NCBI RefSeq assembly: GCF_023923225.1
Contig: NZ_CP099489.1
Location: forward strand, 1,674,001-1,738,000
Source: Ornithinimicrobium faecis
GTDB lineage: Bacteria > Actinomycetota > Actinomycetes > Actinomycetales > Dermatophilaceae
DNA length: 64,000 nt
Reading direction: 5' to 3'
This document shows, piece by piece, positions 1-64,000 of this stretch. The position numbers and the translations under genes are program-made. The notes under the pieces are model-generated. The model was given only the letters and a program-made list of their open reading frames with translations, had not been told where the DNA came from and did not search any database. Numbering within the stretch: position 1 is the first letter of the stretch; the number at the start of each line of letters is the position of its first letter.

Positions 1-33
1 TGCTGACGGCCTGACAGATGCAGGAACCCGACC

Positions 34-1494
34 ATGAGCGAGCTTCGCAAGACCATCAGCGTCCCGGCCCTGATCGCCATCGGCGCGGCCGGAGTCATCG
101 GCTCCAGCTGGCTCTATCTCGGCAGTGAGTTCTTCGCCGACTTCGGCGCCGGCGGCACGATCCTCGGCTTCATCATCGCCACCGCCCTGGCGGCGTGCGT
201 GGCGCTGGCCTACAGCGCCCTGGCCAACCGGATGCCCCGGGCCGGGGGAGAGATTGTGTATGCCGTGGTGGCGGGAAATAGCTTCCTCGGCTTCATCGTG
301 GGTTGGCTGTTGATCGGCGCCTACGCCAGCATGGTCGCCTTCTATGTCACCGCCACCGGACGGTTGCTGAGCACGGTCTGGCCTGAGCTCAACTCCGTGG
401 CGTTGTATTCCGTTGGCGGAGAGACGATCTTCCTGCCGATCATCGCCATCGGCTTCGCCCTCACCCTGATCGTGCTGGCGATGAACTGGTTCGGTGCCGA
501 GTTCAGCTCGCGGGCACAGCTGGTGCTCTTCTCGATCATGGTGATCTTCGCCGCCGCTGTCGTCGTGGCGGGCTTCGCCCGGGGCAGCTTCGACAACTTC
601 TGGCCGATGTTCGACAGTGCCTCGGAGACCTCGCCCGTGGTCAGCACCCTCAGTTTCGTGCTGCCGGCCTTCTCCTTCCTCACCGGCTTCGGGGTCGTGG
701 CGATCCTGGCCGAGGAGGCCCGCGCCAGTGCCAAGCGCATCGGGCAGATTGTTGTGCTGTCGGTCGTGCTCGCTGGCGCCTTCTACACCATCGTGTTGCT
801 CGCGACCGCGTGGCTGCTGCCGTGGGAGGAGATCGCCGGGATGACCAACGGCACGATCGAGGCCTTCGACGTGGCGGGCATGCCGCTGCTGTCCACCGCA
901 GCCTTCCTGATCGGTGCCCTCGGCATCGTCACCACGTTCATCGCCGTGTTCTCCGCGTCCTCGCGGCTCATGTTTGCCCTCGCCCGCATCGAGTTGTTGC
1001 CACCGATGCTGCACAAGCTGGACGCCAAGACCGGCACCCCGCGCAACGCACTGCTCTTCACCACCGGCATCGGCCTGGTGCTCGGCCTGCTCGGCCCCGG
1101 CGCGCTGGTGTGGTTCCTCAACACGATCGGCGTCTTCATCGCGATCGTGTGGGCCGTGACGGTCTGGGCCTACTACCGGTTGCGCAGCCAGGGCGGGCTC
1201 GGTCCACAGCCGAGCCGCTCCTGGACCACGCTGCTGCCAGCCGTGGGTGGGATCGCGTCGGTCGTCATCGTCTTCGCGGCGCTCATCCCGGCCAGTCCGA
1301 TGTCGCTGCGCTGGCCGTTCGAATACCTGATCTTCATCGGGTGGATCGCCCTGGGCGTCGTGCTCTATTTCCGCTCGCCGCGCCGGATGCCCCGCACCGA
1401 CGTGCTGCGCTCGCTGTTGGGTGACTATTACGACCGGCAGTTCGGGGAGACGGACAGCCCGGCGCCGCCGGTGGAGGACCACCCCGTCCGGTGA
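34..1494 (+). CDS. APC-superfamily amino-acid/amine permease
   Basis: A 486-residue polytopic inner-membrane protein with about 12 hydrophobic segments. The first segment carries the APC-type glycine motif (IGAAGVIGSSWLY, residues 16-28), which in this family contributes to substrate binding. Conserved-looking stretches such as AYSALANRMPRAGGE in segment 2/3 support the APC (amino acid-polyamine-organocation) assignment. The C-terminal tail after the last membrane segment is charged and cytoplasmic. The ATG at 34 is used because the hydrophobic core begins soon after it; no strong ribosome-binding site is visible. It runs convergently into a TetR gene 30 bp downstream. The substrate cannot be read from sequence; an amino acid or amine is the family expectation. 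Confidence 0.88.
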   Translation: MSELRKTISVPALIAIGAAGVIGSSWLYLGSEFFADFGAGGTILGFIIATALAACVALAYSALANRMPRAGGEIVYAVVAGNSFLGFIVGWLLIGAYASMVAFYVTATGRLLSTVWPELNSVALYSVGGETIFLPIIAIGFALTLIVLAMNWFGAEFSSRAQLVLFSIMVIFAAAVVVAGFARGSFDNFWPMFDSASETSPVVSTLSFVLPAFSFLTGFGVVAILAEEARASAKRIGQIVVLSVVLAGAFYTIVLLATAWLLPWEEIAGMTNGTIEAFDVAGMPLLSTAAFLIGALGIVTTFIAVFSASSRLMFALARIELLPPMLHKLDAKTGTPRNALLFTTGIGLVLGLLGPGALVWFLNTIGVFIAIVWAVTVWAYYRLRSQGGLGPQPSRSWTTLLPAVGGIASVVIVFAALIPASPMSLRWPFEYLIFIGWIALGVVLYFRSPRRMPRTDVLRSLLGDYYDRQFGETDSPAPPVEDHPVR

Positions 1495-1524
1495 GGCCAC
1501 CGGTCCGTTGGGAGCGTGCGGCGG

Positions 1525-2133
1525 TCAGGGTGTGTAGCCCGACAACACCCTGACCGTCTCCGCCAGGATCAGCGGGTCGCCGCGGTCGTCATCCTCAAAG
1601 GCCATGTCGAGCAGGTGCGTCAGGTTGGCGATGACCACGCTCGCCATGACGCCGGCCATCTGCTCGTCCAGCTCTGGCGCGACGGTCCGCAGGGCGCCAG
1701 CCAACTCGGTGGCCGTGCGGAGGCTGGACTGCTGGTCGAGGGCGTGCAGCTCGGGGAAGGCGGAGATCACGCGTCGGATCGCGACACCGCCGACCTCCTG
1801 ACGCCGGATCTGCGCCAGGCCCTCCACGACCTCGGCGACCCACGTTGGCCAGGACTCTCGTCGCTCCAACGTCGGCAGATGACCGATGAAGAAGGTCACC
1901 CGGTGGGTCTCGAAGTCCTGCATCAGGGCGTGCAGCAGGTGGGACTTGTCGGGGAAGTAGCGATACAGCGTCGAGATGTTCACGCCGGCCCGGTCGGCGA
2001 CGTGATTGGTCGTGAACTTCGCAACCCCCGCCTCCCGGATCAGCTCCAGCGCAGCGGATTTGAGCTTGCCCACGGTGGCTCGCGCTCGCTGCTGGCGCGG
2101 CTCCGTGCGCAGGGCCGGTTCGTTGCCCGTCAT
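1525..2133 (-). CDS. TetR/AcrR-family transcriptional regulator
   Basis: A 202-residue cytoplasmic DNA-binding protein. The N-terminal helix-turn-helix is clear (TTNHVADRAGVNISTLYRYF, about residues 43-62), with the usual TetR pattern ending in YRYFPDK. The C-terminal two thirds is the variable ligand-binding and dimerisation domain. I place the start at the ATG at 2133, which overlaps the stop of the upstream acetyltransferase gene in an ATGA arrangement. The longer reading frame beginning at 2160 would add nine residues inside that gene. The overlap implies co-transcription and translational coupling with the acetyltransferase, so the pair probably responds to one signal. The ligand is unknown. 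Confidence 0.88.
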   Translation of the reverse strand: MTGNEPALRTEPRQQRARATVGKLKSAALELIREAGVAKFTTNHVADRAGVNISTLYRYFPDKSHLLHALMQDFETHRVTFFIGHLPTLERRESWPTWVAEVVEGLAQIRRQEVGGVAIRRVISAFPELHALDQQSSLRTATELAGALRTVAPELDEQMAGVMASVVIANLTHLLDMAFEDDDRGDPLILAETVRVLSGYTP

Positions 2134-2891
2134 GCGCGCAACCCCTGCAGTCGTGCCCACGCCGCGCTCAGCTCTGCCTCGCCGAAGGTGTCAGGGAACC
2201 AGCCGTGGACTGCTGACTGCCAGGCGCTCTGGTCCTCGAAGGTGGTCCGGGCCAAGACACCCTCGCTCGAGCGCACCGTAACCGTGGGGCCGTGGGCCGT
2301 GACGAGCCGCTCGCCGACCCAGCCCTGGATCAGCAACACGTCGCGCAGCGGGCTGGTCGCGGGGGACAGGAAGTGCCCAGCGCGTGCACCGGCTCGCGGG
2401 TCGTCGGGCACCTCGCAAAACTCCATCGCCCGGAAGGCACGACTCAGTGCCGGAGGTATGCCGAGGCGCCACCACCGCTGCCCGTCACGTGCGTGGGTGG
2501 TCAGCGGGAAGTCGAAACCGTTGAAGCTGTGAGTGCCCGGCCGCAGCGGGATCGGTGTCAGCGGCCCACACCCCAGCCCGACATCGGTCAGGTGCGGCTG
2601 CCCGTCCAGTTGTGCAACGACCGTCAGGTGGCTCCCGACGTCGGCCGCGTCGGGGCTGTCATGGTCCTGCACCCCCGCGAGATGGACGGAGGACGGGACG
2701 CCCACCTCGTTCAGGTGGCTCGCGAATGCAGTGTTCAGGGTGAAGCACACCCCGGGACGTGGGGAGAGCCGGTCGCCGTGCTCAGCCGAGGCGCCCAGGA
2801 AAATGTCCAGGGTCGAGTATGGGTGCGCGGCGCACCAAGCGCGCATCACCTCGGTCAGCCGAGCAGTCTCGGTCACGGTCTCCTGGGTCAT
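2130..2891 (-). CDS. Arylamine N-acetyltransferase family protein
   Basis: A 253-residue protein resembling arylamine N-acetyltransferases, which move acetyl from acetyl-CoA to aromatic amines or hydrazines through a Cys-His-Asp triad. The triad is visible: Cys49 in RPGVCFTLN, His88 in GSHLTVV and Asp103 in LTDVGLG, at the expected relative spacing. It is slightly shorter than typical members (about 270-280). The neighbouring sequence around Cys49 is somewhat divergent (RPGVCF rather than the common RGGYCFE), so substrate preference may differ. It is the first gene of a two-gene unit with the TetR regulator, overlapping by 4 bp. A TAGGAT box about 9 nt upstream of the ATG could be the promoter. 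Confidence 0.82.
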   Translation of the reverse strand: MTQETVTETARLTEVMRAWCAAHPYSTLDIFLGASAEHGDRLSPRPGVCFTLNTAFASHLNEVGVPSSVHLAGVQDHDSPDAADVGSHLTVVAQLDGQPHLTDVGLGCGPLTPIPLRPGTHSFNGFDFPLTTHARDGQRWWRLGIPPALSRAFRAMEFCEVPDDPRAGARAGHFLSPATSPLRDVLLIQGWVGERLVTAHGPTVTVRSSEGVLARTTFEDQSAWQSAVHGWFPDTFGEAELSAAWARLQGLRA

Positions 2892-3010
2892 GTGATCCGA
2901 ATCCTACGCACAGCCTGTGCCACTGCGTGAGGCACGGGGAGGGGAGATGTTGACGAAGAAATGACCAATTCCGCATTGACGTGGTGGTGATGAGTAGACA
3001 GGCTGACTAA

Positions 3011-3021
3011 CTGTCAGACAG
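3011..3021. promoter_or_regulatory. Palindromic operator candidate CTGTCAGACAG
   Basis: A perfect 11-bp palindrome (CTGTC-A-GACAG) lies 19 bp before the start codon of the solute-binding lipoprotein gene. FCD-type GntR regulators commonly bind short palindromes of this TGTC-N-GACA shape, and such a regulator is the last gene of the operon (6930-7679). Binding by that regulator is inference. Confidence 0.45.
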
Positions 3022-3040
3022 CATGACACTAGGAGCCAAC

Positions 3041-3964
3041 ATGCACCCTGCACGTCGATCGATATCCGTTTCCGCTCTTGCAGTGCTCGCGACCGTCACG
3101 CTCGCGTCGTGTGGGCTGTCGTCCTCGCCCAGTCAGGAAGACGATGACGTCGCCGCTGAGTCGGCAGCCCCACAGCAGGAAGTGAACGAGGAACTCGCCG
3201 CTGCCCTGCCGGCCGAGATCCAGGAAGCTGGCGTGATCAGGATCGCCACCGACCCGAACTATCCGCCGTTCGAGACTGTCGACGATGACGGCAAGACGAT
3301 CGTCGGCCTCGACCCCGACATCGCCCACGCCGTCGGCGACATCCTGGGGGTCGACATTGAATACGTCGAGAGTTCCTTTGATGGCATCATCCCCGCACTT
3401 GAGGCGGGCAAGGTCGATATGGCGATGTCCTCCATCGGCGACACGAAGGAGCGCGAGAAGACTGTCGACTTCGCGACCTACTACTGGAACGGCACGTTGG
3501 TCCTGGTGAAGAAGGGCAACCCAGAGGGGATCGTCGCCGACCAGGCCTGCGGTGTGTCGATCGGAGTGATCCGTGGCTCGCTGCAGCAGAACACCTTCCT
3601 GCCCGCACAGACGCCGAAGTGTGAGGAGGCAGGCCTGGAGCCGCCCACCTCGCAGGCCTATCAGAACGGCCCTCAGGCGCAGCTCGCCCTCAAGAGCGGC
3701 CGGATCGACGGCGTCATGCTGGACGCTCCGCCGCTGCTGGACGCGGAGCAGAAGAGCCCTGACGAGTTCGAGACCGTGGGACCGCTGGTGCGCAACCCCA
3801 ACCCGGGCGGTGTCGCCTTCCCCAAAGGCAGTGAGCTCGTCGAGCCGGTTAACGGCGCCATCAATCTCCTGATCGAGGACGGCACCTACGCCGAGATCCT
3901 GGAGAAGTGGAACCTCACCGACATCGCCGTTGAGGAGTCGGAGATCAACGGGGCCATCGAGTGA
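3041..3964 (+). CDS. Amino-acid ABC transporter solute-binding lipoprotein (family 3)
   Basis: A 307-residue secreted lipoprotein. A basic N-terminus and hydrophobic stretch end in a lipobox (TLASC, Cys24), followed by an acidic and Gln-rich linker. The mature part is a family-3 periplasmic-binding fold: it opens with IRIATDPNYPPFE and has the typical DPDIAHAVGDILGV and FDGIIPALEAGKVDM elements. I chose the ATG at 3041 because AGGAG at 3031-3035 is correctly spaced. An upstream in-frame ATG at 3023 lacks such a site. It delivers substrate to the permease and ATPase encoded by the next two genes; the stop overlaps the permease start. The downstream oxidase suggests an amine or amino-acid-like ligand. 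Confidence 0.92.
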   Translation: MHPARRSISVSALAVLATVTLASCGLSSSPSQEDDDVAAESAAPQQEVNEELAAALPAEIQEAGVIRIATDPNYPPFETVDDDGKTIVGLDPDIAHAVGDILGVDIEYVESSFDGIIPALEAGKVDMAMSSIGDTKEREKTVDFATYYWNGTLVLVKKGNPEGIVADQACGVSIGVIRGSLQQNTFLPAQTPKCEEAGLEPPTSQAYQNGPQAQLALKSGRIDGVMLDAPPLLDAEQKSPDEFETVGPLVRNPNPGGVAFPKGSELVEPVNGAINLLIEDGTYAEILEKWNLTDIAVEESEINGAIE

Positions 3965-4920
3965 GGCCGGCCACGGCCGACAGCGAGCAGGCGGTGATTC
4001 CGGCCTCGGGGGCTCACGCCCAGCCTGTCGTCAAACTGCGCCACCCGATCAGGTGGCTGTCCTACATCGTCATCGCGGTCCTGGCCGCAATGTTCGTCAA
4101 CACCATCGTCACCAACCCCAACTTCGGATGGGACGTGGTCGGTGACTACTTCACTTCAGCGCGGATCCTGGACGGCCTGCTCAAGACCTTGCAGCTGACG
4201 GCCATCGCGATGACCCTGGGTATCATCCTGGGAGTCGGGCTAGCGGTGATGCGGCTGTCGAGCAACCCTGCCGTCTCCGGCCTGAGTTGGCTCTACATCT
4301 GGTTCTTTCGTGGCACGCCGATCTTTGTGCAGCTCCTCTTCTGGGGCTACATCTCGGCGCTCTACCCGATCATCTCGCTCGGCGTTCCGTTCGGCCCGAG
4401 TTTTGTCGCGTTCGACACCAACGTCCTCATCACCCCCGTGATGGCCGCCATCCTCGGGCTCGGACTGAACGAGGGCGCCTACATGGCTGAGATTGTCCGC
4501 GCCGGCATCCTGTCAGTGGACAAGGGGCAGACGGAGGCAGCACAGGCACTGGGCATGAAGCGTGGCCGGATCCTGCGGCAGATTGTCCTGCCCCAGGCGA
4601 TGCGGGTGATCATCCCGCCAACGGGCAACAACACGATCTCGATGCTCAAGACGACCTCGCTGGTCAGCGTCCTGGCGTTTCCGGAGTTGCTCTATGCCGC
4701 ACAGCTCATCTATTCCGACAACTTCGAGACCATCCCGCTGCTGATCACTGCCTCTATCTGGTACATCATCGTCACCTCCGTGTTGACGGTCGGCCAGTAC
4801 TACATCGAGCGGCACTACAGCCGCAGCGAGCGCCTGGCTGGTCCCGGGGTCCTGAGCCGTCTCGCTGAGCTCCAACGCAGACGCGGAGTCAAGGTCAGCA
4901 CAGAGGGGGAGGGACGATGA
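3961..4920 (+). CDS. Amino-acid ABC transporter permease (HisM/GlnP type)
   Basis: A 319-residue membrane protein with about six hydrophobic segments. It contains the cytoplasmic EAA-type loop ([18 protein letters not shown]), which docks on the ATPase, and the early [16 protein letters not shown] segment typical of polar amino-acid permeases (His/Glu/Gln/Arg/opine family). The start is GTG at 3961, overlapping the stop of the binding-protein gene by 4 bp; the 3' end overlaps the ATPase start (ATGA). A single permease gene implies a homodimeric transmembrane unit. An N-terminal cytoplasmic extension of about 30 residues precedes the first membrane segment. Confidence 0.93.
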
Positions 4921-5693
4921 CGACTGACAACGACGTGCCCATGGTCCTGGCAGAGAACGTCCGCAAGTCGTTCGGCCAGCTCGAAGTCCTCAGGGGAATC
5001 AACTTGCAGGTGCACCGTGGCGAGGTGATGACTTTGCTCGGCCCCTCGGGGTCAGGCAAGACCACCTTCATCCGGTTGATCAACCACCTCGAGACGATCA
5101 GCGCGGGGCGGCTCACGGTCGACGGACAACTGGTGGGATATCGCGAGCACGAGGGGCGTCTGCACGAACTGCGGGAGTCTGAGGTCGCTGGCATGCGCGC
5201 CGAGATCGGCATGGTTTTCCAACGGTTCAATCTCTTCCCGCATATGACTGCCCTGCAGAACATCATGGCGGCACCGATTGGTGTGCGTCGCGAGCCCAAG
5301 AGCGTCGTGCGTGAGCGGGCCCTGTCTCTCCTGGAGCGAGTGGGCATGTCCGACAAGAGCGGCGCCTATCCCGGTGCGCTCTCCGGTGGCCAGCAGCAGC
5401 GTGTCGCCATCGCACGTGCCCTGTGCATGGAGCCCAAGCTCATGCTTTTCGACGAGCCGACCTCCGCGCTGGACCCTGAGCTGGTCGGGGAGGTGCTCGA
5501 CGTGATGAAGGATCTTGCCCGCTCCGGCATGACCATGATCGTGGTCACGCACGAGATGGGCTTCGCCAAGGAAGTCGCCGACTCGGTCGTCTTCATGGAC
5601 AACGGGGTGGTCGTGGAGGCAGGACCTCCCGGTGAGGTGCTCGTCAACCCACAGCACAAGCGCACGCAGGACTTCATCAGCAAGGTCCTGTGA
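4917..5693 (+). CDS. Amino-acid ABC transporter ATP-binding protein (GlnQ type)
   Basis: A 258-residue cytoplasmic ATPase with all nucleotide-binding motifs: Walker [10 protein letters not shown] (residues 42-50), ABC signature LSGGQQQR (155-162), Walker B LMLFDE (175-180) and a switch histidine in VTHEMGF. The [19 protein letters not shown]-loop region is characteristic of polar amino-acid importers. It overlaps the permease gene by 4 bp and the reading frame of the next gene closely follows, so the three transporter genes form one translationally coupled unit. Confidence 0.95.
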
Positions 5694-5702
5694 CCCACCA
5701 CA

Positions 5703-5738
5703 GTCTCGACACACGTCTCGACATAAGTTTCGACACAA
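5703..5738 (+). repeat. Three tandem 12-bp repeats, GTYTCGACA plus three bases
   Basis: GTCTCGACA occurs at 5703-5711 and 5715-5723, and GTTTCGACA at 5727-5735, giving an exact 12-bp period of three copies. They sit between the ATPase stop and the ribosome-binding site of the oxidase gene. If translation began at the upstream GTG (5690) they would encode a repeated S/R-L/F-D-T/I peptide, but the better start lies downstream. A regulator-binding array or an RNA element is possible. Confidence 0.7.
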
Positions 5739-5749
5739 CAGGAGCATGT

Positions 5750-6904
5750 ATGCAGATCGTCGTCCTCGGTGCAGGCGTGGTGGGGACCTCCATCGCGACC
5801 AGGCTCGCCCAGCGGGGTGCCGCCGTCACGCTGATCGACCAGGGCATCCCAGGCACTGGCACATCGTCGACTTCGTTCGCCTGGATCAACGCCAACGGCA
5901 AGGAGCCGGAGAGTTACTACGACCTGAACCTCGCTGGCCTCACCGCTCACCGCGAGCTCGCGTCCAACGAGGAGTGGCTGCGGCCGGGCGGACACGTCGA
6001 GATCGCGGTCGACGAGGCGCACGTGCGACACCTGCGTGGACGGATGGAGCGGCTCACAGCCCGGGGCTATGCCGTCGAGGAGATCAGCGCCGACCGGGCA
6101 CGAGAACTCCTGCCCGACGTGATCGTGCCGGAACGGGTGGACACCATCGCCCACTTCCCGCAGGAGGCCTACTGCTTCCCGCTGCTCTATCTGGCGCGGA
6201 TGCTGGCCGAGGGGCGCGCGGCTGGCGTCTCCCTGCGTGAGAACACTCGCGTGACTGCCCTTGACGCAACCGGGGCCGGTGCCATCGCCACTCTGGACGA
6301 CGGGAGCGTGCTGCGTGCCGACGCGGTGGTCTCGGCCGTTGGCCGTCGGACGTCTGAGCTGGTCGAGTTGGCCGGTGCGACCCTGCCGATGGCCAGCTTC
6401 ACCGAACCCGGCGATGTCACAGTCGGCCACCTCCTGCGGACGATCCCGTTGCCGGTTCGTCTCAGCCGTGTGCTCACCACGCCCTGGCTCAACGTGCGCC
6501 CGGATGGCGGTGGCCGGTTGCTCCTCCAAGCGCTCGACCTCGATGCCACGGCAGACCCCAGTGCGGTTCCCGCCCCCGACTCCGCGTTGGCGCGGGACTA
6601 CCTGGAGCGCCTGCGGGCCGTGGTCCGCAACACCGACGCTGCCGCGATCGCTGAGGTGGTCGTTGGCCAACGGGTCATGCCTGCAGACGGGTTCACCGTC
6701 GCTGGCCGGTTGCCGGAGGCTCCCTGGCTGTATGCCGTGGCGACCCACAGTGGGGTCACGCTCGCCCCCTTCCTGGGAACGGCAGTCACCAACGAGCTCT
6801 TCGGTGAGGATGAGCCACTCTTGGCCGACTTCCGACCGAGCCGCTTCACGGACGGACATCAGATCGCTGCGCCACGCACGCCGCGTAAGCCCGGTGAGCA
6901 GTGA
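5750..6904 (+). CDS. FAD-dependent amine/amino-acid oxidase (DAO family)
   Basis: A 384-residue flavoprotein. The N-terminus is a Rossmann FAD-binding motif (QIVVLGAGVVGTSIATRL, with GAGVVG at residues 7-12), followed by VTLIDQ, whose acidic residue binds the ribose. The rest matches the glycine-oxidase/sarcosine-oxidase/D-amino-acid-dehydrogenase fold, and the C-terminal GVTLAPFLG segment is the usual second FAD contact. I place the start at ATG 5750, preceded by AGGAG at 5740-5744; the frame is open back to a GTG at 5690, but that stretch is the 12-bp repeat. Its position after the ABC importer genes suggests it oxidises the imported compound. The substrate is unknown. Confidence 0.87.
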   Translation: MQIVVLGAGVVGTSIATRLAQRGAAVTLIDQGIPGTGTSSTSFAWINANGKEPESYYDLNLAGLTAHRELASNEEWLRPGGHVEIAVDEAHVRHLRGRMERLTARGYAVEEISADRARELLPDVIVPERVDTIAHFPQEAYCFPLLYLARMLAEGRAAGVSLRENTRVTALDATGAGAIATLDDGSVLRADAVVSAVGRRTSELVELAGATLPMASFTEPGDVTVGHLLRTIPLPVRLSRVLTTPWLNVRPDGGGRLLLQALDLDATADPSAVPAPDSALARDYLERLRAVVRNTDAAAIAEVVVGQRVMPADGFTVAGRLPEAPWLYAVATHSGVTLAPFLGTAVTNELFGEDEPLLADFRPSRFTDGHQIAAPRTPRKPGEQ

Positions 6905-6929
6905 CGTGGCGGGATAAGTTGGCGGTGCA

Positions 6930-7679
6930 GTGACGGGCCGAGCAGCGGTCCGCGGACACGAGAGGGCGACCGTGGCGAAGGTGCGCAGGGAGACAGTGGC
7001 GGACCAGGGCCTGTCGATCCTGCGGGGCAGGATCCTGGACGGAGGATTGCGGCCCGGCGATCCTGTGACCGAGGAAGCGATGGCACGCGAGATCGGCGTC
7101 TCACGGCCCACGATGCGCGAGGTCCTCACGATCCTGGTCCGCGAAGGGCTGCTCACCCGGCATCCGAGCACGCGCATCCTGGAGGTGACCACTCTCACCG
7201 CCGCGGAGGTCACCGAGATCTACGCTGCGCGTCGCGTTCTGGAATCAGCTGGTGTCGACGCGGCGCAGCACGCGAGCGCGGAGGAGCGGGCTCGGCTCCA
7301 GGACACGATCCGGGAGATGGAGGCTGCCGTCGCGCACAACGACCTGTATGCGCTAGTCCAGGCTGACACGCGCTGCCACGCAGAGACCGTGGCGCTGACC
7401 CGCTCGCGCTATCTCCGCACGCTGCACAACCAGTTGATGGCCAAACTAAACCTCACGCTGTCCCTGGTGGAGAGCGATCAGCCCAGTGACAATGCCGAGT
7501 TGCTCCGCCTGCACCGCGAGTATGTCGAGCTCATGCTCGACGGAGACTCCGAAGCGGCCAAAACGCAACTCCTGGAGCGCCTAGACGTCGCCGAGCGCGA
7601 GGTGCTGCATGGTCTGGACAAGCAGGACGCTGAGGGCACTTCACGGCGTCGAACGATCTCCCCAGCACAAACACGGTAG
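6930..7679 (+). CDS. GntR-family (FCD subfamily) transcriptional regulator
   Basis: A 249-residue regulator. An N-terminal winged helix-turn-helix is seen in VTEEAMAREIGVSRPTMREV, followed by LVREGLL and an arginine-rich wing. The C-terminal part is an all-helical FCD ligand-binding domain with the expected histidine/acid pattern (DTRCHAETVALTRSRYL). The start is GTG at 6930; internal starts are possible because the first 20 residues are not conserved. It closes the transporter/oxidase operon and probably controls it in response to the substrate. The palindrome at 3011-3021 is a candidate operator. Confidence 0.88.
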   Translation: MTGRAAVRGHERATVAKVRRETVADQGLSILRGRILDGGLRPGDPVTEEAMAREIGVSRPTMREVLTILVREGLLTRHPSTRILEVTTLTAAEVTEIYAARRVLESAGVDAAQHASAEERARLQDTIREMEAAVAHNDLYALVQADTRCHAETVALTRSRYLRTLHNQLMAKLNLTLSLVESDQPSDNAELLRLHREYVELMLDGDSEAAKTQLLERLDVAEREVLHGLDKQDAEGTSRRRTISPAQTR

Positions 7680-7705
7680 GGGAACTCAGCAGCTCGACCG
7701 CCGCC

Positions 7706-7840
7706 TCACAACTCAGGAATGCGGAGGATCAGCCGGAGTCGCTGTGGCTCGAACTCGATCTCGGCGCCCTCGTCTGTGCCCAACAGGTCGACGATCGAGT
7801 CCGCATCGCTCTCTAGTGCCTCGCAACGGGTCTGTTCCAT
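7706..7840 (-). CDS. Small hypothetical protein (44 aa)
   Basis: A 44-residue reading frame with an excellent ribosome-binding site (GGAGGTGAT, ending 5 bases before the ATG). The product is acidic in its first 30 residues (MEQTRCEALESDADS...) and ends in a basic, hydrophobic tail (RLRLILRIPEL). I do not recognise it. It begins 18 bp after the stop of another tiny gene on the same strand, so they may form a two-gene unit or be leftovers of a toxin-antitoxin pair. The strong ribosome-binding site is the main reason for listing it. Confidence 0.45.
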   Translation of the reverse strand: MEQTRCEALESDADSIVDLLGTDEGAEIEFEPQRLRLILRIPEL

Positions 7841-7858
7841 GCCGATCACCTCCGATCC

Positions 7859-7984
7859 TCAGGCCCGAGCGGCTGCGTTGAGGAAGGCCACCAGATCGCC
7901 CCACTCATCCGGGGTGTCCATCGGGATCTGGCGATAGGCCTCCAGATAGGCCAGGTCCACGTCTTCTGTACCGCACTCAGGCAT
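7859..7984 (-). CDS. Small hypothetical protein (41 aa), antitoxin-tail-like
   Basis: A 41-residue reading frame whose product (YLEAYRQIPMDTPDEWGDL in the middle) resembles the acidic, Trp-containing C-terminal tails of short actinobacterial ribbon-helix-helix antitoxins. The DNA-binding half is missing, so it may be a decayed fragment. There is no strong ribosome-binding site. It sits just upstream of the 44-residue ORF on the same strand. The antitoxin resemblance is from memory of sequence style, not a search. Confidence 0.35.
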   Translation of the reverse strand: MPECGTEDVDLAYLEAYRQIPMDTPDEWGDLVAFLNAAARA

Positions 7985-8123
7985 TCCACGATGGTGCCAC
8001 GCTGCGAAGGAGCGCGCGACGCAACGTGCCCGCCTGCCGGGCCACGACGCTCAGCCGTGGCAGGCTGACCGGCAGTTTTCCGACAGAGGCAACCTCACGG
8101 CATACGGATCGCGTTGGAGACCC

Positions 8124-8657
8124 ATGAATCAGCCGACTGAGGACGATGAGTTCGTCCAGTTTGTGCGGGCGCGGCAGGGGCCGCTGCTGCGGGCCGCGCG
8201 CCTCTATTGCGGTGACCAGCATGCGGCGGAGGACCTCCTGCAGGACGCGTTCGTCAAGCTGGCGAGCCGGTGGGAGCAGGTGCGTGACGGGTCGCCCGAT
8301 GCCTATGTGCGGCGCATCCTTTATCGCGACTCGGTGTCGCGGTGGCGCAAGTGGGGCAGAGAGACGCCGTATGCCGCACGGCCGGGGGAGCGGGATCTGA
8401 TGGACTCCCCGGTGGGCTCGGTGGCAGACGCCTGGGTGTCAGGGGCGCCGGTGCGAGATGCGTTGGCGCAGTTGCCACCCCGGCAGCGCGCGGTCATCGT
8501 GCTGCGCTATTTCGAGGACCAGTCCGAGGCGCAGATCGCCGAGATTCTCGGCACGACTGCAGGGACGGTCAAGAGCCAGGCCAGCAAGGCCCTGGCGCAT
8601 TTGAGGCGGTTGATGCCCGAGTTCGTGGACTCCGGCATGGCGGAAGGAGGTTTGTGA
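8124..8657 (+). CDS. RNA polymerase sigma-70 factor, SigE-type ECF
   Basis: A 177-residue ECF sigma factor. Region 2 spans about residues 8-80 (LLRAARLYCGDQHAAEDLLQ and DAFVKLASRWEQV), binding core polymerase and the -10 element. Region 4 (QLPPRQRAVIVLRYFEDQSE followed by IAEILGTTAGTVKSQASKAL) is a helix-turn-helix for the -35 element. The wording matches the actinobacterial SigE family of ECF factors. Start ATG 8124 has GGAG about 8 bases upstream. Its stop overlaps the start of the downstream membrane-protein gene (TGATG), typical of a sigma factor with its cognate regulator. Confidence 0.92.
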   Translation: MNQPTEDDEFVQFVRARQGPLLRAARLYCGDQHAAEDLLQDAFVKLASRWEQVRDGSPDAYVRRILYRDSVSRWRKWGRETPYAARPGERDLMDSPVGSVADAWVSGAPVRDALAQLPPRQRAVIVLRYFEDQSEAQIAEILGTTAGTVKSQASKALAHLRRLMPEFVDSGMAEGGL

Positions 8658-10075
8658 TGGGTAGGGACGAGCTGAGGCGGGCCCTGAACGAGGCCTCTGA
8701 CGGGCCGGAGCGTGACTTCACCGGCACCTGGGCGCAAGGACGCAAGGTGCGGCGTCGCCGGCAGACGGCGCAGGGGCTGGGTGTGGTGGCCGTGGCTGCC
8801 GCGGCCGTGGGTGCCTTCACCCTCGGCGGAGGCAATCTGCTGGGCGAGGACGCGACGGTCGAGCCGCTGCCCCCGGCCGAGCAGACCCTGGCGACCGAGG
8901 AGGCCACGGACGAGCAGACGGCCGAGGACGCCGAGGAGGCGACCACTGAGCAGGTCACGGAGGAAGCCACTACCGAGGACGCGACGACCGAGGGTGAGGT
9001 CGCGGACATCGAACTGCCCGGACCGAACGACCCACTCCCGACGAATGTCGAGGACTACGTGCGGGTGTATCTCGCGGCGGGTATGGCTGGCGATGACGCA
9101 CTCCTGGAGCGCATGGGCACCGACGGAGCGGTTGAGGCCTCGGTGACCTGGACGAATCTGTCCCTGCTCCTGGATGACGTGCGGGTCAGTGAGGGTGTCG
9201 AGGAGGGCACGGACATCGCCTGGGTCTTGGCCGAGGGGCCCTTCGGGGTGTCAGTCACTGTCGATCATGCGGCGGCCCTGGCAGGGGCCGACGATGCGGT
9301 CCTTCACGGTGAGTCGGGTGATGCACCGGCACGTCTGACCGTTGAGCAGTATGCCGATCTGGGTGTCGAGTCCTGGGTCGGTGGTTGGGCGGGGATCCAG
9401 GCTGCGCCGGACGCCGAGACGGTGCTGGATCAAGTGCCGATTGATGGCGACTGGGTGCGCTCCGGCTCGAGCGCGGACGGCGAGGTCGTGCTGGTTACCT
9501 ACGTGAACGACACCGTCGAGGGCGAGTTGGTCCTCACGGTGGACCCGGCGTTGGTCGAACTCCGTGAGTACCAGGCGATCGTTGACGCGAGCTTCTCCGG
9601 CGACCCGATCGGGGTGCCGACCACGCACCCCTGCGACGAGCCCTGGTCGCGGGTGCCGCCGGCGGGGACCGGGGATGCGCCGGGGGGAGTGGACCTGACG
9701 TCACTGGACCTGTTCGACCTGGCCGCATCCTGCAATGTCGATGGCTTGGCCGCTTGGGCGGAGCGGGACTCGACCATGTTGTCGTTCGGCGCCCTGACGC
9801 CGGCCGATGCTTTCGCCGGCGAGCAGGGCCGCGAGCGTGCGAACGTCATGGCCCGGATGTTCGCGGAGTATCAGCCCGCGCTCGAGAACGGCGACGACGG
9901 GCAGACGGTGGCCGTGTGGCCGGGCCTGCCGCTCGATCGGCTCGACGAATTGGTCGAATTGGGCCTCTACAGCCAGGAGGAGATCGACACGATGCAGGAC
10001 AACGGTGCCTACACCGGGTGGCGGATCGTGATCGGTGAGGATGGTTCCTGGCTGTCAATGACTGAGGGCGACTGA
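8657..10075 (+). CDS. Membrane-anchored partner of the sigma factor (putative anti-sigma/sensor)
   Basis: A 472-residue protein beginning at ATG 8657, which has GGAGG at 8646-8650 and overlaps the sigma gene stop. Residues 1-37 are cytoplasmic and charged (GRDELRRALNEASDGPERDF, then RRRRQT). A single membrane segment follows (about 40-57). Next comes a low-complexity Glu/Thr linker (about residues 70-115, repeats of ATTE/EEAT type) and a roughly 350-residue acidic exported domain that I do not recognise. The layout is that of genes co-transcribed with SigE-type factors: a short inner part able to bind the sigma factor, and a large outer sensor. There is no zinc-binding HxxxCxxC motif, so it is not a classical ZAS anti-sigma factor. 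Confidence 0.72.
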   Translation: MGRDELRRALNEASDGPERDFTGTWAQGRKVRRRRQTAQGLGVVAVAAAAVGAFTLGGGNLLGEDATVEPLPPAEQTLATEEATDEQTAEDAEEATTEQVTEEATTEDATTEGEVADIELPGPNDPLPTNVEDYVRVYLAAGMAGDDALLERMGTDGAVEASVTWTNLSLLLDDVRVSEGVEEGTDIAWVLAEGPFGVSVTVDHAAALAGADDAVLHGESGDAPARLTVEQYADLGVESWVGGWAGIQAAPDAETVLDQVPIDGDWVRSGSSADGEVVLVTYVNDTVEGELVLTVDPALVELREYQAIVDASFSGDPIGVPTTHPCDEPWSRVPPAGTGDAPGGVDLTSLDLFDLAASCNVDGLAAWAERDSTMLSFGALTPADAFAGEQGRERANVMARMFAEYQPALENGDDGQTVAVWPGLPLDRLDELVELGLYSQEEIDTMQDNGAYTGWRIVIGEDGSWLSMTEGD

Positions 10076-10113
10076 GCACCGACCTCAGCGCCGGCTGGGA
10101 TCGCCCCGGCAAC

Positions 10114-10152
10114 CGCCGTTCACCCCAGGAACTCTTCCCGGGGTGAACGGCG
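10114..10152. terminator. Bidirectional hairpin terminator
   Basis: A perfect 13-bp inverted repeat (CGCCGTTCACCCC at 10114-10126 and its complement at 10140-10152) with a 13-nt loop lies between two convergent genes. There is no long T-tract on either side, as is common in high-GC actinobacteria. Confidence 0.75.
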
Positions 10153-10167
10153 CGAAGCCGGCTCCGC

Positions 10168-10455
10168 TCAGGCATGCGTCTCGTTTGCGAACCGCTGCCG
10201 GGCCGCTTGGCGGGACACGCCCAGGGCGACAGCGATCTGGTTCCATGACCGACCATGGGCCCGAGCGACTTCAACGGTCTCCCGCAACCTGGCCTCGTCG
10301 TCGCGGAGTGCATCGGCTGCACCCGCGATCTGCCGCAGGTCGTCGGTCTGCTCGACGACCGCGGTCGCTGGATCCAACTCGGCGGCCAACTGGTCGAATC
10401 GACGAGCTGCCCTCTCGATGTCGTCGTTTGAATGCGCTGGCGCACCGATTCGCAC
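10168..10455 (-). CDS. Small helix-turn-helix protein
   Basis: A 95-residue protein with a C-terminal helix-turn-helix (GRSWNQIAVALGVSRQAARQ, about residues 68-87) preceded by a helical segment (DLRQIAGAADALRDDEARLR). Many actinobacteria encode such short AsnC/sigma-like HTH proteins; their targets are mostly unknown. It is convergent with the sigma-partner gene, separated by the hairpin, and divergent from yggS. The ATG start at 10455 has no obvious ribosome-binding site. Confidence 0.72.
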   Translation of the reverse strand: MRIGAPAHSNDDIERAARRFDQLAAELDPATAVVEQTDDLRQIAGAADALRDDEARLRETVEVARAHGRSWNQIAVALGVSRQAARQRFANETHA

Positions 10456-10541
10456 ATAGACAAGATGCCTTGTCGGGGGCGATCAGGCAACAGGCCCGAC
10501 TCATGACGGCAGCACAGAGGATCGGCGTTGTTAGACCCAGG

Positions 10542-10547
10542 TAGCCT
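10542..10547 (+). promoter_or_regulatory. Leaderless -10 box (TAGCCT) for yggS
   Basis: TAGCCT is followed by 7 nt and the GTG start codon at 10555. With no ribosome-binding site in between, transcription probably starts at the start codon. Confidence 0.6.
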
Positions 10548-10554
10548 CGGCGGC

Positions 10555-11349
10555 GTGACCAGACGTGAGGAGATCGCCGCCAACCTGACGGCCGTGCGGG
10601 AACGGATCGATCAGGCCTGCGCAGCGGCAGGGCGCTCGGCGGAGGAGGTCACGCTGATCGTGATCACCAAGTTCCATCCGGCCAGCGACATCGGCCACCT
10701 GGTCGACCTGGGCGTCACCGACATCGGCGAGAACCGCGACCAGGAGGCCGGCACGAAGATCGCCGAGCTCGACCCGGAGGTGCGGGCGGCGCTCACGGTG
10801 CACTTCGTCGGCCAGCTGCAGACCAACAAGGCCAAGAGCGTTGTCTCGTATGCCGATTGCATCCAGTCCGTGGACCGGCGCAAGTTGGTCGGTGCATTGG
10901 ATCGCGCCGTCGCCTCCCTGGCCGAGCAAGGGGGTGCAGGGGGCGTACGAAACCTTTACGAAAATGCGGGTGAGGCGTACGAAACCTCTATCAAAAATGT
11001 TGGGGCCAAAAATGTGGTGGTGCAGGTCGACCTCGGTGAGGGGGAGGCGGCCGGGCGTGGCGGCACACTCCCGGCTGATCTGCCAGCGCTCGCTGATGCC
11101 GTCGCCGCTGCCGAGCACCTGCGCCTGAAGGGGCTGATGGCGGTCGCGCCGCTGGGACTCGACGAGGCCGGCACAGCGGCCGCCTTCGCGCGGCTGGCGG
11201 ACCTCGCCCAGGAGGTCCAAGCAGCCCACCCGGACGCCACGATCCTGTCTGCCGGGATGAGTGGGGATCTAGAGCTCGCGGTGGCCGCTGGCGCGACACA
11301 CCTGCGTGTCGGCACCGCAATCCTCGGTTCCCGGCCCGACCACCGGTAG
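10555..11349 (+). CDS. yggS: YggS/PLPBP-family pyridoxal-phosphate homeostasis protein
   Basis: A 264-residue TIM-barrel protein that binds pyridoxal 5'-phosphate and helps maintain B6 and amino-acid balance. Family motifs are present: [13 protein letters not shown] (PLP-lysine strand, Lys about residue 37), [29 protein letters not shown] and the C-terminal [20 protein letters not shown] plus RVGTAILG. Starting at GTG 10555 gives the usual N-terminus. The odd part is an insertion of roughly 28 residues after the [12 protein letters not shown] helix, encoded by two in-frame copies of a 32-bp repeat (10942-11008), before the [10 protein letters not shown] strand. The gene lies just upstream of sepF, the usual actinobacterial order. 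Confidence 0.92.
10942..11008 (+). repeat. Two tandem copies of a 32-bp repeat inside yggS
   Basis: GGCGTACGAAACCT begins at 10942 and again at 10974, exactly 32 bp apart; both copies continue with an A-rich run and TGCGGG- or TGTTGG-like ends. The same family, at the same period, occurs in the opposite orientation at 18,121-18,186 (CTCGCACGC at 18145 and 18177). Within yggS the copies are in frame and encode extra residues. Confidence 0.8.
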
Positions 11350-11393
11350 TTTCGAGAACGACCACAGACGGACGCACCAAGGAGCTCGCACAC

Positions 11394-11906
11394 ATGGCTG
11401 GGGCGCTGCGCAAGACCATGGAGTATCTCGGCCTCGCCGAGACCGATGAGCGCTACGACGATTACGACTACGACGAGCCCGAGCGCGCGCCGGAGCGGGA
11501 GACTCGTCCGGCGGCGGCTGAGCCCGAGCGCCCCCGCGGGGCCGAGGTGACTCAACTGCCCACGCGACACAATCAGGAGCAGCAGCGCACGCCCGTGGCC
11601 CGGGTCGTCCGCGAGGCGGAGGTTGAGCCGATGAACCGCATCACCACGATCCACCCGCGCACCTACAACGAGGCCAAGAACATCGGAGAGGCCTTCCGTG
11701 GTGGCGTGCCCGTCATCATGAACCTCTCCGACATGGACGACGCCGACGCCAAGCGCTTGGTCGACTTCGCCGCCGGCCTGGCCTTTGGCCTGCACGGCTC
11801 CATCGAGCGGGTCACCAGCAAGGTCTTCCTGCTGTCCCCCCAGCATGTCGAGGTCGACGGCCCCGAGGCCGACGCCCCCAAGCAGGCCCTGTTCAACCAG
11901 AGCTGA
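11394..11906 (+). CDS. sepF: Cell-division protein SepF
   Basis: A 170-residue cytoplasmic protein. It has an N-terminal amphipathic membrane-targeting helix ([16 protein letters not shown]), an acidic, Arg/Glu-rich disordered linker (about residues 20-80) and a C-terminal SepF domain ([20 protein letters not shown], then [20 protein letters not shown]). SepF polymerises and tethers FtsZ to the membrane. An AAGGAG site precedes the ATG by about 10 bases. It sits between yggS and yggT, the conserved order of the actinobacterial division cluster; a hairpin follows it. Confidence 0.96.
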
Positions 11907-11927
11907 GCCACACGTCATACGGAATCC

Positions 11928-11958
11928 GGCGTCGTCGACCCACACGGTCGGCGACGCC
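11928..11958 (+). terminator. Hairpin terminator after sepF
   Basis: GGCGTCGTCGACC (11928-11940) pairs with GGTCGGCGACGCC (11946-11958) with one G-U pair and a 5-nt loop. It is followed by the leaderless promoter of yggT, so the two genes may be separately transcribed. Confidence 0.7.
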
Positions 11959-11979
11959 GTTCCCATGACCGGCTGCACG

Positions 11980-11985
11980 TAGCAT
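11980..11985 (+). promoter_or_regulatory. -10 box (TAGCAT) upstream of yggT leader ORF
   Basis: TAGCAT is followed by 7 nt and GTG-ATG at 11993-11998, the leaderless spacing seen at many genes in this window. Confidence 0.55.
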
Positions 11986-11992
11986 GGACCCC

Positions 11993-12019
11993 GTGATGAA
12001 CAGGACTGGCACTCGATGA
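11993..12019 (+). CDS. Short leader ORF coupled to yggT
   Basis: GTG-ATG-AAC-AGG-ACT-GGC-ACT-CGA-TGA encodes an 8-residue peptide (MMNRTGTR). Its stop overlaps the yggT start codon in an ATGA arrangement. It starts at the expected transcription start of a leaderless mRNA, while yggT itself has no good ribosome-binding site. Translation of the leader could therefore deliver ribosomes to yggT. This is inferred from layout only. Confidence 0.45.
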   Translation: MMNRTGTR

Positions 12020-12300
12020 TCGGCACAATTCTCTACTGGTTGCTGTCGGCCTATTTCCTGGTGCTGATCGTGCGGTTGATCCTGGACTGGGTGCAGGTCT
12101 TCTCCCGTGAGTGGCGCCCCTCCGGCGTGCTGCTGGTCATCGCCGAGGTCGTCTACAGCCTCACCGACCCGCCGATCCGGTTCCTGCGCAAGTTCATCCC
12201 ACCCCTGCGCCTGGGCGGCGTCGCCCTCGACCTCGCCTTCCTGGTCCTGATCCTGGCCGTGAGCATCGGCCGGGGTCTGGTGACGACCCTGCGGTTCTGA
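12016..12300 (+). CDS. YggT-family membrane protein
   Basis: A 94-residue protein with two long hydrophobic segments (about residues 3-25 and 65-90) flanking a conserved cytoplasmic loop (YSLTDPPIRFLRKFIPPLRL) that defines the YggT family. Members sit beside sepF and divIVA in actinobacteria and are linked to cell division or osmotic stress; the molecular role is unclear. Translation probably couples to the upstream 8-residue leader. Confidence 0.93.
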   Translation: MIGTILYWLLSAYFLVLIVRLILDWVQVFSREWRPSGVLLVIAEVVYSLTDPPIRFLRKFIPPLRLGGVALDLAFLVLILAVSIGRGLVTTLRF

Positions 12301-12450
12301 GGTCTCCCCGAGGCCCGCGAGCGCGGTGGGGCCGGTGGCCCCGTTGGGCTATGGTGAGGCCTGTTCAAAGCAGTTGAGCCAGTGCCAAGCGGGTCTCGCG
12401 TGCCGTGCCGCGCGATCGCCTGCGCGGATCTCCCAAAGCGAGGTGAACCC

Positions 12451-13656
12451 ATGGCGTTGTCCCCCGAGGACGTCATCAAGAAGAGCTTCAGCGCAACCCA
12501 TCTGCGTCGGGGCTACGACGAGACCCAGGTTGACGACTTCCTGGACGAGGTGGTCGTCGAGCTCCGCCGACTGATCGCCGAGCATGACGAGGTCGCCGCC
12601 CAGCTGGAGGACTGCCGATCGGGTGGGTATGCCGAGGGGCCAGACGGCGCGCCCGTCGCCCTGAGCGGTGGCACCCCTGATGAGGAGCAGCTCGCCCAGG
12701 TGCGCAAGGAGCGCGAAGAGCTCGTGGCCGAGCTCGAGGGACTCTCCGCCCAGCTGGACACCCGCACCGTGGAGGTCGAGGAGGCCGAGGCCGAGGCGGA
12801 GCGTCGCATCGCTGCAGCCCAGGAGAAGGCAACCCAGGCCGACGAGGAGCTCGAGAGCAGCCTGTCCGATGAGCTCAAGGGGCTGCAGCAGCAGGTTGAG
12901 TCCACCCGCGGCGAGGCGCAGGAGGCGCAGGCCCGTCTGGACGAGCTGCGGGCCCAGATCGCCGAGGCCGAGGAGGCTGCTGCGGCTGCGCCCGTTGTTG
13001 CCGACGCCGACGCTGCTGACGCTGTCGACACGGCCGGTGCAGATGCTGGCGCGGAGTCTGATGGACCCTCTGCTGGTGACGCCGCCGCTGTCGGTGCCGT
13101 CGCTGCCGCTGGTGGGGCGACCGCCGTGGCGGCAGGTGGGGGCCGCGCAGAGGACTCCACCAAGATCATCGAGCTCGCCCAGCGCCTGCACGACCAGCAC
13201 GTGGCAGAGGGTGAGGAGACCAAGGAGCGTCTGGTCACCGAGGCCAACGACTACCGCGACAAGGTGGTCGGCGAGGCCGACGAGAAGGCCGACACCCTGG
13301 TCCGCGAGGGCCAGGAGAAGCACGACGAGCTGATCGCCACGGGCCAGGAAGAGCACGACAAGCTGGTCAACACGGGCCAGGCCCGCCACGACGAGCTGGT
13401 CACCACCGGTCAGGAGGAGCACGACCGGTTGGTCAGCGATGGCACGAGCAAGCGCAACCAGATGGTGGGCGAGGCGGAGAACACCCGCTCCAACATCCTC
13501 ACCGACCTGGAGACCAAGAAGTCCGGGCTCAACACCAAGATCGAGGAGTTGCGCACCTTCGAGGGCGACTACCGCAAGACGTTGCGCGGTTACCTCTCCG
13601 AGCAGATGGGCTTCCTGGACAAGGACGGCGACGGCGTCGACGACCGCCTGCAGTGA
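12451..13656 (+). CDS. divIVA: DivIVA/Wag31 polar-growth scaffold
   Basis: A 401-residue coiled-coil protein. The start is ATG 12451, where MALSPEDVIKKSFSATHLRR and the following YDETQVDDFLDEVVVEL form the typical DivIVA membrane-binding head. A coiled coil spans about residues 70-190, then an Ala-rich low-complexity linker (about 180-235). A second coiled coil contains four 11-residue repeats of the form GQEEHDKLVNT (about residues 287-330). DivIVA recruits cell-wall synthesis to the poles and septa. It is longer than the mycobacterial protein (about 260) because of the linker and the hendecad repeats. A TATGGT box near 12349 may be the promoter. Confidence 0.95.
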   Translation: MALSPEDVIKKSFSATHLRRGYDETQVDDFLDEVVVELRRLIAEHDEVAAQLEDCRSGGYAEGPDGAPVALSGGTPDEEQLAQVRKEREELVAELEGLSAQLDTRTVEVEEAEAEAERRIAAAQEKATQADEELESSLSDELKGLQQQVESTRGEAQEAQARLDELRAQIAEAEEAAAAAPVVADADAADAVDTAGADAGAESDGPSAGDAAAVGAVAAAGGATAVAAGGGRAEDSTKIIELAQRLHDQHVAEGEETKERLVTEANDYRDKVVGEADEKADTLVREGQEKHDELIATGQEEHDKLVNTGQARHDELVTTGQEEHDRLVSDGTSKRNQMVGEAENTRSNILTDLETKKSGLNTKIEELRTFEGDYRKTLRGYLSEQMGFLDKDGDGVDDRLQ

Positions 13657-13679
13657 GTCACACGCGCCTGCAGTGAGTC
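13645..13679 (+). repeat. Duplicated 15-bp segment over the divIVA stop
   Basis: CGCCTGCAGTGAGTC at 13645-13659 recurs at 13665-13679, so the last codons and the stop codon have been copied immediately downstream with a 20-bp period. It looks like a small tandem duplication and does not change the protein. Confidence 0.75.
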
Positions 13680-13682
13680 GCG

Positions 13683-13717
13683 ATCCCCGCGATCGGCCCA
13701 CCGGCCGGCGCGGGGAT
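13683..13717 (+). terminator. Hairpin terminator after divIVA
   Basis: ATCCCCGCG (13683-13691) pairs with CGCGGGGAT (13709-13717), with additional pairing possible in the GC-rich loop. It is followed by TGCTGCTT. Confidence 0.65.
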
Positions 13718-13855
13718 TGCTGCTTCACCCGCGATCTGGCTCGTGGTCGATGACTGTTCATTTACAGGGTTGTCATTCACCCCTTCGAGCACCTATCCTT
13801 CGCGGACCCGATCCAAATCTGGGTCGGTTCGGGATGTTGTGGAGCAAGGGGTCGC

Positions 13856-14356
13856 ATGGCTGGCAAGACTGGCGCTGCCGCGAAGACGACAGCACGAGGG
13901 ACGACTCCCGCGAAGGCCGCGGTCAAGAAGGCCGCGCCCAAGAAAACTGCCGGCTCCAAGACGCTTGACCTGCCGGTTCTTGCGGGGGAGGACGCCTGGA
14001 CCGCCGCGGAGCTCGCCGAGGTCCGCGGTGAGCTGGAGGCGGACCGCGAGCGCCTGCAGGGCGAGGTCGATGAGGCCGAGGCCGATCTGGCGGAGCTGAT
14101 GCGCGACAGCGGCGAGGGCTCGGGCGACGACCAGGCCGACGCCGGCGCCGCCACCTGGGAGCGCGAGCACGAGCTGTCCCTGGCCAACAACGCCAAGGAG
14201 TTGCTCGAGCAGATCGTGCACGCCCTGGAGCGCATTGAGGAAGGCAGCTACGGCGCCTGCGAGTCGTGCGGCAACCCGATCGGCAAGATGCGGCTCCAGG
14301 CGTTCCCGCGTGCGACCCTGTGTCTGACATGCAAGCAGAAGCAGGAGCGGCGCTGA
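13856..14356 (+). CDS. TraR/DksA-type C4 zinc-finger protein
   Basis: A 166-residue protein. A Lys/Ala-rich basic N-terminal extension (residues 1-40, KTTARGTTPAKAAVKKAAPK) resembles histone-like tails. A coiled-coil segment follows (LAEVRGELEADRERLQGEVD) and then a C-terminal DksA zinc finger, with two Cys pairs in CESCGNPIG and CLTCK. DksA-like proteins enter the RNA polymerase secondary channel or act as stress regulators; actinobacterial members next to lspA are uncharacterised. An AAGGGG stretch lies upstream of the ATG. Its 3' end overlaps lspA. Confidence 0.88.
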   Translation: MAGKTGAAAKTTARGTTPAKAAVKKAAPKKTAGSKTLDLPVLAGEDAWTAAELAEVRGELEADRERLQGEVDEAEADLAELMRDSGEGSGDDQADAGAATWEREHELSLANNAKELLEQIVHALERIEEGSYGACESCGNPIGKMRLQAFPRATLCLTCKQKQERR

Positions 14357-14955
14357 CCCCCGAGGCCGGGGACAACGCCACGGACTCCCCGCCACGGCCA
14401 CACCGACGATCCCTCTTTTGGATGGTCCTGGCCATCGCGGCCGTCTGGGTCGTCAGCGACCAGATCGCCAAGAACATCGCCGAGGATGTGCTGTCCGACG
14501 GCTCCACGCGCCCGTTCATCGGTGAGCTGCTGCAGTTCCACCTGACCTACAACCCCGGCGCCGCGTTCTCAATGGGCACCGGCTCCACGGGCCTGCTCAC
14601 GATCCTGGCGGTCACCGTGTGCATCGTCATCGTCTGGAACGCCCGCCGCCTGGGCTCGCTGCCCTGGGCGATCGGCCTGGGTCTGCTGCTCGGTGGGGCG
14701 CTGGGCAACCTGACCGACCGGCTCATCCGCGAGCCGGGCTTTGGCAAGGGCCACGTCGTCGACTTCCTGATGCTGCCGAACTTCCCGATCTTCAACGTCG
14801 CGGACATGGGCATCACCTTCGCGGCCGTGCTGATCGGCATCCTGGCACTGCGCGGCATCAACCCCGACGGCACGCTGGCCGCCGACGAGGAACAGAAGCC
14901 GAAGAAGCCGAAGAAGAAGCGCGGCCGGCACGCAGACGAGGGCGGGGCGCTGTGA
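14329..14955 (+). CDS. lspA: Lipoprotein signal peptidase (signal peptidase II)
   Basis: A 208-residue membrane aspartic protease with four membrane segments that cleaves prolipoproteins before the lipidated cysteine. Diagnostic motifs are [29 protein letters not shown] (first catalytic Asp in TDR) and FPIFNVADM (second catalytic Asp in VAD). The C-terminus is Lys/Glu-rich ([13 protein letters not shown]). I place the start at ATG 14329, overlapping the upstream zinc-finger gene by 28 bp; longer in-frame starts lie deeper inside that gene. The stop overlaps the rluD-like gene start (GTGA), so the three genes are coupled. Confidence 0.93.
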
Positions 14956-15881
14956 GCGAGAGCCGCACCGTCAACGTGCCCGACGGCCTGGACGGTGAGC
15001 GCGTTGATGCTGGCCTGTCCCGCTTGCTCGGGCTGTCTCGCAGCCGCGCGGCGGACCTGGCGGCGGAGGGGCACATCAGCATCGGCGGTCGCACCGTCGG
15101 CAAGTCTGACCGTCTGCAGAGCGGGGACTGGGTCGAGGTGGTGCTGCCCCCGGTGCGCGAGCCCGAGGAGCTCGCGGTGCGGGCCGAGCCGGTCGAGGGC
15201 ATGCGCATCGTGCACGACGACACCGAGATCGTGGTGGTGGACAAGCCGGCCTATGTCGCGGCGCACCCGAGCGTGGGCTGGACCGGGCCGACCGTCGTCG
15301 GGGGACTGGCCGCAGCCGGCTATCGGATCTCCACCTCCGGCGCCCCCGAGCGGCAGGGCATCGTGCAGCGACTGGACGTCGGCACCAGCGGCCTGATGGT
15401 CGTGGCCAAGTCCGAGCGGGCTTACACCGTGCTCAAGCAGGCCTTCCGCGACCGGGTGGTCGACAAGACCTATCACACGCTGGTCCAGGGGCTGCCCGAT
15501 CCGCACGAGGGCACGATCGATGCCCCGATCGGCCGGCACCCGGGGCACGACTATCGCTTTGCCGTGCGCAGCGAGGGGCGCCCCTCGATCACCCACTATG
15601 AGTTGCTCGAGGCGCACCGGCGCGCGAGCCTGCTGCAGGTGCACCTGGAGACCGGGCGCACCCACCAGATCCGCGTGCACTTCTCCGCCCTGCGCCACCC
15701 GTGCTGTGGTGACCTGACCTATGGCGCTGACCCGCGGCTCGCGGCAGAGCTCGGGCTGAAGCGTCAGTGGCTGCACGCTGTCAAGCTCGGCTTTGAGCAC
15801 CCGGGCAGCGGTGACTATGTGTCCTTCGACAGCACGTATCCCGAAGATCTGACCGTTGCGCTCGACAGGATCGCCGGCTGA
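14952..15881 (+). CDS. rluD: RluA/RluD-family 23S rRNA pseudouridine synthase
   Basis: A 309-residue enzyme that isomerises uridines in rRNA. An N-terminal S4 RNA-binding domain (about residues 13-70, [20 protein letters not shown]) precedes the catalytic domain. That domain has the signature [15 protein letters not shown], whose Asp is the nucleophile, plus KTYHTLVQG and [13 protein letters not shown]. The start GTG 14952 overlaps the lspA stop; the reading frame is open further upstream, but that stretch lies inside lspA in another frame. The lspA-rluD pair is widely conserved in actinobacteria. Confidence 0.93.
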
Positions 15882-15889
15882 CGGCAGTC

Positions 15890-16600
15890 TTGACTGTTGT
15901 GAATGCCACAGCAGCCGACCGCCCCATCCACGCCCGGCTCCGGTCGGGCCTCCCGCTCCTGGGGCTGGCGCTGGCCCTGAGTCTGGGCGCCTGCTCCATG
16001 GAGGACAGCCCCGGCTCGTGGTCCCCGCCGTCGACGCCGACCAGCGACGTCGAGCCGACCACCGGTGACGTGGAGCCGACGACCGAGACACCAGCAGGCG
16101 CCGACCTGACGGGCACGTGGGAGCTGCGCACGGACTTCCTGCAGGACGCTGGTCAGGCGACCAGCACCGGCGCGCCGCCTCCCTCACTGACGTTCGAGGA
16201 CGGCAGGCTCAACGTCGACACCGGCTGCAACACCGGTGGCGGCGACTATGAGATCAGCGGTGACGAGGTCACCCTCAGCCCGATCGCGCTCACGATGCGG
16301 GCCTGCGAGGGTCAGGTCGGAGACCTGGAGGGCGTGGTCGTCGGTCTGCTCAATGCCGGAACCCTGGCCGTGGGCGTCGAGGGGGACACCCTGACGCTCA
16401 CCGCTGAGGACGGCACGACGCTGGCCTTTGGGCGCAGCCAGGGTGGCGGTGATGACGCTGCCACGACCACGATGGAGCCGACCATCACGGCCCCGGCGCC
16501 CACCGGTCCGGCGACGTCCAGTCCGACGGACACCGCTCGCCAGACCAGCAACCCGCCGGCCACCAGCACCGTGCCAGCACCGCCCACCACGGCTCCCTGA
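15890..16600 (+). CDS. META/HslJ-domain lipoprotein
   Basis: A 236-residue secreted lipoprotein. The signal sequence ends in a lipobox (SLGACS, Cys about residue 35), then comes a Pro/Thr-rich linker (PTTGDVEPTTETPAG). A META/HslJ-like domain follows (about residues 70-185: LTGTWELRTDFLQDAG, LTFEDGRLNVDTGCNTGGGD, MRACEGQVGDLEGVVV), and a Thr/Pro-rich low-complexity tail ends the protein. META domains occur in HslJ-type envelope proteins; the function here is unknown. The start is uncertain: TTG 15890 or GTG 15899. It follows rluD by 8 bp and is probably co-transcribed. Confidence 0.78.
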   Translation: MTVVNATAADRPIHARLRSGLPLLGLALALSLGACSMEDSPGSWSPPSTPTSDVEPTTGDVEPTTETPAGADLTGTWELRTDFLQDAGQATSTGAPPPSLTFEDGRLNVDTGCNTGGGDYEISGDEVTLSPIALTMRACEGQVGDLEGVVVGLLNAGTLAVGVEGDTLTLTAEDGTTLAFGRSQGGGDDAATTTMEPTITAPAPTGPATSSPTDTARQTSNPPATSTVPAPPTTAP

Positions 16601-16694
16601 GCTGACCCCCGCCGGGGGTGACTGGGCAGAAATGACCATGCCCTCGGCATACAGATGGGCAGTTTGACCGACGCGACGCAGCGCCTGGGAAACC

Positions 16695-16700
16695 TAACGT
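16695..16700 (+). promoter_or_regulatory. Leaderless -10 box (TAACGT)
   Basis: TAACGT is followed by 7 nt and ATG 16708, matching the leaderless pattern. Confidence 0.5.
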
Positions 16701-16707
16701 CGGTGGC

Positions 16708-17058
16708 ATGTCCGGACTCGCACTCCTCGCCGGCCTCGTATCGACCGTCTTCTTCGTCAGCGCTGCGCTGCCGATGGTCGTCAAGGCCGTGGTGACGCGC
16801 GATCTGGAGTCCTACAGCCTGGGCAACCTCGTCCTGGCCAACGGCGGCAACGCCGTGCACTCCCTGTATGTCTTCTCCCTGCCGGCCGGCCCGATCTGGG
16901 TGCTGCACAGCTTCTATGCGGTCACGACCGCGGTGATGCTCGCGCTCTATCTGCGCCACGCCGACCCATCTCACCGGAGGGCCTCATGTCCACCACCGAC
17001 ACCCCACTCACCGACACCACCACAGACTCGGGCGCGGATCGCGTCACCGACACCCTGA
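16708..17058 (+). CDS. Small PQ-loop/SemiSWEET-like membrane protein
   Basis: A 116-residue protein with three hydrophobic segments in the first 90 residues. The stretch ALPMVVKAVVTRDLESYSLG resembles the helix-1/loop region of PQ-loop (SemiSWEET) transporters, although the Gln of the PQ pair is replaced by Met here. Residues beyond 90 are a Pro/Ser-rich tail overlapping the next gene by 73 bp in another frame. Whether it transports sugars is unknown. Confidence 0.68.
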   Translation: MSGLALLAGLVSTVFFVSAALPMVVKAVVTRDLESYSLGNLVLANGGNAVHSLYVFSLPAGPIWVLHSFYAVTTAVMLALYLRHADPSHRRASCPPPTPHSPTPPQTRARIASPTP

Positions 17059-18116
17059 TCATCGGCGCCGGGCAGGCCGGTCTGGCCACCGCGCACCTGC
17101 TCACGCAGGCGGGCCGCGACTGCCTCGTCGTCGACGGCGCCGGGCGCATCGGCGACAACTGGCGCCACCAATACGACTCGCTCACCCTGTTCACGCCCAA
17201 CGGCGTGAACGGGCTGCCGGGGCTGGCTTTCCCGGGCGACCCCTGGGCGTTCGCCGGCAAGGACGAGGTGGGCGACTATCTCGAGACGTATGCCGAGCAG
17301 CTGGCTCTCCCCGTCCGGCTCGGGACCCGCGTGGGTCACCTCGGTCGCGACGGCTCCGGCTTCCGCGCCGAGACCTCCACCGGTGTCGTGCGCAGCCAGA
17401 ACGCGGTCATCGCCACCGGCACGTTCGGGCGCACGCCCTCAGTGCCGTCCTGTGCGAGCGAGCTGGACCCGGCGATCCTGCAGCTGCACTCCAGTGCCTA
17501 TCGGCGGCCGGGGCAGCTGCGCGAGGGCCCCGTGCTGGTCGTGGGCGCCGCGCACTCCGGGTGCGACATCGCCCTCGAGCTGGCGCCGACGCGCGAGACC
17601 ACGCTGGTCGGTCGCGACACCGGCCAGGTCCCGGTCTCCTGGGACAGCCCCGCCTTCAAGGCGGTGATGACCGTCCTCGTGCAGGCCCAGCGGCACGTGC
17701 TCACCCGGCGCACGCCGATGGGCCGGCGCCAGCGCCGCGAGGTGCTCGCGCACGGCGGCCAGATGCTGCGGGTCAAGCGCTCGCACCTGCTGGAGGCCGG
17801 TGTCTCGCGCACGCCCGCCCGCGTGGTGGGCACCGTGGGCGGTCAGCCGCAGCTGGACGACGGCACGGTGCTCGAGGTGGCCAACGTGATCTGGGCGACC
17901 GGCTTCCGACAGGACTACTCCTGGCTGGACCTGCCGGTGCTGGACGAGTCCGGCTGGCCGCGGGAGTCCCGCGGCGTCGCCCAGGACGTCGACGGTGTCT
18001 TCTTCTGCGGGCTGGCCTATCAGTTTGCGTTTGCCTCGATGCTGCTGCACGGCGTGGGCCGCGACGCGGCGTATCTGACCAGCCGCATCCTGGCGCGCAC
18101 CCCCGCAAGAAGATAG
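16986..18116 (+). CDS. Flavin-containing monooxygenase-like oxidoreductase
   Basis: A 376-residue flavoprotein with two dinucleotide-binding sites. The FAD site is TLIIGAGQAGLATAHLL (GAGQAG at residues 27-32). The NAD(P)H site is VLVVGAAHSGCDIALEL (about residue 180). Between them lie GDNWRHQYDSLTLFTPNG and the ATGTF motif (VIATGTFGRTP), and near the end VIWATGFRQDYSWLDLP. This is the CzcO/FMO/TrkA-like group that adds oxygen to nucleophilic substrates. It overlaps the small membrane protein gene; the pair may be translated from one mRNA. The repeat cluster at 18.1 kb begins at its stop codon. Confidence 0.88.
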   Translation: MSTTDTPLTDTTTDSGADRVTDTLIIGAGQAGLATAHLLTQAGRDCLVVDGAGRIGDNWRHQYDSLTLFTPNGVNGLPGLAFPGDPWAFAGKDEVGDYLETYAEQLALPVRLGTRVGHLGRDGSGFRAETSTGVVRSQNAVIATGTFGRTPSVPSCASELDPAILQLHSSAYRRPGQLREGPVLVVGAAHSGCDIALELAPTRETTLVGRDTGQVPVSWDSPAFKAVMTVLVQAQRHVLTRRTPMGRRQRREVLAHGGQMLRVKRSHLLEAGVSRTPARVVGTVGGQPQLDDGTVLEVANVIWATGFRQDYSWLDLPVLDESGWPRESRGVAQDVDGVFFCGLAYQFAFASMLLHGVGRDAAYLTSRILARTPARR

Positions 18117-18186
18117 GCGCGCACCCCCGCAAAAAGATAAAGGTCTCGCACGCCCTACCCGCATTTTGATAGAGGTCTCGCACGCT
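18100..18186 (-). repeat. Repeat cluster of the yggS 32-bp family
   Basis: Two copies of GCGCGCACCCCCGCAA (near 18,094 and 18,118) lead into two copies of CTCGCACGC (18145 and 18177, exactly 32 bp apart), with GATAAAGGT or GATAGAGGT before them. Read on the minus strand the units are GCGTGCGAGACCTCTATC plus AAAATGCGGGT, clearly kin to the repeats in yggS. They lie between a monooxygenase gene and a LuxR-family gene and cover the monooxygenase stop codon. Confidence 0.75.
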
Positions 18187-18253
18187 CGCTACGACAAGCC
18201 GGGCCCTCGTGGGATGCGCCTGACCGGAGTAGCCTGCAGGTGGAGGACCGAGC

Positions 18254-19915
18254 ATGGACCCTGACCGGCTCGAGAGGGCACGCCGCGACGCCGACCGCCA
18301 CGACTGGGGTCAGGCGCTGAGCGGCTGGCGCGAGCTCGCCCCGGATGGCCCGAGCACTGCGGACCTCAGCACCGAGGACCAGATCACCTGGGGCATCACC
18401 GAGTTCCTCAGCGGTCACCCGGATCAGGCCGTGCGTGCCCTGCAGTCGGCCCATCACCGTCAGATCGAGCACGGCGCGGTCGAGGCGGCGCTTCACTCGG
18501 CCTTCCTGCTGGCCACGATCTTCGACCTGCGCGGGCAGTCCTCGATGTTCCAGGGCTGGCTGGGGCGTGCCGAGCGTCAACTCGCCCTGATTGAGAGCCC
18601 GAGCGACGCAGCGGTCGTGGGGCGCGGCTTCCTCGCGATGCTTGAGCTGCGTCGTGCGCTCGGGGCGGGACGCTTCGATCAGATGGGACCCCTGGCGGAC
18701 GAGATTGCCGAGATCGGCCACCGCCAGCAGCAGCCGGACCTCATTGCGATGGGAGTCCTGAGCCAGGGCCGGCTCAACATCTATGGCGGTGACGTGGCCC
18801 GCGGTCTGGCCCAGTTGGATGAGGCGCTGTCCGGGGTGTGGGCCGCCGAGGTGAGCCCGCTGGTGGCCGGTGTCGTCCTGTGCACCGCGATCGAGGGGTG
18901 TCAGGAGGTCGGCGCCGTGGATCGTCTCTGCCAGTGGTCCGACGGCCTGAGCACCTGGTGCGCCGATCAGCCGGGCCTGGCGGTCTTCACCGGCGCCGCT
19001 GCCCTGCATCACGGCCAGACCCTGATCCTGCGGGGCGAGTGGGACGCGGGGCTCGCCGCGCTAACGGCCGCCAGTGAGCGCTATCTGTCCCTGGGCCAGC
19101 ACGGCTCCGCCGGGGTCGCCGAGCGGGAGCGCGGTGACCTGCTCCGCCTGCGTGGCCGGCTTGAGGAGGCGAAGGCCGCCTATCAGGGTGCGTTGACCCA
19201 CGGGTGTGATCCGCACCCGGGCCTGGCCCTGCTGTGGTTGGCGGAGGGCAGGGCCGACGACGCAGCAGTCGCGGTGCGGCGCCTGCTCGAGGAGCTCGTC
19301 ATCCCGGCCCAGCGGGGCCGGGTCCTCCCAGCGGCCATCGATGTGCTCCTGGCGGTGGACGACACGACGTATGCCGAGGGGCTGGCTCAGGAGTTGGACC
19401 TCCTTGCGGAGGTGACGGACTGTGCGCCGATCGCGGCCACCGCTGCGCGAGTCCATGCCCAGGTCGAGTTGGCGCGCGGAGACGCGGCGGGTGCGGTGCC
19501 CTATGCCCGCAAGGCGATGCACCTGTGGTCCGACACCGACGCCCCCTTTGAGGTGGCTCGCGCTCGCCTGGTGCTGGCCGACGCACTGACAGCTGTCGGC
19601 GACGTGCAGTCCGGACAGCATGAGCGACAGGAAGCCACCGCCAGGTGCGAGGCGCTCGGTGCCGTGCTGCCGGCGGACGTCTCGTCGCCGGCCGGCACCC
19701 GGGGGAGCGGCGGCCTGACCCCGCGCGAGGTCGAGGTGCTGACTCTGGTGGCCGGGGGCGCGAGCAATCGCGCGATAGCCACTGAGCTCGTCCTGAGTGA
19801 ACGCACGGTGGCTCGGCACCTCAGCAACATCTTCGGCAAGCTGGGTGTGACCTCACGAACGGCTGCAACTCACCAGGCACACCAGCACCACCTGGTGGCG
19901 CGTCCGGGCCGCTGA
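18254..19915 (+). CDS. LuxR-family regulator with TPR-like sensor region
   Basis: A 553-residue protein. Residues 1-470 are an Ala/Leu-rich helical array with TPR-like spacing (for example AAYQGALTHGCDPHPGLALL). The C-terminus is a LuxR/NarL helix-turn-helix (LTPREVEVLTLVAGGASNRA, then IATELVLSERTVARHLSNIF). Unlike MalT/LAL regulators it has no Walker A motif, so it lacks the ATPase part. The start ATG 18254 has GGAGG at 18242-18246. In related organisms such proteins lie beside oxidoreductases, and the upstream flavin monooxygenase is a plausible target, but that is inference. It is the last gene before the rrn promoter region. Confidence 0.83.
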   Translation: MDPDRLERARRDADRHDWGQALSGWRELAPDGPSTADLSTEDQITWGITEFLSGHPDQAVRALQSAHHRQIEHGAVEAALHSAFLLATIFDLRGQSSMFQGWLGRAERQLALIESPSDAAVVGRGFLAMLELRRALGAGRFDQMGPLADEIAEIGHRQQQPDLIAMGVLSQGRLNIYGGDVARGLAQLDEALSGVWAAEVSPLVAGVVLCTAIEGCQEVGAVDRLCQWSDGLSTWCADQPGLAVFTGAAALHHGQTLILRGEWDAGLAALTAASERYLSLGQHGSAGVAERERGDLLRLRGRLEEAKAAYQGALTHGCDPHPGLALLWLAEGRADDAAVAVRRLLEELVIPAQRGRVLPAAIDVLLAVDDTTYAEGLAQELDLLAEVTDCAPIAATAARVHAQVELARGDAAGAVPYARKAMHLWSDTDAPFEVARARLVLADALTAVGDVQSGQHERQEATARCEALGAVLPADVSSPAGTRGSGGLTPREVEVLTLVAGGASNRAIATELVLSERTVARHLSNIFGKLGVTSRTAATHQAHQHHLVARPGR

Positions 19916-19970
19916 CCTGCACAGATAGCCCGATCGAGGCCGTCTGGTCACCTGCTGTTGGACCAGAGTT

Positions 19971-19998
19971 GGTTCTGCCGCAGAACCGGTGCTATTGT
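19971..19998 (+). promoter_or_regulatory. Putative rrn promoter P1 with perfect palindrome
   Basis: TTGGTT (19969-19974) and TATTGT (19993-19998) are separated by 18 bp. Between them lies GGTTCTGC-C-GCAGAACC (19971-19987), a perfect palindrome. It could be an operator over P1, or a terminator of the upstream LuxR gene (6-bp stem, 5-nt loop). Confidence 0.45.
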
Positions 19999-20082
19999 TA
20001 CGTCTCGCCGCTGCGGCCATGCCGCACGGACGACCTTGTCGAAGAACCTGGCCAGGGCGCTCTCCACGGAGAGAAAGCCGAT

Positions 20083-20111
20083 TTGGACAAGCAACACCGA
20101 CAAGTTAGACT
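20083..20111 (+). promoter_or_regulatory. rrn promoter P2
   Basis: TTGGAC (20083-20088), a 17-bp spacer and TAGACT (20106-20111) form a strong sigma-70-type promoter about 300 bp before 16S. The TTGRCA-17-TAGACT form is typical of actinobacterial rRNA promoters. Confidence 0.75.
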
Positions 20112-20170
20112 GAACAGGTTGCCCCAAACGCCTTGCAGATCGAAATGGTTTGTGTGGTGGGTGGTGTGTG

Positions 20171-20200
20171 TCCGATCTTTGAGAACTCAACAGCGTGTCA
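20171..20200 (+). promoter_or_regulatory. rrn leader boxA-like antitermination/processing element
   Basis: TTGAGAACTCAACAG (from 20179) matches the conserved actinobacterial rRNA leader element and recurs in the 16S-23S spacer as TTGAGAACTACACAG (22308). The rest of 20200-20408 is leader RNA with no gene. Confidence 0.6.
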
Positions 20201-20408
20201 GTAATCGATGCCAATTTTAACCCTGTCCCAGGGCGTGTCATGCATCTTTTGTGGGTGTGTGGTGTGTCGTGGTGGCAAGGATTTCTTTGAATTAGATTGA
20301 TGGATTGAGTCAGTTGACTCGTTTCTGTCTGCTAGTGATTGTGCCCTTTGTGGGTCAAAGTTTGCTCGGCTGGTACTGCCTTTGTGGTGGTGTTGGTTGG
20401 GTGTTTGA

Positions 20409-25478
<5,070 letters not shown>

Positions 25479-25594
25479 CAAAGATGCTACGCGTCCACTG
25501 TGTGGTTCCCGAGATACGAACCACAACCCACACGCACCGACCTAAAGCCCCGGTGCGTGTAACCCGCAACACGGTTGGTTTATATTTCCATAGA

Positions 25595-25713
25595 GTTACG
25601 GCGGCCATAGCGAGAGGGAAACGCCCGGACACATACCGAACCCGGAAGCTAAGCCTCTCAGCGCCGATGGTACTGCACTGGTGACGGTGTGGGAGAGTAG
25701 GACACCGCCGGAC
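25595..25713 (+). rRNA. rrf: 5S ribosomal RNA
   Basis: About 118 nt, starting GTTACGGCGGCCATAGCG and ending GGAGAGTAGGACACCGCCGG. It contains the CCGAACCCGGAAGCTAAGCC loop B/C region, and its ends pair with each other. A strong terminator follows. Confidence 0.96.
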
Positions 25714-25723
25714 AAACATTCCT

Positions 25724-25761
25724 AGTAGCCCCGTTCTGACCTCGGTCAGGGCGGGGCTACT
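25724..25761 (+). terminator. rrn operon terminator
   Basis: AGTAGCCCCGTTCTGACC (25724-25741) is complementary to 25744-25761 along 18 positions, with two G-U pairs; the innermost bases must open to form the loop. Between here and dnaE1 (25762-25959) I see no gene. Confidence 0.9.
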
Positions 25762-25959
25762 GGCATGTCCGGACCCAGTCCGCGCAGGCCCCGCTGCCCC
25801 ACGGGGAGGTGCCGGACAGGGAGTCCTGGCGCCTCGGCATACGCCGTCGTTGTGTGGTGCGTGTGCCTGATGGGACGGGTGTGACAGGCGTTCTCGCAGG
25901 TCATCGACGGGCGCCGTCGCGCACCGGTGAGCCGAGTTCGGACTGTCCCCGCGGCGACC

Positions 25960-25965
25960 TAGAAT
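25960..25965 (+). promoter_or_regulatory. Leaderless -10 box (TAGAAT) for dnaE1
   Basis: TAGAAT is followed by 7 nt and ATG 25973, with no ribosome-binding site in between. Confidence 0.65.
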
Positions 25966-25972
25966 CAACTCG

Positions 25973-28900
25973 ATGTCCACTGCACCCAGCTCCGCCGGCA
26001 ACTTTGTCCACCTGCACAACCACACCGAGTACTCGATGCTCGACGGTGCTGCCCGAATCACCGACATGTTCGACCGGGCCGCAGAGCTGGAGATGCCCGC
26101 CATCGCCACGACCGACCACGGCTACATCTTTGGCGCCCACGAGTTCTGGAGCGCGGGGCAGAAGGCGGGGGTCAAGCCGATCATCGGCCTGGAGGCCTAC
26201 GTCACGCCGGGGACGCACCGCACGGACCGCTCGAGGGTCAAGTACGGCGATGGTGGCCGTGACGACGTGTCCGGCTCGGGTGCCTACACCCACATGACGA
26301 TGTGGGCCCGCAACAACAACGGGCTGCACAACCTCTTCCGCATGGCCTCGCTGGCGTCTCTCGAGGGCTACTACTTCAAGCCGCGCATGGACCGGGAGCT
26401 GCTGGAGACCTATGGGCAGGGGATCATCGCCACGACCGGCTGCCCGTCCGGTGAGATCCAGACCCGGCTGCGGTTCGGGCAATACGATGAGGCGCGCCAG
26501 TATGCCGCGGACATGCAGGACATCTTCGGCAAGGAGAACTACTTCCTGGAGCTGATGGACCACGGGCTCGACATCGAGCGGCGCACCCGGCAGGACCTGC
26601 TGAGGCTGGCCAAGGACGTGGGCCTGCCGATCGTGGCCACCAACGACCTGCACTACACGCACAAGGAGGATGCCAAGGCGCACAGCGCGCTGCTGTGCAT
26701 CCAGACCGCGGCGACGTTGCAGGACCCCAACCGTTTTCAGTTCGGCGGCGACGGCTATTACCTCAAGACCGCCGAGGAGATGCGTGACGTCTGGCGCGAG
26801 CTGCCTGAGGCGTGCGACAACACCCTGCTGATCGCTGAGCGCTGTGAGGTCTCCTTCACCGAGGGCGAGGGGCGCTTCATGCCGCGCTTCCCGGTGCCGG
26901 AGGGGGAGGACGAGACGTCCTGGTTCGTCAAGGAGGTCGAGACCGGGCTGCACAAGCGCTTCCCGGAGGGCATCCCGGACTATGCCCGCAAGCAGGCGGA
27001 GTATGAGACGGGCGTCATCCTCGGCAAGGGCTACCCGGGCTACTTCCTGGTCGTCGCCGACTTCATCAATTGGGCCAAGAGCCAGAAGATCCGGGTCGGA
27101 CCGGGCCGTGGCTCCGGTGCCGGCTCGATGTGTGCCTACGCGATGGGCATCACCGACCTGGACCCGATCCCGCACGGGCTGATCTTCGAGCGGTTCCTCA
27201 ACCCCGAGCGCATGTCGATGCCCGACTTTGACGTCGACTTCGATGACCGGCGCCGCTCCGAGGTGATCCACTACGTCACCGAGAAGTATGGCGACGAGCG
27301 GGTCGCCATGATCGCGACCTACGGCACGCTGAAGGCCAAGGCGGCACTCAAGGACGCCGCCCGGGTGATGGGCTTCCCGTTTGCGATGGGGGAGAAGCTC
27401 ACCAAGGCGATGCCTCCGGCCGTGATGGGCAAGGACATCCCGCTGTCCGGGATCTTCGACACGGAGCACCCGCGCTATGGCGAGGCTGGCGAGTTCCGCG
27501 AGCTGCTGCAGACCGACCAGGAGGCCGCGCAGGTCTTCGAGACCGCGACGGGCCTGGAGGGGTTGAAGCGGCAGTGGGGCGTGCACGCGGCCGGCGTCAT
27601 CATGTCCAGCGAGCCGCTGATCGACGTCATCCCGATCATGCGCCGCGAGCAGGACGGCCAGGTCATCACCCAGTTCGACTATCCGACGTGTGAGCGCCTC
27701 GGGCTGGTCAAGATGGACTTCCTGGGCCTGCGCAACCTGACGGTGCTGGACGATGCGATCGCCAACATCAAGCTCAACCGCGGCGAGGACATCGACCTGG
27801 ACGTCCTGTCCAAGGACATGACCGACACCAAGGCCTACGAGCTGCTGGGCCGCGGTGACACTCTTGGCGTGTTCCAGCTGGACGGCTCCGGCATGCGCCA
27901 ACTGCTGCGTCTCATGCAGCCCGACAACTTCGAGGACATCTCCGCGGCCCTCGCGCTCTATCGCCCCGGCCCCATGGGCGTGAACGCGCACACCAACTTC
28001 GCCCTGCGCAAGAACGACAAGCAGGAAGTTGTCCCGCTCGACCCGCAGCTGAAGGGCAAGCTGCAGCCAGAGATGGTCGAGGCGCTCGAACCCATTCTTG
28101 GGAATACATACGGTTTGTGTATTTATCAAGAGCAGGTCATGGAGATTGCCCAGAAACTCGCGGGCTACACGCTGGGCAATGCAGATCTGCTCCGACGCGC
28201 GATGGGCAAGAAGAAGAAGGAGGTGCTCGACGCCGAATACATTCCTTTCTCTGACGGCATGAAGGCCAATGGTTATAACGAGGCCTCCGTTGCAGCGCTG
28301 TGGGGCGTGCTGGTGCCGTTCTCCGACTATGCGTTCAACAAGGCGCACACCGCGGCCTACGGCGTCATTTCCTACTGGACGGCTTACCTCAAGGCCAACT
28401 ACCCGGCCGAATACATGGCGGCGCTGCTGACCAGTGTCCGGGACGACAAGGACAAGACGGCGCTCTATCTCAACGAGTGCCGGCGCATGGGCATCGCGGT
28501 GCTGCCGCCCGACGTCAACGAGTCGATCGCCAACTTCGCCGCCGTCGGCAAGGACATCCGCTTCGGGCTGGCCGCGATCCGCAATGTCGGCACCAACGTC
28601 GTCGACGCCGTCGTGGTCACCCGCGATCAGAAGGGCAAGTTCAGCTCCTTTGAGGACTTCCTGCGCAAGTGCCCGGCCGTGGTCTGCCAGAAGCGCACCA
28701 TCGAGTCGCTGATCAAGGGCGGGGCCTTCGACGAGCTCAAGCACCCGCGGCAGGGCTTGGTCACCGTGCACGAGCGTTATGTCGACGCTCTCGCCGAGGA
28801 GAAGAAGCAGGAGGCCATCGGCCAGGACAGCCTCTTCGGCGGGTTTGGTGGCGAGGAGCCCGACGTGCAGATCGTCACGCTGCCCCCGGTGCCGGACATC

Positions 28901-29542
28901 GAGTGGGAGAAGCAGATCAAGCTCGCCTTCGAGCGCGAATATCTCGGTCTCTACGTCTCCGACCACCCGCTCAACGGCATCGAGCACATCTTGACGGCCA
29001 ACGCGACCGCCACGATCGGTCAGGTCGTCAGCGAGGACGGCCCGCAGGACGGCGAGTTCGTCACGGTGGCCGGGCTGATGACCTCGGTGCAACTCAAGCG
29101 CACCAAGAACGGCGATCCGTATGCGCGGGTCCAGTTGGAGGACCTGGTCGGCTCGATCGAGTGCGTCTTCTTCCCCAAGTCGTATATGACGGTCTCGACG
29201 ATGCTCGCGCCCGACACGGTCGCGGTGATCCGCGGCCGGTTCAAGCGCAGCGAGGACACCACCGAGATCCTCGCCCAGGACCTGACCATCCCGGAGATCA
29301 AGGAGGGGCCGCGCGGCCCGGTGCTGCTCACCATGCCGCTGACCCGGGCGACGGACGGGCTGGCCAACAAGCTGCGCAACGTGCTCTCCCAGCACCCCGG
29401 CTCCACGGAGGTGCACGTCAAGCTCACCCAGCCGGGTCGTCAGGTGCTGTTGCGCCTGGACCCGACGCTGCGCGTCACGGCGTCACCAGAGTTTTTCGGC
29501 GACATCAAGGCCCTGCTGGGACCGGCTGCCGTCGGCAGCTGA
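25973..29542 (+). CDS. dnaE1: DNA polymerase III alpha subunit DnaE1
   Basis: A 1189-residue replicative polymerase. The N-terminal PHP domain (about residues 10-290) has FVHLHNHTEYSMLDGAARI and TTDHGYIFGAHEFW and in actinobacteria acts as the proofreading exonuclease. The palm/catalytic region has GPGRGSGAGSMCAYAMGITD and PDFDVDFDDRRRSEV (catalytic Asp). YQEQVMEIAQKLAGYTLG, LLRRAMGKKKKEVLD and PFSDYAFNKAHTAAYG mark the fingers and helix-hairpin-helix approach. An OB fold sits near residues 1020-1110. Length is normal. The segment about 28,087-28,290 uses AT-richer codons (ATT CTT GGG AAT ACA) than the rest. It is the leading replicase for chromosome copying. Confidence 0.97.
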   Translation: MSTAPSSAGNFVHLHNHTEYSMLDGAARITDMFDRAAELEMPAIATTDHGYIFGAHEFWSAGQKAGVKPIIGLEAYVTPGTHRTDRSRVKYGDGGRDDVSGSGAYTHMTMWARNNNGLHNLFRMASLASLEGYYFKPRMDRELLETYGQGIIATTGCPSGEIQTRLRFGQYDEARQYAADMQDIFGKENYFLELMDHGLDIERRTRQDLLRLAKDVGLPIVATNDLHYTHKEDAKAHSALLCIQTAATLQDPNRFQFGGDGYYLKTAEEMRDVWRELPEACDNTLLIAERCEVSFTEGEGRFMPRFPVPEGEDETSWFVKEVETGLHKRFPEGIPDYARKQAEYETGVILGKGYPGYFLVVADFINWAKSQKIRVGPGRGSGAGSMCAYAMGITDLDPIPHGLIFERFLNPERMSMPDFDVDFDDRRRSEVIHYVTEKYGDERVAMIATYGTLKAKAALKDAARVMGFPFAMGEKLTKAMPPAVMGKDIPLSGIFDTEHPRYGEAGEFRELLQTDQEAAQVFETATGLEGLKRQWGVHAAGVIMSSEPLIDVIPIMRREQDGQVITQFDYPTCERLGLVKMDFLGLRNLTVLDDAIANIKLNRGEDIDLDVLSKDMTDTKAYELLGRGDTLGVFQLDGSGMRQLLRLMQPDNFEDISAALALYRPGPMGVNAHTNFALRKNDKQEVVPLDPQLKGKLQPEMVEALEPILGNTYGLCIYQEQVMEIAQKLAGYTLGNADLLRRAMGKKKKEVLDAEYIPFSDGMKANGYNEASVAALWGVLVPFSDYAFNKAHTAAYGVISYWTAYLKANYPAEYMAALLTSVRDDKDKTALYLNECRRMGIAVLPPDVNESIANFAAVGKDIRFGLAAIRNVGTNVVDAVVVTRDQKGKFSSFEDFLRKCPAVVCQKRTIESLIKGGAFDELKHPRQGLVTVHERYVDALAEEKKQEAIGQDSLFGGFGGEEPDVQIVTLPPVPDIEWEKQIKLAFEREYLGLYVSDHPLNGIEHILTANATATIGQVVSEDGPQDGEFVTVAGLMTSVQLKRTKNGDPYARVQLEDLVGSIECVFFPKSYMTVSTMLAPDTVAVIRGRFKRSEDTTEILAQDLTIPEIKEGPRGPVLLTMPLTRATDGLANKLRNVLSQHPGSTEVHVKLTQPGRQVLLRLDPTLRVTASPEFFGDIKALLGPAAVGS

Positions 29543-29556
29543 GCCGTATGCCGTGG

Positions 29557-29606
29557 CTCCCGTCGTGTAGAACCGGTCACCGGTGCCCGGGTCAGCACGA
29601 CGGGAG
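29557..29606 (+). terminator. Hairpin terminator after dnaE1
   Basis: CTCCCGTCGTG (29557-29567) is the exact complement of CACGACGGGAG (29596-29606), an 11-bp stem with an internally structured 28-nt loop. Confidence 0.65.
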
Positions 29607-29678
29607 ACGGTGCGTCTTGCCTCGTGCGGGGGTAGGGGGACTGCTCGGTGACGAGTGGGGTTGCGCGTCGAGGCTTGT

Positions 29679-29684
29679 TAGCGT
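29679..29684 (+). promoter_or_regulatory. Leaderless -10 box (TAGCGT)
   Basis: TAGCGT plus 6 nt precedes ATG 29691. Confidence 0.5.
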
Positions 29685-29690
29685 GAAGTC

Positions 29691-30176
29691 ATGACTGCTG
29701 GACAGAACGCGCCCATCCTGATGGGCGCCTATCGCTTCCCGAAACTGTTGACCTCGAAGTCGGAGCCGGTCATCCTCGGCGTCCTGCCCGGGCGGGTGTG
29801 GCTCACCGGTCAGGGCGGAGTCTTCTTCGACGCCCCGGTCGACCAGATCACGGCGAAAGCCAACTCGACGGTCGGCCACGTGACCCTTGAGGTCGACGGC
29901 ACCAAGCACATCATCGCCGGCGTCGGCAGCGCCAAGGGGGGTCCGTTCAGCCCCGAGCAGCTCCAGGAACTGCAGGACTCGCAGCAGGGCGTCGCCGCGG
30001 ACCCGACGACGCAGTCCCTGATGGCCGGTCGCGCACTGTTCGTCGGCACCCCGGGCAAGGTCGATGGCACCTATCACGGTGGCATCCAGTCCCTGGCCGG
30101 TCGGGAGATCGGCCAGCAACGCGACTTCGGCGAGGCCATGCGCGAGCTGCTGACCGCAGTCGGCGTCAAGCTCTGA
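29691..30176 (+). CDS. Conserved-looking hypothetical protein (161 aa)
   Basis: A soluble 161-residue protein with no membrane segment or signal peptide. It alternates strands and glycines (SEPVILGVLPGRVWLTGQGG, HVTLEVDGTKHIIAGVG), suggesting a PH-like or beta-sandwich N-terminal half. A helical C-terminus follows (GQQRDFGEAMRELLTAVGVK). I do not recognise the family. It stands alone between dnaE1 and a strong bidirectional hairpin and is probably transcribed from its own leaderless promoter. Confidence 0.72.
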   Translation: MTAGQNAPILMGAYRFPKLLTSKSEPVILGVLPGRVWLTGQGGVFFDAPVDQITAKANSTVGHVTLEVDGTKHIIAGVGSAKGGPFSPEQLQELQDSQQGVAADPTTQSLMAGRALFVGTPGKVDGTYHGGIQSLAGREIGQQRDFGEAMRELLTAVGVKL

Positions 30177-30228
30177 CGGCAATCGTTTGAAGGCACGGGC
30201 GAAGCGGCGGAGGACAGAGGGAGGCGGG

Positions 30229-30267
30229 GACGGGTGGGTGAGTCACCTGACGACTCACCCACCCGTC
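30229..30267. terminator. Bidirectional hairpin terminator
   Basis: A perfect 16-bp stem (GACGGGTGGGTGAGTC at 30229-30244, complement at 30252-30267) with a 7-nt loop separates two convergent transcription units. Confidence 0.85.
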
Positions 30268-30358
30268 TCGAGGCAGCGCCCTGCCAAGGGGCAGCTCAGA
30301 CGTGGGCGTCAAGGGGCGCGTTCGAGGCGGTGGACGATGCGGGGTGCTCTGGCAGCCG

Positions 30359-32414
30359 TCAGCCCCTTGTCGCGTCGACCCTCTGACGGCGCTTCGTGGG
30401 TGGGGGAGTTGCGGGTGTGCTCATGGCGGAGCGTGCGAAGAACCCGGCGAAGCGGGCCAGCGCATGCACCCGGCGCGCACGCGTGAAACCCTGCCCACGC
30501 AGTGACGCCCCCAACCGGGCCAGGTCCGGCAGCTCAATTGAGAGCACGTGGCGGCTCTCGGGATGTCCACCATCGACCGGGTGGATCTGTGTGTCGAGCG
30601 TGGTGAGGTCGTGCAGCAACACCGTGGGGACGCGGGAGCGGATGGTCTTGGTCCCCGACAACTCCCACGGCTGGTCTGCGTCATCGCGGAAGCGCAGGGC
30701 ATAGGCCATCGCGACAGCACGACCGTCGGGGAACAGGGACAGGGTCCCCTCCGTCGGGGCGTTGCTGACCACACCTCGCACGTCGATCTCACCGACGATC
30801 GTGATGGGGTGTGCCGGGTCGGCCAGGAAGAGATCGATGCTCCGCACCTGCGCGCCGAGCGTCAGCACCACCGAGTCGTCCGGGGTGCGCATGCGCTCGC
30901 GGAACAGCACACCGTCCCCGGCGGTCGCGGCCCGGCGCGCAGCCATCGCGGCGAACGGTGCGTCCTCCGGCACAGCTGCCGCCACCACTGCCTCCCACTC
31001 CGGAGCCCGCCAGTCCGGCTGACCGGAGCGCCGGATCACCGCCTCCACGGACTGCTCCGCGACAGCCAGGATGGTGGCCGAGGGATTGACCCCGGCCGCG
31101 GCCGGCAGGCGTGAGCCATCCATCACCAGCAGCCCCGGATAGCCGTGGACCTCTCCGGCTGCATCGACGACCCCGGTCTCGTGGTCAGGCCCCTCCGGCA
31201 CGCCGTCGAGCGCGTGCACGGTGATCGTGCGGCGCAGCAGCGACCAGTTGGGCGGATTGCGCACCCGGGTGCCGAGCTGCCTGCACAGCACCGTGCTGAC
31301 CCTCAGCTGTGAGCGGTGCAGGCGAGCCTGCCAGCGGGTCCGCCAGGTGAGCAGCGCGTCGCCGTCCTCGTCCAGCCCGAGGATGCCGTTGGCCGAGTCA
31401 CGCCCCATGGCGAGCACAGCAAACGTGTTGCGCGGGTCCCGGCCGCGGACGCCGTTCCACCAGCTGTGCACGCGCTGCCCGGGGATGAGAGTGTCCAGCA
31501 GGTCACGCAGCGCCGGCGGGATGGCGCCATCCTGGACCTGGAACCAGACGGACCCTCTGCCCTCGGGGAAGTCCATGACCGACGTGGTGGTGATGGTCGG
31601 GCCGGTGCGCAGGTCCGCCGGTGGCGCCGCGGTCCTGCGCCCAGTGCGCAGCTCGGCCATCGTCAGGAAGTCGCCGTTGCCGGAGAACCCCTCACCGAGA
31701 CGGCGGGAGAGGCCCGGCAGGGTGCGGTGGACGTCACGAGCCCGCAGCAGCATCTCGGTCGTGGCGACCGTGCCGGCAGCCAGCACGACCCTGGGCGCGA
31801 CCCACTCGCGGGTCCCGGCCTGCGGATCCGTGGGTGTCGAGGCGATCACGGCATAGCCACCTCCCCGCTGCTCGATCCGGTCGACCTGCGCGTCGGTGAC
31901 GGCCTGCGCGCCGGCCGACTCGGCCACCGCCAGATAGTTTGGTGTCAAGCGTGTTCTTGGCGCCATGGTTGCAGCCGAGCACGCACTCGCCGACAAACGC
32001 GCAGCCGCGTCGCGGGACCCCGTGGATGTTGGGCCGCCACTGGTCGGGGTCACCGAAGGTCACGGCAAGGTTGGGGCGGGCGGTGGCCTCGGGGATGTTG
32101 CTGCGCGCCATGAAGTCCTCAATCAGGGCGGTGCGCGGCGCAGGACCTCCCGTCCGGGGATCATCCGTGGTGGGCGTGACCTCCAGCATGTGCGCGGCGA
32201 GGTCGTAGTAGGGGTCGAGAGCTCCCCGCCTCATGTGCAGGGGCCAGCGGTCTTCGAGCATCTGGTCAAACGGTCGAGCAAAGACATTGGCATAGGCCAG
32301 CGACCCGCCGCCCCAGCCGCCGGCCTGCGCGAACCGGGCGGCGGCCACGGCACCGCCGAACCCGCTGCCGACCACGATCACCTCTGCCTGCTGCGGGTCT
32401 GTCACCGGTGCCAT
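30359..32414 (-). pseudogene. Disrupted GMC oxidoreductase (cholesterol-oxidase-like)
   Basis: Read from ATG 32414, the product begins VIVVGSGFGGAVAAARFAQA, a GMC FAD-binding motif. It then jumps straight to GGWGGGSLAYANVFARPFDQ, so about 50 or more residues normally between these blocks are missing. Near 31,935 the frame shifts: GCNHGAKNTLDT continues as NYLAVAESAGAQAV only in another frame. Removing one A of an AAA run (plus strand TTT at 31938-31940) restores the family motif NTLDxNYL. The rest runs to 30359, including the C-terminal GMC block (GLLVMDGSRLPAAAGVNPSA) and an extra C-terminal domain of about 190 residues. It lies 4 bp downstream of the hydrolase fusion gene and was presumably co-transcribed. 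A sequencing error could explain the frameshift but not the deletion. Confidence 0.78.
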
Positions 32415-32418
32415 CTCC

Positions 32419-33789
32419 TCAGCCTTTCAGCTCGCGCAAGGACGGCGCGCCGACCAGGGCGGTCAGGGCTTCCCACACGGTGAGTGACTCTGCCTCGTCG
32501 GGGACGGGATCCAGCACTGGCCCGAAGAAGGCCCGTCGTGTGCCATCGGGTGCGGTCAGGCGCAGGATCGGTGTCCCGAGCTCGGTGTCGATGAGGTTGA
32601 CACCCTCTCCGTGCGAGGCCCGCAGTGCCTCGTCGTGCTCGGTGGACGTGCCGGCGTCGGCCAGGCTACTTGGCAGCCCGCACCGCGCCAGTGCGGCGCG
32701 GAAGTCCGCCAACCAGTCGTGCTCAGTGCCGTATGCGGACTGGTCGGGTGACTGCTCCCCGTCCCCTGTGGGGTCCTCCCCAGAGCGCTCGGCACCGTCG
32801 GGCGTGGTCCACAACGCCTCGTAGAACGCGCCGAGTGCCTCGCTCCCGTGCCCGGTCTGGACAGCGGTGGCGATGCGGGCCGGGATCCAGAGATAACCGT
32901 CGGGGTCTCCCTCCGGATCGTCCTCGCGGTGCTCGTTGAGCACGGACAGGCTCATCACCCTCCAGGTGACCTCGAGGGGCACCTGCTCGGCGACCTGCTT
33001 GAGCCACCGCGCCGTGTGTCGCGTGAGTGGACAGGTCGGGTCGAGCCAGAAGTCCACGCCCCAAGCCTCAGCCGACGCGTCCCCCGCGGCCAGCGCCTCG
33101 CGCAGCACCTCGGCAACCTGGTCAGCATGGGTGATCGGCAGCAGGTGGGTGGCCCGCGGCACGGTGACGACCTGCGTGTCGGCCCCGGCCTCGGCATAAC
33201 GCCGCGCATGCACCCGCATCTGGTCGAACTGACCGTTGACCAGGAAGACCGGACACTTCACATGCTCCAACAGGCTGGCCCGGCACTCGTCAAAGACCAC
33301 CTGCCACGCCGCGGGCAGGGCCGCATAGCTCTCAGCTCCGGGCAGGGGGTGCTCACCGGCGCCCAAGCGCCGCATCACCGCATTGGAGGCGCGCGCCATC
33401 CGCTCGGCCCCCACGAGCGGGAGCAGGTCGGCGAAGCGGCGATAGAGCCCGGCCAGGGGACCCACCGGCTCCGCACTGGACCCGATGAGGACCAGGGCGT
33501 CGAGCGTGCCCGGGTGCCTGTCGGCATACAGCATGGCGAGGTAACCACCCAGGCTGTGGCCGGCCAGGACGACGCGCTGACCGGGGGAGGCGCCGTCCAC
33601 GGCGGCCCTGATCGTCGCCACCGCCGCGTCGCCGGTGAACTCCTCCGAGACCCGCGAGCCGTGTCCCGGCAGGTCGACCGCGACCACCTCGGTCTCCGGC
33701 AGCAGCGGGGGATAGGCCTGCCACTCGGAGGCGTCCATGCGGGTGCCGTGGACCAGCACGAGGCGGGGCGCGATCGGAGGCTCACTCAC
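32419..33789 (-). CDS. Alpha/beta-hydrolase fused to a DsbA/Rv2466c-like domain
   Basis: A continuous 456-residue frame joining two enzymes. Residues 1-235 are an alpha/beta hydrolase: oxyanion HG in VLVHGTRMD, nucleophile Ser79 in LAGHSLGGYL, Asp189 in NGQFDQ and His215 in RATHLLP. Residues 244-456 match the mycothiol-dependent DsbA-like reductases (Rv2466c type): VDFWLDPTCPLTRHTARWL, RVMSLSVLNEHRED, AGTSTEHDEALRASHGEG, GTPILRLT and FFGPVLDPVP. The usual CPWA/CPWC active site is CPLT, with the first Cys (Cys253) retained. The start is GTG 33789 behind a leaderless TAGGCT box. It heads a two-gene unit with the disrupted GMC oxidoreductase. The combined reaction is unknown. Confidence 0.85.
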   Translation of the reverse strand: MSEPPIAPRLVLVHGTRMDASEWQAYPPLLPETEVVAVDLPGHGSRVSEEFTGDAAVATIRAAVDGASPGQRVVLAGHSLGGYLAMLYADRHPGTLDALVLIGSSAEPVGPLAGLYRRFADLLPLVGAERMARASNAVMRRLGAGEHPLPGAESYAALPAAWQVVFDECRASLLEHVKCPVFLVNGQFDQMRVHARRYAEAGADTQVVTVPRATHLLPITHADQVAEVLREALAAGDASAEAWGVDFWLDPTCPLTRHTARWLKQVAEQVPLEVTWRVMSLSVLNEHREDDPEGDPDGYLWIPARIATAVQTGHGSEALGAFYEALWTTPDGAERSGEDPTGDGEQSPDQSAYGTEHDWLADFRAALARCGLPSSLADAGTSTEHDEALRASHGEGVNLIDTELGTPILRLTAPDGTRRAFFGPVLDPVPDEAESLTVWEALTALVGAPSLRELKG

Positions 33790-33795
33790 TCGTCC

Positions 33796-33801
33796 AGCCT
33801 A
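33796..33801 (-). promoter_or_regulatory. Leaderless -10 box (TAGGCT)
   Basis: On the minus strand TAGGCT plus 6 nt precedes GTG 33789. Confidence 0.55.
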
Positions 33802-33930
33802 GGGGTGTTGTGTGCTCACCAACTGGGAACGCAATCCGGCGCCGGATTTGCCATTAACCTTGGGTCTTGTGTCGACGACAACCTGCCGTGCCGCTGCCCT
33901 GACCGCCCCGACCCGGGCGGGGGTGCGCTG

Positions 33931-34878
33931 ATGGCCGGCGGCCTGGTCGCGCTGCTGGACGACATCGCAGCGATCGCGCGCATCGCGGCAGCCTCCGTCG
34001 ACGACGTGGCCGCGGCCGCTGCACGGGCTGGCTCCAAATCCCTGGGCGTGGTGATCGACGATGCGGCGGTCACCCCGCGCTATGTCACCGGCGCCGAGCC
34101 CAATCGTGAACTGCCGATCATCAAGAAGATCGCGATCGGCTCGATCCGCAACAAGCTGCTCTTCATCCTCCCGGCGATCATGCTGCTCAGCCAGTTTGTG
34201 CCGTGGACCCTCACGCCGATCCTCATGCTCGGCGGCACGTATCTCTGTTTTGAGGGCGCAGAGAAGGTCTACGAGATCATCGCTGGGCACAACAAGAAGA
34301 AGAAGGACACGCCTGCCGCTGAGCAAGGGCCGGAGCAGGAGAACAAGATGGTGCGCGGCGCCATCACGACCGACTTCATCCTGTCTGCAGAGATCATGGT
34401 CATCGCCCTCAACGAGGTGACCGAGGAGCCGTTCGTCAGCCGGCTCATCATCCTGATCGTCGTGGCGCTCGCCATCACGGCGCTGGTCTATGGCGCGGTC
34501 GCCCTCATCATCAAGATGGACGACATCGGCCTGAAGCTGGCGGAGAACGAGAGCGAGTTCTCTACCAAGATCGGGATGGGCCTGGTCAAGGCGATGCCGA
34601 TCGTGCTCAGCGTGCTCTCGACCGTCGGCATCGTCGCCATGCTCTGGGTCGGTGGTCACATCATCCTGGTCGGCATGAACGACCTCGGCTTCTCCCCGAT
34701 CTATGACTGGGTGCACCACCTCGAGGGGATCGTCGGCGGCTGGATCCCGGCCATCGAGGGAGCCCTCGCCTGGCTGACCAACACCTTCTTCTCCGCGATC
34801 CTCGGCCTGATCTGGGGCGCCATCATCGTCACCGTGATCCACTTCCTGCCGATCGGCCGCAAGGACCCCGTCCACTGA
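33931..34878 (+). CDS. DUF808 (YedI-like) membrane protein
   Basis: A 315-residue inner-membrane protein of the DUF808 family. The N-terminus MAGGLVALLDDIAAIARIAA, the following SVDDVAAAAARAGSKSLGVV, and NRELPIIKKIAIGSIRNKLL are hallmark blocks, with several membrane segments after residue 75. ATG 33931 begins the conserved N-terminus; the frame is open further upstream but nothing there is family-like. A highly charged loop (HNKKKKDTPAAEQGPEQENK) lies between membrane segments. The function of the family is not known. It is followed directly by a tandem 32-bp repeat. Confidence 0.9.
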   Translation: MAGGLVALLDDIAAIARIAAASVDDVAAAAARAGSKSLGVVIDDAAVTPRYVTGAEPNRELPIIKKIAIGSIRNKLLFILPAIMLLSQFVPWTLTPILMLGGTYLCFEGAEKVYEIIAGHNKKKKDTPAAEQGPEQENKMVRGAITTDFILSAEIMVIALNEVTEEPFVSRLIILIVVALAITALVYGAVALIIKMDDIGLKLAENESEFSTKIGMGLVKAMPIVLSVLSTVGIVAMLWVGGHIILVGMNDLGFSPIYDWVHHLEGIVGGWIPAIEGALAWLTNTFFSAILGLIWGAIIVTVIHFLPIGRKDPVH

Positions 34879-34995
34879 TCGCCACACCGTGCGCTCGGTG
34901 GCGCCAAATCTCGCCGCCCCATGCGCTCGGTCGTGAGTTTTCTCGCCGCCCCATGCGCTCGGTCGTAAGTTTTCTCGCCACACGGCGCGCTCGGT
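34879..34995 (+). repeat. Tandem 32-bp repeat array (second family)
   Basis: Two near-identical 32-bp units begin with TCTCGCCGCCCCATGCGCTC at 34909 and 34941 (they differ at one base, TCGTGAG/TCGTAAG). A diverged unit precedes them (about 34879) and one follows (34973, TCTCGCCACACGGCGCGCTC), making four copies. The array fills the space between the DUF808 gene and the oligopeptidase promoter. No spacers separate the units, so it is not a CRISPR. Confidence 0.85.
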
Positions 34996-35050
34996 CGTTG
35001 GAGAGGAGGGGGGCGACGGATCTCGTTGGGATCCTTGCCCGGTGGCCAGA

Positions 35051-35056
35051 TAGCCT
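35051..35056 (+). promoter_or_regulatory. Leaderless -10 box (TAGCCT)
   Basis: TAGCCT plus 7 nt precedes GTG 35064; the local sequence TAGCCTCGG is shared with the yggS promoter. Confidence 0.6.
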
Positions 35057-35063
35057 CGGGCGG

Positions 35064-37175
35064 GTGAGTCAACTTCCCACCCCTCCGGCAGCGACCAAGA
35101 TCGAGCACCTGCGGGAGCACCACGGCGAGAGCGTCAACGACCCCTACGAGTGGCTGCGCGACAAGAACGACCCCAAGGTCATCGCGCACCTGGAGGCGGA
35201 GAACGCCTACACGCAGGCGCGGACCAGCCACCTGGACGGCCTGACCGACGCGGTCTTCACCGAGATCAAGTCCCGCACCCAGCAGACCGACCTGTCGGTG
35301 CCGGTGCGGCACGGTGACTGGTGGTACTACTCCCGCACGGTCGAGGGCCAGCAGTATGCGATCCACTCGCGGATCGCGCTCACCGACAGCCCGGAGCGCC
35401 CCCAACTCGAGCCGGGCGGAGCGCCGGCCCACGAGCAGATCCTGCTGGACGGCAACGCCGAGGCAGCGGGCGAGTCCTTCCTGGCCTTCGGGGCCTTCGA
35501 GGTCAGCCACGACGGGATGCAGGTGGCCTATTCGATCGACACCAGCGGTGACGAGCGGTTCACGGTCCGGATCAAGGACCTGGCGACCGGCACTGTCACC
35601 GAGCCGGGGATCGAGGGCGTCGGCTACGGCCTGGCTTGGTCCGCCGACGGCAGCCACCTGTTCTACACCCGGGTCGATGACGCCTGGCGACCGCACCAGG
35701 TCTGGCGCCACGAGATCGGCGGGAGCGGTGAGGACACGCTGATCTTCCAGGAGGACGACGAGCGCTATTGGATGGGCCTGGACACCTCCCGCGACGAGAC
35801 GCACATCATGATCGGCCTGGGCACCAAGAACACCTCCGAATACCGGATCCTGCCGGCCACCGACCCCCTGGGTGAGTTCCGCGTGGTCTCCCCGCGTGAG
35901 GAGGGCGTGGAGTATGCCGTGGAGGTCGCCGGTGACGACCTGTGGATCGTGCACAACAAGTCTCACAAGGACTCCGAGCTCGCCCGCGCCCCGCTCAACT
36001 CGACCTCGTCCGCGGACTGGACGAGCGTCATACCGGGGCAGGACGGTCAGCGGATCGTCGGGGTCGACGCCTTCGCCACCCACCTGGCCGTCTCGCTGCG
36101 CCGCGACGCCCTGAGTCAGGTGCGCATCCTGCCGCTCGACGCCGCCAGCGAGACCGGCGTGGGCGAGGGTTATCAGGTGCCGGTCGACGAGGTCGTCTAC
36201 AGCATCGACACCGGCAACAACCCGGCCCATGACACCGCGAGTCTGCAGGTGGTCATCGAGTCGCTGGTCACCCCGCGCTCGGTCTATGACGTCGACCTGG
36301 CCACCGGTGAGCTGACCCTGCTCAAGCGCCAGCCGGTCCTGGGCGGCTATGACCCGAATGACTATGTGCAGCACCGTCTCTGGGCGACCGCGGCGGACGG
36401 CACCCAGGTGCCGATCTCGCTGGTCGCGCGCAAGGACGTGAGCCCGGACGGCACCGCGCCCGGGCTGCTCTATGGCTACGGCTCCTACGAGATCTCGGTC
36501 GACCCCTACTTCTCGGTGGCCCGGCTGTCCTACCTCGACCGCGGCGTCGTCTATGCGATCGCGCACATCCGCGGCGGCGGCGAGATGGGGCGCGGCTGGT
36601 ATGAGAACGGCCGGATGGAGCACAAGAAGAACACCTTCACCGACTTTGTGACCTGTGCCGACGAGCTGGTCTCCTCAGGCTGGGTGGCTCCCGATCGTCT
36701 TGCGGCAGAGGGCGGCTCGGCTGGCGGGCTGCTGATGGGCGCGGTGCTCAACCTGGCGCCGGAGAAGTTCCGCGCGGTGCATGCCGCGGTGCCCTTCGTC
36801 GATGCCCTCACCACGATCCTGGACCCCTCGCTGCCGCTGACCGTGGGGGAGTGGGAGGAGTGGGGCAACCCGCTGGAGTCCGGCGACGTCTACGAATACA
36901 TGCGGACCTACACGCCGTATGAAAACATCCGCGCCGTCGACTATCCGGCGATCCTGGCGACCACCGGCCTCAACGACACCCGGGTCTTCTTCGTCGAGCC
37001 GGCCAAGTGGGTCGCGCGTCTGCGCGAGACCGTCACCAGCGACCCGCAGACCCGGCCAGTGCTGCTCAAGACCGAGATGGTGGCCGGGCACGGCGGAAAG
37101 ACGGGGCGGTATGACGCGTGGCGGGAGACGGCCTTCGAGGTCGCCTTCCTGCTGGATCAGTTGGGCGCCAACTGA
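35064..37175 (+). CDS. ptrB: Oligopeptidase B / prolyl-oligopeptidase family (S9A) serine peptidase
   Basis: A 703-residue cytoplasmic peptidase. Residues 1-80 and 410-703 form the alpha/beta-hydrolase domain; the middle (about 80-400) is a beta-propeller that limits access to oligopeptides. Catalytic residues are visible: Ser in AEGGSAGGLLMG, Asp in TTGLNDTRVFFVEPAKW and His in MVAGHGGKTGRYD. The RGGGEMGRGWYENGR block is typical of oligopeptidase B, which cleaves after basic residues. The start GTG 35064 follows a leaderless -10 box. The open frame extends upstream into the repeat array, but that part is not family-like. Confidence 0.92.
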   Translation: MSQLPTPPAATKIEHLREHHGESVNDPYEWLRDKNDPKVIAHLEAENAYTQARTSHLDGLTDAVFTEIKSRTQQTDLSVPVRHGDWWYYSRTVEGQQYAIHSRIALTDSPERPQLEPGGAPAHEQILLDGNAEAAGESFLAFGAFEVSHDGMQVAYSIDTSGDERFTVRIKDLATGTVTEPGIEGVGYGLAWSADGSHLFYTRVDDAWRPHQVWRHEIGGSGEDTLIFQEDDERYWMGLDTSRDETHIMIGLGTKNTSEYRILPATDPLGEFRVVSPREEGVEYAVEVAGDDLWIVHNKSHKDSELARAPLNSTSSADWTSVIPGQDGQRIVGVDAFATHLAVSLRRDALSQVRILPLDAASETGVGEGYQVPVDEVVYSIDTGNNPAHDTASLQVVIESLVTPRSVYDVDLATGELTLLKRQPVLGGYDPNDYVQHRLWATAADGTQVPISLVARKDVSPDGTAPGLLYGYGSYEISVDPYFSVARLSYLDRGVVYAIAHIRGGGEMGRGWYENGRMEHKKNTFTDFVTCADELVSSGWVAPDRLAAEGGSAGGLLMGAVLNLAPEKFRAVHAAVPFVDALTTILDPSLPLTVGEWEEWGNPLESGDVYEYMRTYTPYENIRAVDYPAILATTGLNDTRVFFVEPAKWVARLRETVTSDPQTRPVLLKTEMVAGHGGKTGRYDAWRETAFEVAFLLDQLGAN

Positions 37176-37250
37176 ACAGAGTCTGGGAACCTGATGGCCT
37201 GATCGCCCGTCGCATGGACAGAACGATCACCGACCTCAGGGAGCAGGACC

Positions 37251-37901
37251 ATGAACACACCACCTTCACGCGGGAGGACCTGGCTAGCTGCGGGCGGAGG
37301 GACGGTCCTCGGGGCCGTGCTGGCCGTCGGCCTGCTCGTGGGGCTGGGGTGGAGCGCTGACGGATCGGCGGCCTCCACCTCCGGTGAGCTCGCCCTCCCG
37401 GACACGGCGGACGGACTGCGCCTGCAGGACGTGGTCATGGAGGAGGTGTCGGACCGACCGGCTGACGAGTTGTTGGCACAAGGGCGCGCCGAGGCCGCCG
37501 AGTTGCTCAGCGCGAGCCGCGGAGGTGCCCCGGCGGCAGCGCAGACCTACGCCGACGACGAGCTCGAGACCCGGGTGACGGTCTGGGCGGTCGCCGATGA
37601 GTCCCCGTCGCTGTGGAGCGCTGTGGAGAGCGACGCGCTCGCGGAGTCCATGAGGACCAAGACGCCCTTCGAGTGGGTCGAGCGCGGCGACACCGCCGAG
37701 GACGGCAGCACGGTCGAGTGCCTCCTGCGGGCCACCAACCCAGCCATGCAGGACAGTGACCAGGAGACGGAGGCTCACGTCCAGGAGTGCCAGCTCGTCA
37801 CCGACGGCGTCACGCTGATCCTGCAGGGCGGCAACCTGGACTCCATCGACAGGCCCGTGGCGATCCTGCGGGACGTCGCCAGCAACCTCGAGCAGGACTA
37901 G
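37251..37901 (+). CDS. Hypothetical exported, membrane-anchored protein (216 aa)
   Basis: A 216-residue protein with a single N-terminal hydrophobic segment (residues 11-32, AAGGGTVLGAVLAVGLLVGL) preceded by basic residues, so the rest is probably extracytoplasmic. The outer part is acidic, with two cysteines in ECLLRA and ECQLVT that could form a disulfide. I do not recognise a family. A GGGAG site lies 9 nt before ATG 37251. It follows the peptidase gene by 75 bp. Confidence 0.7.
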   Translation: MNTPPSRGRTWLAAGGGTVLGAVLAVGLLVGLGWSADGSAASTSGELALPDTADGLRLQDVVMEEVSDRPADELLAQGRAEAAELLSASRGGAPAAAQTYADDELETRVTVWAVADESPSLWSAVESDALAESMRTKTPFEWVERGDTAEDGSTVECLLRATNPAMQDSDQETEAHVQECQLVTDGVTLILQGGNLDSIDRPVAILRDVASNLEQD

Positions 37902-37948
37902 GCCCCGCACCGATGGTCGGTTCCCCTGCGCGTGGTGCGCTGAAGCAG

Positions 37949-37954
37949 TAGGGT
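37949..37954 (+). promoter_or_regulatory. Leaderless -10 box (TAGGGT)
   Basis: TAGGGT plus 6 nt precedes ATG 37961. Confidence 0.5.
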
Positions 37955-37960
37955 TCGGCC

Positions 37961-38662
37961 ATGGTGGGGACTGCAACGCCGCAGCGGCACGAGGCACCGG
38001 CAGGGGCCGTGCCCCGTCAGTGGGGCGTTCTCCGCCTCGTCCTGCTCGTTGTCCTGGGCGTTGCTGTGATCGGCGCGGCGCTGACCGCGGTCCGACCAGC
38101 CAGCACGGAGGACCTGCACGACGCGCTGCGCTCGGGGGAGGTCACTCAGGTCCACCTGGTGGGAGACCTGCCGCCGCCCGCGGTCGTCACCGAGGACATC
38201 GACGTCGCCTACGCCCACATCCTGTGGCACGACGGTCTCCTGGACCGCCACACCCACGTCCCGCAGCAGTCGCGGTGGGGCCCCACGCCGGGCGATGCCG
38301 CAGAGTTGCGAGCTGACCTGAACGCGGCTGCGCGTGGCGACCTGAGCATCACCACTCAGGGCTACAACGCTGGCTCCCACGGCTACTGGGGCGACTGGTG
38401 GGTGGCCACCTGGGTCTCCTTCACGATGATGCTGCTGATGCTGGTCGGGCTCGTCATCCTGTTCACCGGTCCGACACCACGGCGCGCGACCCGGTGGGCC
38501 TGGTTCTGGCTGGCGTGGGGCAGTGGCGGGGTGGCGCTCCTGCTCTATCCCCTCCTGGGTCTGCCGCGAGACGGTCAGCCGGTGCGGCCGACAGGGCGTC
38601 GCCTGACCGGAGGGTGGGCGCTCCTCATCTCCGTCTTCGTGTTCGGCGCCATGTTCAGTTAG
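37961..38662 (+). CDS. Hypothetical membrane protein (233 aa)
   Basis: A 233-residue protein with an N-terminal membrane segment (about residues 25-45), an extracytoplasmic domain of about 100 residues and three C-terminal hydrophobic segments (about 145-165, 180-200 and 215-233). The outer part contains VTQVHLVGDLPPPAVVTEDI, somewhat like small beta-rich sensor domains. No family is recognised. Confidence 0.7.
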   Translation: MVGTATPQRHEAPAGAVPRQWGVLRLVLLVVLGVAVIGAALTAVRPASTEDLHDALRSGEVTQVHLVGDLPPPAVVTEDIDVAYAHILWHDGLLDRHTHVPQQSRWGPTPGDAAELRADLNAAARGDLSITTQGYNAGSHGYWGDWWVATWVSFTMMLLMLVGLVILFTGPTPRRATRWAWFWLAWGSGGVALLLYPLLGLPRDGQPVRPTGRRLTGGWALLISVFVFGAMFS

Positions 38663-38711
38663 CGACACGCTGAGGAACCGGCGGCGGGCGTCTTCTGCCA
38701 TGCTGAGGGGC

Positions 38712-39152
38712 GTGCCGGAGCGCCCCTGCCAGTTCTGCGCAATCATCCGCGGTGAGCAGCCCGCGGAGATCGTGCTGGAGACCCCTGAGGTGATCGCGTT
38801 CCTGGACCGGCGCCCGGTGTTCAAGGGGCACGTCCTGGTCTGCCCGCGCGAGCACGTCGTCACGCTGACCGACCTGCCCGATGAGCTGCTCGAGCCGGTG
38901 TTTGCCGGCGCCCGGCTGATGGCCGCCGCGGTCAAGGCCGGCCTGGGCAGCACGGGGTCGTTCGTGGCCCTGAACAACACGGTCAGCCAGTCGGTGCCGC
39001 ACCTGCACGTGCACGTCGTGCCGCGCACCAAGGGCGACGGGCTGCGGGGCTTCTTCTGGCCGCGCACGACCTACGCCGACGGCGAGATGACCTCGTATGC
39101 CGACCGGTTGCGGTCGGCCCTCGACGTCACCGGCGGCGGGGGTGCGCGGTGA
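38712..39152 (+). CDS. HIT-family hydrolase
   Basis: A histidine-triad nucleotide-binding protein of about 146 residues. The N-terminal CQFCAIIRGEQPAEIV and the C-terminal triad VPHLHVHVVPR (HxHxH) are diagnostic; the middle His of the triad is the nucleophile on nucleoside phosphoramidates or dinucleotides. I favour GTG 38712 (a CATGCT -10-like box lies 7 nt upstream); an ATG at 38700 would add four residues. It ends in a GTGA overlap with the EEP nuclease gene. Confidence 0.88.
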   Translation: MPERPCQFCAIIRGEQPAEIVLETPEVIAFLDRRPVFKGHVLVCPREHVVTLTDLPDELLEPVFAGARLMAAAVKAGLGSTGSFVALNNTVSQSVPHLHVHVVPRTKGDGLRGFFWPRTTYADGEMTSYADRLRSALDVTGGGGAR

Positions 39153-40123
39153 GCGACGTGCGGCCGCCATCGCCGATGCCGGGCCACGTCGCCGACGACC
39201 TGGCCGGGCTGCAGGCCGCACTCGATGAGCAGGTGGTCGCCAAGTCCGAGGGCAACCTGCTGATCGGGACGTGGAACATTCGGGTGCTCAGCAGCTATAC
39301 CGACAAGTGGACCTCTGAGGCCGGCGACAGCCCGAAGCGCGACTGGCACGCCCTGGCCGCGCTCGCCGAGGTGATCAGGCGGTTTGATGTCACGGCGATC
39401 CAGGAGGTGCGGCGCGACACCTCGGCGCTGTTTGCCGTGCTGGCACTGCTGGGGGAGGACTATCGCGTCATCGCCTCGGACGTGACCGAGGGCGATCAGG
39501 GCAACGACGAGCGGTTGGCCTATGTCTATGACAGCACCCGCGTGCAGCCCTCCGGCCTGGTGGGGGAGATCGTGCTCCCGCCGCAGGCCGATGGTGAGGT
39601 CAAGCAGTTCGCGCGCACGCCCTATGCGGCTGGCTTCGTGCGCGGCGGCGTCGAGTTCATCCTGACGACCGTGCACGTGCTGTGGGGCAAACGCCCCGAG
39701 GACCGGCTGCCCGAGCTGACCGCGTTTGCCGAGTGGATGCGCAGCTGGGCCGACCGACCCAAGGACTGGAACCGCAACCTGATGGTGCTCGGCGACTTCA
39801 ACATCGACCGGCACGAGGACCCGCTGTGGCAGGCGTTCTTCGCCACCGGGCTCTATCCGCCCGCCGTCCTGCACGACGTGCCGCGCACGATCTTCGACGA
39901 CGACCACGAGCACCACTTCTATGACCAGATCAGCTGGTTCTCACCGACGCTGGCCGACGGCCGGACCGTCTCCCGGCTCGAGGGTCTGGAGTTCACCCAG
40001 ACCGGCGGCAACGTCGACTTCGTCCCGCACGTGCTCACCGGCTCAGACCTGACGCGCTCGCAGATGTCCTGGCGGATCAGCGATCACTATCCGCTGTGGC
40101 TGGAGTTCGACGTCACGGGCTGA
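39149..40123 (+). CDS. Endonuclease/exonuclease/phosphatase-family hydrolase
   Basis: A 324-residue EEP-fold metal-dependent phosphoesterase. Motifs in order are GTWNIRVLS, TAIQEVRRDT (metal-binding Glu), LMVLGDFNIDR and SDHYPLWLEF (catalytic Asp-His). Substrates in this superfamily range from DNA to phospholipids and cannot be told here. The start overlaps the HIT gene stop, so the two phosphodiester-acting enzymes are coupled. The 3' end overlaps the convergent monooxygenase gene by 11 bp. Confidence 0.87.
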   Translation: MSDVRPPSPMPGHVADDLAGLQAALDEQVVAKSEGNLLIGTWNIRVLSSYTDKWTSEAGDSPKRDWHALAALAEVIRRFDVTAIQEVRRDTSALFAVLALLGEDYRVIASDVTEGDQGNDERLAYVYDSTRVQPSGLVGEIVLPPQADGEVKQFARTPYAAGFVRGGVEFILTTVHVLWGKRPEDRLPELTAFAEWMRSWADRPKDWNRNLMVLGDFNIDRHEDPLWQAFFATGLYPPAVLHDVPRTIFDDDHEHHFYDQISWFSPTLADGRTVSRLEGLEFTQTGGNVDFVPHVLTGSDLTRSQMSWRISDHYPLWLEFDVTG

Positions 40124-41261
40124 CTGGGGTCGCCGGCTGACTGGTGTCGTCGGTGGGGCTGGGTCGACTGACCGCGCGGAGCGCTGCGTTGCGCAGCCCC
40201 TGGCCGCGCCTCAAGGTGGACAGGCTCAGCACGACACGGGAGGCGACCTGGACCCGGCGGGCGGCAGACCGCCGACGTCGCTGATAGGAGTCCAGCGCCT
40301 CGTCCAGGCTCCCTCCCACCGGCACGGCGTTGAGCTCTCGCCCCAGGGCGGCCGCGTCCACCAACGACTCGCACGCGCCCCGCCCGAGATTGGGGCACAT
40401 CGCGTGAGCGGCGTCCCCGACCAGGACCGAGGGGACCTCCAGCCCACGCAGGCTCAGGTCACCGCGCCAGGAGCGCAGTCGTGGGACCACCCAGATCTCC
40501 TGCCGCAGCACTCCTGCCGGGTTAGTTGCGCTGATCACCGCCCCGGCTTCCGGGCCGAAACGTCTCGCGGCGGCCACCGCCACCGCATGCGCCTGCGCGT
40601 CGTCCCAGGTGGCGAAGGTCTCTGCCGACCTGCCAAGACCCTCGTGGGTGGGCCACGGCTCGGAGAGCCGGCCACAGACATACCAATTTGTCTGGCCGTC
40701 GGCGGTGGCGGACAGCCCGCAGATCCGCGACTCGTGCCACAGCTCGGTCATGCCTGCGACCGGCTCCGGCGAGATCCCGCGCAGGGCGAGATAGCCGACC
40801 CTGCGCGCCCCGGTCTCTGGCCAGACGGCACGCCGGACAACGCTGTGCACACCATCTGCGCCGACCAGCAGGTCTGCCCGGGTCTCGTGTGCGAGCGTCG
40901 CCGGGTCAGTGACCGTGCGCGTCAGCTGAGTGACCGAGCCCGGGACAGCGGACCGGAGTGCTGCCAGCAGGTCGGGGCGGCTGACCAGCACGCCCTCAGG
41001 GGCAGGGGTCCGCGCGATGAGGCGGCGGTCCACGTCCTGGACCGTCAGGTTGTCCACCGGCAGGCCGTGGTGCCGAACGGCGTCCGCCGCTCCGGCGGTC
41101 TCCAGCGCGCCCATCGCCGCTGGCCACATGCCCAGCGTGGTGCCCGCGGGCGGACGGTCCGGCCGGGCCTCGACGACGGTCACCTCGCAGCGCTGCGGGT
41201 CGAGTGTGGCGGCGAGAGCGAGACCGGCGATGCCGCCCCCGACGATGGTGACGCGATGCAT
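40113..41261 (-). CDS. FAD-dependent monooxygenase (PHBH/UbiH family)
   Basis: A 382-residue flavoprotein. The FAD Rossmann motif is VTIVGGGIAGLALAATLDPQ, followed by VTVVEARPDRPPAGTTLGMW. The DG motif is ADLLVGADGVHSVVRRAVWP and the GD motif VLVGDAAHAMCPNLGRGACE. Such enzymes hydroxylate aromatic or related substrates. The ATG 41261 start is divergent from a TetR gene. A palindrome (41273-41286) overlaps its probable -10 (TAGTAT), so repression by that TetR is likely. A 17-bp imperfect direct repeat (GGCTGACTGGGGTCGCC and a near copy) forms its last codons. Confidence 0.9.
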   Translation of the reverse strand: MHRVTIVGGGIAGLALAATLDPQRCEVTVVEARPDRPPAGTTLGMWPAAMGALETAGAADAVRHHGLPVDNLTVQDVDRRLIARTPAPEGVLVSRPDLLAALRSAVPGSVTQLTRTVTDPATLAHETRADLLVGADGVHSVVRRAVWPETGARRVGYLALRGISPEPVAGMTELWHESRICGLSATADGQTNWYVCGRLSEPWPTHEGLGRSAETFATWDDAQAHAVAVAAARRFGPEAGAVISATNPAGVLRQEIWVVPRLRSWRGDLSLRGLEVPSVLVGDAAHAMCPNLGRGACESLVDAAALGRELNAVPVGGSLDEALDSYQRRRRSAARRVQVASRVVLSLSTLRRGQGLRNAALRAVSRPSPTDDTSQPATPVSP

Positions 41262-41272
41262 GACACCACGAT

Positions 41273-41286
41273 ACTACGGATGTAGT
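41273..41286. promoter_or_regulatory. Palindromic TetR operator candidate
   Basis: ACTAC-GGAT-GTAGT sits between the divergent monooxygenase and TetR genes and covers the monooxygenase -10 box (TAGTAT on the minus strand). A further half-site GTGTAGT follows at 41301. Confidence 0.6.
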
Positions 41287-41315
41287 CTTCACAACAACAG
41301 GTGTAGTGATCCAGC

Positions 41316-41321
41316 TATCCT
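41316..41321 (+). promoter_or_regulatory. Leaderless -10 box (TATCCT) for the tetR gene
   Basis: TATCCT plus 6 nt precedes ATG 41328. Confidence 0.6.
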
Positions 41322-41327
41322 GGTGAC

Positions 41328-41876
41328 ATGACCAACGAGGCTCCCGCACCAGACCGTCGGACTGTGCTGGCCGACGCCAGCATCGACATCGTCGCCGAGC
41401 ACGGGCTGCGCGGGCTCACGCACCGAGCCGTGGACGGCGCCGCCGGAGTGCCGGTGGGCTCGGCCTCGAACCTCTTCAGGTCCCGAGCCGCCCTCATCGA
41501 GGCGCTCGCCGAGCGGATCGAGGCACGCGAGCTGACCGTGGCCGCGAGTGCCCTCACTCCGACCGAGGACCTGGGGGAGCTGTTGGCGAGGGTGGCTCGT
41601 TTCGCGGTCGACCTCGTCGTCCACCACGAGGATCTGGTCCGGGTGCGGTTCACCCTGTTCGTCGCCTGGCCGGAGCGCTTCGTCCCCGGGCACCGCCGGT
41701 TCCGAGCTGCTGCCCAGCAGGGCCTCGCGGCAGCCGGAGTGGTCGACAGCGAGCGGGCGGCGGAGCGGGTCGTCGACCACCTTGACGGCGTCATGCTGCA
41801 TGCCGTCACGGTGCGCGGCGGCCAGGCCCCGGGGGTCGATGAACTCACCGACGCCCTGCGACGACTGGTCGGCTAG
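41328..41876 (+). CDS. TetR-family transcriptional regulator
   Basis: A 182-residue regulator. The N-terminal HTH is in GLRGLTHRAVDGAAGVPVGS, with ASNLFRSRAALIEALAERIE as the post-HTH helix. The C-terminal domain is helical (AELTVAASALTPTEDLGELL type). It probably represses the divergent monooxygenase gene through the intergenic palindrome and may also control itself. The ligand is unknown. Confidence 0.88.
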   Translation: MTNEAPAPDRRTVLADASIDIVAEHGLRGLTHRAVDGAAGVPVGSASNLFRSRAALIEALAERIEARELTVAASALTPTEDLGELLARVARFAVDLVVHHEDLVRVRFTLFVAWPERFVPGHRRFRAAAQQGLAAAGVVDSERAAERVVDHLDGVMLHAVTVRGGQAPGVDELTDALRRLVG

Positions 41877-41972
41877 CAGCAGTCCCCCAGGTCGACGTCG
41901 CCGCGGACACGCTGACCGGGTCAGGCCTGGCGCGCTCGCTGCGGCCGAGGCAGGGTGCAGACGGAGGGCGGG

Positions 41973-41978
41973 TATCTT
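41973..41978 (+). promoter_or_regulatory. Leaderless -10 box (TATCTT)
   Basis: TATCTT plus 6 nt precedes GTG 41985, and this decides the start of the lipoate-ligase-like gene. Confidence 0.55.
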
Positions 41979-41984
41979 GCTCGG

Positions 41985-42749
41985 GTGGAGCTGATCCGGG
42001 GACGAGTGGCCGAGGCCGATCCGGCCCTGGAGATGTCGACCTCGCATGCGCTGCTCCGACGCACCAGCCGTGGCGGTCCTCAACACGACGCGCTGCGGAT
42101 CTTCCGCCCCACACCGATGGTCGCCTTCGGGCGCAGCGATGCCAACCGCCCAGGGTTTCCCTCGGCGGCCGCTGCCTGCCATGACGCGGGATTCACCCCC
42201 GTGATCCGCTCAGCGGGCGGTCGTGCCGTGGCGTGCAGTTCGGCCACGCTCATCCTGGACCACGTGCAGCACGACCCCGGAGCCCAGGCCGGCATGACAG
42301 CGCGCTTCGAGGACTTCGGCGCCCTGCTCGCGGGCGTGCTGCGCGACCTCGGCATCGAGTCCCAGGTGGGCGAGGTGCCGGGGGAGTTCTGTCCCGGTGC
42401 ACACTCGGTCAGCGCCCGTGGCGAGGTGAAACTGGTCGGCACCGCCCAGCGCATCGTGCGCGATGCGTGGCTGTTCAGCTCGGTGGTGATCTTTGACGAC
42501 GCACTCCTGCTCGCACCGCTGCTGACCACCGTCTATGACGCGCTCGGCATCAGGTTCGACCCAGCATCGGTCGGCTCGGTGGCCAGCGAGGCGCCGAGCG
42601 TCTCGATCGACCTACTGGAAGCGGCACTGACCGCCGCCTATGACGAGCGGTTCGGCCTCGTCGAGGCAGACTGGGAGTCTGCGGTCCTGGACGAGGCCAA
42701 GGCCACCGTCGCCGACCACCTTGCAGAGCCGCAGGCCACTGAGCGTTAG
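41985..42749 (+). CDS. Lipoate-protein ligase A/biotin-ligase-fold protein
   Basis: A protein of about 254 residues of the LplA/BPL catalytic fold. Visible family elements are PTPMVAFGRSDANRPGF, IRSAGGRAVACSSATLILDH (the RR-x-GGG-x-V lipoate-binding loop, here RSAGGRAV) and GEFCPGAHSVSARGEVKLVG, followed by TAQRI. It probably attaches or transfers lipoate or octanoate, but some members are non-catalytic. I place the start at GTG 41985. The 3' end overlaps the convergent NylC-like gene by 4 bp. Confidence 0.8.
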   Translation: MELIRGRVAEADPALEMSTSHALLRRTSRGGPQHDALRIFRPTPMVAFGRSDANRPGFPSAAAACHDAGFTPVIRSAGGRAVACSSATLILDHVQHDPGAQAGMTARFEDFGALLAGVLRDLGIESQVGEVPGEFCPGAHSVSARGEVKLVGTAQRIVRDAWLFSSVVIFDDALLLAPLLTTVYDALGIRFDPASVGSVASEAPSVSIDLLEAALTAAYDERFGLVEADWESAVLDEAKATVADHLAEPQATER

Positions 42750-44194
42750 GACACCGCCAACGCCTCGGGGCGCCGCCGCCGGAGGGCGACGAAGCCAGCC
42801 AGCACCAGGAAGGCGCCGGCCGCGGTGGCAGAGCCGATCGCCAGCGTCGTCGGTGTCGGGGAGCCAGCAGAGTTGCCACCATCACCACCGGTGAACGGCG
42901 CTGCAGCAGCACCGTCGACCTGGTCCTCAACAGCACTGTCTGCAGCATGTGGCTTGGAGCCGGGGCCTGGCACCGGCGTCTGCTTGAGCGCGCGGTTGGC
43001 TCGTTGGAACTCCGGGCGGGTCACATCGGGTGCTTCACCGGCGGTGCGCCATTCCTCCAGTTGGGGCATGTCCGCACATGCCGACGGATAGATGTCGCAA
43101 TAGCTGAGGCGGCCGTCGTGGCTCTCCGCAGAGAGGGTTGCCTTGGCGATGGCCCGGGACAGGGTGGTCGAGCCGGCGTTGAAGATGCCGTTCAACTGGC
43201 CGGAGTCGGCCGGGTCGTTGATCTGCAGGGCCTCACCGTCGCCGGTGGACACAGCGAACACGGTGTCGCCGTCAGACAGGGTGTGGATCGGGGAGATGGC
43301 CCGAGCCATGCCGTCGTGGGCGTTGCCGGACATCCGTTGAGCAGCCGCCTTCTCCAACGGGGCGTTGGTCGCGACAACAGCGATCGTGGTGTTGAGCGAT
43401 TCCTCGGTCGTGCTCTGCGCGGCGTCGGATTCCTCGCTGGCGCACTCCTGCGCCGAAGGCACCTGATAGCCATCGAACTCGCCGCCGATGCCGAAGTGCA
43501 CACCGTAAAGCGAGCAGTCAAGCGGGTCCACGGGCGAGCCCGCTGGGTTGACGATGACCATGGCTCCCACCCAGATCCCGTCTCCCAGATAGGTGCTCGC
43601 AGTGCCGACGCCGCTGCGCAGGCCACCGCCACGGGCACCGGTGCCGCCACCGACGCTGCCCTGCCGCACCGGCCCGTCTGCTGTGGCCTCGGCGGCCAGA
43701 TAGCCCCATTCCGCGGAAGTCCGCGCCTTCGGGTCGCCACCACGGTTGAGGTCATAGATGTCGGCCGCAGGGACGATCGGTGCGACGCCGGCCGGGCCCA
43801 GCGGCACGCCCTCGCCCCTGTCCTCGAGCCAGCGGATGATGCCGTTGGTCGCAGACAGCCCATACATGCTTGAGCCGCCCAGTTGGATCGCGTTCACCCC
43901 GGGGTTGGAGTTGAGCGGGCTCAGCAGGTCCGTCTCCTTGGTGGCCGGGGCGCCGCCGCGCTGGTCGACGCTGGCGACGGACATCTCCGGTGTGTAGATC
44001 ACGGAGGTGCCGGTCAGGAAGGGGGCCGTGTCCGACTGGACCTGACCGACCTGGATGCCCGGCACGTCGGTGATCGCGTTGTGCTCACCGGGCTGGCCGA
44101 CGCCCTCCTCGGCAGAGGCGGCGGGAGCCAGCGCCACAACGCACAGGGACGAGGCGAGCGCTGCGGTCAGCAGCGCAGGCAGAATGGGTTTCAT
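42746..44194 (-). CDS. Exported, membrane-anchored P1-family (NylC/DmpA-like) N-terminal-nucleophile hydrolase
   Basis: A 482-residue protein starting at ATG 44194 (GGAGA six nt upstream). The signal peptide is residues 1-28 (MKPILPALLTAALASSLCVV ending in APAASA). The mature part is a P1/S58-family hydrolase: NAITDVPGIQVGQVQSDTAP, SSMYGLSATNGIIRWLEDRG, VGGGTGARGGGLRSGVGTAS. An Asn268-Thr269 pair in SLNTTIAVVATNAPL is the NylC-type autocleavage site that frees Thr as nucleophile. RMSGNAHDGMARAISPIHTL and DGDTVFAVSTGD follow. The C-terminus has a hydrophobic segment and RRRRP, so the protein is held at the membrane. Such enzymes cut N-terminal amino-acid or unusual amide bonds; a surface location is notable. 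Confidence 0.86.
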   Translation of the reverse strand: MKPILPALLTAALASSLCVVALAPAASAEEGVGQPGEHNAITDVPGIQVGQVQSDTAPFLTGTSVIYTPEMSVASVDQRGGAPATKETDLLSPLNSNPGVNAIQLGGSSMYGLSATNGIIRWLEDRGEGVPLGPAGVAPIVPAADIYDLNRGGDPKARTSAEWGYLAAEATADGPVRQGSVGGGTGARGGGLRSGVGTASTYLGDGIWVGAMVIVNPAGSPVDPLDCSLYGVHFGIGGEFDGYQVPSAQECASEESDAAQSTTEESLNTTIAVVATNAPLEKAAAQRMSGNAHDGMARAISPIHTLSDGDTVFAVSTGDGEALQINDPADSGQLNGIFNAGSTTLSRAIAKATLSAESHDGRLSYCDIYPSACADMPQLEEWRTAGEAPDVTRPEFQRANRALKQTPVPGPGSKPHAADSAVEDQVDGAAAAPFTGGDGGNSAGSPTPTTLAIGSATAAGAFLVLAGFVALRRRRPEALAVS

Positions 44195-44291
44195 GGTCAT
44201 TCTCCGATCCATAGGGCCGCCGCGGATCGGGGGAGCCGCGTGCCGGCCAGACTGAGAGAAGCCGGAGGCACCGGCCCCGTATGCCGTGAAC

Positions 44292-44471
44292 CTACTGCTC
44301 AGCGGTGGGGGCGGGATAGGAGTTTGACAGAGTCCATAGCCAGTCTTGGGCCGCTGCATGGCCACAGCCACAGGAGCGGTCTCGACAGACGCAAGCGTCC
44401 ACCGCGTTGATCAACCTCTCGACGTCGGCAAGGCCGAGAGGAACCTTAACGGCCGTGATGTGGGCACTCAC
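44292..44471 (-). CDS. Small Cys-rich hypothetical protein (59 aa)
   Basis: A GTG-initiated 59-residue frame. The centre holds a dense cysteine motif (CVCRDRSCGCGH) after LADVERLINAVDA, then AAAQDWLWTLSNSY. The CxC-x4-CxCxH pattern could bind a metal. It lies in the 370-bp gap between the NylC-like gene and the Phd antitoxin gene, divergent to the latter. No ribosome-binding site or family is recognised; it may be a fragment, since the frame stays open upstream. Confidence 0.35.
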   Translation of the reverse strand: MSAHITAVKVPLGLADVERLINAVDACVCRDRSCGCGHAAAQDWLWTLSNSYPAPTAEQ

Positions 44472-44571
44472 TTTGCCGCCGGCAAGACCGGCTCCGGGTT
44501 GGCGCCAGGAGATGAATCTGGCAGAATGGCGATATTCAAAGCGAGCAAAAGCGCCACAAATAGGAGTCGAG

Positions 44572-44823
44572 ATGGACATTGGGGTTCGTGAGTTGCGCGA
44601 TGGGCTGAGCAGGCATCTGGCCAGGGTTGGCGAGGGCCACACCATCACGGTCACTGACCATGGCAAGCCCGTGGCCCGGATCGTGCCGATTGGGGAGCTA
44701 ACGTCACTGGAGCGTCTCATCGCCGAAGGTCGCATCACGCCTGGTCAACGCCGCAAGTCGAGGCCGAAACCAGTCAAGACGTCTGGGGCGGTGAGCGATC
44801 TGGTGAGAGAGCAGCGGCGATGA
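44572..44823 (+). CDS. Phd/YefM-family antitoxin
   Basis: An 83-residue antitoxin. The N-terminal half is a Phd/YefM DNA-binding fold (MDIGVRELRDGLSRHLARVG, then GHTITVTDHGKPVARIVPIG). The tail (PGQRRKSRPKPVKTSGAVSD) would bind and neutralise the toxin. AGGAG at 44562-44566 fixes the start at ATG 44572. It overlaps the toxin gene by 4 bp (ATGA). Autoregulation at its own promoter is the family rule. Confidence 0.9.
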   Translation: MDIGVRELRDGLSRHLARVGEGHTITVTDHGKPVARIVPIGELTSLERLIAEGRITPGQRRKSRPKPVKTSGAVSDLVREQRR

Positions 44824-45335
44824 TCCTCTATCTCGACACCTCAGCCTTCGTGCCGTTGCTCATTGACGAGCAGACGTCCCAGACGTGCGGTGCCCTGTGG
44901 GATGCCGCGGACCGGCTGGTCACCACACGGCTCACAAATGTCGAGGCAGCAGCTGCACTGGCCATGGCTGAGCGTCTTGGCCGGATCAGTAGCGAGGAGC
45001 ACGACGCTGCACGGAAGCAGATGGCCTCGCTATGGTCAGAGCTTGACATCATGGAACTCGACGAGCAGCTCATGGCCGATGCCGCCCGGGCTGCGAGGAC
45101 CCACGGTTTGCGGGGCTACGACTCGGTTCACTTCGCGGCCGCGGGCGCCGTCGATGACGAGTCCCTGGTCGCAGCAGCCGGCGATCAACGCCTCCTTGAG
45201 GCTTGGCGCACCGACGGCATCGCTGTGGTGGACACGAGCACTCCCTCACCTGCGGATACTTCGCAAGAGGTCCCGACTGACTCGGTTCAAGTCCGGGCTG
45301 CAGGACAACAACGTCCGGACCCTTCGAGCGGCTGA
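44820..45335 (+). CDS. vapC: VapC-family PIN-domain ribonuclease toxin
   Basis: A 171-residue toxin. The PIN domain covers residues 1-140 with the acidic metal-binding residues in MILYLDTSAFVPLL (Asp6), TNVEAAAALAMAERLG (Glu) and HGLRGYDSVHFAAAGAVDDE (Asp). VapC toxins cleave tRNA or rRNA when the antitoxin is degraded. A C-terminal tail of about 30 residues (SPADTSQEVPTDS...) is not part of the PIN fold and may be an extension by readthrough into non-coding sequence. It is translationally coupled with the Phd antitoxin. Confidence 0.9.
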   Translation: MILYLDTSAFVPLLIDEQTSQTCGALWDAADRLVTTRLTNVEAAAALAMAERLGRISSEEHDAARKQMASLWSELDIMELDEQLMADAARAARTHGLRGYDSVHFAAAGAVDDESLVAAAGDQRLLEAWRTDGIAVVDTSTPSPADTSQEVPTDSVQVRAAGQQRPDPSSG

Positions 45336-45508
45336 GGTGTATGGCCAGGACTGGCGGCAAGGCGCGAGCCGACCTCTGCAGTGCCGACTCGCGGTGGAAT
45401 GACGCAGGTGCGCGGTGATTTGCCAGGGGCGCCCGGGCCCAGAACGATGCCCGGCCCGTAGTGTGTCGGCAGTCATCAACAAGCGACCGACAGTGGAGGA
45501 ACAACCCT

Positions 45509-46459
45509 ATGTGCCGAGTCCTCGCCTTTATCGGGCCAGAGACCCCGCTGGAGAACCTGCTCCTCAAGCCCACGAACAGCCTGGTCAACCAAGCCCTCGA
45601 CCCGGAACTTCACCCCGAGCTCCAGCTGGCCGGGTGGGGGTTCGGCGCCTGGAGCGAGCACCTCCTGCACCCGGAGGGCCCCTTCATCTACCGCCGGCCC
45701 ACCGCTGCCTTCTATGACGACAACCTCACACGCACCGTCCCGAGCCTGCGTGCCAGCACGATGCTCGCCCACGTGCGGGCCGCTGCCTATGACTCGAAGG
45801 TCGTGATGACCGATGAGAACTGCCACCCCTTCTCGTTCACCGAGACCCCGTGGATCGTCGCCCAGAACGGCTACCTCCCGAACTGGCAGCTGCTGCAGCG
45901 GGAACTCCTGCAGCACTGCAAGGACGTCTACCTGAAGCAGATGAAGGGCTCGACGGACACGGAGTTCCTCTACGTGCTGCTGCTCTCGCTGCTCGAGGGC
46001 GACAGCGACGAGGACGTGCAGCGCGCGGTCGAGAAGATGGTCGGGCTGGTCGCCGGAGCCATGGACAAACTCGACCTCCCAGGGCTGTCCAAGATGAAGA
46101 TGGCTCTGGTGTCCAGGAACCGCATCATCGGGGTCAACACCGGTCTTGGCCACCACGGCGAGACGAATCCGAGCGGTGACTGGAAGGAGCTGCGCGAGTC
46201 CGGCCCGGGCACAGACGACTTCTCACTCTCGATGCTCCTGGAGCCGATGCACCTGCTGATGGGGCGCAACTTCGACAAGGACGAGACGACCTACGCCTTC
46301 GAGTCGTGCGATGAGAGTGAAGCAACGGGCGCGATCTTCGCCTCGGAGGCCCTGACCGACGACACCGACGGCTGGTCGCAGATCGAGTTCGGCGAGATCG
46401 TCTTCCTCACCAACGAGGACGGCAAGGTGTCCAAGACCGTCAAGACGCTGTCGGTCTAG
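45509..46459 (+). CDS. Class II glutamine amidotransferase
   Basis: A 316-residue protein whose processed N-terminus would expose Cys2 (MCRVLAFIGPETPLENLLLK), the Ntn nucleophile that hydrolyses glutamine. TMLAHVRAAAYDSKVVMTDE and NCHPFSFTETPWIVAQNGYL are the GATase-2 substrate-binding blocks. It has no synthase domain, as in the YafJ/EgtC group, but no ergothioneine genes lie nearby. Start ATG 45509 follows GGAGG about 9 nt upstream; an in-frame ATG at 45461 would bury the catalytic Cys and is rejected. It is the last housekeeping-type gene before the nuclease-rich region. Confidence 0.9.
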   Translation: MCRVLAFIGPETPLENLLLKPTNSLVNQALDPELHPELQLAGWGFGAWSEHLLHPEGPFIYRRPTAAFYDDNLTRTVPSLRASTMLAHVRAAAYDSKVVMTDENCHPFSFTETPWIVAQNGYLPNWQLLQRELLQHCKDVYLKQMKGSTDTEFLYVLLLSLLEGDSDEDVQRAVEKMVGLVAGAMDKLDLPGLSKMKMALVSRNRIIGVNTGLGHHGETNPSGDWKELRESGPGTDDFSLSMLLEPMHLLMGRNFDKDETTYAFESCDESEATGAIFASEALTDDTDGWSQIEFGEIVFLTNEDGKVSKTVKTLSV

Positions 46460-46504
46460 GCGCCAGAATTCCTCGATGATCTCGGGCCTACGACGTCCGC
46501 GCAC

Positions 46505-46510
46505 TAGCCT
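46505..46510 (+). promoter_or_regulatory. Leaderless -10 box (TAGCCT)
   Basis: TAGCCT plus 6 nt precedes ATG 46517. Confidence 0.6.
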
Positions 46511-46516
46511 GGCTGG

Positions 46517-47275
46517 ATGCAGACGCTCGGAATCGACCTTGCTGCTAGCCCGAAGAAGACTGGCGTGGCGTGGTTGGAGTGGTCTGGAGGGAAGGCGCGC
46601 GTTTCAAAGCTCGTAGTCGGAGCCGCCGATGACGAGTTGGTCGAAGCAATGGCTACCGCTCACAAGACGGGAATCGACTGCCCGCTTGGTTGGCCCCGCG
46701 AGTTTGTTGATTTCATCGTGGAGCACCAGGACGACCACGTGGATGTCGACCCGGGGCTTGCCGCCGACTGGCGGAGGAGGCTGTCTTACCGCACGACTGA
46801 CCTGTATGTGAAGAGAGCGGTGCCAGGTATTCAGGGGCTCAGTGTCTCTGCAGACCGCATAGGCGTGACCACCATGCGCTGTGCAGCCCTGCTCTCGCAA
46901 TTGGCGGCGAGGGGCCTCGCCGTGGAACGAACAGGTAGTGGACCCATCACGGAGGTGTACCCAGCGGCGTCGCTGGTCCGGTGGGGGTTTGACCACAAGC
47001 GCTACAAGGGCACGAAGGCCCAGCCTCGTCGCAACCAGCTCGTGGATGAATTGCAGTCTGCGGCTTCATGGCTCGAACTCGGTGAATACGAGGAGGACTG
47101 CCGTGCATCGGACGATGCCCTGGATGCAGTCCTTGCCTCCATGACTGCACGGGCGGCGGCACTTGGGCTCGTGGAACCTGTCCCGGCCGGGAGCCAGGTG
47201 GCCGCCGCAACGGAGGGGTGGATCGCGCTTCCGCGGTCAGGTGTCAAGATCTCCGAACTCGCGGCGTCTGGCTGA
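46517..47275 (+). CDS. DUF429-family (RNase H-fold) predicted nuclease
   Basis: A 252-residue protein. The opening MQTLGIDLAASPKKTGVAWL is the RNase H-like first strand with its catalytic Asp. TGIDCPLGWPREFVDFIVEH and YRTTDLYVKR follow, then ITEVYPAASLVRWGF, and DCRASDDALDAVLASMTARA provides late acidic residues. This order matches DUF429, a family of predicted RNase H-like nucleases of unknown target. Its 3' end overlaps the convergent PD-(D/E)XK-like gene by 32 bp. Transcription from a leaderless promoter is likely. Confidence 0.85.
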   Translation: MQTLGIDLAASPKKTGVAWLEWSGGKARVSKLVVGAADDELVEAMATAHKTGIDCPLGWPREFVDFIVEHQDDHVDVDPGLAADWRRRLSYRTTDLYVKRAVPGIQGLSVSADRIGVTTMRCAALLSQLAARGLAVERTGSGPITEVYPAASLVRWGFDHKRYKGTKAQPRRNQLVDELQSAASWLELGEYEEDCRASDDALDAVLASMTARAAALGLVEPVPAGSQVAAATEGWIALPRSGVKISELAASG

Positions 47276-48452
47276 AGTCCGGTTTGCTGATCGCGAGCAG
47301 GGCATCGTGCAGACGGACGTCACCATCGCTCAGGCCGTTCAGGACTTCATCGAGACCGATATCCGACTGCAGGATGCGGTCGATGCCGTCGCCGCTGGCT
47401 GCTTTACGTGTCACGAAAATTTTCGTGTAGTCGGGATCAACTACCGGTTCAGCCACGAGTCCATTCTCCACGACGGCTGTCGGACCGAATTCCAAGTGCA
47501 GATTTCGGTGAGGGTCAGGACATATGAGCGCCACGCACCACTGCCACTGGCCAGAGAACGGTGTCTTGACCACCGTCTCTTGCCCAGTCGGCCGAGAGAT
47601 GTCGAGCTGAGAAGTGAGCGTGTGCTCGGCATAGTGCCTCAGCGCCCGTTTCACCTCGCCCAGTGTTTTGTGTCCTTCGTCGAACTGCTGCTTGGCGTGG
47701 AGCGCCACCAGGTCGGCGAACCCCTGCGCCGCTGCTTCGAGTGGCCGGTGGCCGTACCGCGCGCTCTCACCGGTGTCACACATGGCCTTGATGAACTGGA
47801 TCTGATCCTCGCCGCTCACAACCCCTGGTCCCTCCGTATAGTGCTGGACAAGTTCGCTGATGAAGAAGCCCTGACGTGTGTGTGCACGCTGCCACGCCCT
47901 GTCGTGAGCAATGTGCGTCTGCAGGCTCTCAAGCAACTCGGCATACGTCACGACTACGGACTTCTCCCAACCGTCTGTCAGGAGATGGCTGACGTGCCGA
48001 ACGCAGAGCAACACCACAACACTCTGCCGACCACCGGCAGCACCGTGGGCGAGATAGCGGTCATATCCGTGGCCATGACCGTCGGACCACTCGTAGTTCT
48101 CCACCACAACGCTCGCGCGTTCGTTCGTGAGCACGATGTCGGCAATGTCGCCGCTGACGTCCTCGTGGCTGGAGGTGTCGACTTCCTGGGTGATGCGATA
48201 TCCGCCGACTGGGAGCTGGTTCGCGTCGGCGAGGTGACGATTCACGCGTTCAACGAAGAGCCGTTGGAACGCATCGCCGAGTTCGTGTGTCCCGTCGGCG
48301 TCTAGCAACCACGCGAACACATTTGACAATTGCTTCTCGTGCGTGCCGTGGTGCATCACATGGAAGACGTTGAACTGCTCGGCCAGGCTCCTGGACAAGG
48401 AGGGCACCAGCGCGGTGACCATCTGGTTGAGCGCAGATACATCTTCGAGCAT
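47244..48452 (-). CDS. PD-(D/E)XK-superfamily-like protein with altered motif
   Basis: A 402-residue protein. The N-terminal third resembles the PD-(D/E)XK_4-type nuclease fold: EKQLSNVFAWLLDADG (early Glu39), DIADIVLTNERASVVVENYE (Asp102/105 and Glu118), then HGHGYDRYLAHG. In active relatives the motif is E-N-K; here it is E-N-Y, so the catalytic Lys is replaced. The remaining 250 residues are helical and strand-rich and not recognised. It may be inactive, use another Lys, or serve as a binding protein. A perfect leaderless promoter (TAGCCT, 48459-48464) precedes ATG 48452. Confidence 0.68.
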   Translation of the reverse strand: MLEDVSALNQMVTALVPSLSRSLAEQFNVFHVMHHGTHEKQLSNVFAWLLDADGTHELGDAFQRLFVERVNRHLADANQLPVGGYRITQEVDTSSHEDVSGDIADIVLTNERASVVVENYEWSDGHGHGYDRYLAHGAAGGRQSVVVLLCVRHVSHLLTDGWEKSVVVTYAELLESLQTHIAHDRAWQRAHTRQGFFISELVQHYTEGPGVVSGEDQIQFIKAMCDTGESARYGHRPLEAAAQGFADLVALHAKQQFDEGHKTLGEVKRALRHYAEHTLTSQLDISRPTGQETVVKTPFSGQWQWCVALICPDPHRNLHLEFGPTAVVENGLVAEPVVDPDYTKIFVTRKAASGDGIDRILQSDIGLDEVLNGLSDGDVRLHDALLAISKPDFSQTPRVRRS

Positions 48453-48458
48453 GCGCCG

Positions 48459-48464
48459 AGGCTA
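48459..48464 (-). promoter_or_regulatory. Leaderless -10 box (TAGCCT)
   Basis: On the minus strand TAGCCT plus 6 nt precedes ATG 48452; the local TAGCCTCGGCG equals that of yggS. Confidence 0.6.
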
Positions 48465-48627
48465 CCTTTGAACGCTCTACTGTGGGCTCGCCAGGCGGCG
48501 CATCCGACGATCGAGCCGGGTTCCTGGCATACGCTGAATGGGGTTGCCAGGCTCGTTCACGTCGGGCGCTCATGAGCCAATTCGGCCACTGCATTCGCGG
48601 CGCTAGGACGCACCAAGATGAGTCGTT

Positions 48628-49452
48628 CTAGCTCTTGGGAAGTTGAGCGCGCAGGTCGGCCAACTTTGGGCCGGTGGGAGAGCCAACACGCCAGATCTCC
48701 CACCCTCCGTACCCTGCCGAACTTGTAGCACCAAGCGAGATTCCGGCAGCCAGCGACGGAGCGGTATATCCGACGTCATTCACGAGGATTTGTCCATCCG
48801 GGGCGACAGTGCCAACGCCGTGCTTGCCCGCACGAGTGCAGTGCAGTTGTGCGCCTGCATGTAGCAGCCCGTAGGCGAGGAGGTCCGCAACTGTTCCAGG
48901 AATCTGTGTTCGGGTGACCGGAGAGGGGTGCTGCTCATCTACGTCCTGCCTGTGCGTGTCGACTCCCGCGAGTCGAACGGCTGCCAGAATCGAGGAAAGC
49001 AAGGAGTCCAGCGACATCTGCATGTGAGGAGGCAGGGTCGCATCGCCGTCGGTCTTTCCTTTGACTACAGCGATTCCTGAGATCGCGTCGAGTTCGGCGG
49101 AGAGTCTCCCCTCAAGGTAGCCCACGTCCGCAGAGGTGAATCCATTGCTGGTGTCGCGTTTAACGAGCACCGCGCGCGACCATCCCGGCACGTGTGAATT
49201 GGCTTGCTTGTGCTGCATGACACGAGAGCGGAGGTCAGTCGATTTGCCGACGTAGACGCTGCGGGAACCGTCGTCCGCGATCAAAACGTAGATTCCTGGA
49301 ACGCGCCACTCTGCCTCGGGCAGCCGACCTACGTCCCGCCGAGCGATGTAGGCAACTCGGATGGCGTGTTCGGCGAAATCGGCAATGATCGCTGCAGCTG
49401 CGGACGCCGGCACTTGAACGTTGACGGCGATGATCGCGTTCATGTCCGCCAT
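48628..49452 (-). CDS. GIY-YIG nuclease with RAMA-like C-terminal domain
   Basis: A protein of about 274 residues. The GIY-YIG core is VPGIYVLIADDGSRSVYVGK (GIY at 53-55, YVG at 67-69) with the catalytic Arg in STDLRSRVMQHKQAN. The C-terminal block (about residues 200-265: GAQLHCTRAGKHGVGTVAPD, ILVNDVGYTAPSLAAG, GYGGWEIWRV) resembles the RAMA/DUF4357-type domain found with restriction enzymes and methylases. I prefer the start at ATG 49452; the frame is open to 49530, but the extra residues look non-coding. A modification-reading nuclease is a reasonable inference. Confidence 0.75.
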   Translation of the reverse strand: MADMNAIIAVNVQVPASAAAAIIADFAEHAIRVAYIARRDVGRLPEAEWRVPGIYVLIADDGSRSVYVGKSTDLRSRVMQHKQANSHVPGWSRAVLVKRDTSNGFTSADVGYLEGRLSAELDAISGIAVVKGKTDGDATLPPHMQMSLDSLLSSILAAVRLAGVDTHRQDVDEQHPSPVTRTQIPGTVADLLAYGLLHAGAQLHCTRAGKHGVGTVAPDGQILVNDVGYTAPSLAAGISLGATSSAGYGGWEIWRVGSPTGPKLADLRAQLPKS

Positions 49453-49688
49453 CTTGCCGTATGGGACAGACCGCTGTGACGCCACAGGTGCCGATGCTCG
49501 CGCAAGACGCAGCCCTGCGGCAGGAGGCAACTAGCCAGTGTGTCCGATAGACGGCGGAATGACGCGCACTCGTTGTTCTGCGGTTGAACGCCGACCAGCC
49601 AGCTCACGTCTGGGGCGGGACTGGATCGGTGCGCTCTTCGTGGACTCGCCCTTGTCCGTCCGCCTGTTCACAGGCATCCTTGGTGAGC

Positions 49689-50303
49689 ATGGGACTACTT
49701 GACGGGTTGCGCCGACTGGTCGGGCTAGCCGACCCATCACCTGCCGAGCGGCCAACACCCAAAGTCGTGATCACGGTGGAGCGTTCGGCTGGGCCGAATC
49801 GCCGCCCGACCCCGCCTGAGGAGAGGCACTATCTCAGCGCGGAAGAGGCTGTCGAGTTGCTGGTACCGGGCGGTGACGGGCATTTGCCGGTGCGAATTCG
49901 TGACGGATTCTTTGAGCACGCCCCAACCGGTAGGCGGGTCACAGCGGCCAACCGGACATTGAACGCTCACGGGCTGCTCAGTTTCAAGGTGCGCGGTAAC
50001 GCGTACTACGAGAGCAAGGCAGCGGACACTCGCCCGGGCAAACCTGCATTCCTCGTGCGTGATCCTGACAACAAGCACGACCCCCACGCCGTTGCCGTCT
50101 ACGCGGAGGGCCGACCGGGCGAGAGGTTGCAGGTGGGGCACGTGAATAAGGGCCTGGCCCGCCGGCTGGCAAAACGCCTGGACTCGGGCGAAACGATTTC
50201 TGCCTGGTTCATGCGCGGCGATCCACCAGGCAAAGAAGGCGAGGGCGTCCCCTGCGTGGTGCTCACCGACGAGGAAGGCATCGCCAGACTGCTCGGAACT
50301 TGA
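49689..50303 (+). CDS. HIRAN-domain protein
   Basis: A 204-residue protein. The C-terminal half is a HIRAN domain: KPAFLVRDPDNKHDPHAVAV, then YAEGRPGERLQVGHVNKGLA and RRLAKRLDSGETISAWFM. HIRAN modules bind single-stranded 3' DNA ends in eukaryotic HLTF/Rad5 and occur alone or with nucleases in bacteria. The N-terminal half (MGLLDGLRRLVGLADPSPAE) has an amphipathic start and is not recognised. I place the start at ATG 49689; an upstream in-frame ATG at 49584 adds non-conserved residues. DNA-end recognition is inferred. Confidence 0.75.
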   Translation: MGLLDGLRRLVGLADPSPAERPTPKVVITVERSAGPNRRPTPPEERHYLSAEEAVELLVPGGDGHLPVRIRDGFFEHAPTGRRVTAANRTLNAHGLLSFKVRGNAYYESKAADTRPGKPAFLVRDPDNKHDPHAVAVYAEGRPGERLQVGHVNKGLARRLAKRLDSGETISAWFMRGDPPGKEGEGVPCVVLTDEEGIARLLGT

Positions 50304-50501
50304 CGAGGGCGGTCTGGTGAACACCGGGCACCGCCAAAAGCACGAAGTGGCGCTGAACCCTACGACGCTGCGCCGACCAGTTGCCCGCCCCATCACGGTG
50401 GAAAGGCGCTGCCCGTCCGCCGCCGCCAGATCACCTGCTGGGCCAACATAGGGCAGGAGGCGGAGGCGCTATGTGTGGGCGGTGAGGGCCATACTCACGA
50501 G

Positions 50502-51284
50502 ATGGTGACTGAGCAGCAGGGTGCAAGTGACTTGAACCGTGAACTCACCCGACTCCTCTCGTCTGTCGGTGAGAGCTTCGGGTTTGCCGTAGTGCCGGAG
50601 TATCCAGTCAGGGGCGGCAGGCTGGACGTCGTGTGGACCTGGGCCCCACCCAGCGAGGTGCCGGGCCTCGATACTGCGATTCCCGTGGTGGGCTTCGAAA
50701 TCGAGTCAAGCTGGCGAACGCGCAAGCATGTGAAGGGTGACCTGCTCAATCTGCAGGACGCCGGAGTCGGACTGGGTGTCATCGTCTTGGCGGGAGACAG
50801 CGACAAGGACGAATCCCTGCGAAGGTTCGCTGTCCAACTCGTGGACCGGCCAGGTACAAACGTGCTCGTTTGGACAGCGGAAGACGTGCGAGTCCTTGCC
50901 CAGGGCGCTGCAGGCGTAGAAGGGATCCTCGGCTCGCGTCCTGCCGCACTCCGGGTTGTACTAGCGGCGAAGGATGGGAGGACGACATCGCCTCTCGTTG
51001 GCACCTCGTCGACTGGTTCTGCTCTCGCAAAGGCCTCATACGCCGGCAAGTACGCCGCTCTCCACCGGTGGCTACGCACGCGAACCTCCCCTTCTGTCTC
51101 AGTGACGTTTGCTGAAGTGGAGGAAGTCCTGGGCTTCCCTCTTCCAAGCTCTTGCCGCAACCACGTGGCGCATTGGCACAGTTACGAAGGTAGCGCCGTC
51201 ACTCGAGCCATCCTCGACGCGGGATGGAAGGCCGACAAGGTAGACTTGGACGCACAGACCGTCAGGTTCGTCCGGGATGACTGA
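50502..51284 (+). CDS. PD-(D/E)XK-like protein with C-terminal DUF7662-like domain
   Basis: A 260-residue protein. The first domain has a nuclease-like strand order: GRLDVVWTWAPP (Asp42) and VVGFEIESSWRTRKHVKGDL (Glu66, Glu68, Lys75/78), followed by LGVIVLAGDSDKDES. The second (about residues 185-258) has the pattern YAALHRWLRTRTSPSVSVTF, AEVEEVLGFPLPSSCRNHVA and HWHSYEGSAVTRAILDAGW. This is a small recurrent domain I recall as DUF7662. The domain pairing suggests a DNA- or RNA-targeting protein. Start ATG 50502 is behind a CATACT box at leaderless spacing. Name and boundaries need a profile search. Confidence 0.65.
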   Translation: MVTEQQGASDLNRELTRLLSSVGESFGFAVVPEYPVRGGRLDVVWTWAPPSEVPGLDTAIPVVGFEIESSWRTRKHVKGDLLNLQDAGVGLGVIVLAGDSDKDESLRRFAVQLVDRPGTNVLVWTAEDVRVLAQGAAGVEGILGSRPAALRVVLAAKDGRTTSPLVGTSSTGSALAKASYAGKYAALHRWLRTRTSPSVSVTFAEVEEVLGFPLPSSCRNHVAHWHSYEGSAVTRAILDAGWKADKVDLDAQTVRFVRDD

Positions 51285-51310
51285 CCTGGCGAACCAAGCG
51301 AACACTCAGC

Positions 51311-51606
51311 CTATGACTGCGGATCCGCGTCGATCAGCCAGACGTCGATGCGTGCTCCAGGTTCCTCACGGGGCTTCGGCTGCCGTTTCATGGCCCGTCT
51401 GTCATCGACCTGGTCGTCGGCCGGTCGCCGCGTGCCCTGCCACGGGCGCAGGCCGGAAATGCCCTCCATGGCATCGAGAGTGGGTTTGATGCGGTTGTCC
51501 AGATCCCAAACCTCACTTACTCGGCGTGCCTCTCCCAGTCGGAATTACAGGTTCACAGCGAAGCGTCTGGGCCTGGACGATACGGGCCAGGATCGATTCC
51601 GGGTAG
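51311..51606 (-). pseudogene. Remnant of a RusA-like Holliday-junction resolvase
   Basis: On the minus strand the frame reads RRFAVNL-stop-FRLGEARRVSEVWD, then LDNRIKPTLDAMEGI, ADDQVDDRRAMKRQPKPREE and PGARIDVWLID before a TAG at 51311-51313. DLDN-x-x-KPTLDAM and DDxxV are the RusA-family catalytic blocks. An in-frame TAA at 51545-51547 and no start codon mark it as broken. It occupies the 330-bp gap between two plus-strand genes. Confidence 0.6.
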
Positions 51607-51609
51607 CGT
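51604..51609 (+). promoter_or_regulatory. Leaderless -10 box (TAGCGT)
   Basis: TAGCGT plus 6 nt precedes ATG 51616. Confidence 0.55.
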
Positions 51610-51615
51610 CGCGGT

Positions 51616-54153
51616 ATGAGGGGCGAAGAGCGTCATGGGCACAACCCGCCGCGGACTGTCGAGGAACATGAGTTTGTTGGTGCAGCGAGCGGTCTAACGT
51701 GTCAAGCGTGGCCTTCTGAACCTGGAGTGCGGCACGCTCAGGTTGTAGCAGCGGCCTGGGTCCCAGATCGCGTGGTGCTTGTGGCCGCGAGCAGGGCAGC
51801 TGCATATGCGTTCATGTGTCGTGGCTTGGCTGAGGAGTTGGACAAGCATGATCTGGCTCTTGTTGCCTATGCGCGGCGTGTTGCCAGCCAGGGCACCGCC
51901 GACGTCAGCTGCGTCTGGGTGAGCTTCCCGAGAGTGGGTGAGGCCAGAGTTGGCGAACCTGTTGATGACCGCCCCGCGGAGATAGCCGAAGAGGTGTGGC
52001 GCGGAGTGCGCAGGCAGCTCCTGGAGGCGGATGCCGAGGTGCAAGCGCGATTCGTTGCTGCCCGCAGACGGGCCCAGGAAGAGTTGAAGGACCGGGCTGC
52101 ACCACTATTTGAAGCTATGCATGCTTACATGAAGGTGGCACCGCCGCCAGAAGGTGCGGGCGAAAATGCATTCACTCACCGCATCAGCAGGTCGCACACT
52201 ACAGGTGACCGATGGGCGCTAGTGAGTCGGAGAGAGGATCGGGTCGCCTGTCTCGATATAGATTCCGGGGTCCTGATGGTTACGCATGGGACCGACCGAC
52301 GTAGTGTGACCGAGTACCTTGAGACGAACGGCTACGCCCCACGTCGTCCGCTCAACGGGTGGGCCTCTCCCCGAATGATCGGCGCACTGACGCAGGTGAC
52401 TCAAGACCGTGTGTCCGTGGTGGTCTGTGTCGGTGCTTCCCTGGCCAGATTCCGGACAAACCTTGACTGGCAGCAAGGGCTCTGGGACAGCGGGAAGCGT
52501 GGCCTGCCGCAAAAGGTTGCCGTCTACTACCCAGACACCCAAGAGGTGACTTGCCTGTCGCCCGCGTGGGAGTCGCCGGTCAGAGAACTCCTCGCTACTC
52601 ACGGCTTGACCGTGTCTGGCTTTCTGGACTGCATTCCCTCCAAGGGATACTCCCAGCGATCCGTCGACCGCTTGTCCTGGCGTGCGCGAGTAGATGGAAC
52701 GATCCAAGCCCTCGAACGTGCAACAGCCCTCCTTGCGGCCGGCGATAATGTACCCACAGCCAAGCCTTCATCTACAGCCGAGCCTTCGCGCCGGCGGAAG
52801 GCGAACCCAGCGCCGCGAAATGGTTCCGGAGCACGGCGACGACTCTTGGTGAGTACTCGGGTAGCCATTCCGCCCAGTGTGGCTGAGGCGCTAGAGGGCC
52901 TCTTTGCCAGGGAAGAGCCATGGCATAGGTACTGGCTCATGCCGCACGCAGGTCAGCCTGAGCGTCGCGACTGGGCCTTGAGTAGTGAGCAGTTGGATCA
53001 GTTGGCCGCCGCCGTGGATTATATCCCCGTCCCGCCCACGGCACCCGCCGCAGTTAGGCAAGCGCGAGAACTATCCGCTATCCATACCCCTGCTCTCGCA
53101 GCGCTTAACCTCCGCGATACCGAGCCGGACTGGTGGGACTCTCTCCCATGGCGCGAGATCACCACAACCCCGGTAAATCACAAGGGCGAACCGCTTCGTG
53201 GCCATCTAAGCCTGGGAGGATTGTCGGCACGCAGCAGAAGGTCCGCGACTCAACCCGGTCTCGTCGCCCTCTTTCAGGACGGAGAAGAGAGCCGCCGCCG
53301 CGAGTGGCAATATAAGTTCTTCCACGACCCGGTACTCGAGTTGGGCGTCAACGGGCAAGCGCAGATTTTGCTCGCTATCGCAGCGCTCAGACAGAACGGA
53401 CTCCTCGACGCGCCGGTCGATCTCGGCCTGCTCACCAGATGCCTGTTGTGCCGCCTGAAGTTCCCAGTTGCGATACTCCCGGTCGGAGCGGTGACATTCA
53501 CCGGATCGAATCAAGTGTGCCCTCGCTGTGCAGGTGACGCCTACCACGGGTGGGTGGAACCAGGAACGCGCCCAGGGACCACGGCGACCATATACCCGGC
53601 GAAAGCATGTCGGGACGCACTGGTCGAACTATCGCGCGCGACGGGCGGTCTCCCATCCCGAGAGATTCTTCGTGTGCCGCTCACCGCCATGCGGACCCTA
53701 GACACGAGAGAACGCGTGAGGCAACTATGTCTACGGATGGTGGTCCCCGCTGTCGGTTCATGGTCGGCGGTGCTCGCCGCAACTGGCATGCTTGACGGCT
53801 GGCGCCCTTCACGCGGCATCTACAGCACTGCCACTGACGGGCACCCTTGCAGGTCTCTCTTCGAGAGGTATGTCGACGACTTCCTGACGCGGCAGGGGAT
53901 CGCGCACTCCGTCGAACCCTCGTACCCCCACGACGCGGAGCTCAACCCGAATGGGCTACGAGCGGACTGGAAACTCGCCGACGGCACATTCGTGGAAGCT
54001 GCCGGACTCTCCTCAAACGAATACTTGCACAAACTTGACCGCAAGCGTCTCCTTGCTGACACCGCCGGCATCAACCTCATCATCCTTCAGCCAAGCGACC
54101 TTTCTCACCTTCATCAAGTCTTTGCGAATCAGCAGGGGTCAGTAGACAACTGA
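51616..54153 (+). CDS. Large zinc-ribbon protein with C-terminal Vsr/TnsA-like endonuclease domain
   Basis: An 845-residue protein of unrecognised overall family. Residues 1-330 are mixed alpha/beta with a helical stretch (AEIAEEVWRGVRRQLLEADA). About 375-415 is a Ser/Arg/Lys/Pro linker. Residues 415-600 are unassigned. A zinc ribbon has Cys609/612 (CLLC) and Cys635/638 (CPRC). The C-terminal 100 residues form a PD-(D/E)XK core: Glu750 in SLFERYVDDF, Asp784 in NGLRADWKLADG, Glu794 in FVEAAGLSS and Lys806/810 in HKLDRKRLLADT. A DNA-cleaving defence or mobile-element protein is plausible. It is monocistronic with its own leaderless promoter. Confidence 0.68.
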   Translation: MRGEERHGHNPPRTVEEHEFVGAASGLTCQAWPSEPGVRHAQVVAAAWVPDRVVLVAASRAAAYAFMCRGLAEELDKHDLALVAYARRVASQGTADVSCVWVSFPRVGEARVGEPVDDRPAEIAEEVWRGVRRQLLEADAEVQARFVAARRRAQEELKDRAAPLFEAMHAYMKVAPPPEGAGENAFTHRISRSHTTGDRWALVSRREDRVACLDIDSGVLMVTHGTDRRSVTEYLETNGYAPRRPLNGWASPRMIGALTQVTQDRVSVVVCVGASLARFRTNLDWQQGLWDSGKRGLPQKVAVYYPDTQEVTCLSPAWESPVRELLATHGLTVSGFLDCIPSKGYSQRSVDRLSWRARVDGTIQALERATALLAAGDNVPTAKPSSTAEPSRRRKANPAPRNGSGARRRLLVSTRVAIPPSVAEALEGLFAREEPWHRYWLMPHAGQPERRDWALSSEQLDQLAAAVDYIPVPPTAPAAVRQARELSAIHTPALAALNLRDTEPDWWDSLPWREITTTPVNHKGEPLRGHLSLGGLSARSRRSATQPGLVALFQDGEESRRREWQYKFFHDPVLELGVNGQAQILLAIAALRQNGLLDAPVDLGLLTRCLLCRLKFPVAILPVGAVTFTGSNQVCPRCAGDAYHGWVEPGTRPGTTATIYPAKACRDALVELSRATGGLPSREILRVPLTAMRTLDTRERVRQLCLRMVVPAVGSWSAVLAATGMLDGWRPSRGIYSTATDGHPCRSLFERYVDDFLTRQGIAHSVEPSYPHDAELNPNGLRADWKLADGTFVEAAGLSSNEYLHKLDRKRLLADTAGINLIILQPSDLSHLHQVFANQQGSVDN

Positions 54154-54285
54154 TCCGCACATCCGCCCAGCCAAAGCCAGCACGCCAGGACCTTAAGACG
54201 GACTCGTGTGTCCATCCGCACTCCTTGCGGTGCTAAGACGCGCCTTTGAGCTCTGTGTGCAGTGGGAACAGGGAAGCCGCGAACG

Positions 54286-54996
54286 CTAACGAGCTCGGGG
54301 GCGGGCGCCTTCGTTAATCCGGGTCGCGAAGTTCGCGAGGCGCTTAGGGCTCTCGCTCGTCCAACCGTGAGCGGCAGCCCACTCCTTCATTTCCTGTGCC
54401 GGTAGGCGCAATCCCGCGTCGTGGAGCTTCAGCAGTTCACGGACGACGACACGCTTCTCATAACCCGCGCTGATGGTGTTACTGTGGTTGATCAACCGAG
54501 TCATAGACTCAAGGGCCGAAATCACTTCAGGCTGTAGTTCCTCCACCTCCACGATCCCCCAGAGCACCCGATCCTCCTCGTCCAACTCGATTTCATGCAG
54601 CACTGTCGCGCCGACCTCCTTGGCCCAAGTGCTCAGATGATCGGCCCATTGAACGACACAAAGTGCGGTGATCCCAGTGGCACGGATGATTTTGCCCAAG
54701 TCGTCTGCGTCAGCGTAAAGGGCCAGCACCGGGCCGTTTGCTCTGTAGAACCCACCCCCTCGTCCGACTGCGACCTCCACCCGTCGCGATGAAGTGAGAC
54801 CGCGCACAAAGTCGTTGGCGCCTAGGACGCTCTTCTGGGACACCCAGACCGTCAGGTGCTGGCCGTCCTGAAGATGCGAGCCAACCCATCGGAGCGCGGC
54901 CTCATGCCCATCGTCGGATTGATCGGAGATGGCACAGGGATAATCGCTCGGCTTTGCAAACAAAGTTGAACTCCGGTTCGAAGTGTAGGCGGGCAC
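54286..54996 (-). CDS. Hypothetical protein (about 236 aa)
   Basis: A soluble protein with no recognised family. It has an alpha/beta N-terminal half (HLTVWVSQKSVLGANDFVRG, GPVLALYADADDLGKIIRAT, TALCVVQWADHLSTWAKEVG) and a helical C-terminus (KRVVVRELLKLHDAGLRLPA). The open frame reaches 55095, but residues before the GTG at 54996 look non-coding, so that GTG is my choice of start. It lies between the 845-residue gene and the BRCT-nuclease gene on the opposite strand to both. Confidence 0.6.
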   Translation of the reverse strand: MPAYTSNRSSTLFAKPSDYPCAISDQSDDGHEAALRWVGSHLQDGQHLTVWVSQKSVLGANDFVRGLTSSRRVEVAVGRGGGFYRANGPVLALYADADDLGKIIRATGITALCVVQWADHLSTWAKEVGATVLHEIELDEEDRVLWGIVEVEELQPEVISALESMTRLINHSNTISAGYEKRVVVRELLKLHDAGLRLPAQEMKEWAAAHGWTSESPKRLANFATRINEGARPRAR

Positions 54997-55215
54997 TGAG
55001 ATCCTGGCAGACGGGGCTGACAGCCGGCCGACGTCGGTCCGCAGTGTTCGGGATCTGGCGCGGCACCCAGTCCGCACCGACCCTGCCTTCACCAAGTCAA
55101 CAGGCGGACGTGGCGGTCAGCGCCCGCGACGCTGCGCCGCTCCGGGAACGTCAGGTCGGACGTTTCCAGCGTCAAGGCACCTAACGCGGCAGAAGGACGC
55201 AGGCGTCGCGGCCCG

Positions 55216-55389
55216 TCAGGACGTCCTACGCGTGGCCCGGCACGGGTAAGTTGCCCCGGATTCTAAGCCGTATCTCTCGGCGAGGGCGCGCAGCCTGTTA
55301 GGCGTGCTGGTGTAACTGCGGGCGGCGGTTTCCACGGAGACCCTCACGTAGCACTCCACGAAAGTGCGATCGTCTGCCACCCTGACCAC
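55216..55389 (-). CDS. Possible small protein (57 aa)
   Basis: A GTG-initiated 57-residue frame (VADDRTFVECYVRVSVETAA, then RSYTSTPNRLRALAERYGLE) that would start immediately next to the oppositely oriented BRCT-nuclease gene. A shorter start is GTG 55380. It reads like a real helical segment but could be a leftover. No other feature explains the 54,997-55,389 gap. Confidence 0.3.
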   Translation of the reverse strand: MVRVADDRTFVECYVRVSVETAARSYTSTPNRLRALAERYGLESGATYPCRATRRTS

Positions 55390-56256
55390 ATGAGCGCGAT
55401 GGCCGGGCGATCCGAGTGCGATGGCTACGTCGAGGACCTCCAGGGTCGGCTCGTGCTATTCACAGGCAAGACTCGCATTGAGGGTAAGCACGTGAAGCGC
55501 GACGAGCTGTTCCAGACAGTGCGGAAGCGGGGCGGTCTGCCCTTGGCCGGTACGCGGAACCGAAACGTCACCCTCCTCGTCCTGGGCGAGCTCTCCGAGG
55601 ACGTCGTCACCGACCCAGTAAACCTGCGGAGCCAGAACGTCGTGTTCGTCGACGCGGAGCGGCGACGAGGCAACCACATCTGCATCGTCAACGACCGTGG
55701 GATCGCCGCCCTGCTGAGCGGCGAGAGTGCACCGTGCTTGCGCTCGCGGATGATTCACGCGGATACCGTCGAACTGAGTCTTCCGACCCCCATGCGTCCG
55801 ACCAGTCCTCGCCTTACCCCCCTGACCGTCGGCGCGACACCGGAGCATAAACCGACTGGGCTGGACCTCGATCTCTCCGGGCTCGACCGAGGTACGTCGG
55901 CCCACCAGGCGACTCTCGCGCTCCTCGTCGCACACTTGGCTCCAGTCCCCGCGATGGGGCTCACCTCGCCTCGGGTCGACGCTGCGTGGCGATCCCCCGA
56001 CGAACCGACAGTTCTGTTCGTCGCCGAGGTGAAGAGCCTGACGGGTGCCCGCCAAGACCAGCAGGTCCGTCTCGGCATCGGTCAGGTCCTGGACTACGTT
56101 CATGCGCTTCGCGAGCGTCCACCTGCACATGTATCCGTGATCAGCCCCGTTCTGGTGTTGGAGCGAGAACCAGAAGACAGACGTTGGCTTAACCTGGCAG
56201 ATTCGCTTGGACTCCTGCTGACGTGGGCGCCGAGGTTTCCGGGCCTGCGCGGATAG
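55390..56256 (+). CDS. BRCT domain fused to a PD-(D/E)XK nuclease domain
   Basis: A 288-residue two-domain protein. Residues 16-112 look like a BRCT fold: LQGRLVLFTGKTRIEGKHVK, LFQTVRKRGGLPLAG, VTLLVLGELSED and NVVFVDAERRRGNHICIVND. Residues 170-288 are a nuclease core with Asp197 (PRVDAAW), Glu213 and Lys215 (LFVAEVKSLTG) and Gln232 (GIGQVLDYVHAL), a canonical D-ExK-Q set. A Pro-rich linker joins them. BRCT modules bind DNA breaks or phosphopeptides, so break-directed cleavage or sensing is the inferred role. ATG 55390 has a CACCCT box 6 nt upstream. Confidence 0.78.
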   Translation: MSAMAGRSECDGYVEDLQGRLVLFTGKTRIEGKHVKRDELFQTVRKRGGLPLAGTRNRNVTLLVLGELSEDVVTDPVNLRSQNVVFVDAERRRGNHICIVNDRGIAALLSGESAPCLRSRMIHADTVELSLPTPMRPTSPRLTPLTVGATPEHKPTGLDLDLSGLDRGTSAHQATLALLVAHLAPVPAMGLTSPRVDAAWRSPDEPTVLFVAEVKSLTGARQDQQVRLGIGQVLDYVHALRERPPAHVSVISPVLVLEREPEDRRWLNLADSLGLLLTWAPRFPGLRG

Positions 56257-56382
56257 CCGCGCACGCGCCGCCTGAGGGCCACTCGGTTGGTCAAACGTGC
56301 CCTTGCACCGTAGGCGGCGATATGACGCAGGCGAGTCACGCCGAGCACGTTTGACCCATGTGGTCGGGTTCCTCGGGGTGGC

Positions 56383-56970
56383 TCAGCGCAACTCGCGGCG
56401 TGCCGCGATGATGTCGTCGACATAGGAGTCAATGGCGGCCTCGATCTCGGCCTCCTCACGCTCGAATGCTTCATCCTCCATGCGCTCGAACTGTTCGCGA
56501 GCGAGCACCTCGAGCTCTTGAAGGTCGAACGTGCCGAAAACCCTCCCGCTGGTCGCAATGGTGATACTCGCTCCGGGCAGCCGGCGCAATGAGCGATTCT
56601 TCTGGGGGTCTTCACCGGCTTCTGCGAGGTGGCCATTCTCGAGCACCGCCTCATCGAGGTGCTCTAGCGCGTTTCTGAGGTCGCGAAGTTTAGCATTAGC
56701 CTCCGGTAGCTCTATCCCACGCTCGCGCGCCAGCCGGCTTGTCCAACGCTCCAACTGATGGAGTGCCCAGATCAGGCTGTGCTCCTCCGTCCAGTTCTGG
56801 CGCCAGAGCGGTTCAAGCTCTGTCGCCAGGTCTCGATCCCACTCTCGGTCGAGCTGACGGTTTAACCTGGCGGCTTGTTGTTTAATCTCGCGTACACGCT
56901 GTACTTGCCTAATCGTTGATTCCGCCCACGCGCGAACGAATGTGACACACATTTCCTCAGCCTCACTCAT
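56383..56970 (-). CDS. Hypothetical helical protein with HEPN-like Rx4H motif
   Basis: A 195-residue, highly charged, mostly helical protein. ALHQLERWTSRLARERGIEL is followed by KLRDLRNALEHLDEAVLENG, where Arg99-Asn-x3-His104 fits the R(N)x4-6H active-site pattern of HEPN ribonucleases. The C-terminus is strongly acidic (FERMEDEAFEREEAEIEAAI). The family is not recognised. It is followed, on the opposite strand, by the DUF3644 HEPN protein. HEPN membership is inferred from motif and helicity only. Confidence 0.6.
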   Translation of the reverse strand: MSEAEEMCVTFVRAWAESTIRQVQRVREIKQQAARLNRQLDREWDRDLATELEPLWRQNWTEEHSLIWALHQLERWTSRLARERGIELPEANAKLRDLRNALEHLDEAVLENGHLAEAGEDPQKNRSLRRLPGASITIATSGRVFGTFDLQELEVLAREQFERMEDEAFEREEAEIEAAIDSYVDDIIAARRELR

Positions 56971-57223
56971 GCATATATCCTCGCAGTCGGCATATTAGGG
57001 GCTCCTCATCGGCGGAGGGCTAAACCTATCACCCCACCCTCAAAGACGAAGAGCCACTTTGGACCCATGGCTGACCTCTTACGTCGTCGCGGAGTGTACT
57101 GAGGGGCGAGGCTGTAGCTTCCACTACGGGTAACGCTTGCGTCGACCCTCCACCTGTCGGTGGCGTTGTGCTACTGAGAGGGATGTGCATACTGCGAGGA
57201 CCTATCAATAGGGAGGCCACACC

Positions 57224-58228
57224 GTGGGCGCACCGTACGTCTCGATCAAGCGTCTGGCCGACAACTCGCTCTCAGCGATGCTGTCGGCTGTGGAGGTCTA
57301 CAACAAGCCGCAGATGACCTACCGCGACGAAGTCGCCGTCATGCTAGTCGTTAACGCGTGGGAGTTGGCGCTTAAGGCGACGCTGCGCCAGAAGAACCGT
57401 TCGATTTTCTATCCGAAACAGCGAGGTGAGCGTTACAGGTCAATAGGCATCGACGACGCGCTCGGAAGGGTCAGCGCCAGAAATCTCTGGCCGGCTGACA
57501 TCGACGGTCCGGCAGCCACCGCGAACATCAAGGCGCTCACCGAGTACCGCGACCGTGCGATCCACCTTTACAACGCCCAAGGGCTTGGGGCAGTCCTCTA
57601 TCCGTACTTGCAGCAGAACGTCTTGAATTACCGCGACTTCATGTTGGCCAAGTTCAAGAAGGACCTGGCGGACTCCATGACATGGCAGTTGCTCCCACTT
57701 GGAGCGGCGGCACCGGCCGACGCGGTGCAGTTCATGAAGGTCGACCGCAACTCGACGATGGTCGTTGAGGTTGAGGAGTTCATTAAGGAACTGCGCCACC
57801 TTATGGACGAGGCGCAGGATTCCGGTGGCGATATGGCGCGAGTCGCCACGATGTACGACATCAACATGCAGTCGGTGAAGAAGATGTCGAGCGCGGACCT
57901 GGTGGTGGCGGTCTCCCCGACGGCCGATGGGCAGATCGCCGTCCGCAAGACCGATCCGAACCAGACCCACCCGTACAGCGCCACGGAGCTGCTCAAGAAG
58001 GTCAACACGAGGCGGAAGGGCCGAAAGCTGACCAGCTACGACGTCCAGGTAATCTGCTGGAAGGAGTCGCTGCGAGACAACACCAAGTACGCCTGGAAGC
58101 ACAGCAACGGCGCATCGCACGTCTGGTCTGGCGACGCGCTCTCGTACTTGGCGTCGCTCTCAGATGAGCGCTACAACGCTCTTCGGTCCGAGTTTGTTGC
58201 CCACCGTCGAGCGATGGCGAATGGGTAG
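57224..58228 (+). CDS. DUF3644 (HEPN-clan) protein
   Basis: A 334-residue protein. The N-terminus AMLSAVEVYNKPQMTYRDEV, then AVMLVVNAWELALKATL, is the DUF3644 signature. LTEYRDRAIHLYNAQG supplies an Rx4H motif (Arg109-His114), as expected for HEPN ribonucleases. The C-terminal third (SYDVQVICWKESLRDNTKYA, HSNGASHVWSGDALSYLASL) may bind nucleic acid. GTG 57224 has GGGAGG at 57211-57216, a strong ribosome-binding site. DUF3644 proteins occur in defence islands. The flanking genes on both sides are HEPN-like too and lie on the opposite strand. Confidence 0.8.
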   Translation: MGAPYVSIKRLADNSLSAMLSAVEVYNKPQMTYRDEVAVMLVVNAWELALKATLRQKNRSIFYPKQRGERYRSIGIDDALGRVSARNLWPADIDGPAATANIKALTEYRDRAIHLYNAQGLGAVLYPYLQQNVLNYRDFMLAKFKKDLADSMTWQLLPLGAAAPADAVQFMKVDRNSTMVVEVEEFIKELRHLMDEAQDSGGDMARVATMYDINMQSVKKMSSADLVVAVSPTADGQIAVRKTDPNQTHPYSATELLKKVNTRRKGRKLTSYDVQVICWKESLRDNTKYAWKHSNGASHVWSGDALSYLASLSDERYNALRSEFVAHRRAMANG

Positions 58229-58456
58229 GGGAGTGCGCGCCTCAGCACGACCTTCTCGGCAGAGTAGTGTTGTCACTATCCTCCTGGGCGGCCTCGCGCC
58301 GGCGCGCAAAACTACCCGACTCGCCTGTAGTCTATTCTGGGCGAAACGCGGCGTTGTGGGTCAAGTTCATTCGGCTGCGACCAACCACCGTCGAGTTGGT
58401 GAGGTCACGGCAGGTCTGAGTGGCGCCGAGGTTAGTCTCTGAGACTATGAGCACGT

Positions 58457-59755
58457 TCACCAGCGATCTCTGAGGACCGCCTTCTTGAGTCCGAGTCGCA
58501 AAGCGATCCAGGCGCGGAGCAACTGCACCCCCTGTTGGTAGTGCTCAGCCTTCGTCGCGGGAGCGACGGGTGCGCGGTTCGCATGCTTCACCGAGTTGTA
58601 CGAGTCCGCGAAGTCCTGAGCGAAGTTGGTCGTTCCGAACGTGACGGCATTGCCGGTCTCCACCAAGAGGAACTCGACTCGACTCTTGACGCTTGTTGAG
58701 TTCGCTGAGGCAGGTGGACGCCCAGAATCGATCAGTGCTTGGTAGCCGACCGCCTCCATTGCGATGCCCAATTGCATCATGTGGGCATCGACAGTCGCTC
58801 CCGCAAGGTCGAGTAGGCGGACCAAGGGGTCGAGGCCACGCGCATACTGATTTGTGAGCTTGAGCCAACGCCCAACCCCCGCTCGGCCGATGTCAGCGTA
58901 GTTGAATAGGAACCGGTCGCTGACCGTCCATGTCGCCTCGGACATAGAGGTGACGGCCGTCCGAACCGCGTACCAAGGTTGCCGCTCCACCCCACTCAGA
59001 GTGAAGGTCTCCTTCGTGCTCGCGGCCTCGTGGGACTGGAAGTCCAGGGGCTTCCAGGCGGCGATCCGCAAGAGGTCCCGTACTCCAAAATGCAGAGTGA
59101 GGTGATCGCTCCATTCGCGTGGGGCCTTTGCGAAGGTCTGGAGAAACACCTGACTTCGATAGGTCACCTCCGGGGTCTGCTGTCCGGAGCTGGTAGCCCG
59201 GGCCATGGCGCGTAGGTTCAGCGCGCGACCTAGCTCCATGTCGTCGACAGGAGTGGCGCTGGTAGTCATCGCACGGCCCGAGCCGTCCTTCTTGAAACTG
59301 ACGGTGGACCTGAGAGCTGAGTACCCCAGCCAGTAGGCCAGACCGTCGATCTCCGAGCGGAGGCCGTTAGGCTTGACATAGTGCTTCGCCAAGCCGGCGC
59401 CCTCAATGGCAAAGGACGCTCGGATCATTCCGACTCCTGCGTCGGGACATTGGCCGCCGAACCTCTGCGTTGATGGCCCGCTTCGGCAACCGATGAGTCC
59501 GACCGTCCCCTTATTGTCGTAGTAGTCGAGTTCGCTCGGCGGGCTGTAACTGTGCTTGGTGCGGTCGGGGTCGTCTGCGAACATCGTGCCCTGACTCCAC
59601 CAGCGGCCTCTCAGATCAGCGCTCCACACGTGATAAGGAACCCTGACGCGGACACCGAGGCTGTCATGCTCGTAGAGCGCGGTCATGAGTTCGGTGTCGG
59701 GGTCACCGTCGACCAGAAACCCGATCCGGGGCTGTACTGTCTGCGGGTCAGGCAT
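58457..59755 (-). CDS. ApeA-like protein with C-terminal HEPN-like domain
   Basis: A 432-residue protein. The N-terminal 250 residues form a beta-rich domain (ADLRGRWWSQGTMFADDPDR, KGTVGLIGC, GMIRASFAIEGAGLAKHYVK, EIDGLAYWLG) resembling the ApeA N-terminal domain. Residues 300-432 are helical and end in FADSYNSVKHANRAPVAPAT and LLRAWIALRLGL, the layout of ApeA-type HEPN domains. The usual Arg of the RxxxxH motif is not evident; the YNSVKH segment keeps only the His. ApeA is an abortive-infection nuclease, so a phage-defence role is inferred. Moderate confidence: no profile search was possible. Confidence 0.62.
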   Translation of the reverse strand: MPDPQTVQPRIGFLVDGDPDTELMTALYEHDSLGVRVRVPYHVWSADLRGRWWSQGTMFADDPDRTKHSYSPPSELDYYDNKGTVGLIGCRSGPSTQRFGGQCPDAGVGMIRASFAIEGAGLAKHYVKPNGLRSEIDGLAYWLGYSALRSTVSFKKDGSGRAMTTSATPVDDMELGRALNLRAMARATSSGQQTPEVTYRSQVFLQTFAKAPREWSDHLTLHFGVRDLLRIAAWKPLDFQSHEAASTKETFTLSGVERQPWYAVRTAVTSMSEATWTVSDRFLFNYADIGRAGVGRWLKLTNQYARGLDPLVRLLDLAGATVDAHMMQLGIAMEAVGYQALIDSGRPPASANSTSVKSRVEFLLVETGNAVTFGTTNFAQDFADSYNSVKHANRAPVAPATKAEHYQQGVQLLRAWIALRLGLKKAVLRDRW

Positions 59756-59906
59756 CTGCGTTCAAAGCCTCCCTCGCCACCCCGGCGTCGCACAGACCGG
59801 TGGGCACAAAAATCAACAAGACGGGCATCCAACGATGCAAGCGTGTCGTTGGGTCTAGGCATTGTGCCTCAAACTGGGCGGAATGCCCGTGGGCCGGGGT
59901 GCCGAG

Positions 59907-60830
59907 CTAGACGCCGGCGACATATGCGGTGAGGAAGTGGACTCCGTGGCGGTCGAGGTTGCCGCGGGCTCGGTCGTAGTGCTCGGTGGTTCTGGGGTCG
60001 GCATGTCTGGCGAGGATCTGGGCGTCGCGCAGGGGCACTCCGGGGTCCAGGGCGTTGGTGATGGCAGCGTGCCGTAGCGAGTGAGGACTGATGTGGCGCG
60101 GGATCTGCGCCGTCTTTGCGATCCGTGCGACCATCCGGTAGACATCGCGCCGGTCGAGGGGGTGGCCAGAGATCGGGCGCAGCACCAGTGGGCCGGCGGT
60201 GCGCTCGACTCGCCAGGCTTCGAGGACGCGAAGCACTGGGACGGTGAGAGGCATGGTCGCTGGCTTGTTGCCCTTGCCGATGAGGCGCAGGACGCGGTGT
60301 CCGCGCAGGGTGTCGGCGTAGTCCTCGATCTGCCCTGCTGCGGCCTCGGACGCGCGCAGGGCGTTGATCCCCAGTAGGTAGGCCAGCGCGACGTGATGGA
60401 CGGTGATCATCTGGGCTACTTGGAGGAAGCGGATCAGCTCCAGCCGGTCCAAGCCCTGGGTGCGCGACTCATCTCGGTGGACCTTCGGGAGCTGGGCGTA
60501 CACGGCAGGGTCGGCCGGGATGGTGCCATCGATGTGCGCGAACCGGAAGTATCCCCGAACAGCGTGCATCATCGTGTTCACCGCGGAGTCCATCAGGCCT
60601 GCTTCTCCGAGCTGGCGGATATAGAGCTCAACGTGCGCTCGTTGTATCCCGACGAGCGGGTCCACTCCGTTGGTCTCGCACCAGGCGAACCAGCGAGCCA
60701 GTTGCGTCGTATACAGGCCGTGGGTAGCTCCGGAGTAACGAGCCAGGAACGACACTGCCGCAAGTTGCGCGGTGCTCATCGTGGACGGCTGGAACGGCAG
60801 CACCGTCTTCGAACTCGTTGTGGTGGTCAT
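59907..60830 (-). CDS. Tyrosine recombinase/integrase
   Basis: A 307-residue site-specific recombinase. A core-binding SAM-like domain spans residues 25-100 (VSFLARYSGATHGLYTTQLA, NTMMHAVRGYFRFAHIDGTI). The catalytic domain has the full set: Arg159 (INALRASEAA), Lys189 (GKGNKPATM), His250 and Arg253 (SPHSLRHAA), His276 (ILARHADPR) and Tyr285 (TTEHYDRARG). The start ATG 60830 is chosen over the longer open frame to 60953. It is not phage-sized and no att site or tRNA is next to it, but its place at the edge of the nuclease-rich region suggests it mobilised part of it. Confidence 0.9.
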   Translation of the reverse strand: MTTTTSSKTVLPFQPSTMSTAQLAAVSFLARYSGATHGLYTTQLARWFAWCETNGVDPLVGIQRAHVELYIRQLGEAGLMDSAVNTMMHAVRGYFRFAHIDGTIPADPAVYAQLPKVHRDESRTQGLDRLELIRFLQVAQMITVHHVALAYLLGINALRASEAAAGQIEDYADTLRGHRVLRLIGKGNKPATMPLTVPVLRVLEAWRVERTAGPLVLRPISGHPLDRRDVYRMVARIAKTAQIPRHISPHSLRHAAITNALDPGVPLRDAQILARHADPRTTEHYDRARGNLDRHGVHFLTAYVAGV

Positions 60831-60910
60831 GGTCGCCTTCTGCGGCGACCTGGCTCGAGGCCTCGGCCGATACCCGCCGCTGGCGCGACGAGGCGCTGAA
60901 CCCTTTGAGA

Positions 60911-61338
60911 CTACGCCGAACGGACACGCGTCCCCTCGCGGTGGAATGGGCACCTAGTTGCTGACGCCCCATTGCGAGGGGTCAGGGGGCTGCCACAAAG
61001 TCGAACTTGATCGTCATCGGAGACCGCCCACACGTAGACCCTGAGACGGTTCCTCATCCACTCTGGGACACGGAGCGCCACGGCGACTGCCTGTTCAGGA
61101 ATCACGACATCAAGGACTGCGTCCGCCCCTTCCTCAGGAACGCGTCGCAGGACCTGACCGTAAAGGGTGTCGACGTCGCTGACCATCGTTTCGGTTCTGC
61201 CCTTTGCCTCTGCGTAGAGCGTTCCCGAGCCCTTCGTCGCCTTGACGTCGGCGAAGTCGACCTACCGCTAGACAACCCAACCGTCGCGCTCGAGGAATGT
61301 GCAGAAGGCCCCACCACCCGGGCCTCGTCCCCTCTCAT
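60911..61338 (-). pseudogene. Broken PD-(D/E)XK-like nuclease gene
   Basis: Read leftward from ATG 61338 (GGGAGG upstream), MRGDEARVV shifts frame at a GTGGTGGGG run into GAFCTFLERDGWVV. It then meets TAG-CGG-TAG and continues VDFADVKATKGSGTLYAEAK, GRTETMVSDVDTLYGQVLRR and VPEWMRNRLRVYVWAV to a stop at 60911. The block FLERDGW...D-x-K-AT...EAKG...YGQ is a typical restriction-like fold. One frameshift and two stops make it inactive. It explains the 530-bp gap between the integrase and the next gene. Confidence 0.68.
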
Positions 61339-61486
61339 GACCGGCCTCCCTTGTATTGCGACGCGACCAGCATGGCTCAGTGTGGCGTGGGGCGGCACAG
61401 CCGAGCCGTTGCGCGGCGATGCGACGCGGTGTCGATTGGGACCTACGCGTCGAACGCCAGGGCGAATGAGCCGCCATTATGGATCC

Positions 61487-62293
61487 GTGACCGACGACAT
61501 CAACAACGATCGTGAAGACCTTCTTGCTCTGGGCGCTGAGATCTCGGGCGCTACCGCGGGTACCGCAGCGGGCCTCTTCATCGGTGGTCCCGCTGGCGCC
61601 TTGGCAGGCGCGGCCATTGGCCCCGCTGCGGCTGAAGGGCTTCGATGGGCCATCGCAGAAGTGGGTGATCGCGTTCTGGGCCGCAGAGGTCGGCAACGGG
61701 CAATGAGTGCAGCGATCTATGCTGGTCAGCACTTAGAGGAACTGCGGAGCCAGGGCGCCGAGCTCCGGAGCGACGGCTTCTTCGAGAGACAGGACGAGGG
61801 CCTAAGTTCTTCGGAGGAGATGGCCGAGGGCGTTCTACTCGCGGCCCAAGGCAGCTTCGAGGAGCACAAGATTCGACATATCGGCTACCTGTACGCGAAC
61901 ACGGCAGTCGATGACGGGATCGACCGCTACCTGGCGGGGATGGCGCTTAAGAGGGCCGGAGAGATGACCTGGCGTCAGTACGTTCTTCTCGCAATGGTTG
62001 GATCCCGGAACGAAATTGATTTACCTCAAGGTGAGCTCTCTGACGACCCGGGTGCGTGGTCCGCCTGGGGAGCGCTAAGCGAGTTGCGCGATCTCTTTAA
62101 TGCGCGTTATATCCATGCTGGTCAGGAGCGGACAGACCGGTTTGGCCTCCCCTTTCCAGGTCAACAGCTGACTGAACTTCGCCTGACCACTCAGGGGCAG
62201 TTGCTCCATCACCTGCTGTCGTTGAAGTTGATTCCACCTTCAGAGGTGCTGCAAGTCCGGGATCTACTAGGGACTCGAACCAATCGGGAGTGA
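61487..62293 (+). CDS. Hypothetical protein with glycine-zipper membrane segment
   Basis: A protein of about 268 residues starting at GTG 61487 (CATTAT box 6 nt upstream). Residues 15-55 form a Gly/Ala-rich hydrophobic stretch (LGAEISGATAGTAAGLFIGG, PAGALAGAAIGPAAAEGLRW) able to insert in membranes. The rest is a soluble helical domain (GFFERQDEGLSSSEEMAEGV, GMALKRAGEMTWRQYVLLAM). I do not recognise the family. A glycine-zipper plus a cytoplasmic sensor could be a membrane effector, but this is speculation. The open frame extends to 61007, but that part overlaps the nuclease remnant and is not conserved-looking. Confidence 0.62.
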   Translation: MTDDINNDREDLLALGAEISGATAGTAAGLFIGGPAGALAGAAIGPAAAEGLRWAIAEVGDRVLGRRGRQRAMSAAIYAGQHLEELRSQGAELRSDGFFERQDEGLSSSEEMAEGVLLAAQGSFEEHKIRHIGYLYANTAVDDGIDRYLAGMALKRAGEMTWRQYVLLAMVGSRNEIDLPQGELSDDPGAWSAWGALSELRDLFNARYIHAGQERTDRFGLPFPGQQLTELRLTTQGQLLHHLLSLKLIPPSEVLQVRDLLGTRTNRE

Positions 62294-62374
62294 AGCAAGA
62301 TGGATCCGACTGCCCTGCACTACGTCGGATCGCGGTGGTGTGACGCCCTTCCACGCGCCTCCAGCCCAGTTGAG

Positions 62375-62838
62375 TCAGTCGACGCCGAACCACGCGTCGG
62401 CTGCGGCTTGAAGACCATCGTCCGGCGGTTCCGGCTCCACACCGTAGAACTTCCACGCGTATCCGTACGGATCCTCGACCTCCACGTAAACGCTCGCCCC
62501 ACGGGGCAGACTCCGGGCCTTCAGCAATGATGAATCCTGCGGCCACGGCGAGTCGGGTGGCCTCGTCTACATCCGCCAGTTCGATGCCGATGTTCACGCC
62601 GAGTCCACGTGGGCCGGACCTGGTCAGCTGCTCGCGCGCACTGTCGGGGAACGGCATCCCCTCCAACGCGTCAACGAGCAACTGCAAGAGTCCTCTTCTC
62701 AGGGTCGCCATCAGCACGAGTCCGTTCGGATCCGGGACCATCCCAATCTGCACGAAGCCGAGTTGCCCGTACAACGCCGCGGCGGCGGCAACGTCGTCGA
62801 CCCGTAGTGCCACGCGCACTGGGGGGTTCGTCGCTCAT
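62375..62838 (-). pseudogene. Frameshifted VOC-family (glyoxalase/bleomycin-resistance-like) protein
   Basis: The product would begin MSDEPP at ATG 62838 and continue VRVALRVDDVAAAAALYGQL, LQLLVDALEGMPFPDSAREQ, LGVNIGIELADVDEATRLAV and AEGPESAPWGER, then VYVEVEDPYGYAWKFYGVEP to a TGA at 62375. Two breaks exist: six C (62821-62826, G on plus) instead of five near the start, and a 1-nt loss near 62,490 (GAGCGTTTACG). A GTG at 62819 could restart after the first break. The VOC core is otherwise intact, so recent decay or sequencing error is likely. Confidence 0.72.
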
Positions 62839-62963
62839 TCAGCGACCGTAGCGTGCTCGGCCGCGGCACCGAGCAGGTCATCACGGATCGCCTGGTCGCG
62901 GGGCGGCCCGTTCTGGGCGGAATGACTCGCGGGCCCTCTTGTGCCTGCACGCCCAGTGGAGGC

Positions 62964-63698
62964 TCAGACCTCAGGGTTGATGAATACCGTCGTCTGGCTG
63001 CCGACGAGCTCATAGCCCAACACCTGCGCCATGCGCTTGGACGCCTCGTTGTCCCACCGGGCACGCCACTGAGGGATCAGCCCGGCGTCGAGGGCGGCGT
63101 TGGTGCCGACGGCTGCGGCGAGGACGCCGTAGCCACGGCCGCGGGCGGCCGGGCTGGTCAGCACGCCCATGTGGGCCAGCCGGTCGGCCCAGACCACATA
63201 GCCCGAGCCGGCCAAGGGCGCCGCCGCCTCGGCCTCAGGCCCCTGATCGTCGCCTACTTCGGCCACAGCACTGTCAGGATGATCCAGGAGGACCCAGCGG
63301 TGCGGCATACTGCCGAGACCGACCTCATCGACGTCGGCGGGGGAGCAGGCGTCCTCGAGGGCCACGACCGCGGCCTCGTCCTGTGTAGCGGGCAGGTCGG
63401 CGTGCTCGACGCGGGCTTCGGTGTAGGACAACTCAGCGGCGCCGAGCGGGCGGGCGCCGTGGTCGGAGGCGAGCCGCATGAGCACCGGCAACAGGCTCAA
63501 CTCGTCATCGCTCAGGTTGGTCGCACGTTGCAGGGCCCACGCCGGGCCGCTGAAGACACCCTGCCCGAGGACCCGCACAAACGAGACCGTCTCGGCGTCG
63601 GGGGTGAGCCGCAGGATGCGGTCCCCGCCGTCCAGCGCCTCGACGTCGAGCAGTTCAGCCCACGCTTGGCGGATGGCTTGCTCGGTGTCTGGCCCCAC
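62964..63698 (-). CDS. GNAT-family N-acetyltransferase
   Basis: A 244-residue protein with a C-terminal GNAT domain: LAHMGVLTSPAARGRGYGVL is the acetyl-CoA-binding motif (R-G-x-G-Y), and DNEASKRMAQVLGYELVGSQ is the closing block. The N-terminal half is a degenerate second GNAT-like domain. The substrate is unknown. The start GTG 63698 is set by a leaderless TAGGCT box (63706-63711) and lies divergent to the PEBP gene, which begins 39 bp away. Confidence 0.85.
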   Translation of the reverse strand: MGPDTEQAIRQAWAELLDVEALDGGDRILRLTPDAETVSFVRVLGQGVFSGPAWALQRATNLSDDELSLLPVLMRLASDHGARPLGAAELSYTEARVEHADLPATQDEAAVVALEDACSPADVDEVGLGSMPHRWVLLDHPDSAVAEVGDDQGPEAEAAAPLAGSGYVVWADRLAHMGVLTSPAARGRGYGVLAAAVGTNAALDAGLIPQWRARWDNEASKRMAQVLGYELVGSQTTVFINPEV

Positions 63699-63705
63699 GA
63701 CGAGC

Positions 63706-63730
63706 AGCCTATCGAGCCGGTCGATAGCCT
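63706..63730. promoter_or_regulatory. Back-to-back leaderless promoters
   Basis: TAGGCT on the minus strand (63706-63711) precedes GTG 63698 by 7 nt, and TAGCCT on the plus strand (63725-63730) precedes ATG 63737 by 6 nt. The -10 boxes of the two divergent genes are 13 bp apart, so polymerases would compete. Confidence 0.65.
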
Positions 63731-63736
63731 CGACAC

Positions 63737-64000
63737 ATGACCCTTGATCGACCTGTCACTCCCAATCCCTACGACCTGCTGCCGGCCGTGCCGTCGTTCA
63801 CGGTCACCAGCACCGACGTCCCCGACGGCCAGCCGCTGGGCGAGGCCCAGGTGGGCGCCCTCGGCAACAACGTCTCGCCGCAGCTGAGCTGGTCCGACGC
63901 CCCGGAGGGCACCAAGTCCTTCGTCGTGACCTGCTTCGACCCGGACGCGCCGACACCGTCCGGCTATTGGCACTGGGTGCTGGTGGACCTGCCCGCAGAC
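63737..64000 (+). CDS. PEBP/YbhB-YbcL-family protein (partial, cut by window end)
   Basis: The first 88 codons of a phosphatidylethanolamine-binding-protein-like gene: [40 protein letters not shown] and [20 protein letters not shown]. The DPDAP-x(n)-HW motif forms the ligand pocket in YbhB/YbcL proteins. The gene runs off the right edge. Confidence 0.9.

Follow-up and report, generated by a model that had tools for sequence, protein, structure and literature searches.

A class II ApeA-like protein with a variant HEPN site and its neighbours in a variable island of Ornithinimicrobium faecis

Three genes in a variable island

The window analysed here, a stretch of 64,000 nucleotides from the genome of Ornithinimicrobium faecis, holds within 3.4 kb three genes on alternating strands (−, +, −) that encode proteins of 195, 334 and 432 amino acids, designated P1, P2 and P3. 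P1 (56383..56970, minus strand) is a possible HEPN RNase on the basis of a conserved motif, R[ND]ALEHLDE, of which the RNALEH segment (R99–H104) is encoded at 56659..56676 on the minus strand. P2 (57224..58228, plus strand) is a DUF3644 protein of the EC042_2821 type, a family assigned to HEPN, with the motif RDRAIH (R109–H114; 57548..57565, plus strand). P3 (58457..59755, minus strand) is an ApeA_NTD1–HEPN_Apea protein of a variant branch that we call class II. On the same strand lie the codons of its putative variant active site YNSVKH (Y386–H391; 58583..58600), of Glu334 (58754..58756), an acidic residue conserved in both classes of the family, and of Arg414 (58514..58516). The P1 and P2 genes are divergently oriented with 253 bases between them. 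The three reading frames, their strands and their motifs, which start at residues 99, 109 and 386 respectively, were confirmed, in agreement with an earlier note on this DNA.

The boundaries of the surrounding region were located by comparing the window with stretches of 20 kb or shorter from six congeners, five of which lack the island at this site. In four congeners the match to the window ran to 39.1–42.7 kb and, after 56 to 155 bases, resumed at about 63 kb; for two of these the edges were at 40.1 and 62.98 kb, with 82 and 105 bases between. The fifth congener matched up to 44.36 kb, carried 4.9 kb of other DNA and matched again from 62.98 kb, and for the sixth the right flank alone matched. 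These break points therefore indicate that approximately 44.4–62.9 kb is variable. The island is given as 44372..62963, the left edge being taken from one congener while the four others also lack the preceding 2–5 kb. Its right edge adjoins a GNAT gene common to the congeners.

Next to P3 lies a gene for a tyrosine recombinase/integrase (59907..60953, minus strand; Phage_integrase, E 1.9e-18). Five island genes match PADLOC phage-defence candidates with E-values from 1e-100 to 2.5e-5. Besides P2, which matches PDC-S19, these are PDC-S14 (48628–49530, E 3.6e-96), PDC-S26 (47244–48452, E 1.1e-12), PDC-S44 (46517–47275, E 1.7e-8) and a weak match to PDC-S69 (51616–54153, E 2.5e-5). Given the recombinase and these candidates, the variable region is taken to be a defence island. 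The PDC-S69 match is confined to the C-terminal part (residues 738–838) of an 845-amino-acid protein that has no Pfam match. Genes for one PIN-domain protein and one HIRAN protein also lie in the island, and two open reading frames near P1 (54286–55095 and 55390–56256) gave no convincing match to Pfam, NCBIfam, PADLOC or PHROGs.

P1, P2 and the weight of the Rx4H motif

The earlier note had regarded all three proteins as HEPN-like from their motifs. To judge by its frequency, the bare Rx4H motif is weak evidence for such an assignment: of 39 open reading frames of the window picked as likely genes, 26 contain it and 8 contain the stricter form R[NDH]x3H. Shuffled sequences contained Rx4H in 43% (P1), 35% (P2) and 56% (P3) of cases and R[NDH]x3H in 6–8%. 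What stands above chance is conservation, with Arg and His kept in 12/12 aligned rows for P1 and 9/9 for P2, and Lys-His in 16/16 rows of the P3 class. The profile searches proposed in the earlier note upheld its assignment for P2, through DUF3644, and for P3, through ApeA_NTD1 and a HEPN_Apea match below cut-off; P1 matched no HEPN profile at E ≤ 10, and its assignment is unproven.

Homology of P2 to DUF3644 (PF12358) is clear, with an E-value of 2.6e-40 and 138.4 bits against a cut-off of 27.6. Its C-terminal part matches the EC042_2821 REase-like domain (PF18740; E 8.7e-14, 52.3 bits), and residues 7–331 match PDC-S19 (E 1.3e-100). The 2013 HEPN survey assigns both DUF3644 and EC042_2821 to HEPN (PMC3710099). 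In the alignment of P2 relatives the patterns R109-[ND]-x3-H114 and E47-x3-K51 were invariant in all nine rows; this set omits two partial sequences (L062, L068) as well as L065 and L067, and one row (L060) is partial at its start. Three of the four weak matches of P2 to PDB profiles (E 0.06–0.24) were HEPN toxins. In its profile match, R..H and Ex3K, P2 shares the features of the DUF3644/EC042_2821 family (PDC-S19), a known candidate family for which it is quite ordinary, and displays nothing unusual. Over most of its length P2 also matches phrog_9605 (E 1.7e-32), a PHROGs family whose function is unknown, and so has relatives among viruses of prokaryotes.

Relatives of P1 were found in three Streptomyces plasmid records, at 11 actinobacterial genome loci, mostly from Streptomyces, and on one viral contig. 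In the three plasmids (L002, L003, L004) the relative follows a gene annotated as an excalibur calcium-binding domain protein. We aligned 12 rows, leaving aside a broken sequence (L003), a near copy of another relative (L031, of L030) and two with broken frames (L038, L039); R99, E103 and H104 were invariant in 12/12 and residue 100 was Asn or Asp in 12/12. A polar residue usually follows the HEPN arginine, according to the 2013 survey (PMC3710099), and the residues at position 100 thus fit the HEPN pattern. P1 itself gave no match to Pfam, NCBIfam or PADLOC at E ≤ 1, and HEPN family profiles run against P1 and 11 relatives gave none at E ≤ 10, a result compatible with distant membership. A profile comparison of P1 with P2 was insignificant (probability 0.04%), and no sequence relative in the PDB was found at E ≤ 5.

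These negative results, together with the frequency of Rx4H by chance, favour the alternative that P1 is an unrelated small protein of Streptomyces, its relatives and the island in which Rx4H serves as a structural motif. We consider this a serious possibility, though one somewhat disfavoured by the invariance of R99 and H104 followed by the usual Asn/Asp in every row. A HEPN identity for P1 is plausible but unproven. In size and in its RNxxxH-like motif P1 resembles small Abi HEPN proteins such as AbiU2; it differs from these in that neither P1 nor its 11 relatives have a HEPN Pfam match at the above threshold.

Independent occurrence of the three genes

The earlier note offered two readings of the cluster: a multi-component system in which an inactive P3 HEPN domain regulates active P1 and P2, or three separate single-gene systems. 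The adjacency of the three genes and the divergent P1–P2 pair are the features that favour a joint system. The distribution of the genes argues against it. Across 248 genomes of the order, the source genome included, P1 occurred in 1, P2 in 11 and P3 in 13, and only one genome besides the source had two members, P2 and P3 about 440 kb apart. Within the genus, 31 genomes were compared: P1 occurred in 1; P2 had a relative in 3, two of these being partial matches at 28–31% identity; and P3 had a relative in 4, of which one is a class I protein as defined below. In none of the 31 but the source genome was a second trio member found. The loci of 42 relatives were fetched as well, 15 for P1, 12 for P2 and 15 for P3, with flanks from less than 1 kb to about 10 kb, and in 0/42 did tblastn (E ≤ 1e-4) detect a second member. 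A search for a conserved neighbourhood, which the earlier note had suggested, thus did not find the trio recurring in any of these three samples. Within 5 kb other gene families recurred little, none exceeding 3 of 15 loci for P3 or 3 of 13 for P2 with the window's own locus counted.

The strongest single datum for independence is a congener that carries P3 alone. A block of 1,538 bases in this genome corresponds to window positions 58344..59880 at 91.7% DNA identity and contains P3 and little else, the flanks being 113 and 125 bases. P1 and P2 were found neither in the 20 kb read from this congener nor in its genome, which is 74% complete. The P3 copy of this congener (L134:9001–10533), 92% identical, is split over two frames and therefore looks inactivated. 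For P2, DNA similarity was confined to 57220–58158, that is to within the gene, in all five relatives compared.

The genome counts, the relatives' loci, the congener block and the limits of P2 similarity all show that, in the samples searched, the genes are independent, and three separate single-gene units in one mobile island are the most likely reading of the trio. The alternating strands, the absence of paired members from the 42 loci fetched, the lone P3 block and the fact that the P3 site is conserved rather than decayed make a multi-component system with an inactive regulator very improbable, and of the two readings in the earlier note it is the second that is supported. We are fairly confident of the combined interpretation, namely three unrelated single-gene modules in an integrase-bearing defence island, with P2 predicted to be a stand-alone DUF3644 HEPN nuclease, P3 predicted to be a stand-alone ApeA-type protein and the small P1 possibly a third HEPN RNase. 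As a defence-island cluster the trio itself is ordinary.

P3 and the class II branch of ApeA-like proteins

P3 matches ApeA_NTD1 (PF18862) with an E-value of 3.9e-18 and 66.4 bits against a cut-off of 25.5. Its match to HEPN_Apea (PF18739) has an E-value of 3.4e-4 and, at 21.5 bits, lies below the Pfam curated cut-off of 24.4; nine of 15 rows of its class match this profile at E ≤ 0.01, the best at 7.2e-8. We divided the family into class I, with Rx4H, and class II, with a Lys-His site lacking the arginine. A PF18862 scan of the 248 genomes gave 27 match rows representing 26 genes, of which 13 were class I and 11, P3 among them, class II; the other 2 (L073, L075) lack the motif region. A scan of the phylum gave nine genes besides P3: one class II, six class I, one with neither motif (L117) and one truncated (L115). 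These scans are an unbiased sample, unlike the alignment of 36 proteins used for residue counts, whose rows were found by similarity to P3. The alignment consists of 20 class I rows (L117 counted with them) and 16 class II rows, a partial sequence (L057) having been dropped, and its counts do not include the later-found L122–L126 and L129–L131, of which L123 duplicates the gene L116.

The two classes differ sharply at the site. In class I, arginine occupied the column of residue 386 in 19 of 20 rows, Glu334 was present in 20, arginine at 338 in 16 and His391 in 19, and RNx3H was found in 18; Lys390 occurred in none and Arg414 in 3. In class II, residue 386 was Tyr in 14, Phe in one and Thr in one of the 16 rows and never Arg. 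Lys390, His391 and Arg414 were each present in 16/16, Glu334 in 15 (Asp in the other), and Arg or Lys at 338, the Ex3R column, in none. A profile–profile alignment of 16 class II with 19 class I rows (L117 excluded) spanned 418 columns through the C-terminus with a probability of 99.6% (E 5.5e-24) and placed YNSVKH on RNDLAH. In an IQ-TREE phylogeny of 34 rows, computed without L117 and L113, one branch parted the classes with support 100/99. Of the later-found proteins, L122, L129 and L130 have YNxxKH and Arg414, and L131 is class I. Three more distant relatives (L124, L125, L126) keep Y..KH and lack Arg414, and they possibly represent a third branch.

The earlier note had called the P3 site degenerate. 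The term misleads: a whole clade conserves YNxxKH, and the site, with its new basic residues, is invariant within the branch; from these alignments YNSVKH appears to be a mark of the class II ApeA_NTD1 branch and not of decay. The Rx4-6H catalytic motif is conserved in ApeA according to the 2013 survey (PMC3710099). Since its arginine is absent from P3 and from all 16 class II rows, we file P3 under a variant branch and not as canonical ApeA. With ApeA (PF18862, PF18739; PADLOC Cas13-ApeA, PDC-S58) P3 shares full-length homology, domain order, Glu334 and His391. It differs in the residues described above, and the PADLOC Cas13-ApeA and PDC-S58 models matched 5/5 class I proteins tested and 0/6 class II proteins, P3 included. 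At two loci (L052:6264–11289 and L053:5388–12069), from two related genomes of the same genus, a methyltransferase gene of the PglX/BREX type is immediately followed downstream by the class II gene, and L053 has after it another gene, whose PADLOC matches are partial and pAgo-related. HEPN RNases are described as auxiliary effectors in BREX loci in a 2026 survey (PMC12839542).

P3 probably acts on its own as an RNase whose site is rearranged, a β-rich N-terminal domain, the predicted sensor, being joined to a HEPN effector. If it works as its homologue ApeA does, the N-terminal domain would sense infection, and a HEPN dimer would then cut RNA and growth would stop. We infer RNase activity, a defence function, the trigger and dimerisation for this scheme, and an anti-phage role is suggested by context, namely the island and its PADLOC candidates. 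Deoxydinucleotides reportedly activate ApeA, according to the title of a 2026 preprint. In class II the Rx4H arginine is lost, and the basic residues would have moved to Lys390, beside the catalytic His391, and to Arg414 in the following helix. With both classical arginines gone and two basic residues fixed in their place, the site seems to have been rebuilt rather than to have decayed.

The opposing explanation is that class II has lost catalysis and that the HEPN domain of P3 (residues 286–432) only binds RNA or mediates dimerisation. Both the Rx4H and the column-338 arginines are indeed missing from all 16 rows, and for some HEPN domains that lack the motif the 2013 survey suggests a role in binding only (PMC3710099). 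However, His391 is kept, and fixation of Lys390 and Arg414 in every row is not expected from decay. Relocated residues have moreover been reported or proposed in other HEPN domains (PMC3710099, PMC13405049). We therefore regard loss of catalysis as rather unlikely. An example of relocation is retron-Kva2, a retron type IX HEPN protein that lacks RxxxxH; its site is described as H64 and the sequence-distant R122, both needed for defence (PMC13405049). P3 could work in an analogous manner. It is an ApeA-family protein by sequence and not a member of the retron type, and no reverse transcriptase family was found among the island open reading frames scanned.

We tentatively propose, as a case still close to evenly balanced, that class II proteins are active HEPN RNases in which His391 is retained and Lys390 and Arg414 replace both arginines, and that they form a recurrent actinobacterial single-gene defence missed by current models. 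Among the matches listed in a literature search that left most subscription journals outside, the branch was not described in titles or abstract openings. Class II draws attention to putative defence genes for which the PADLOC models gave no report in six of six cases tried. It also makes a direct test possible, in which the variant residues are mutated and compared with class I. Motif-based surveys tend to label HEPN domains without Rx4-6H as inactive; a branch in which the arginine is lost, the histidine kept and new basic residues fixed would show that HEPN sites can be rebuilt.
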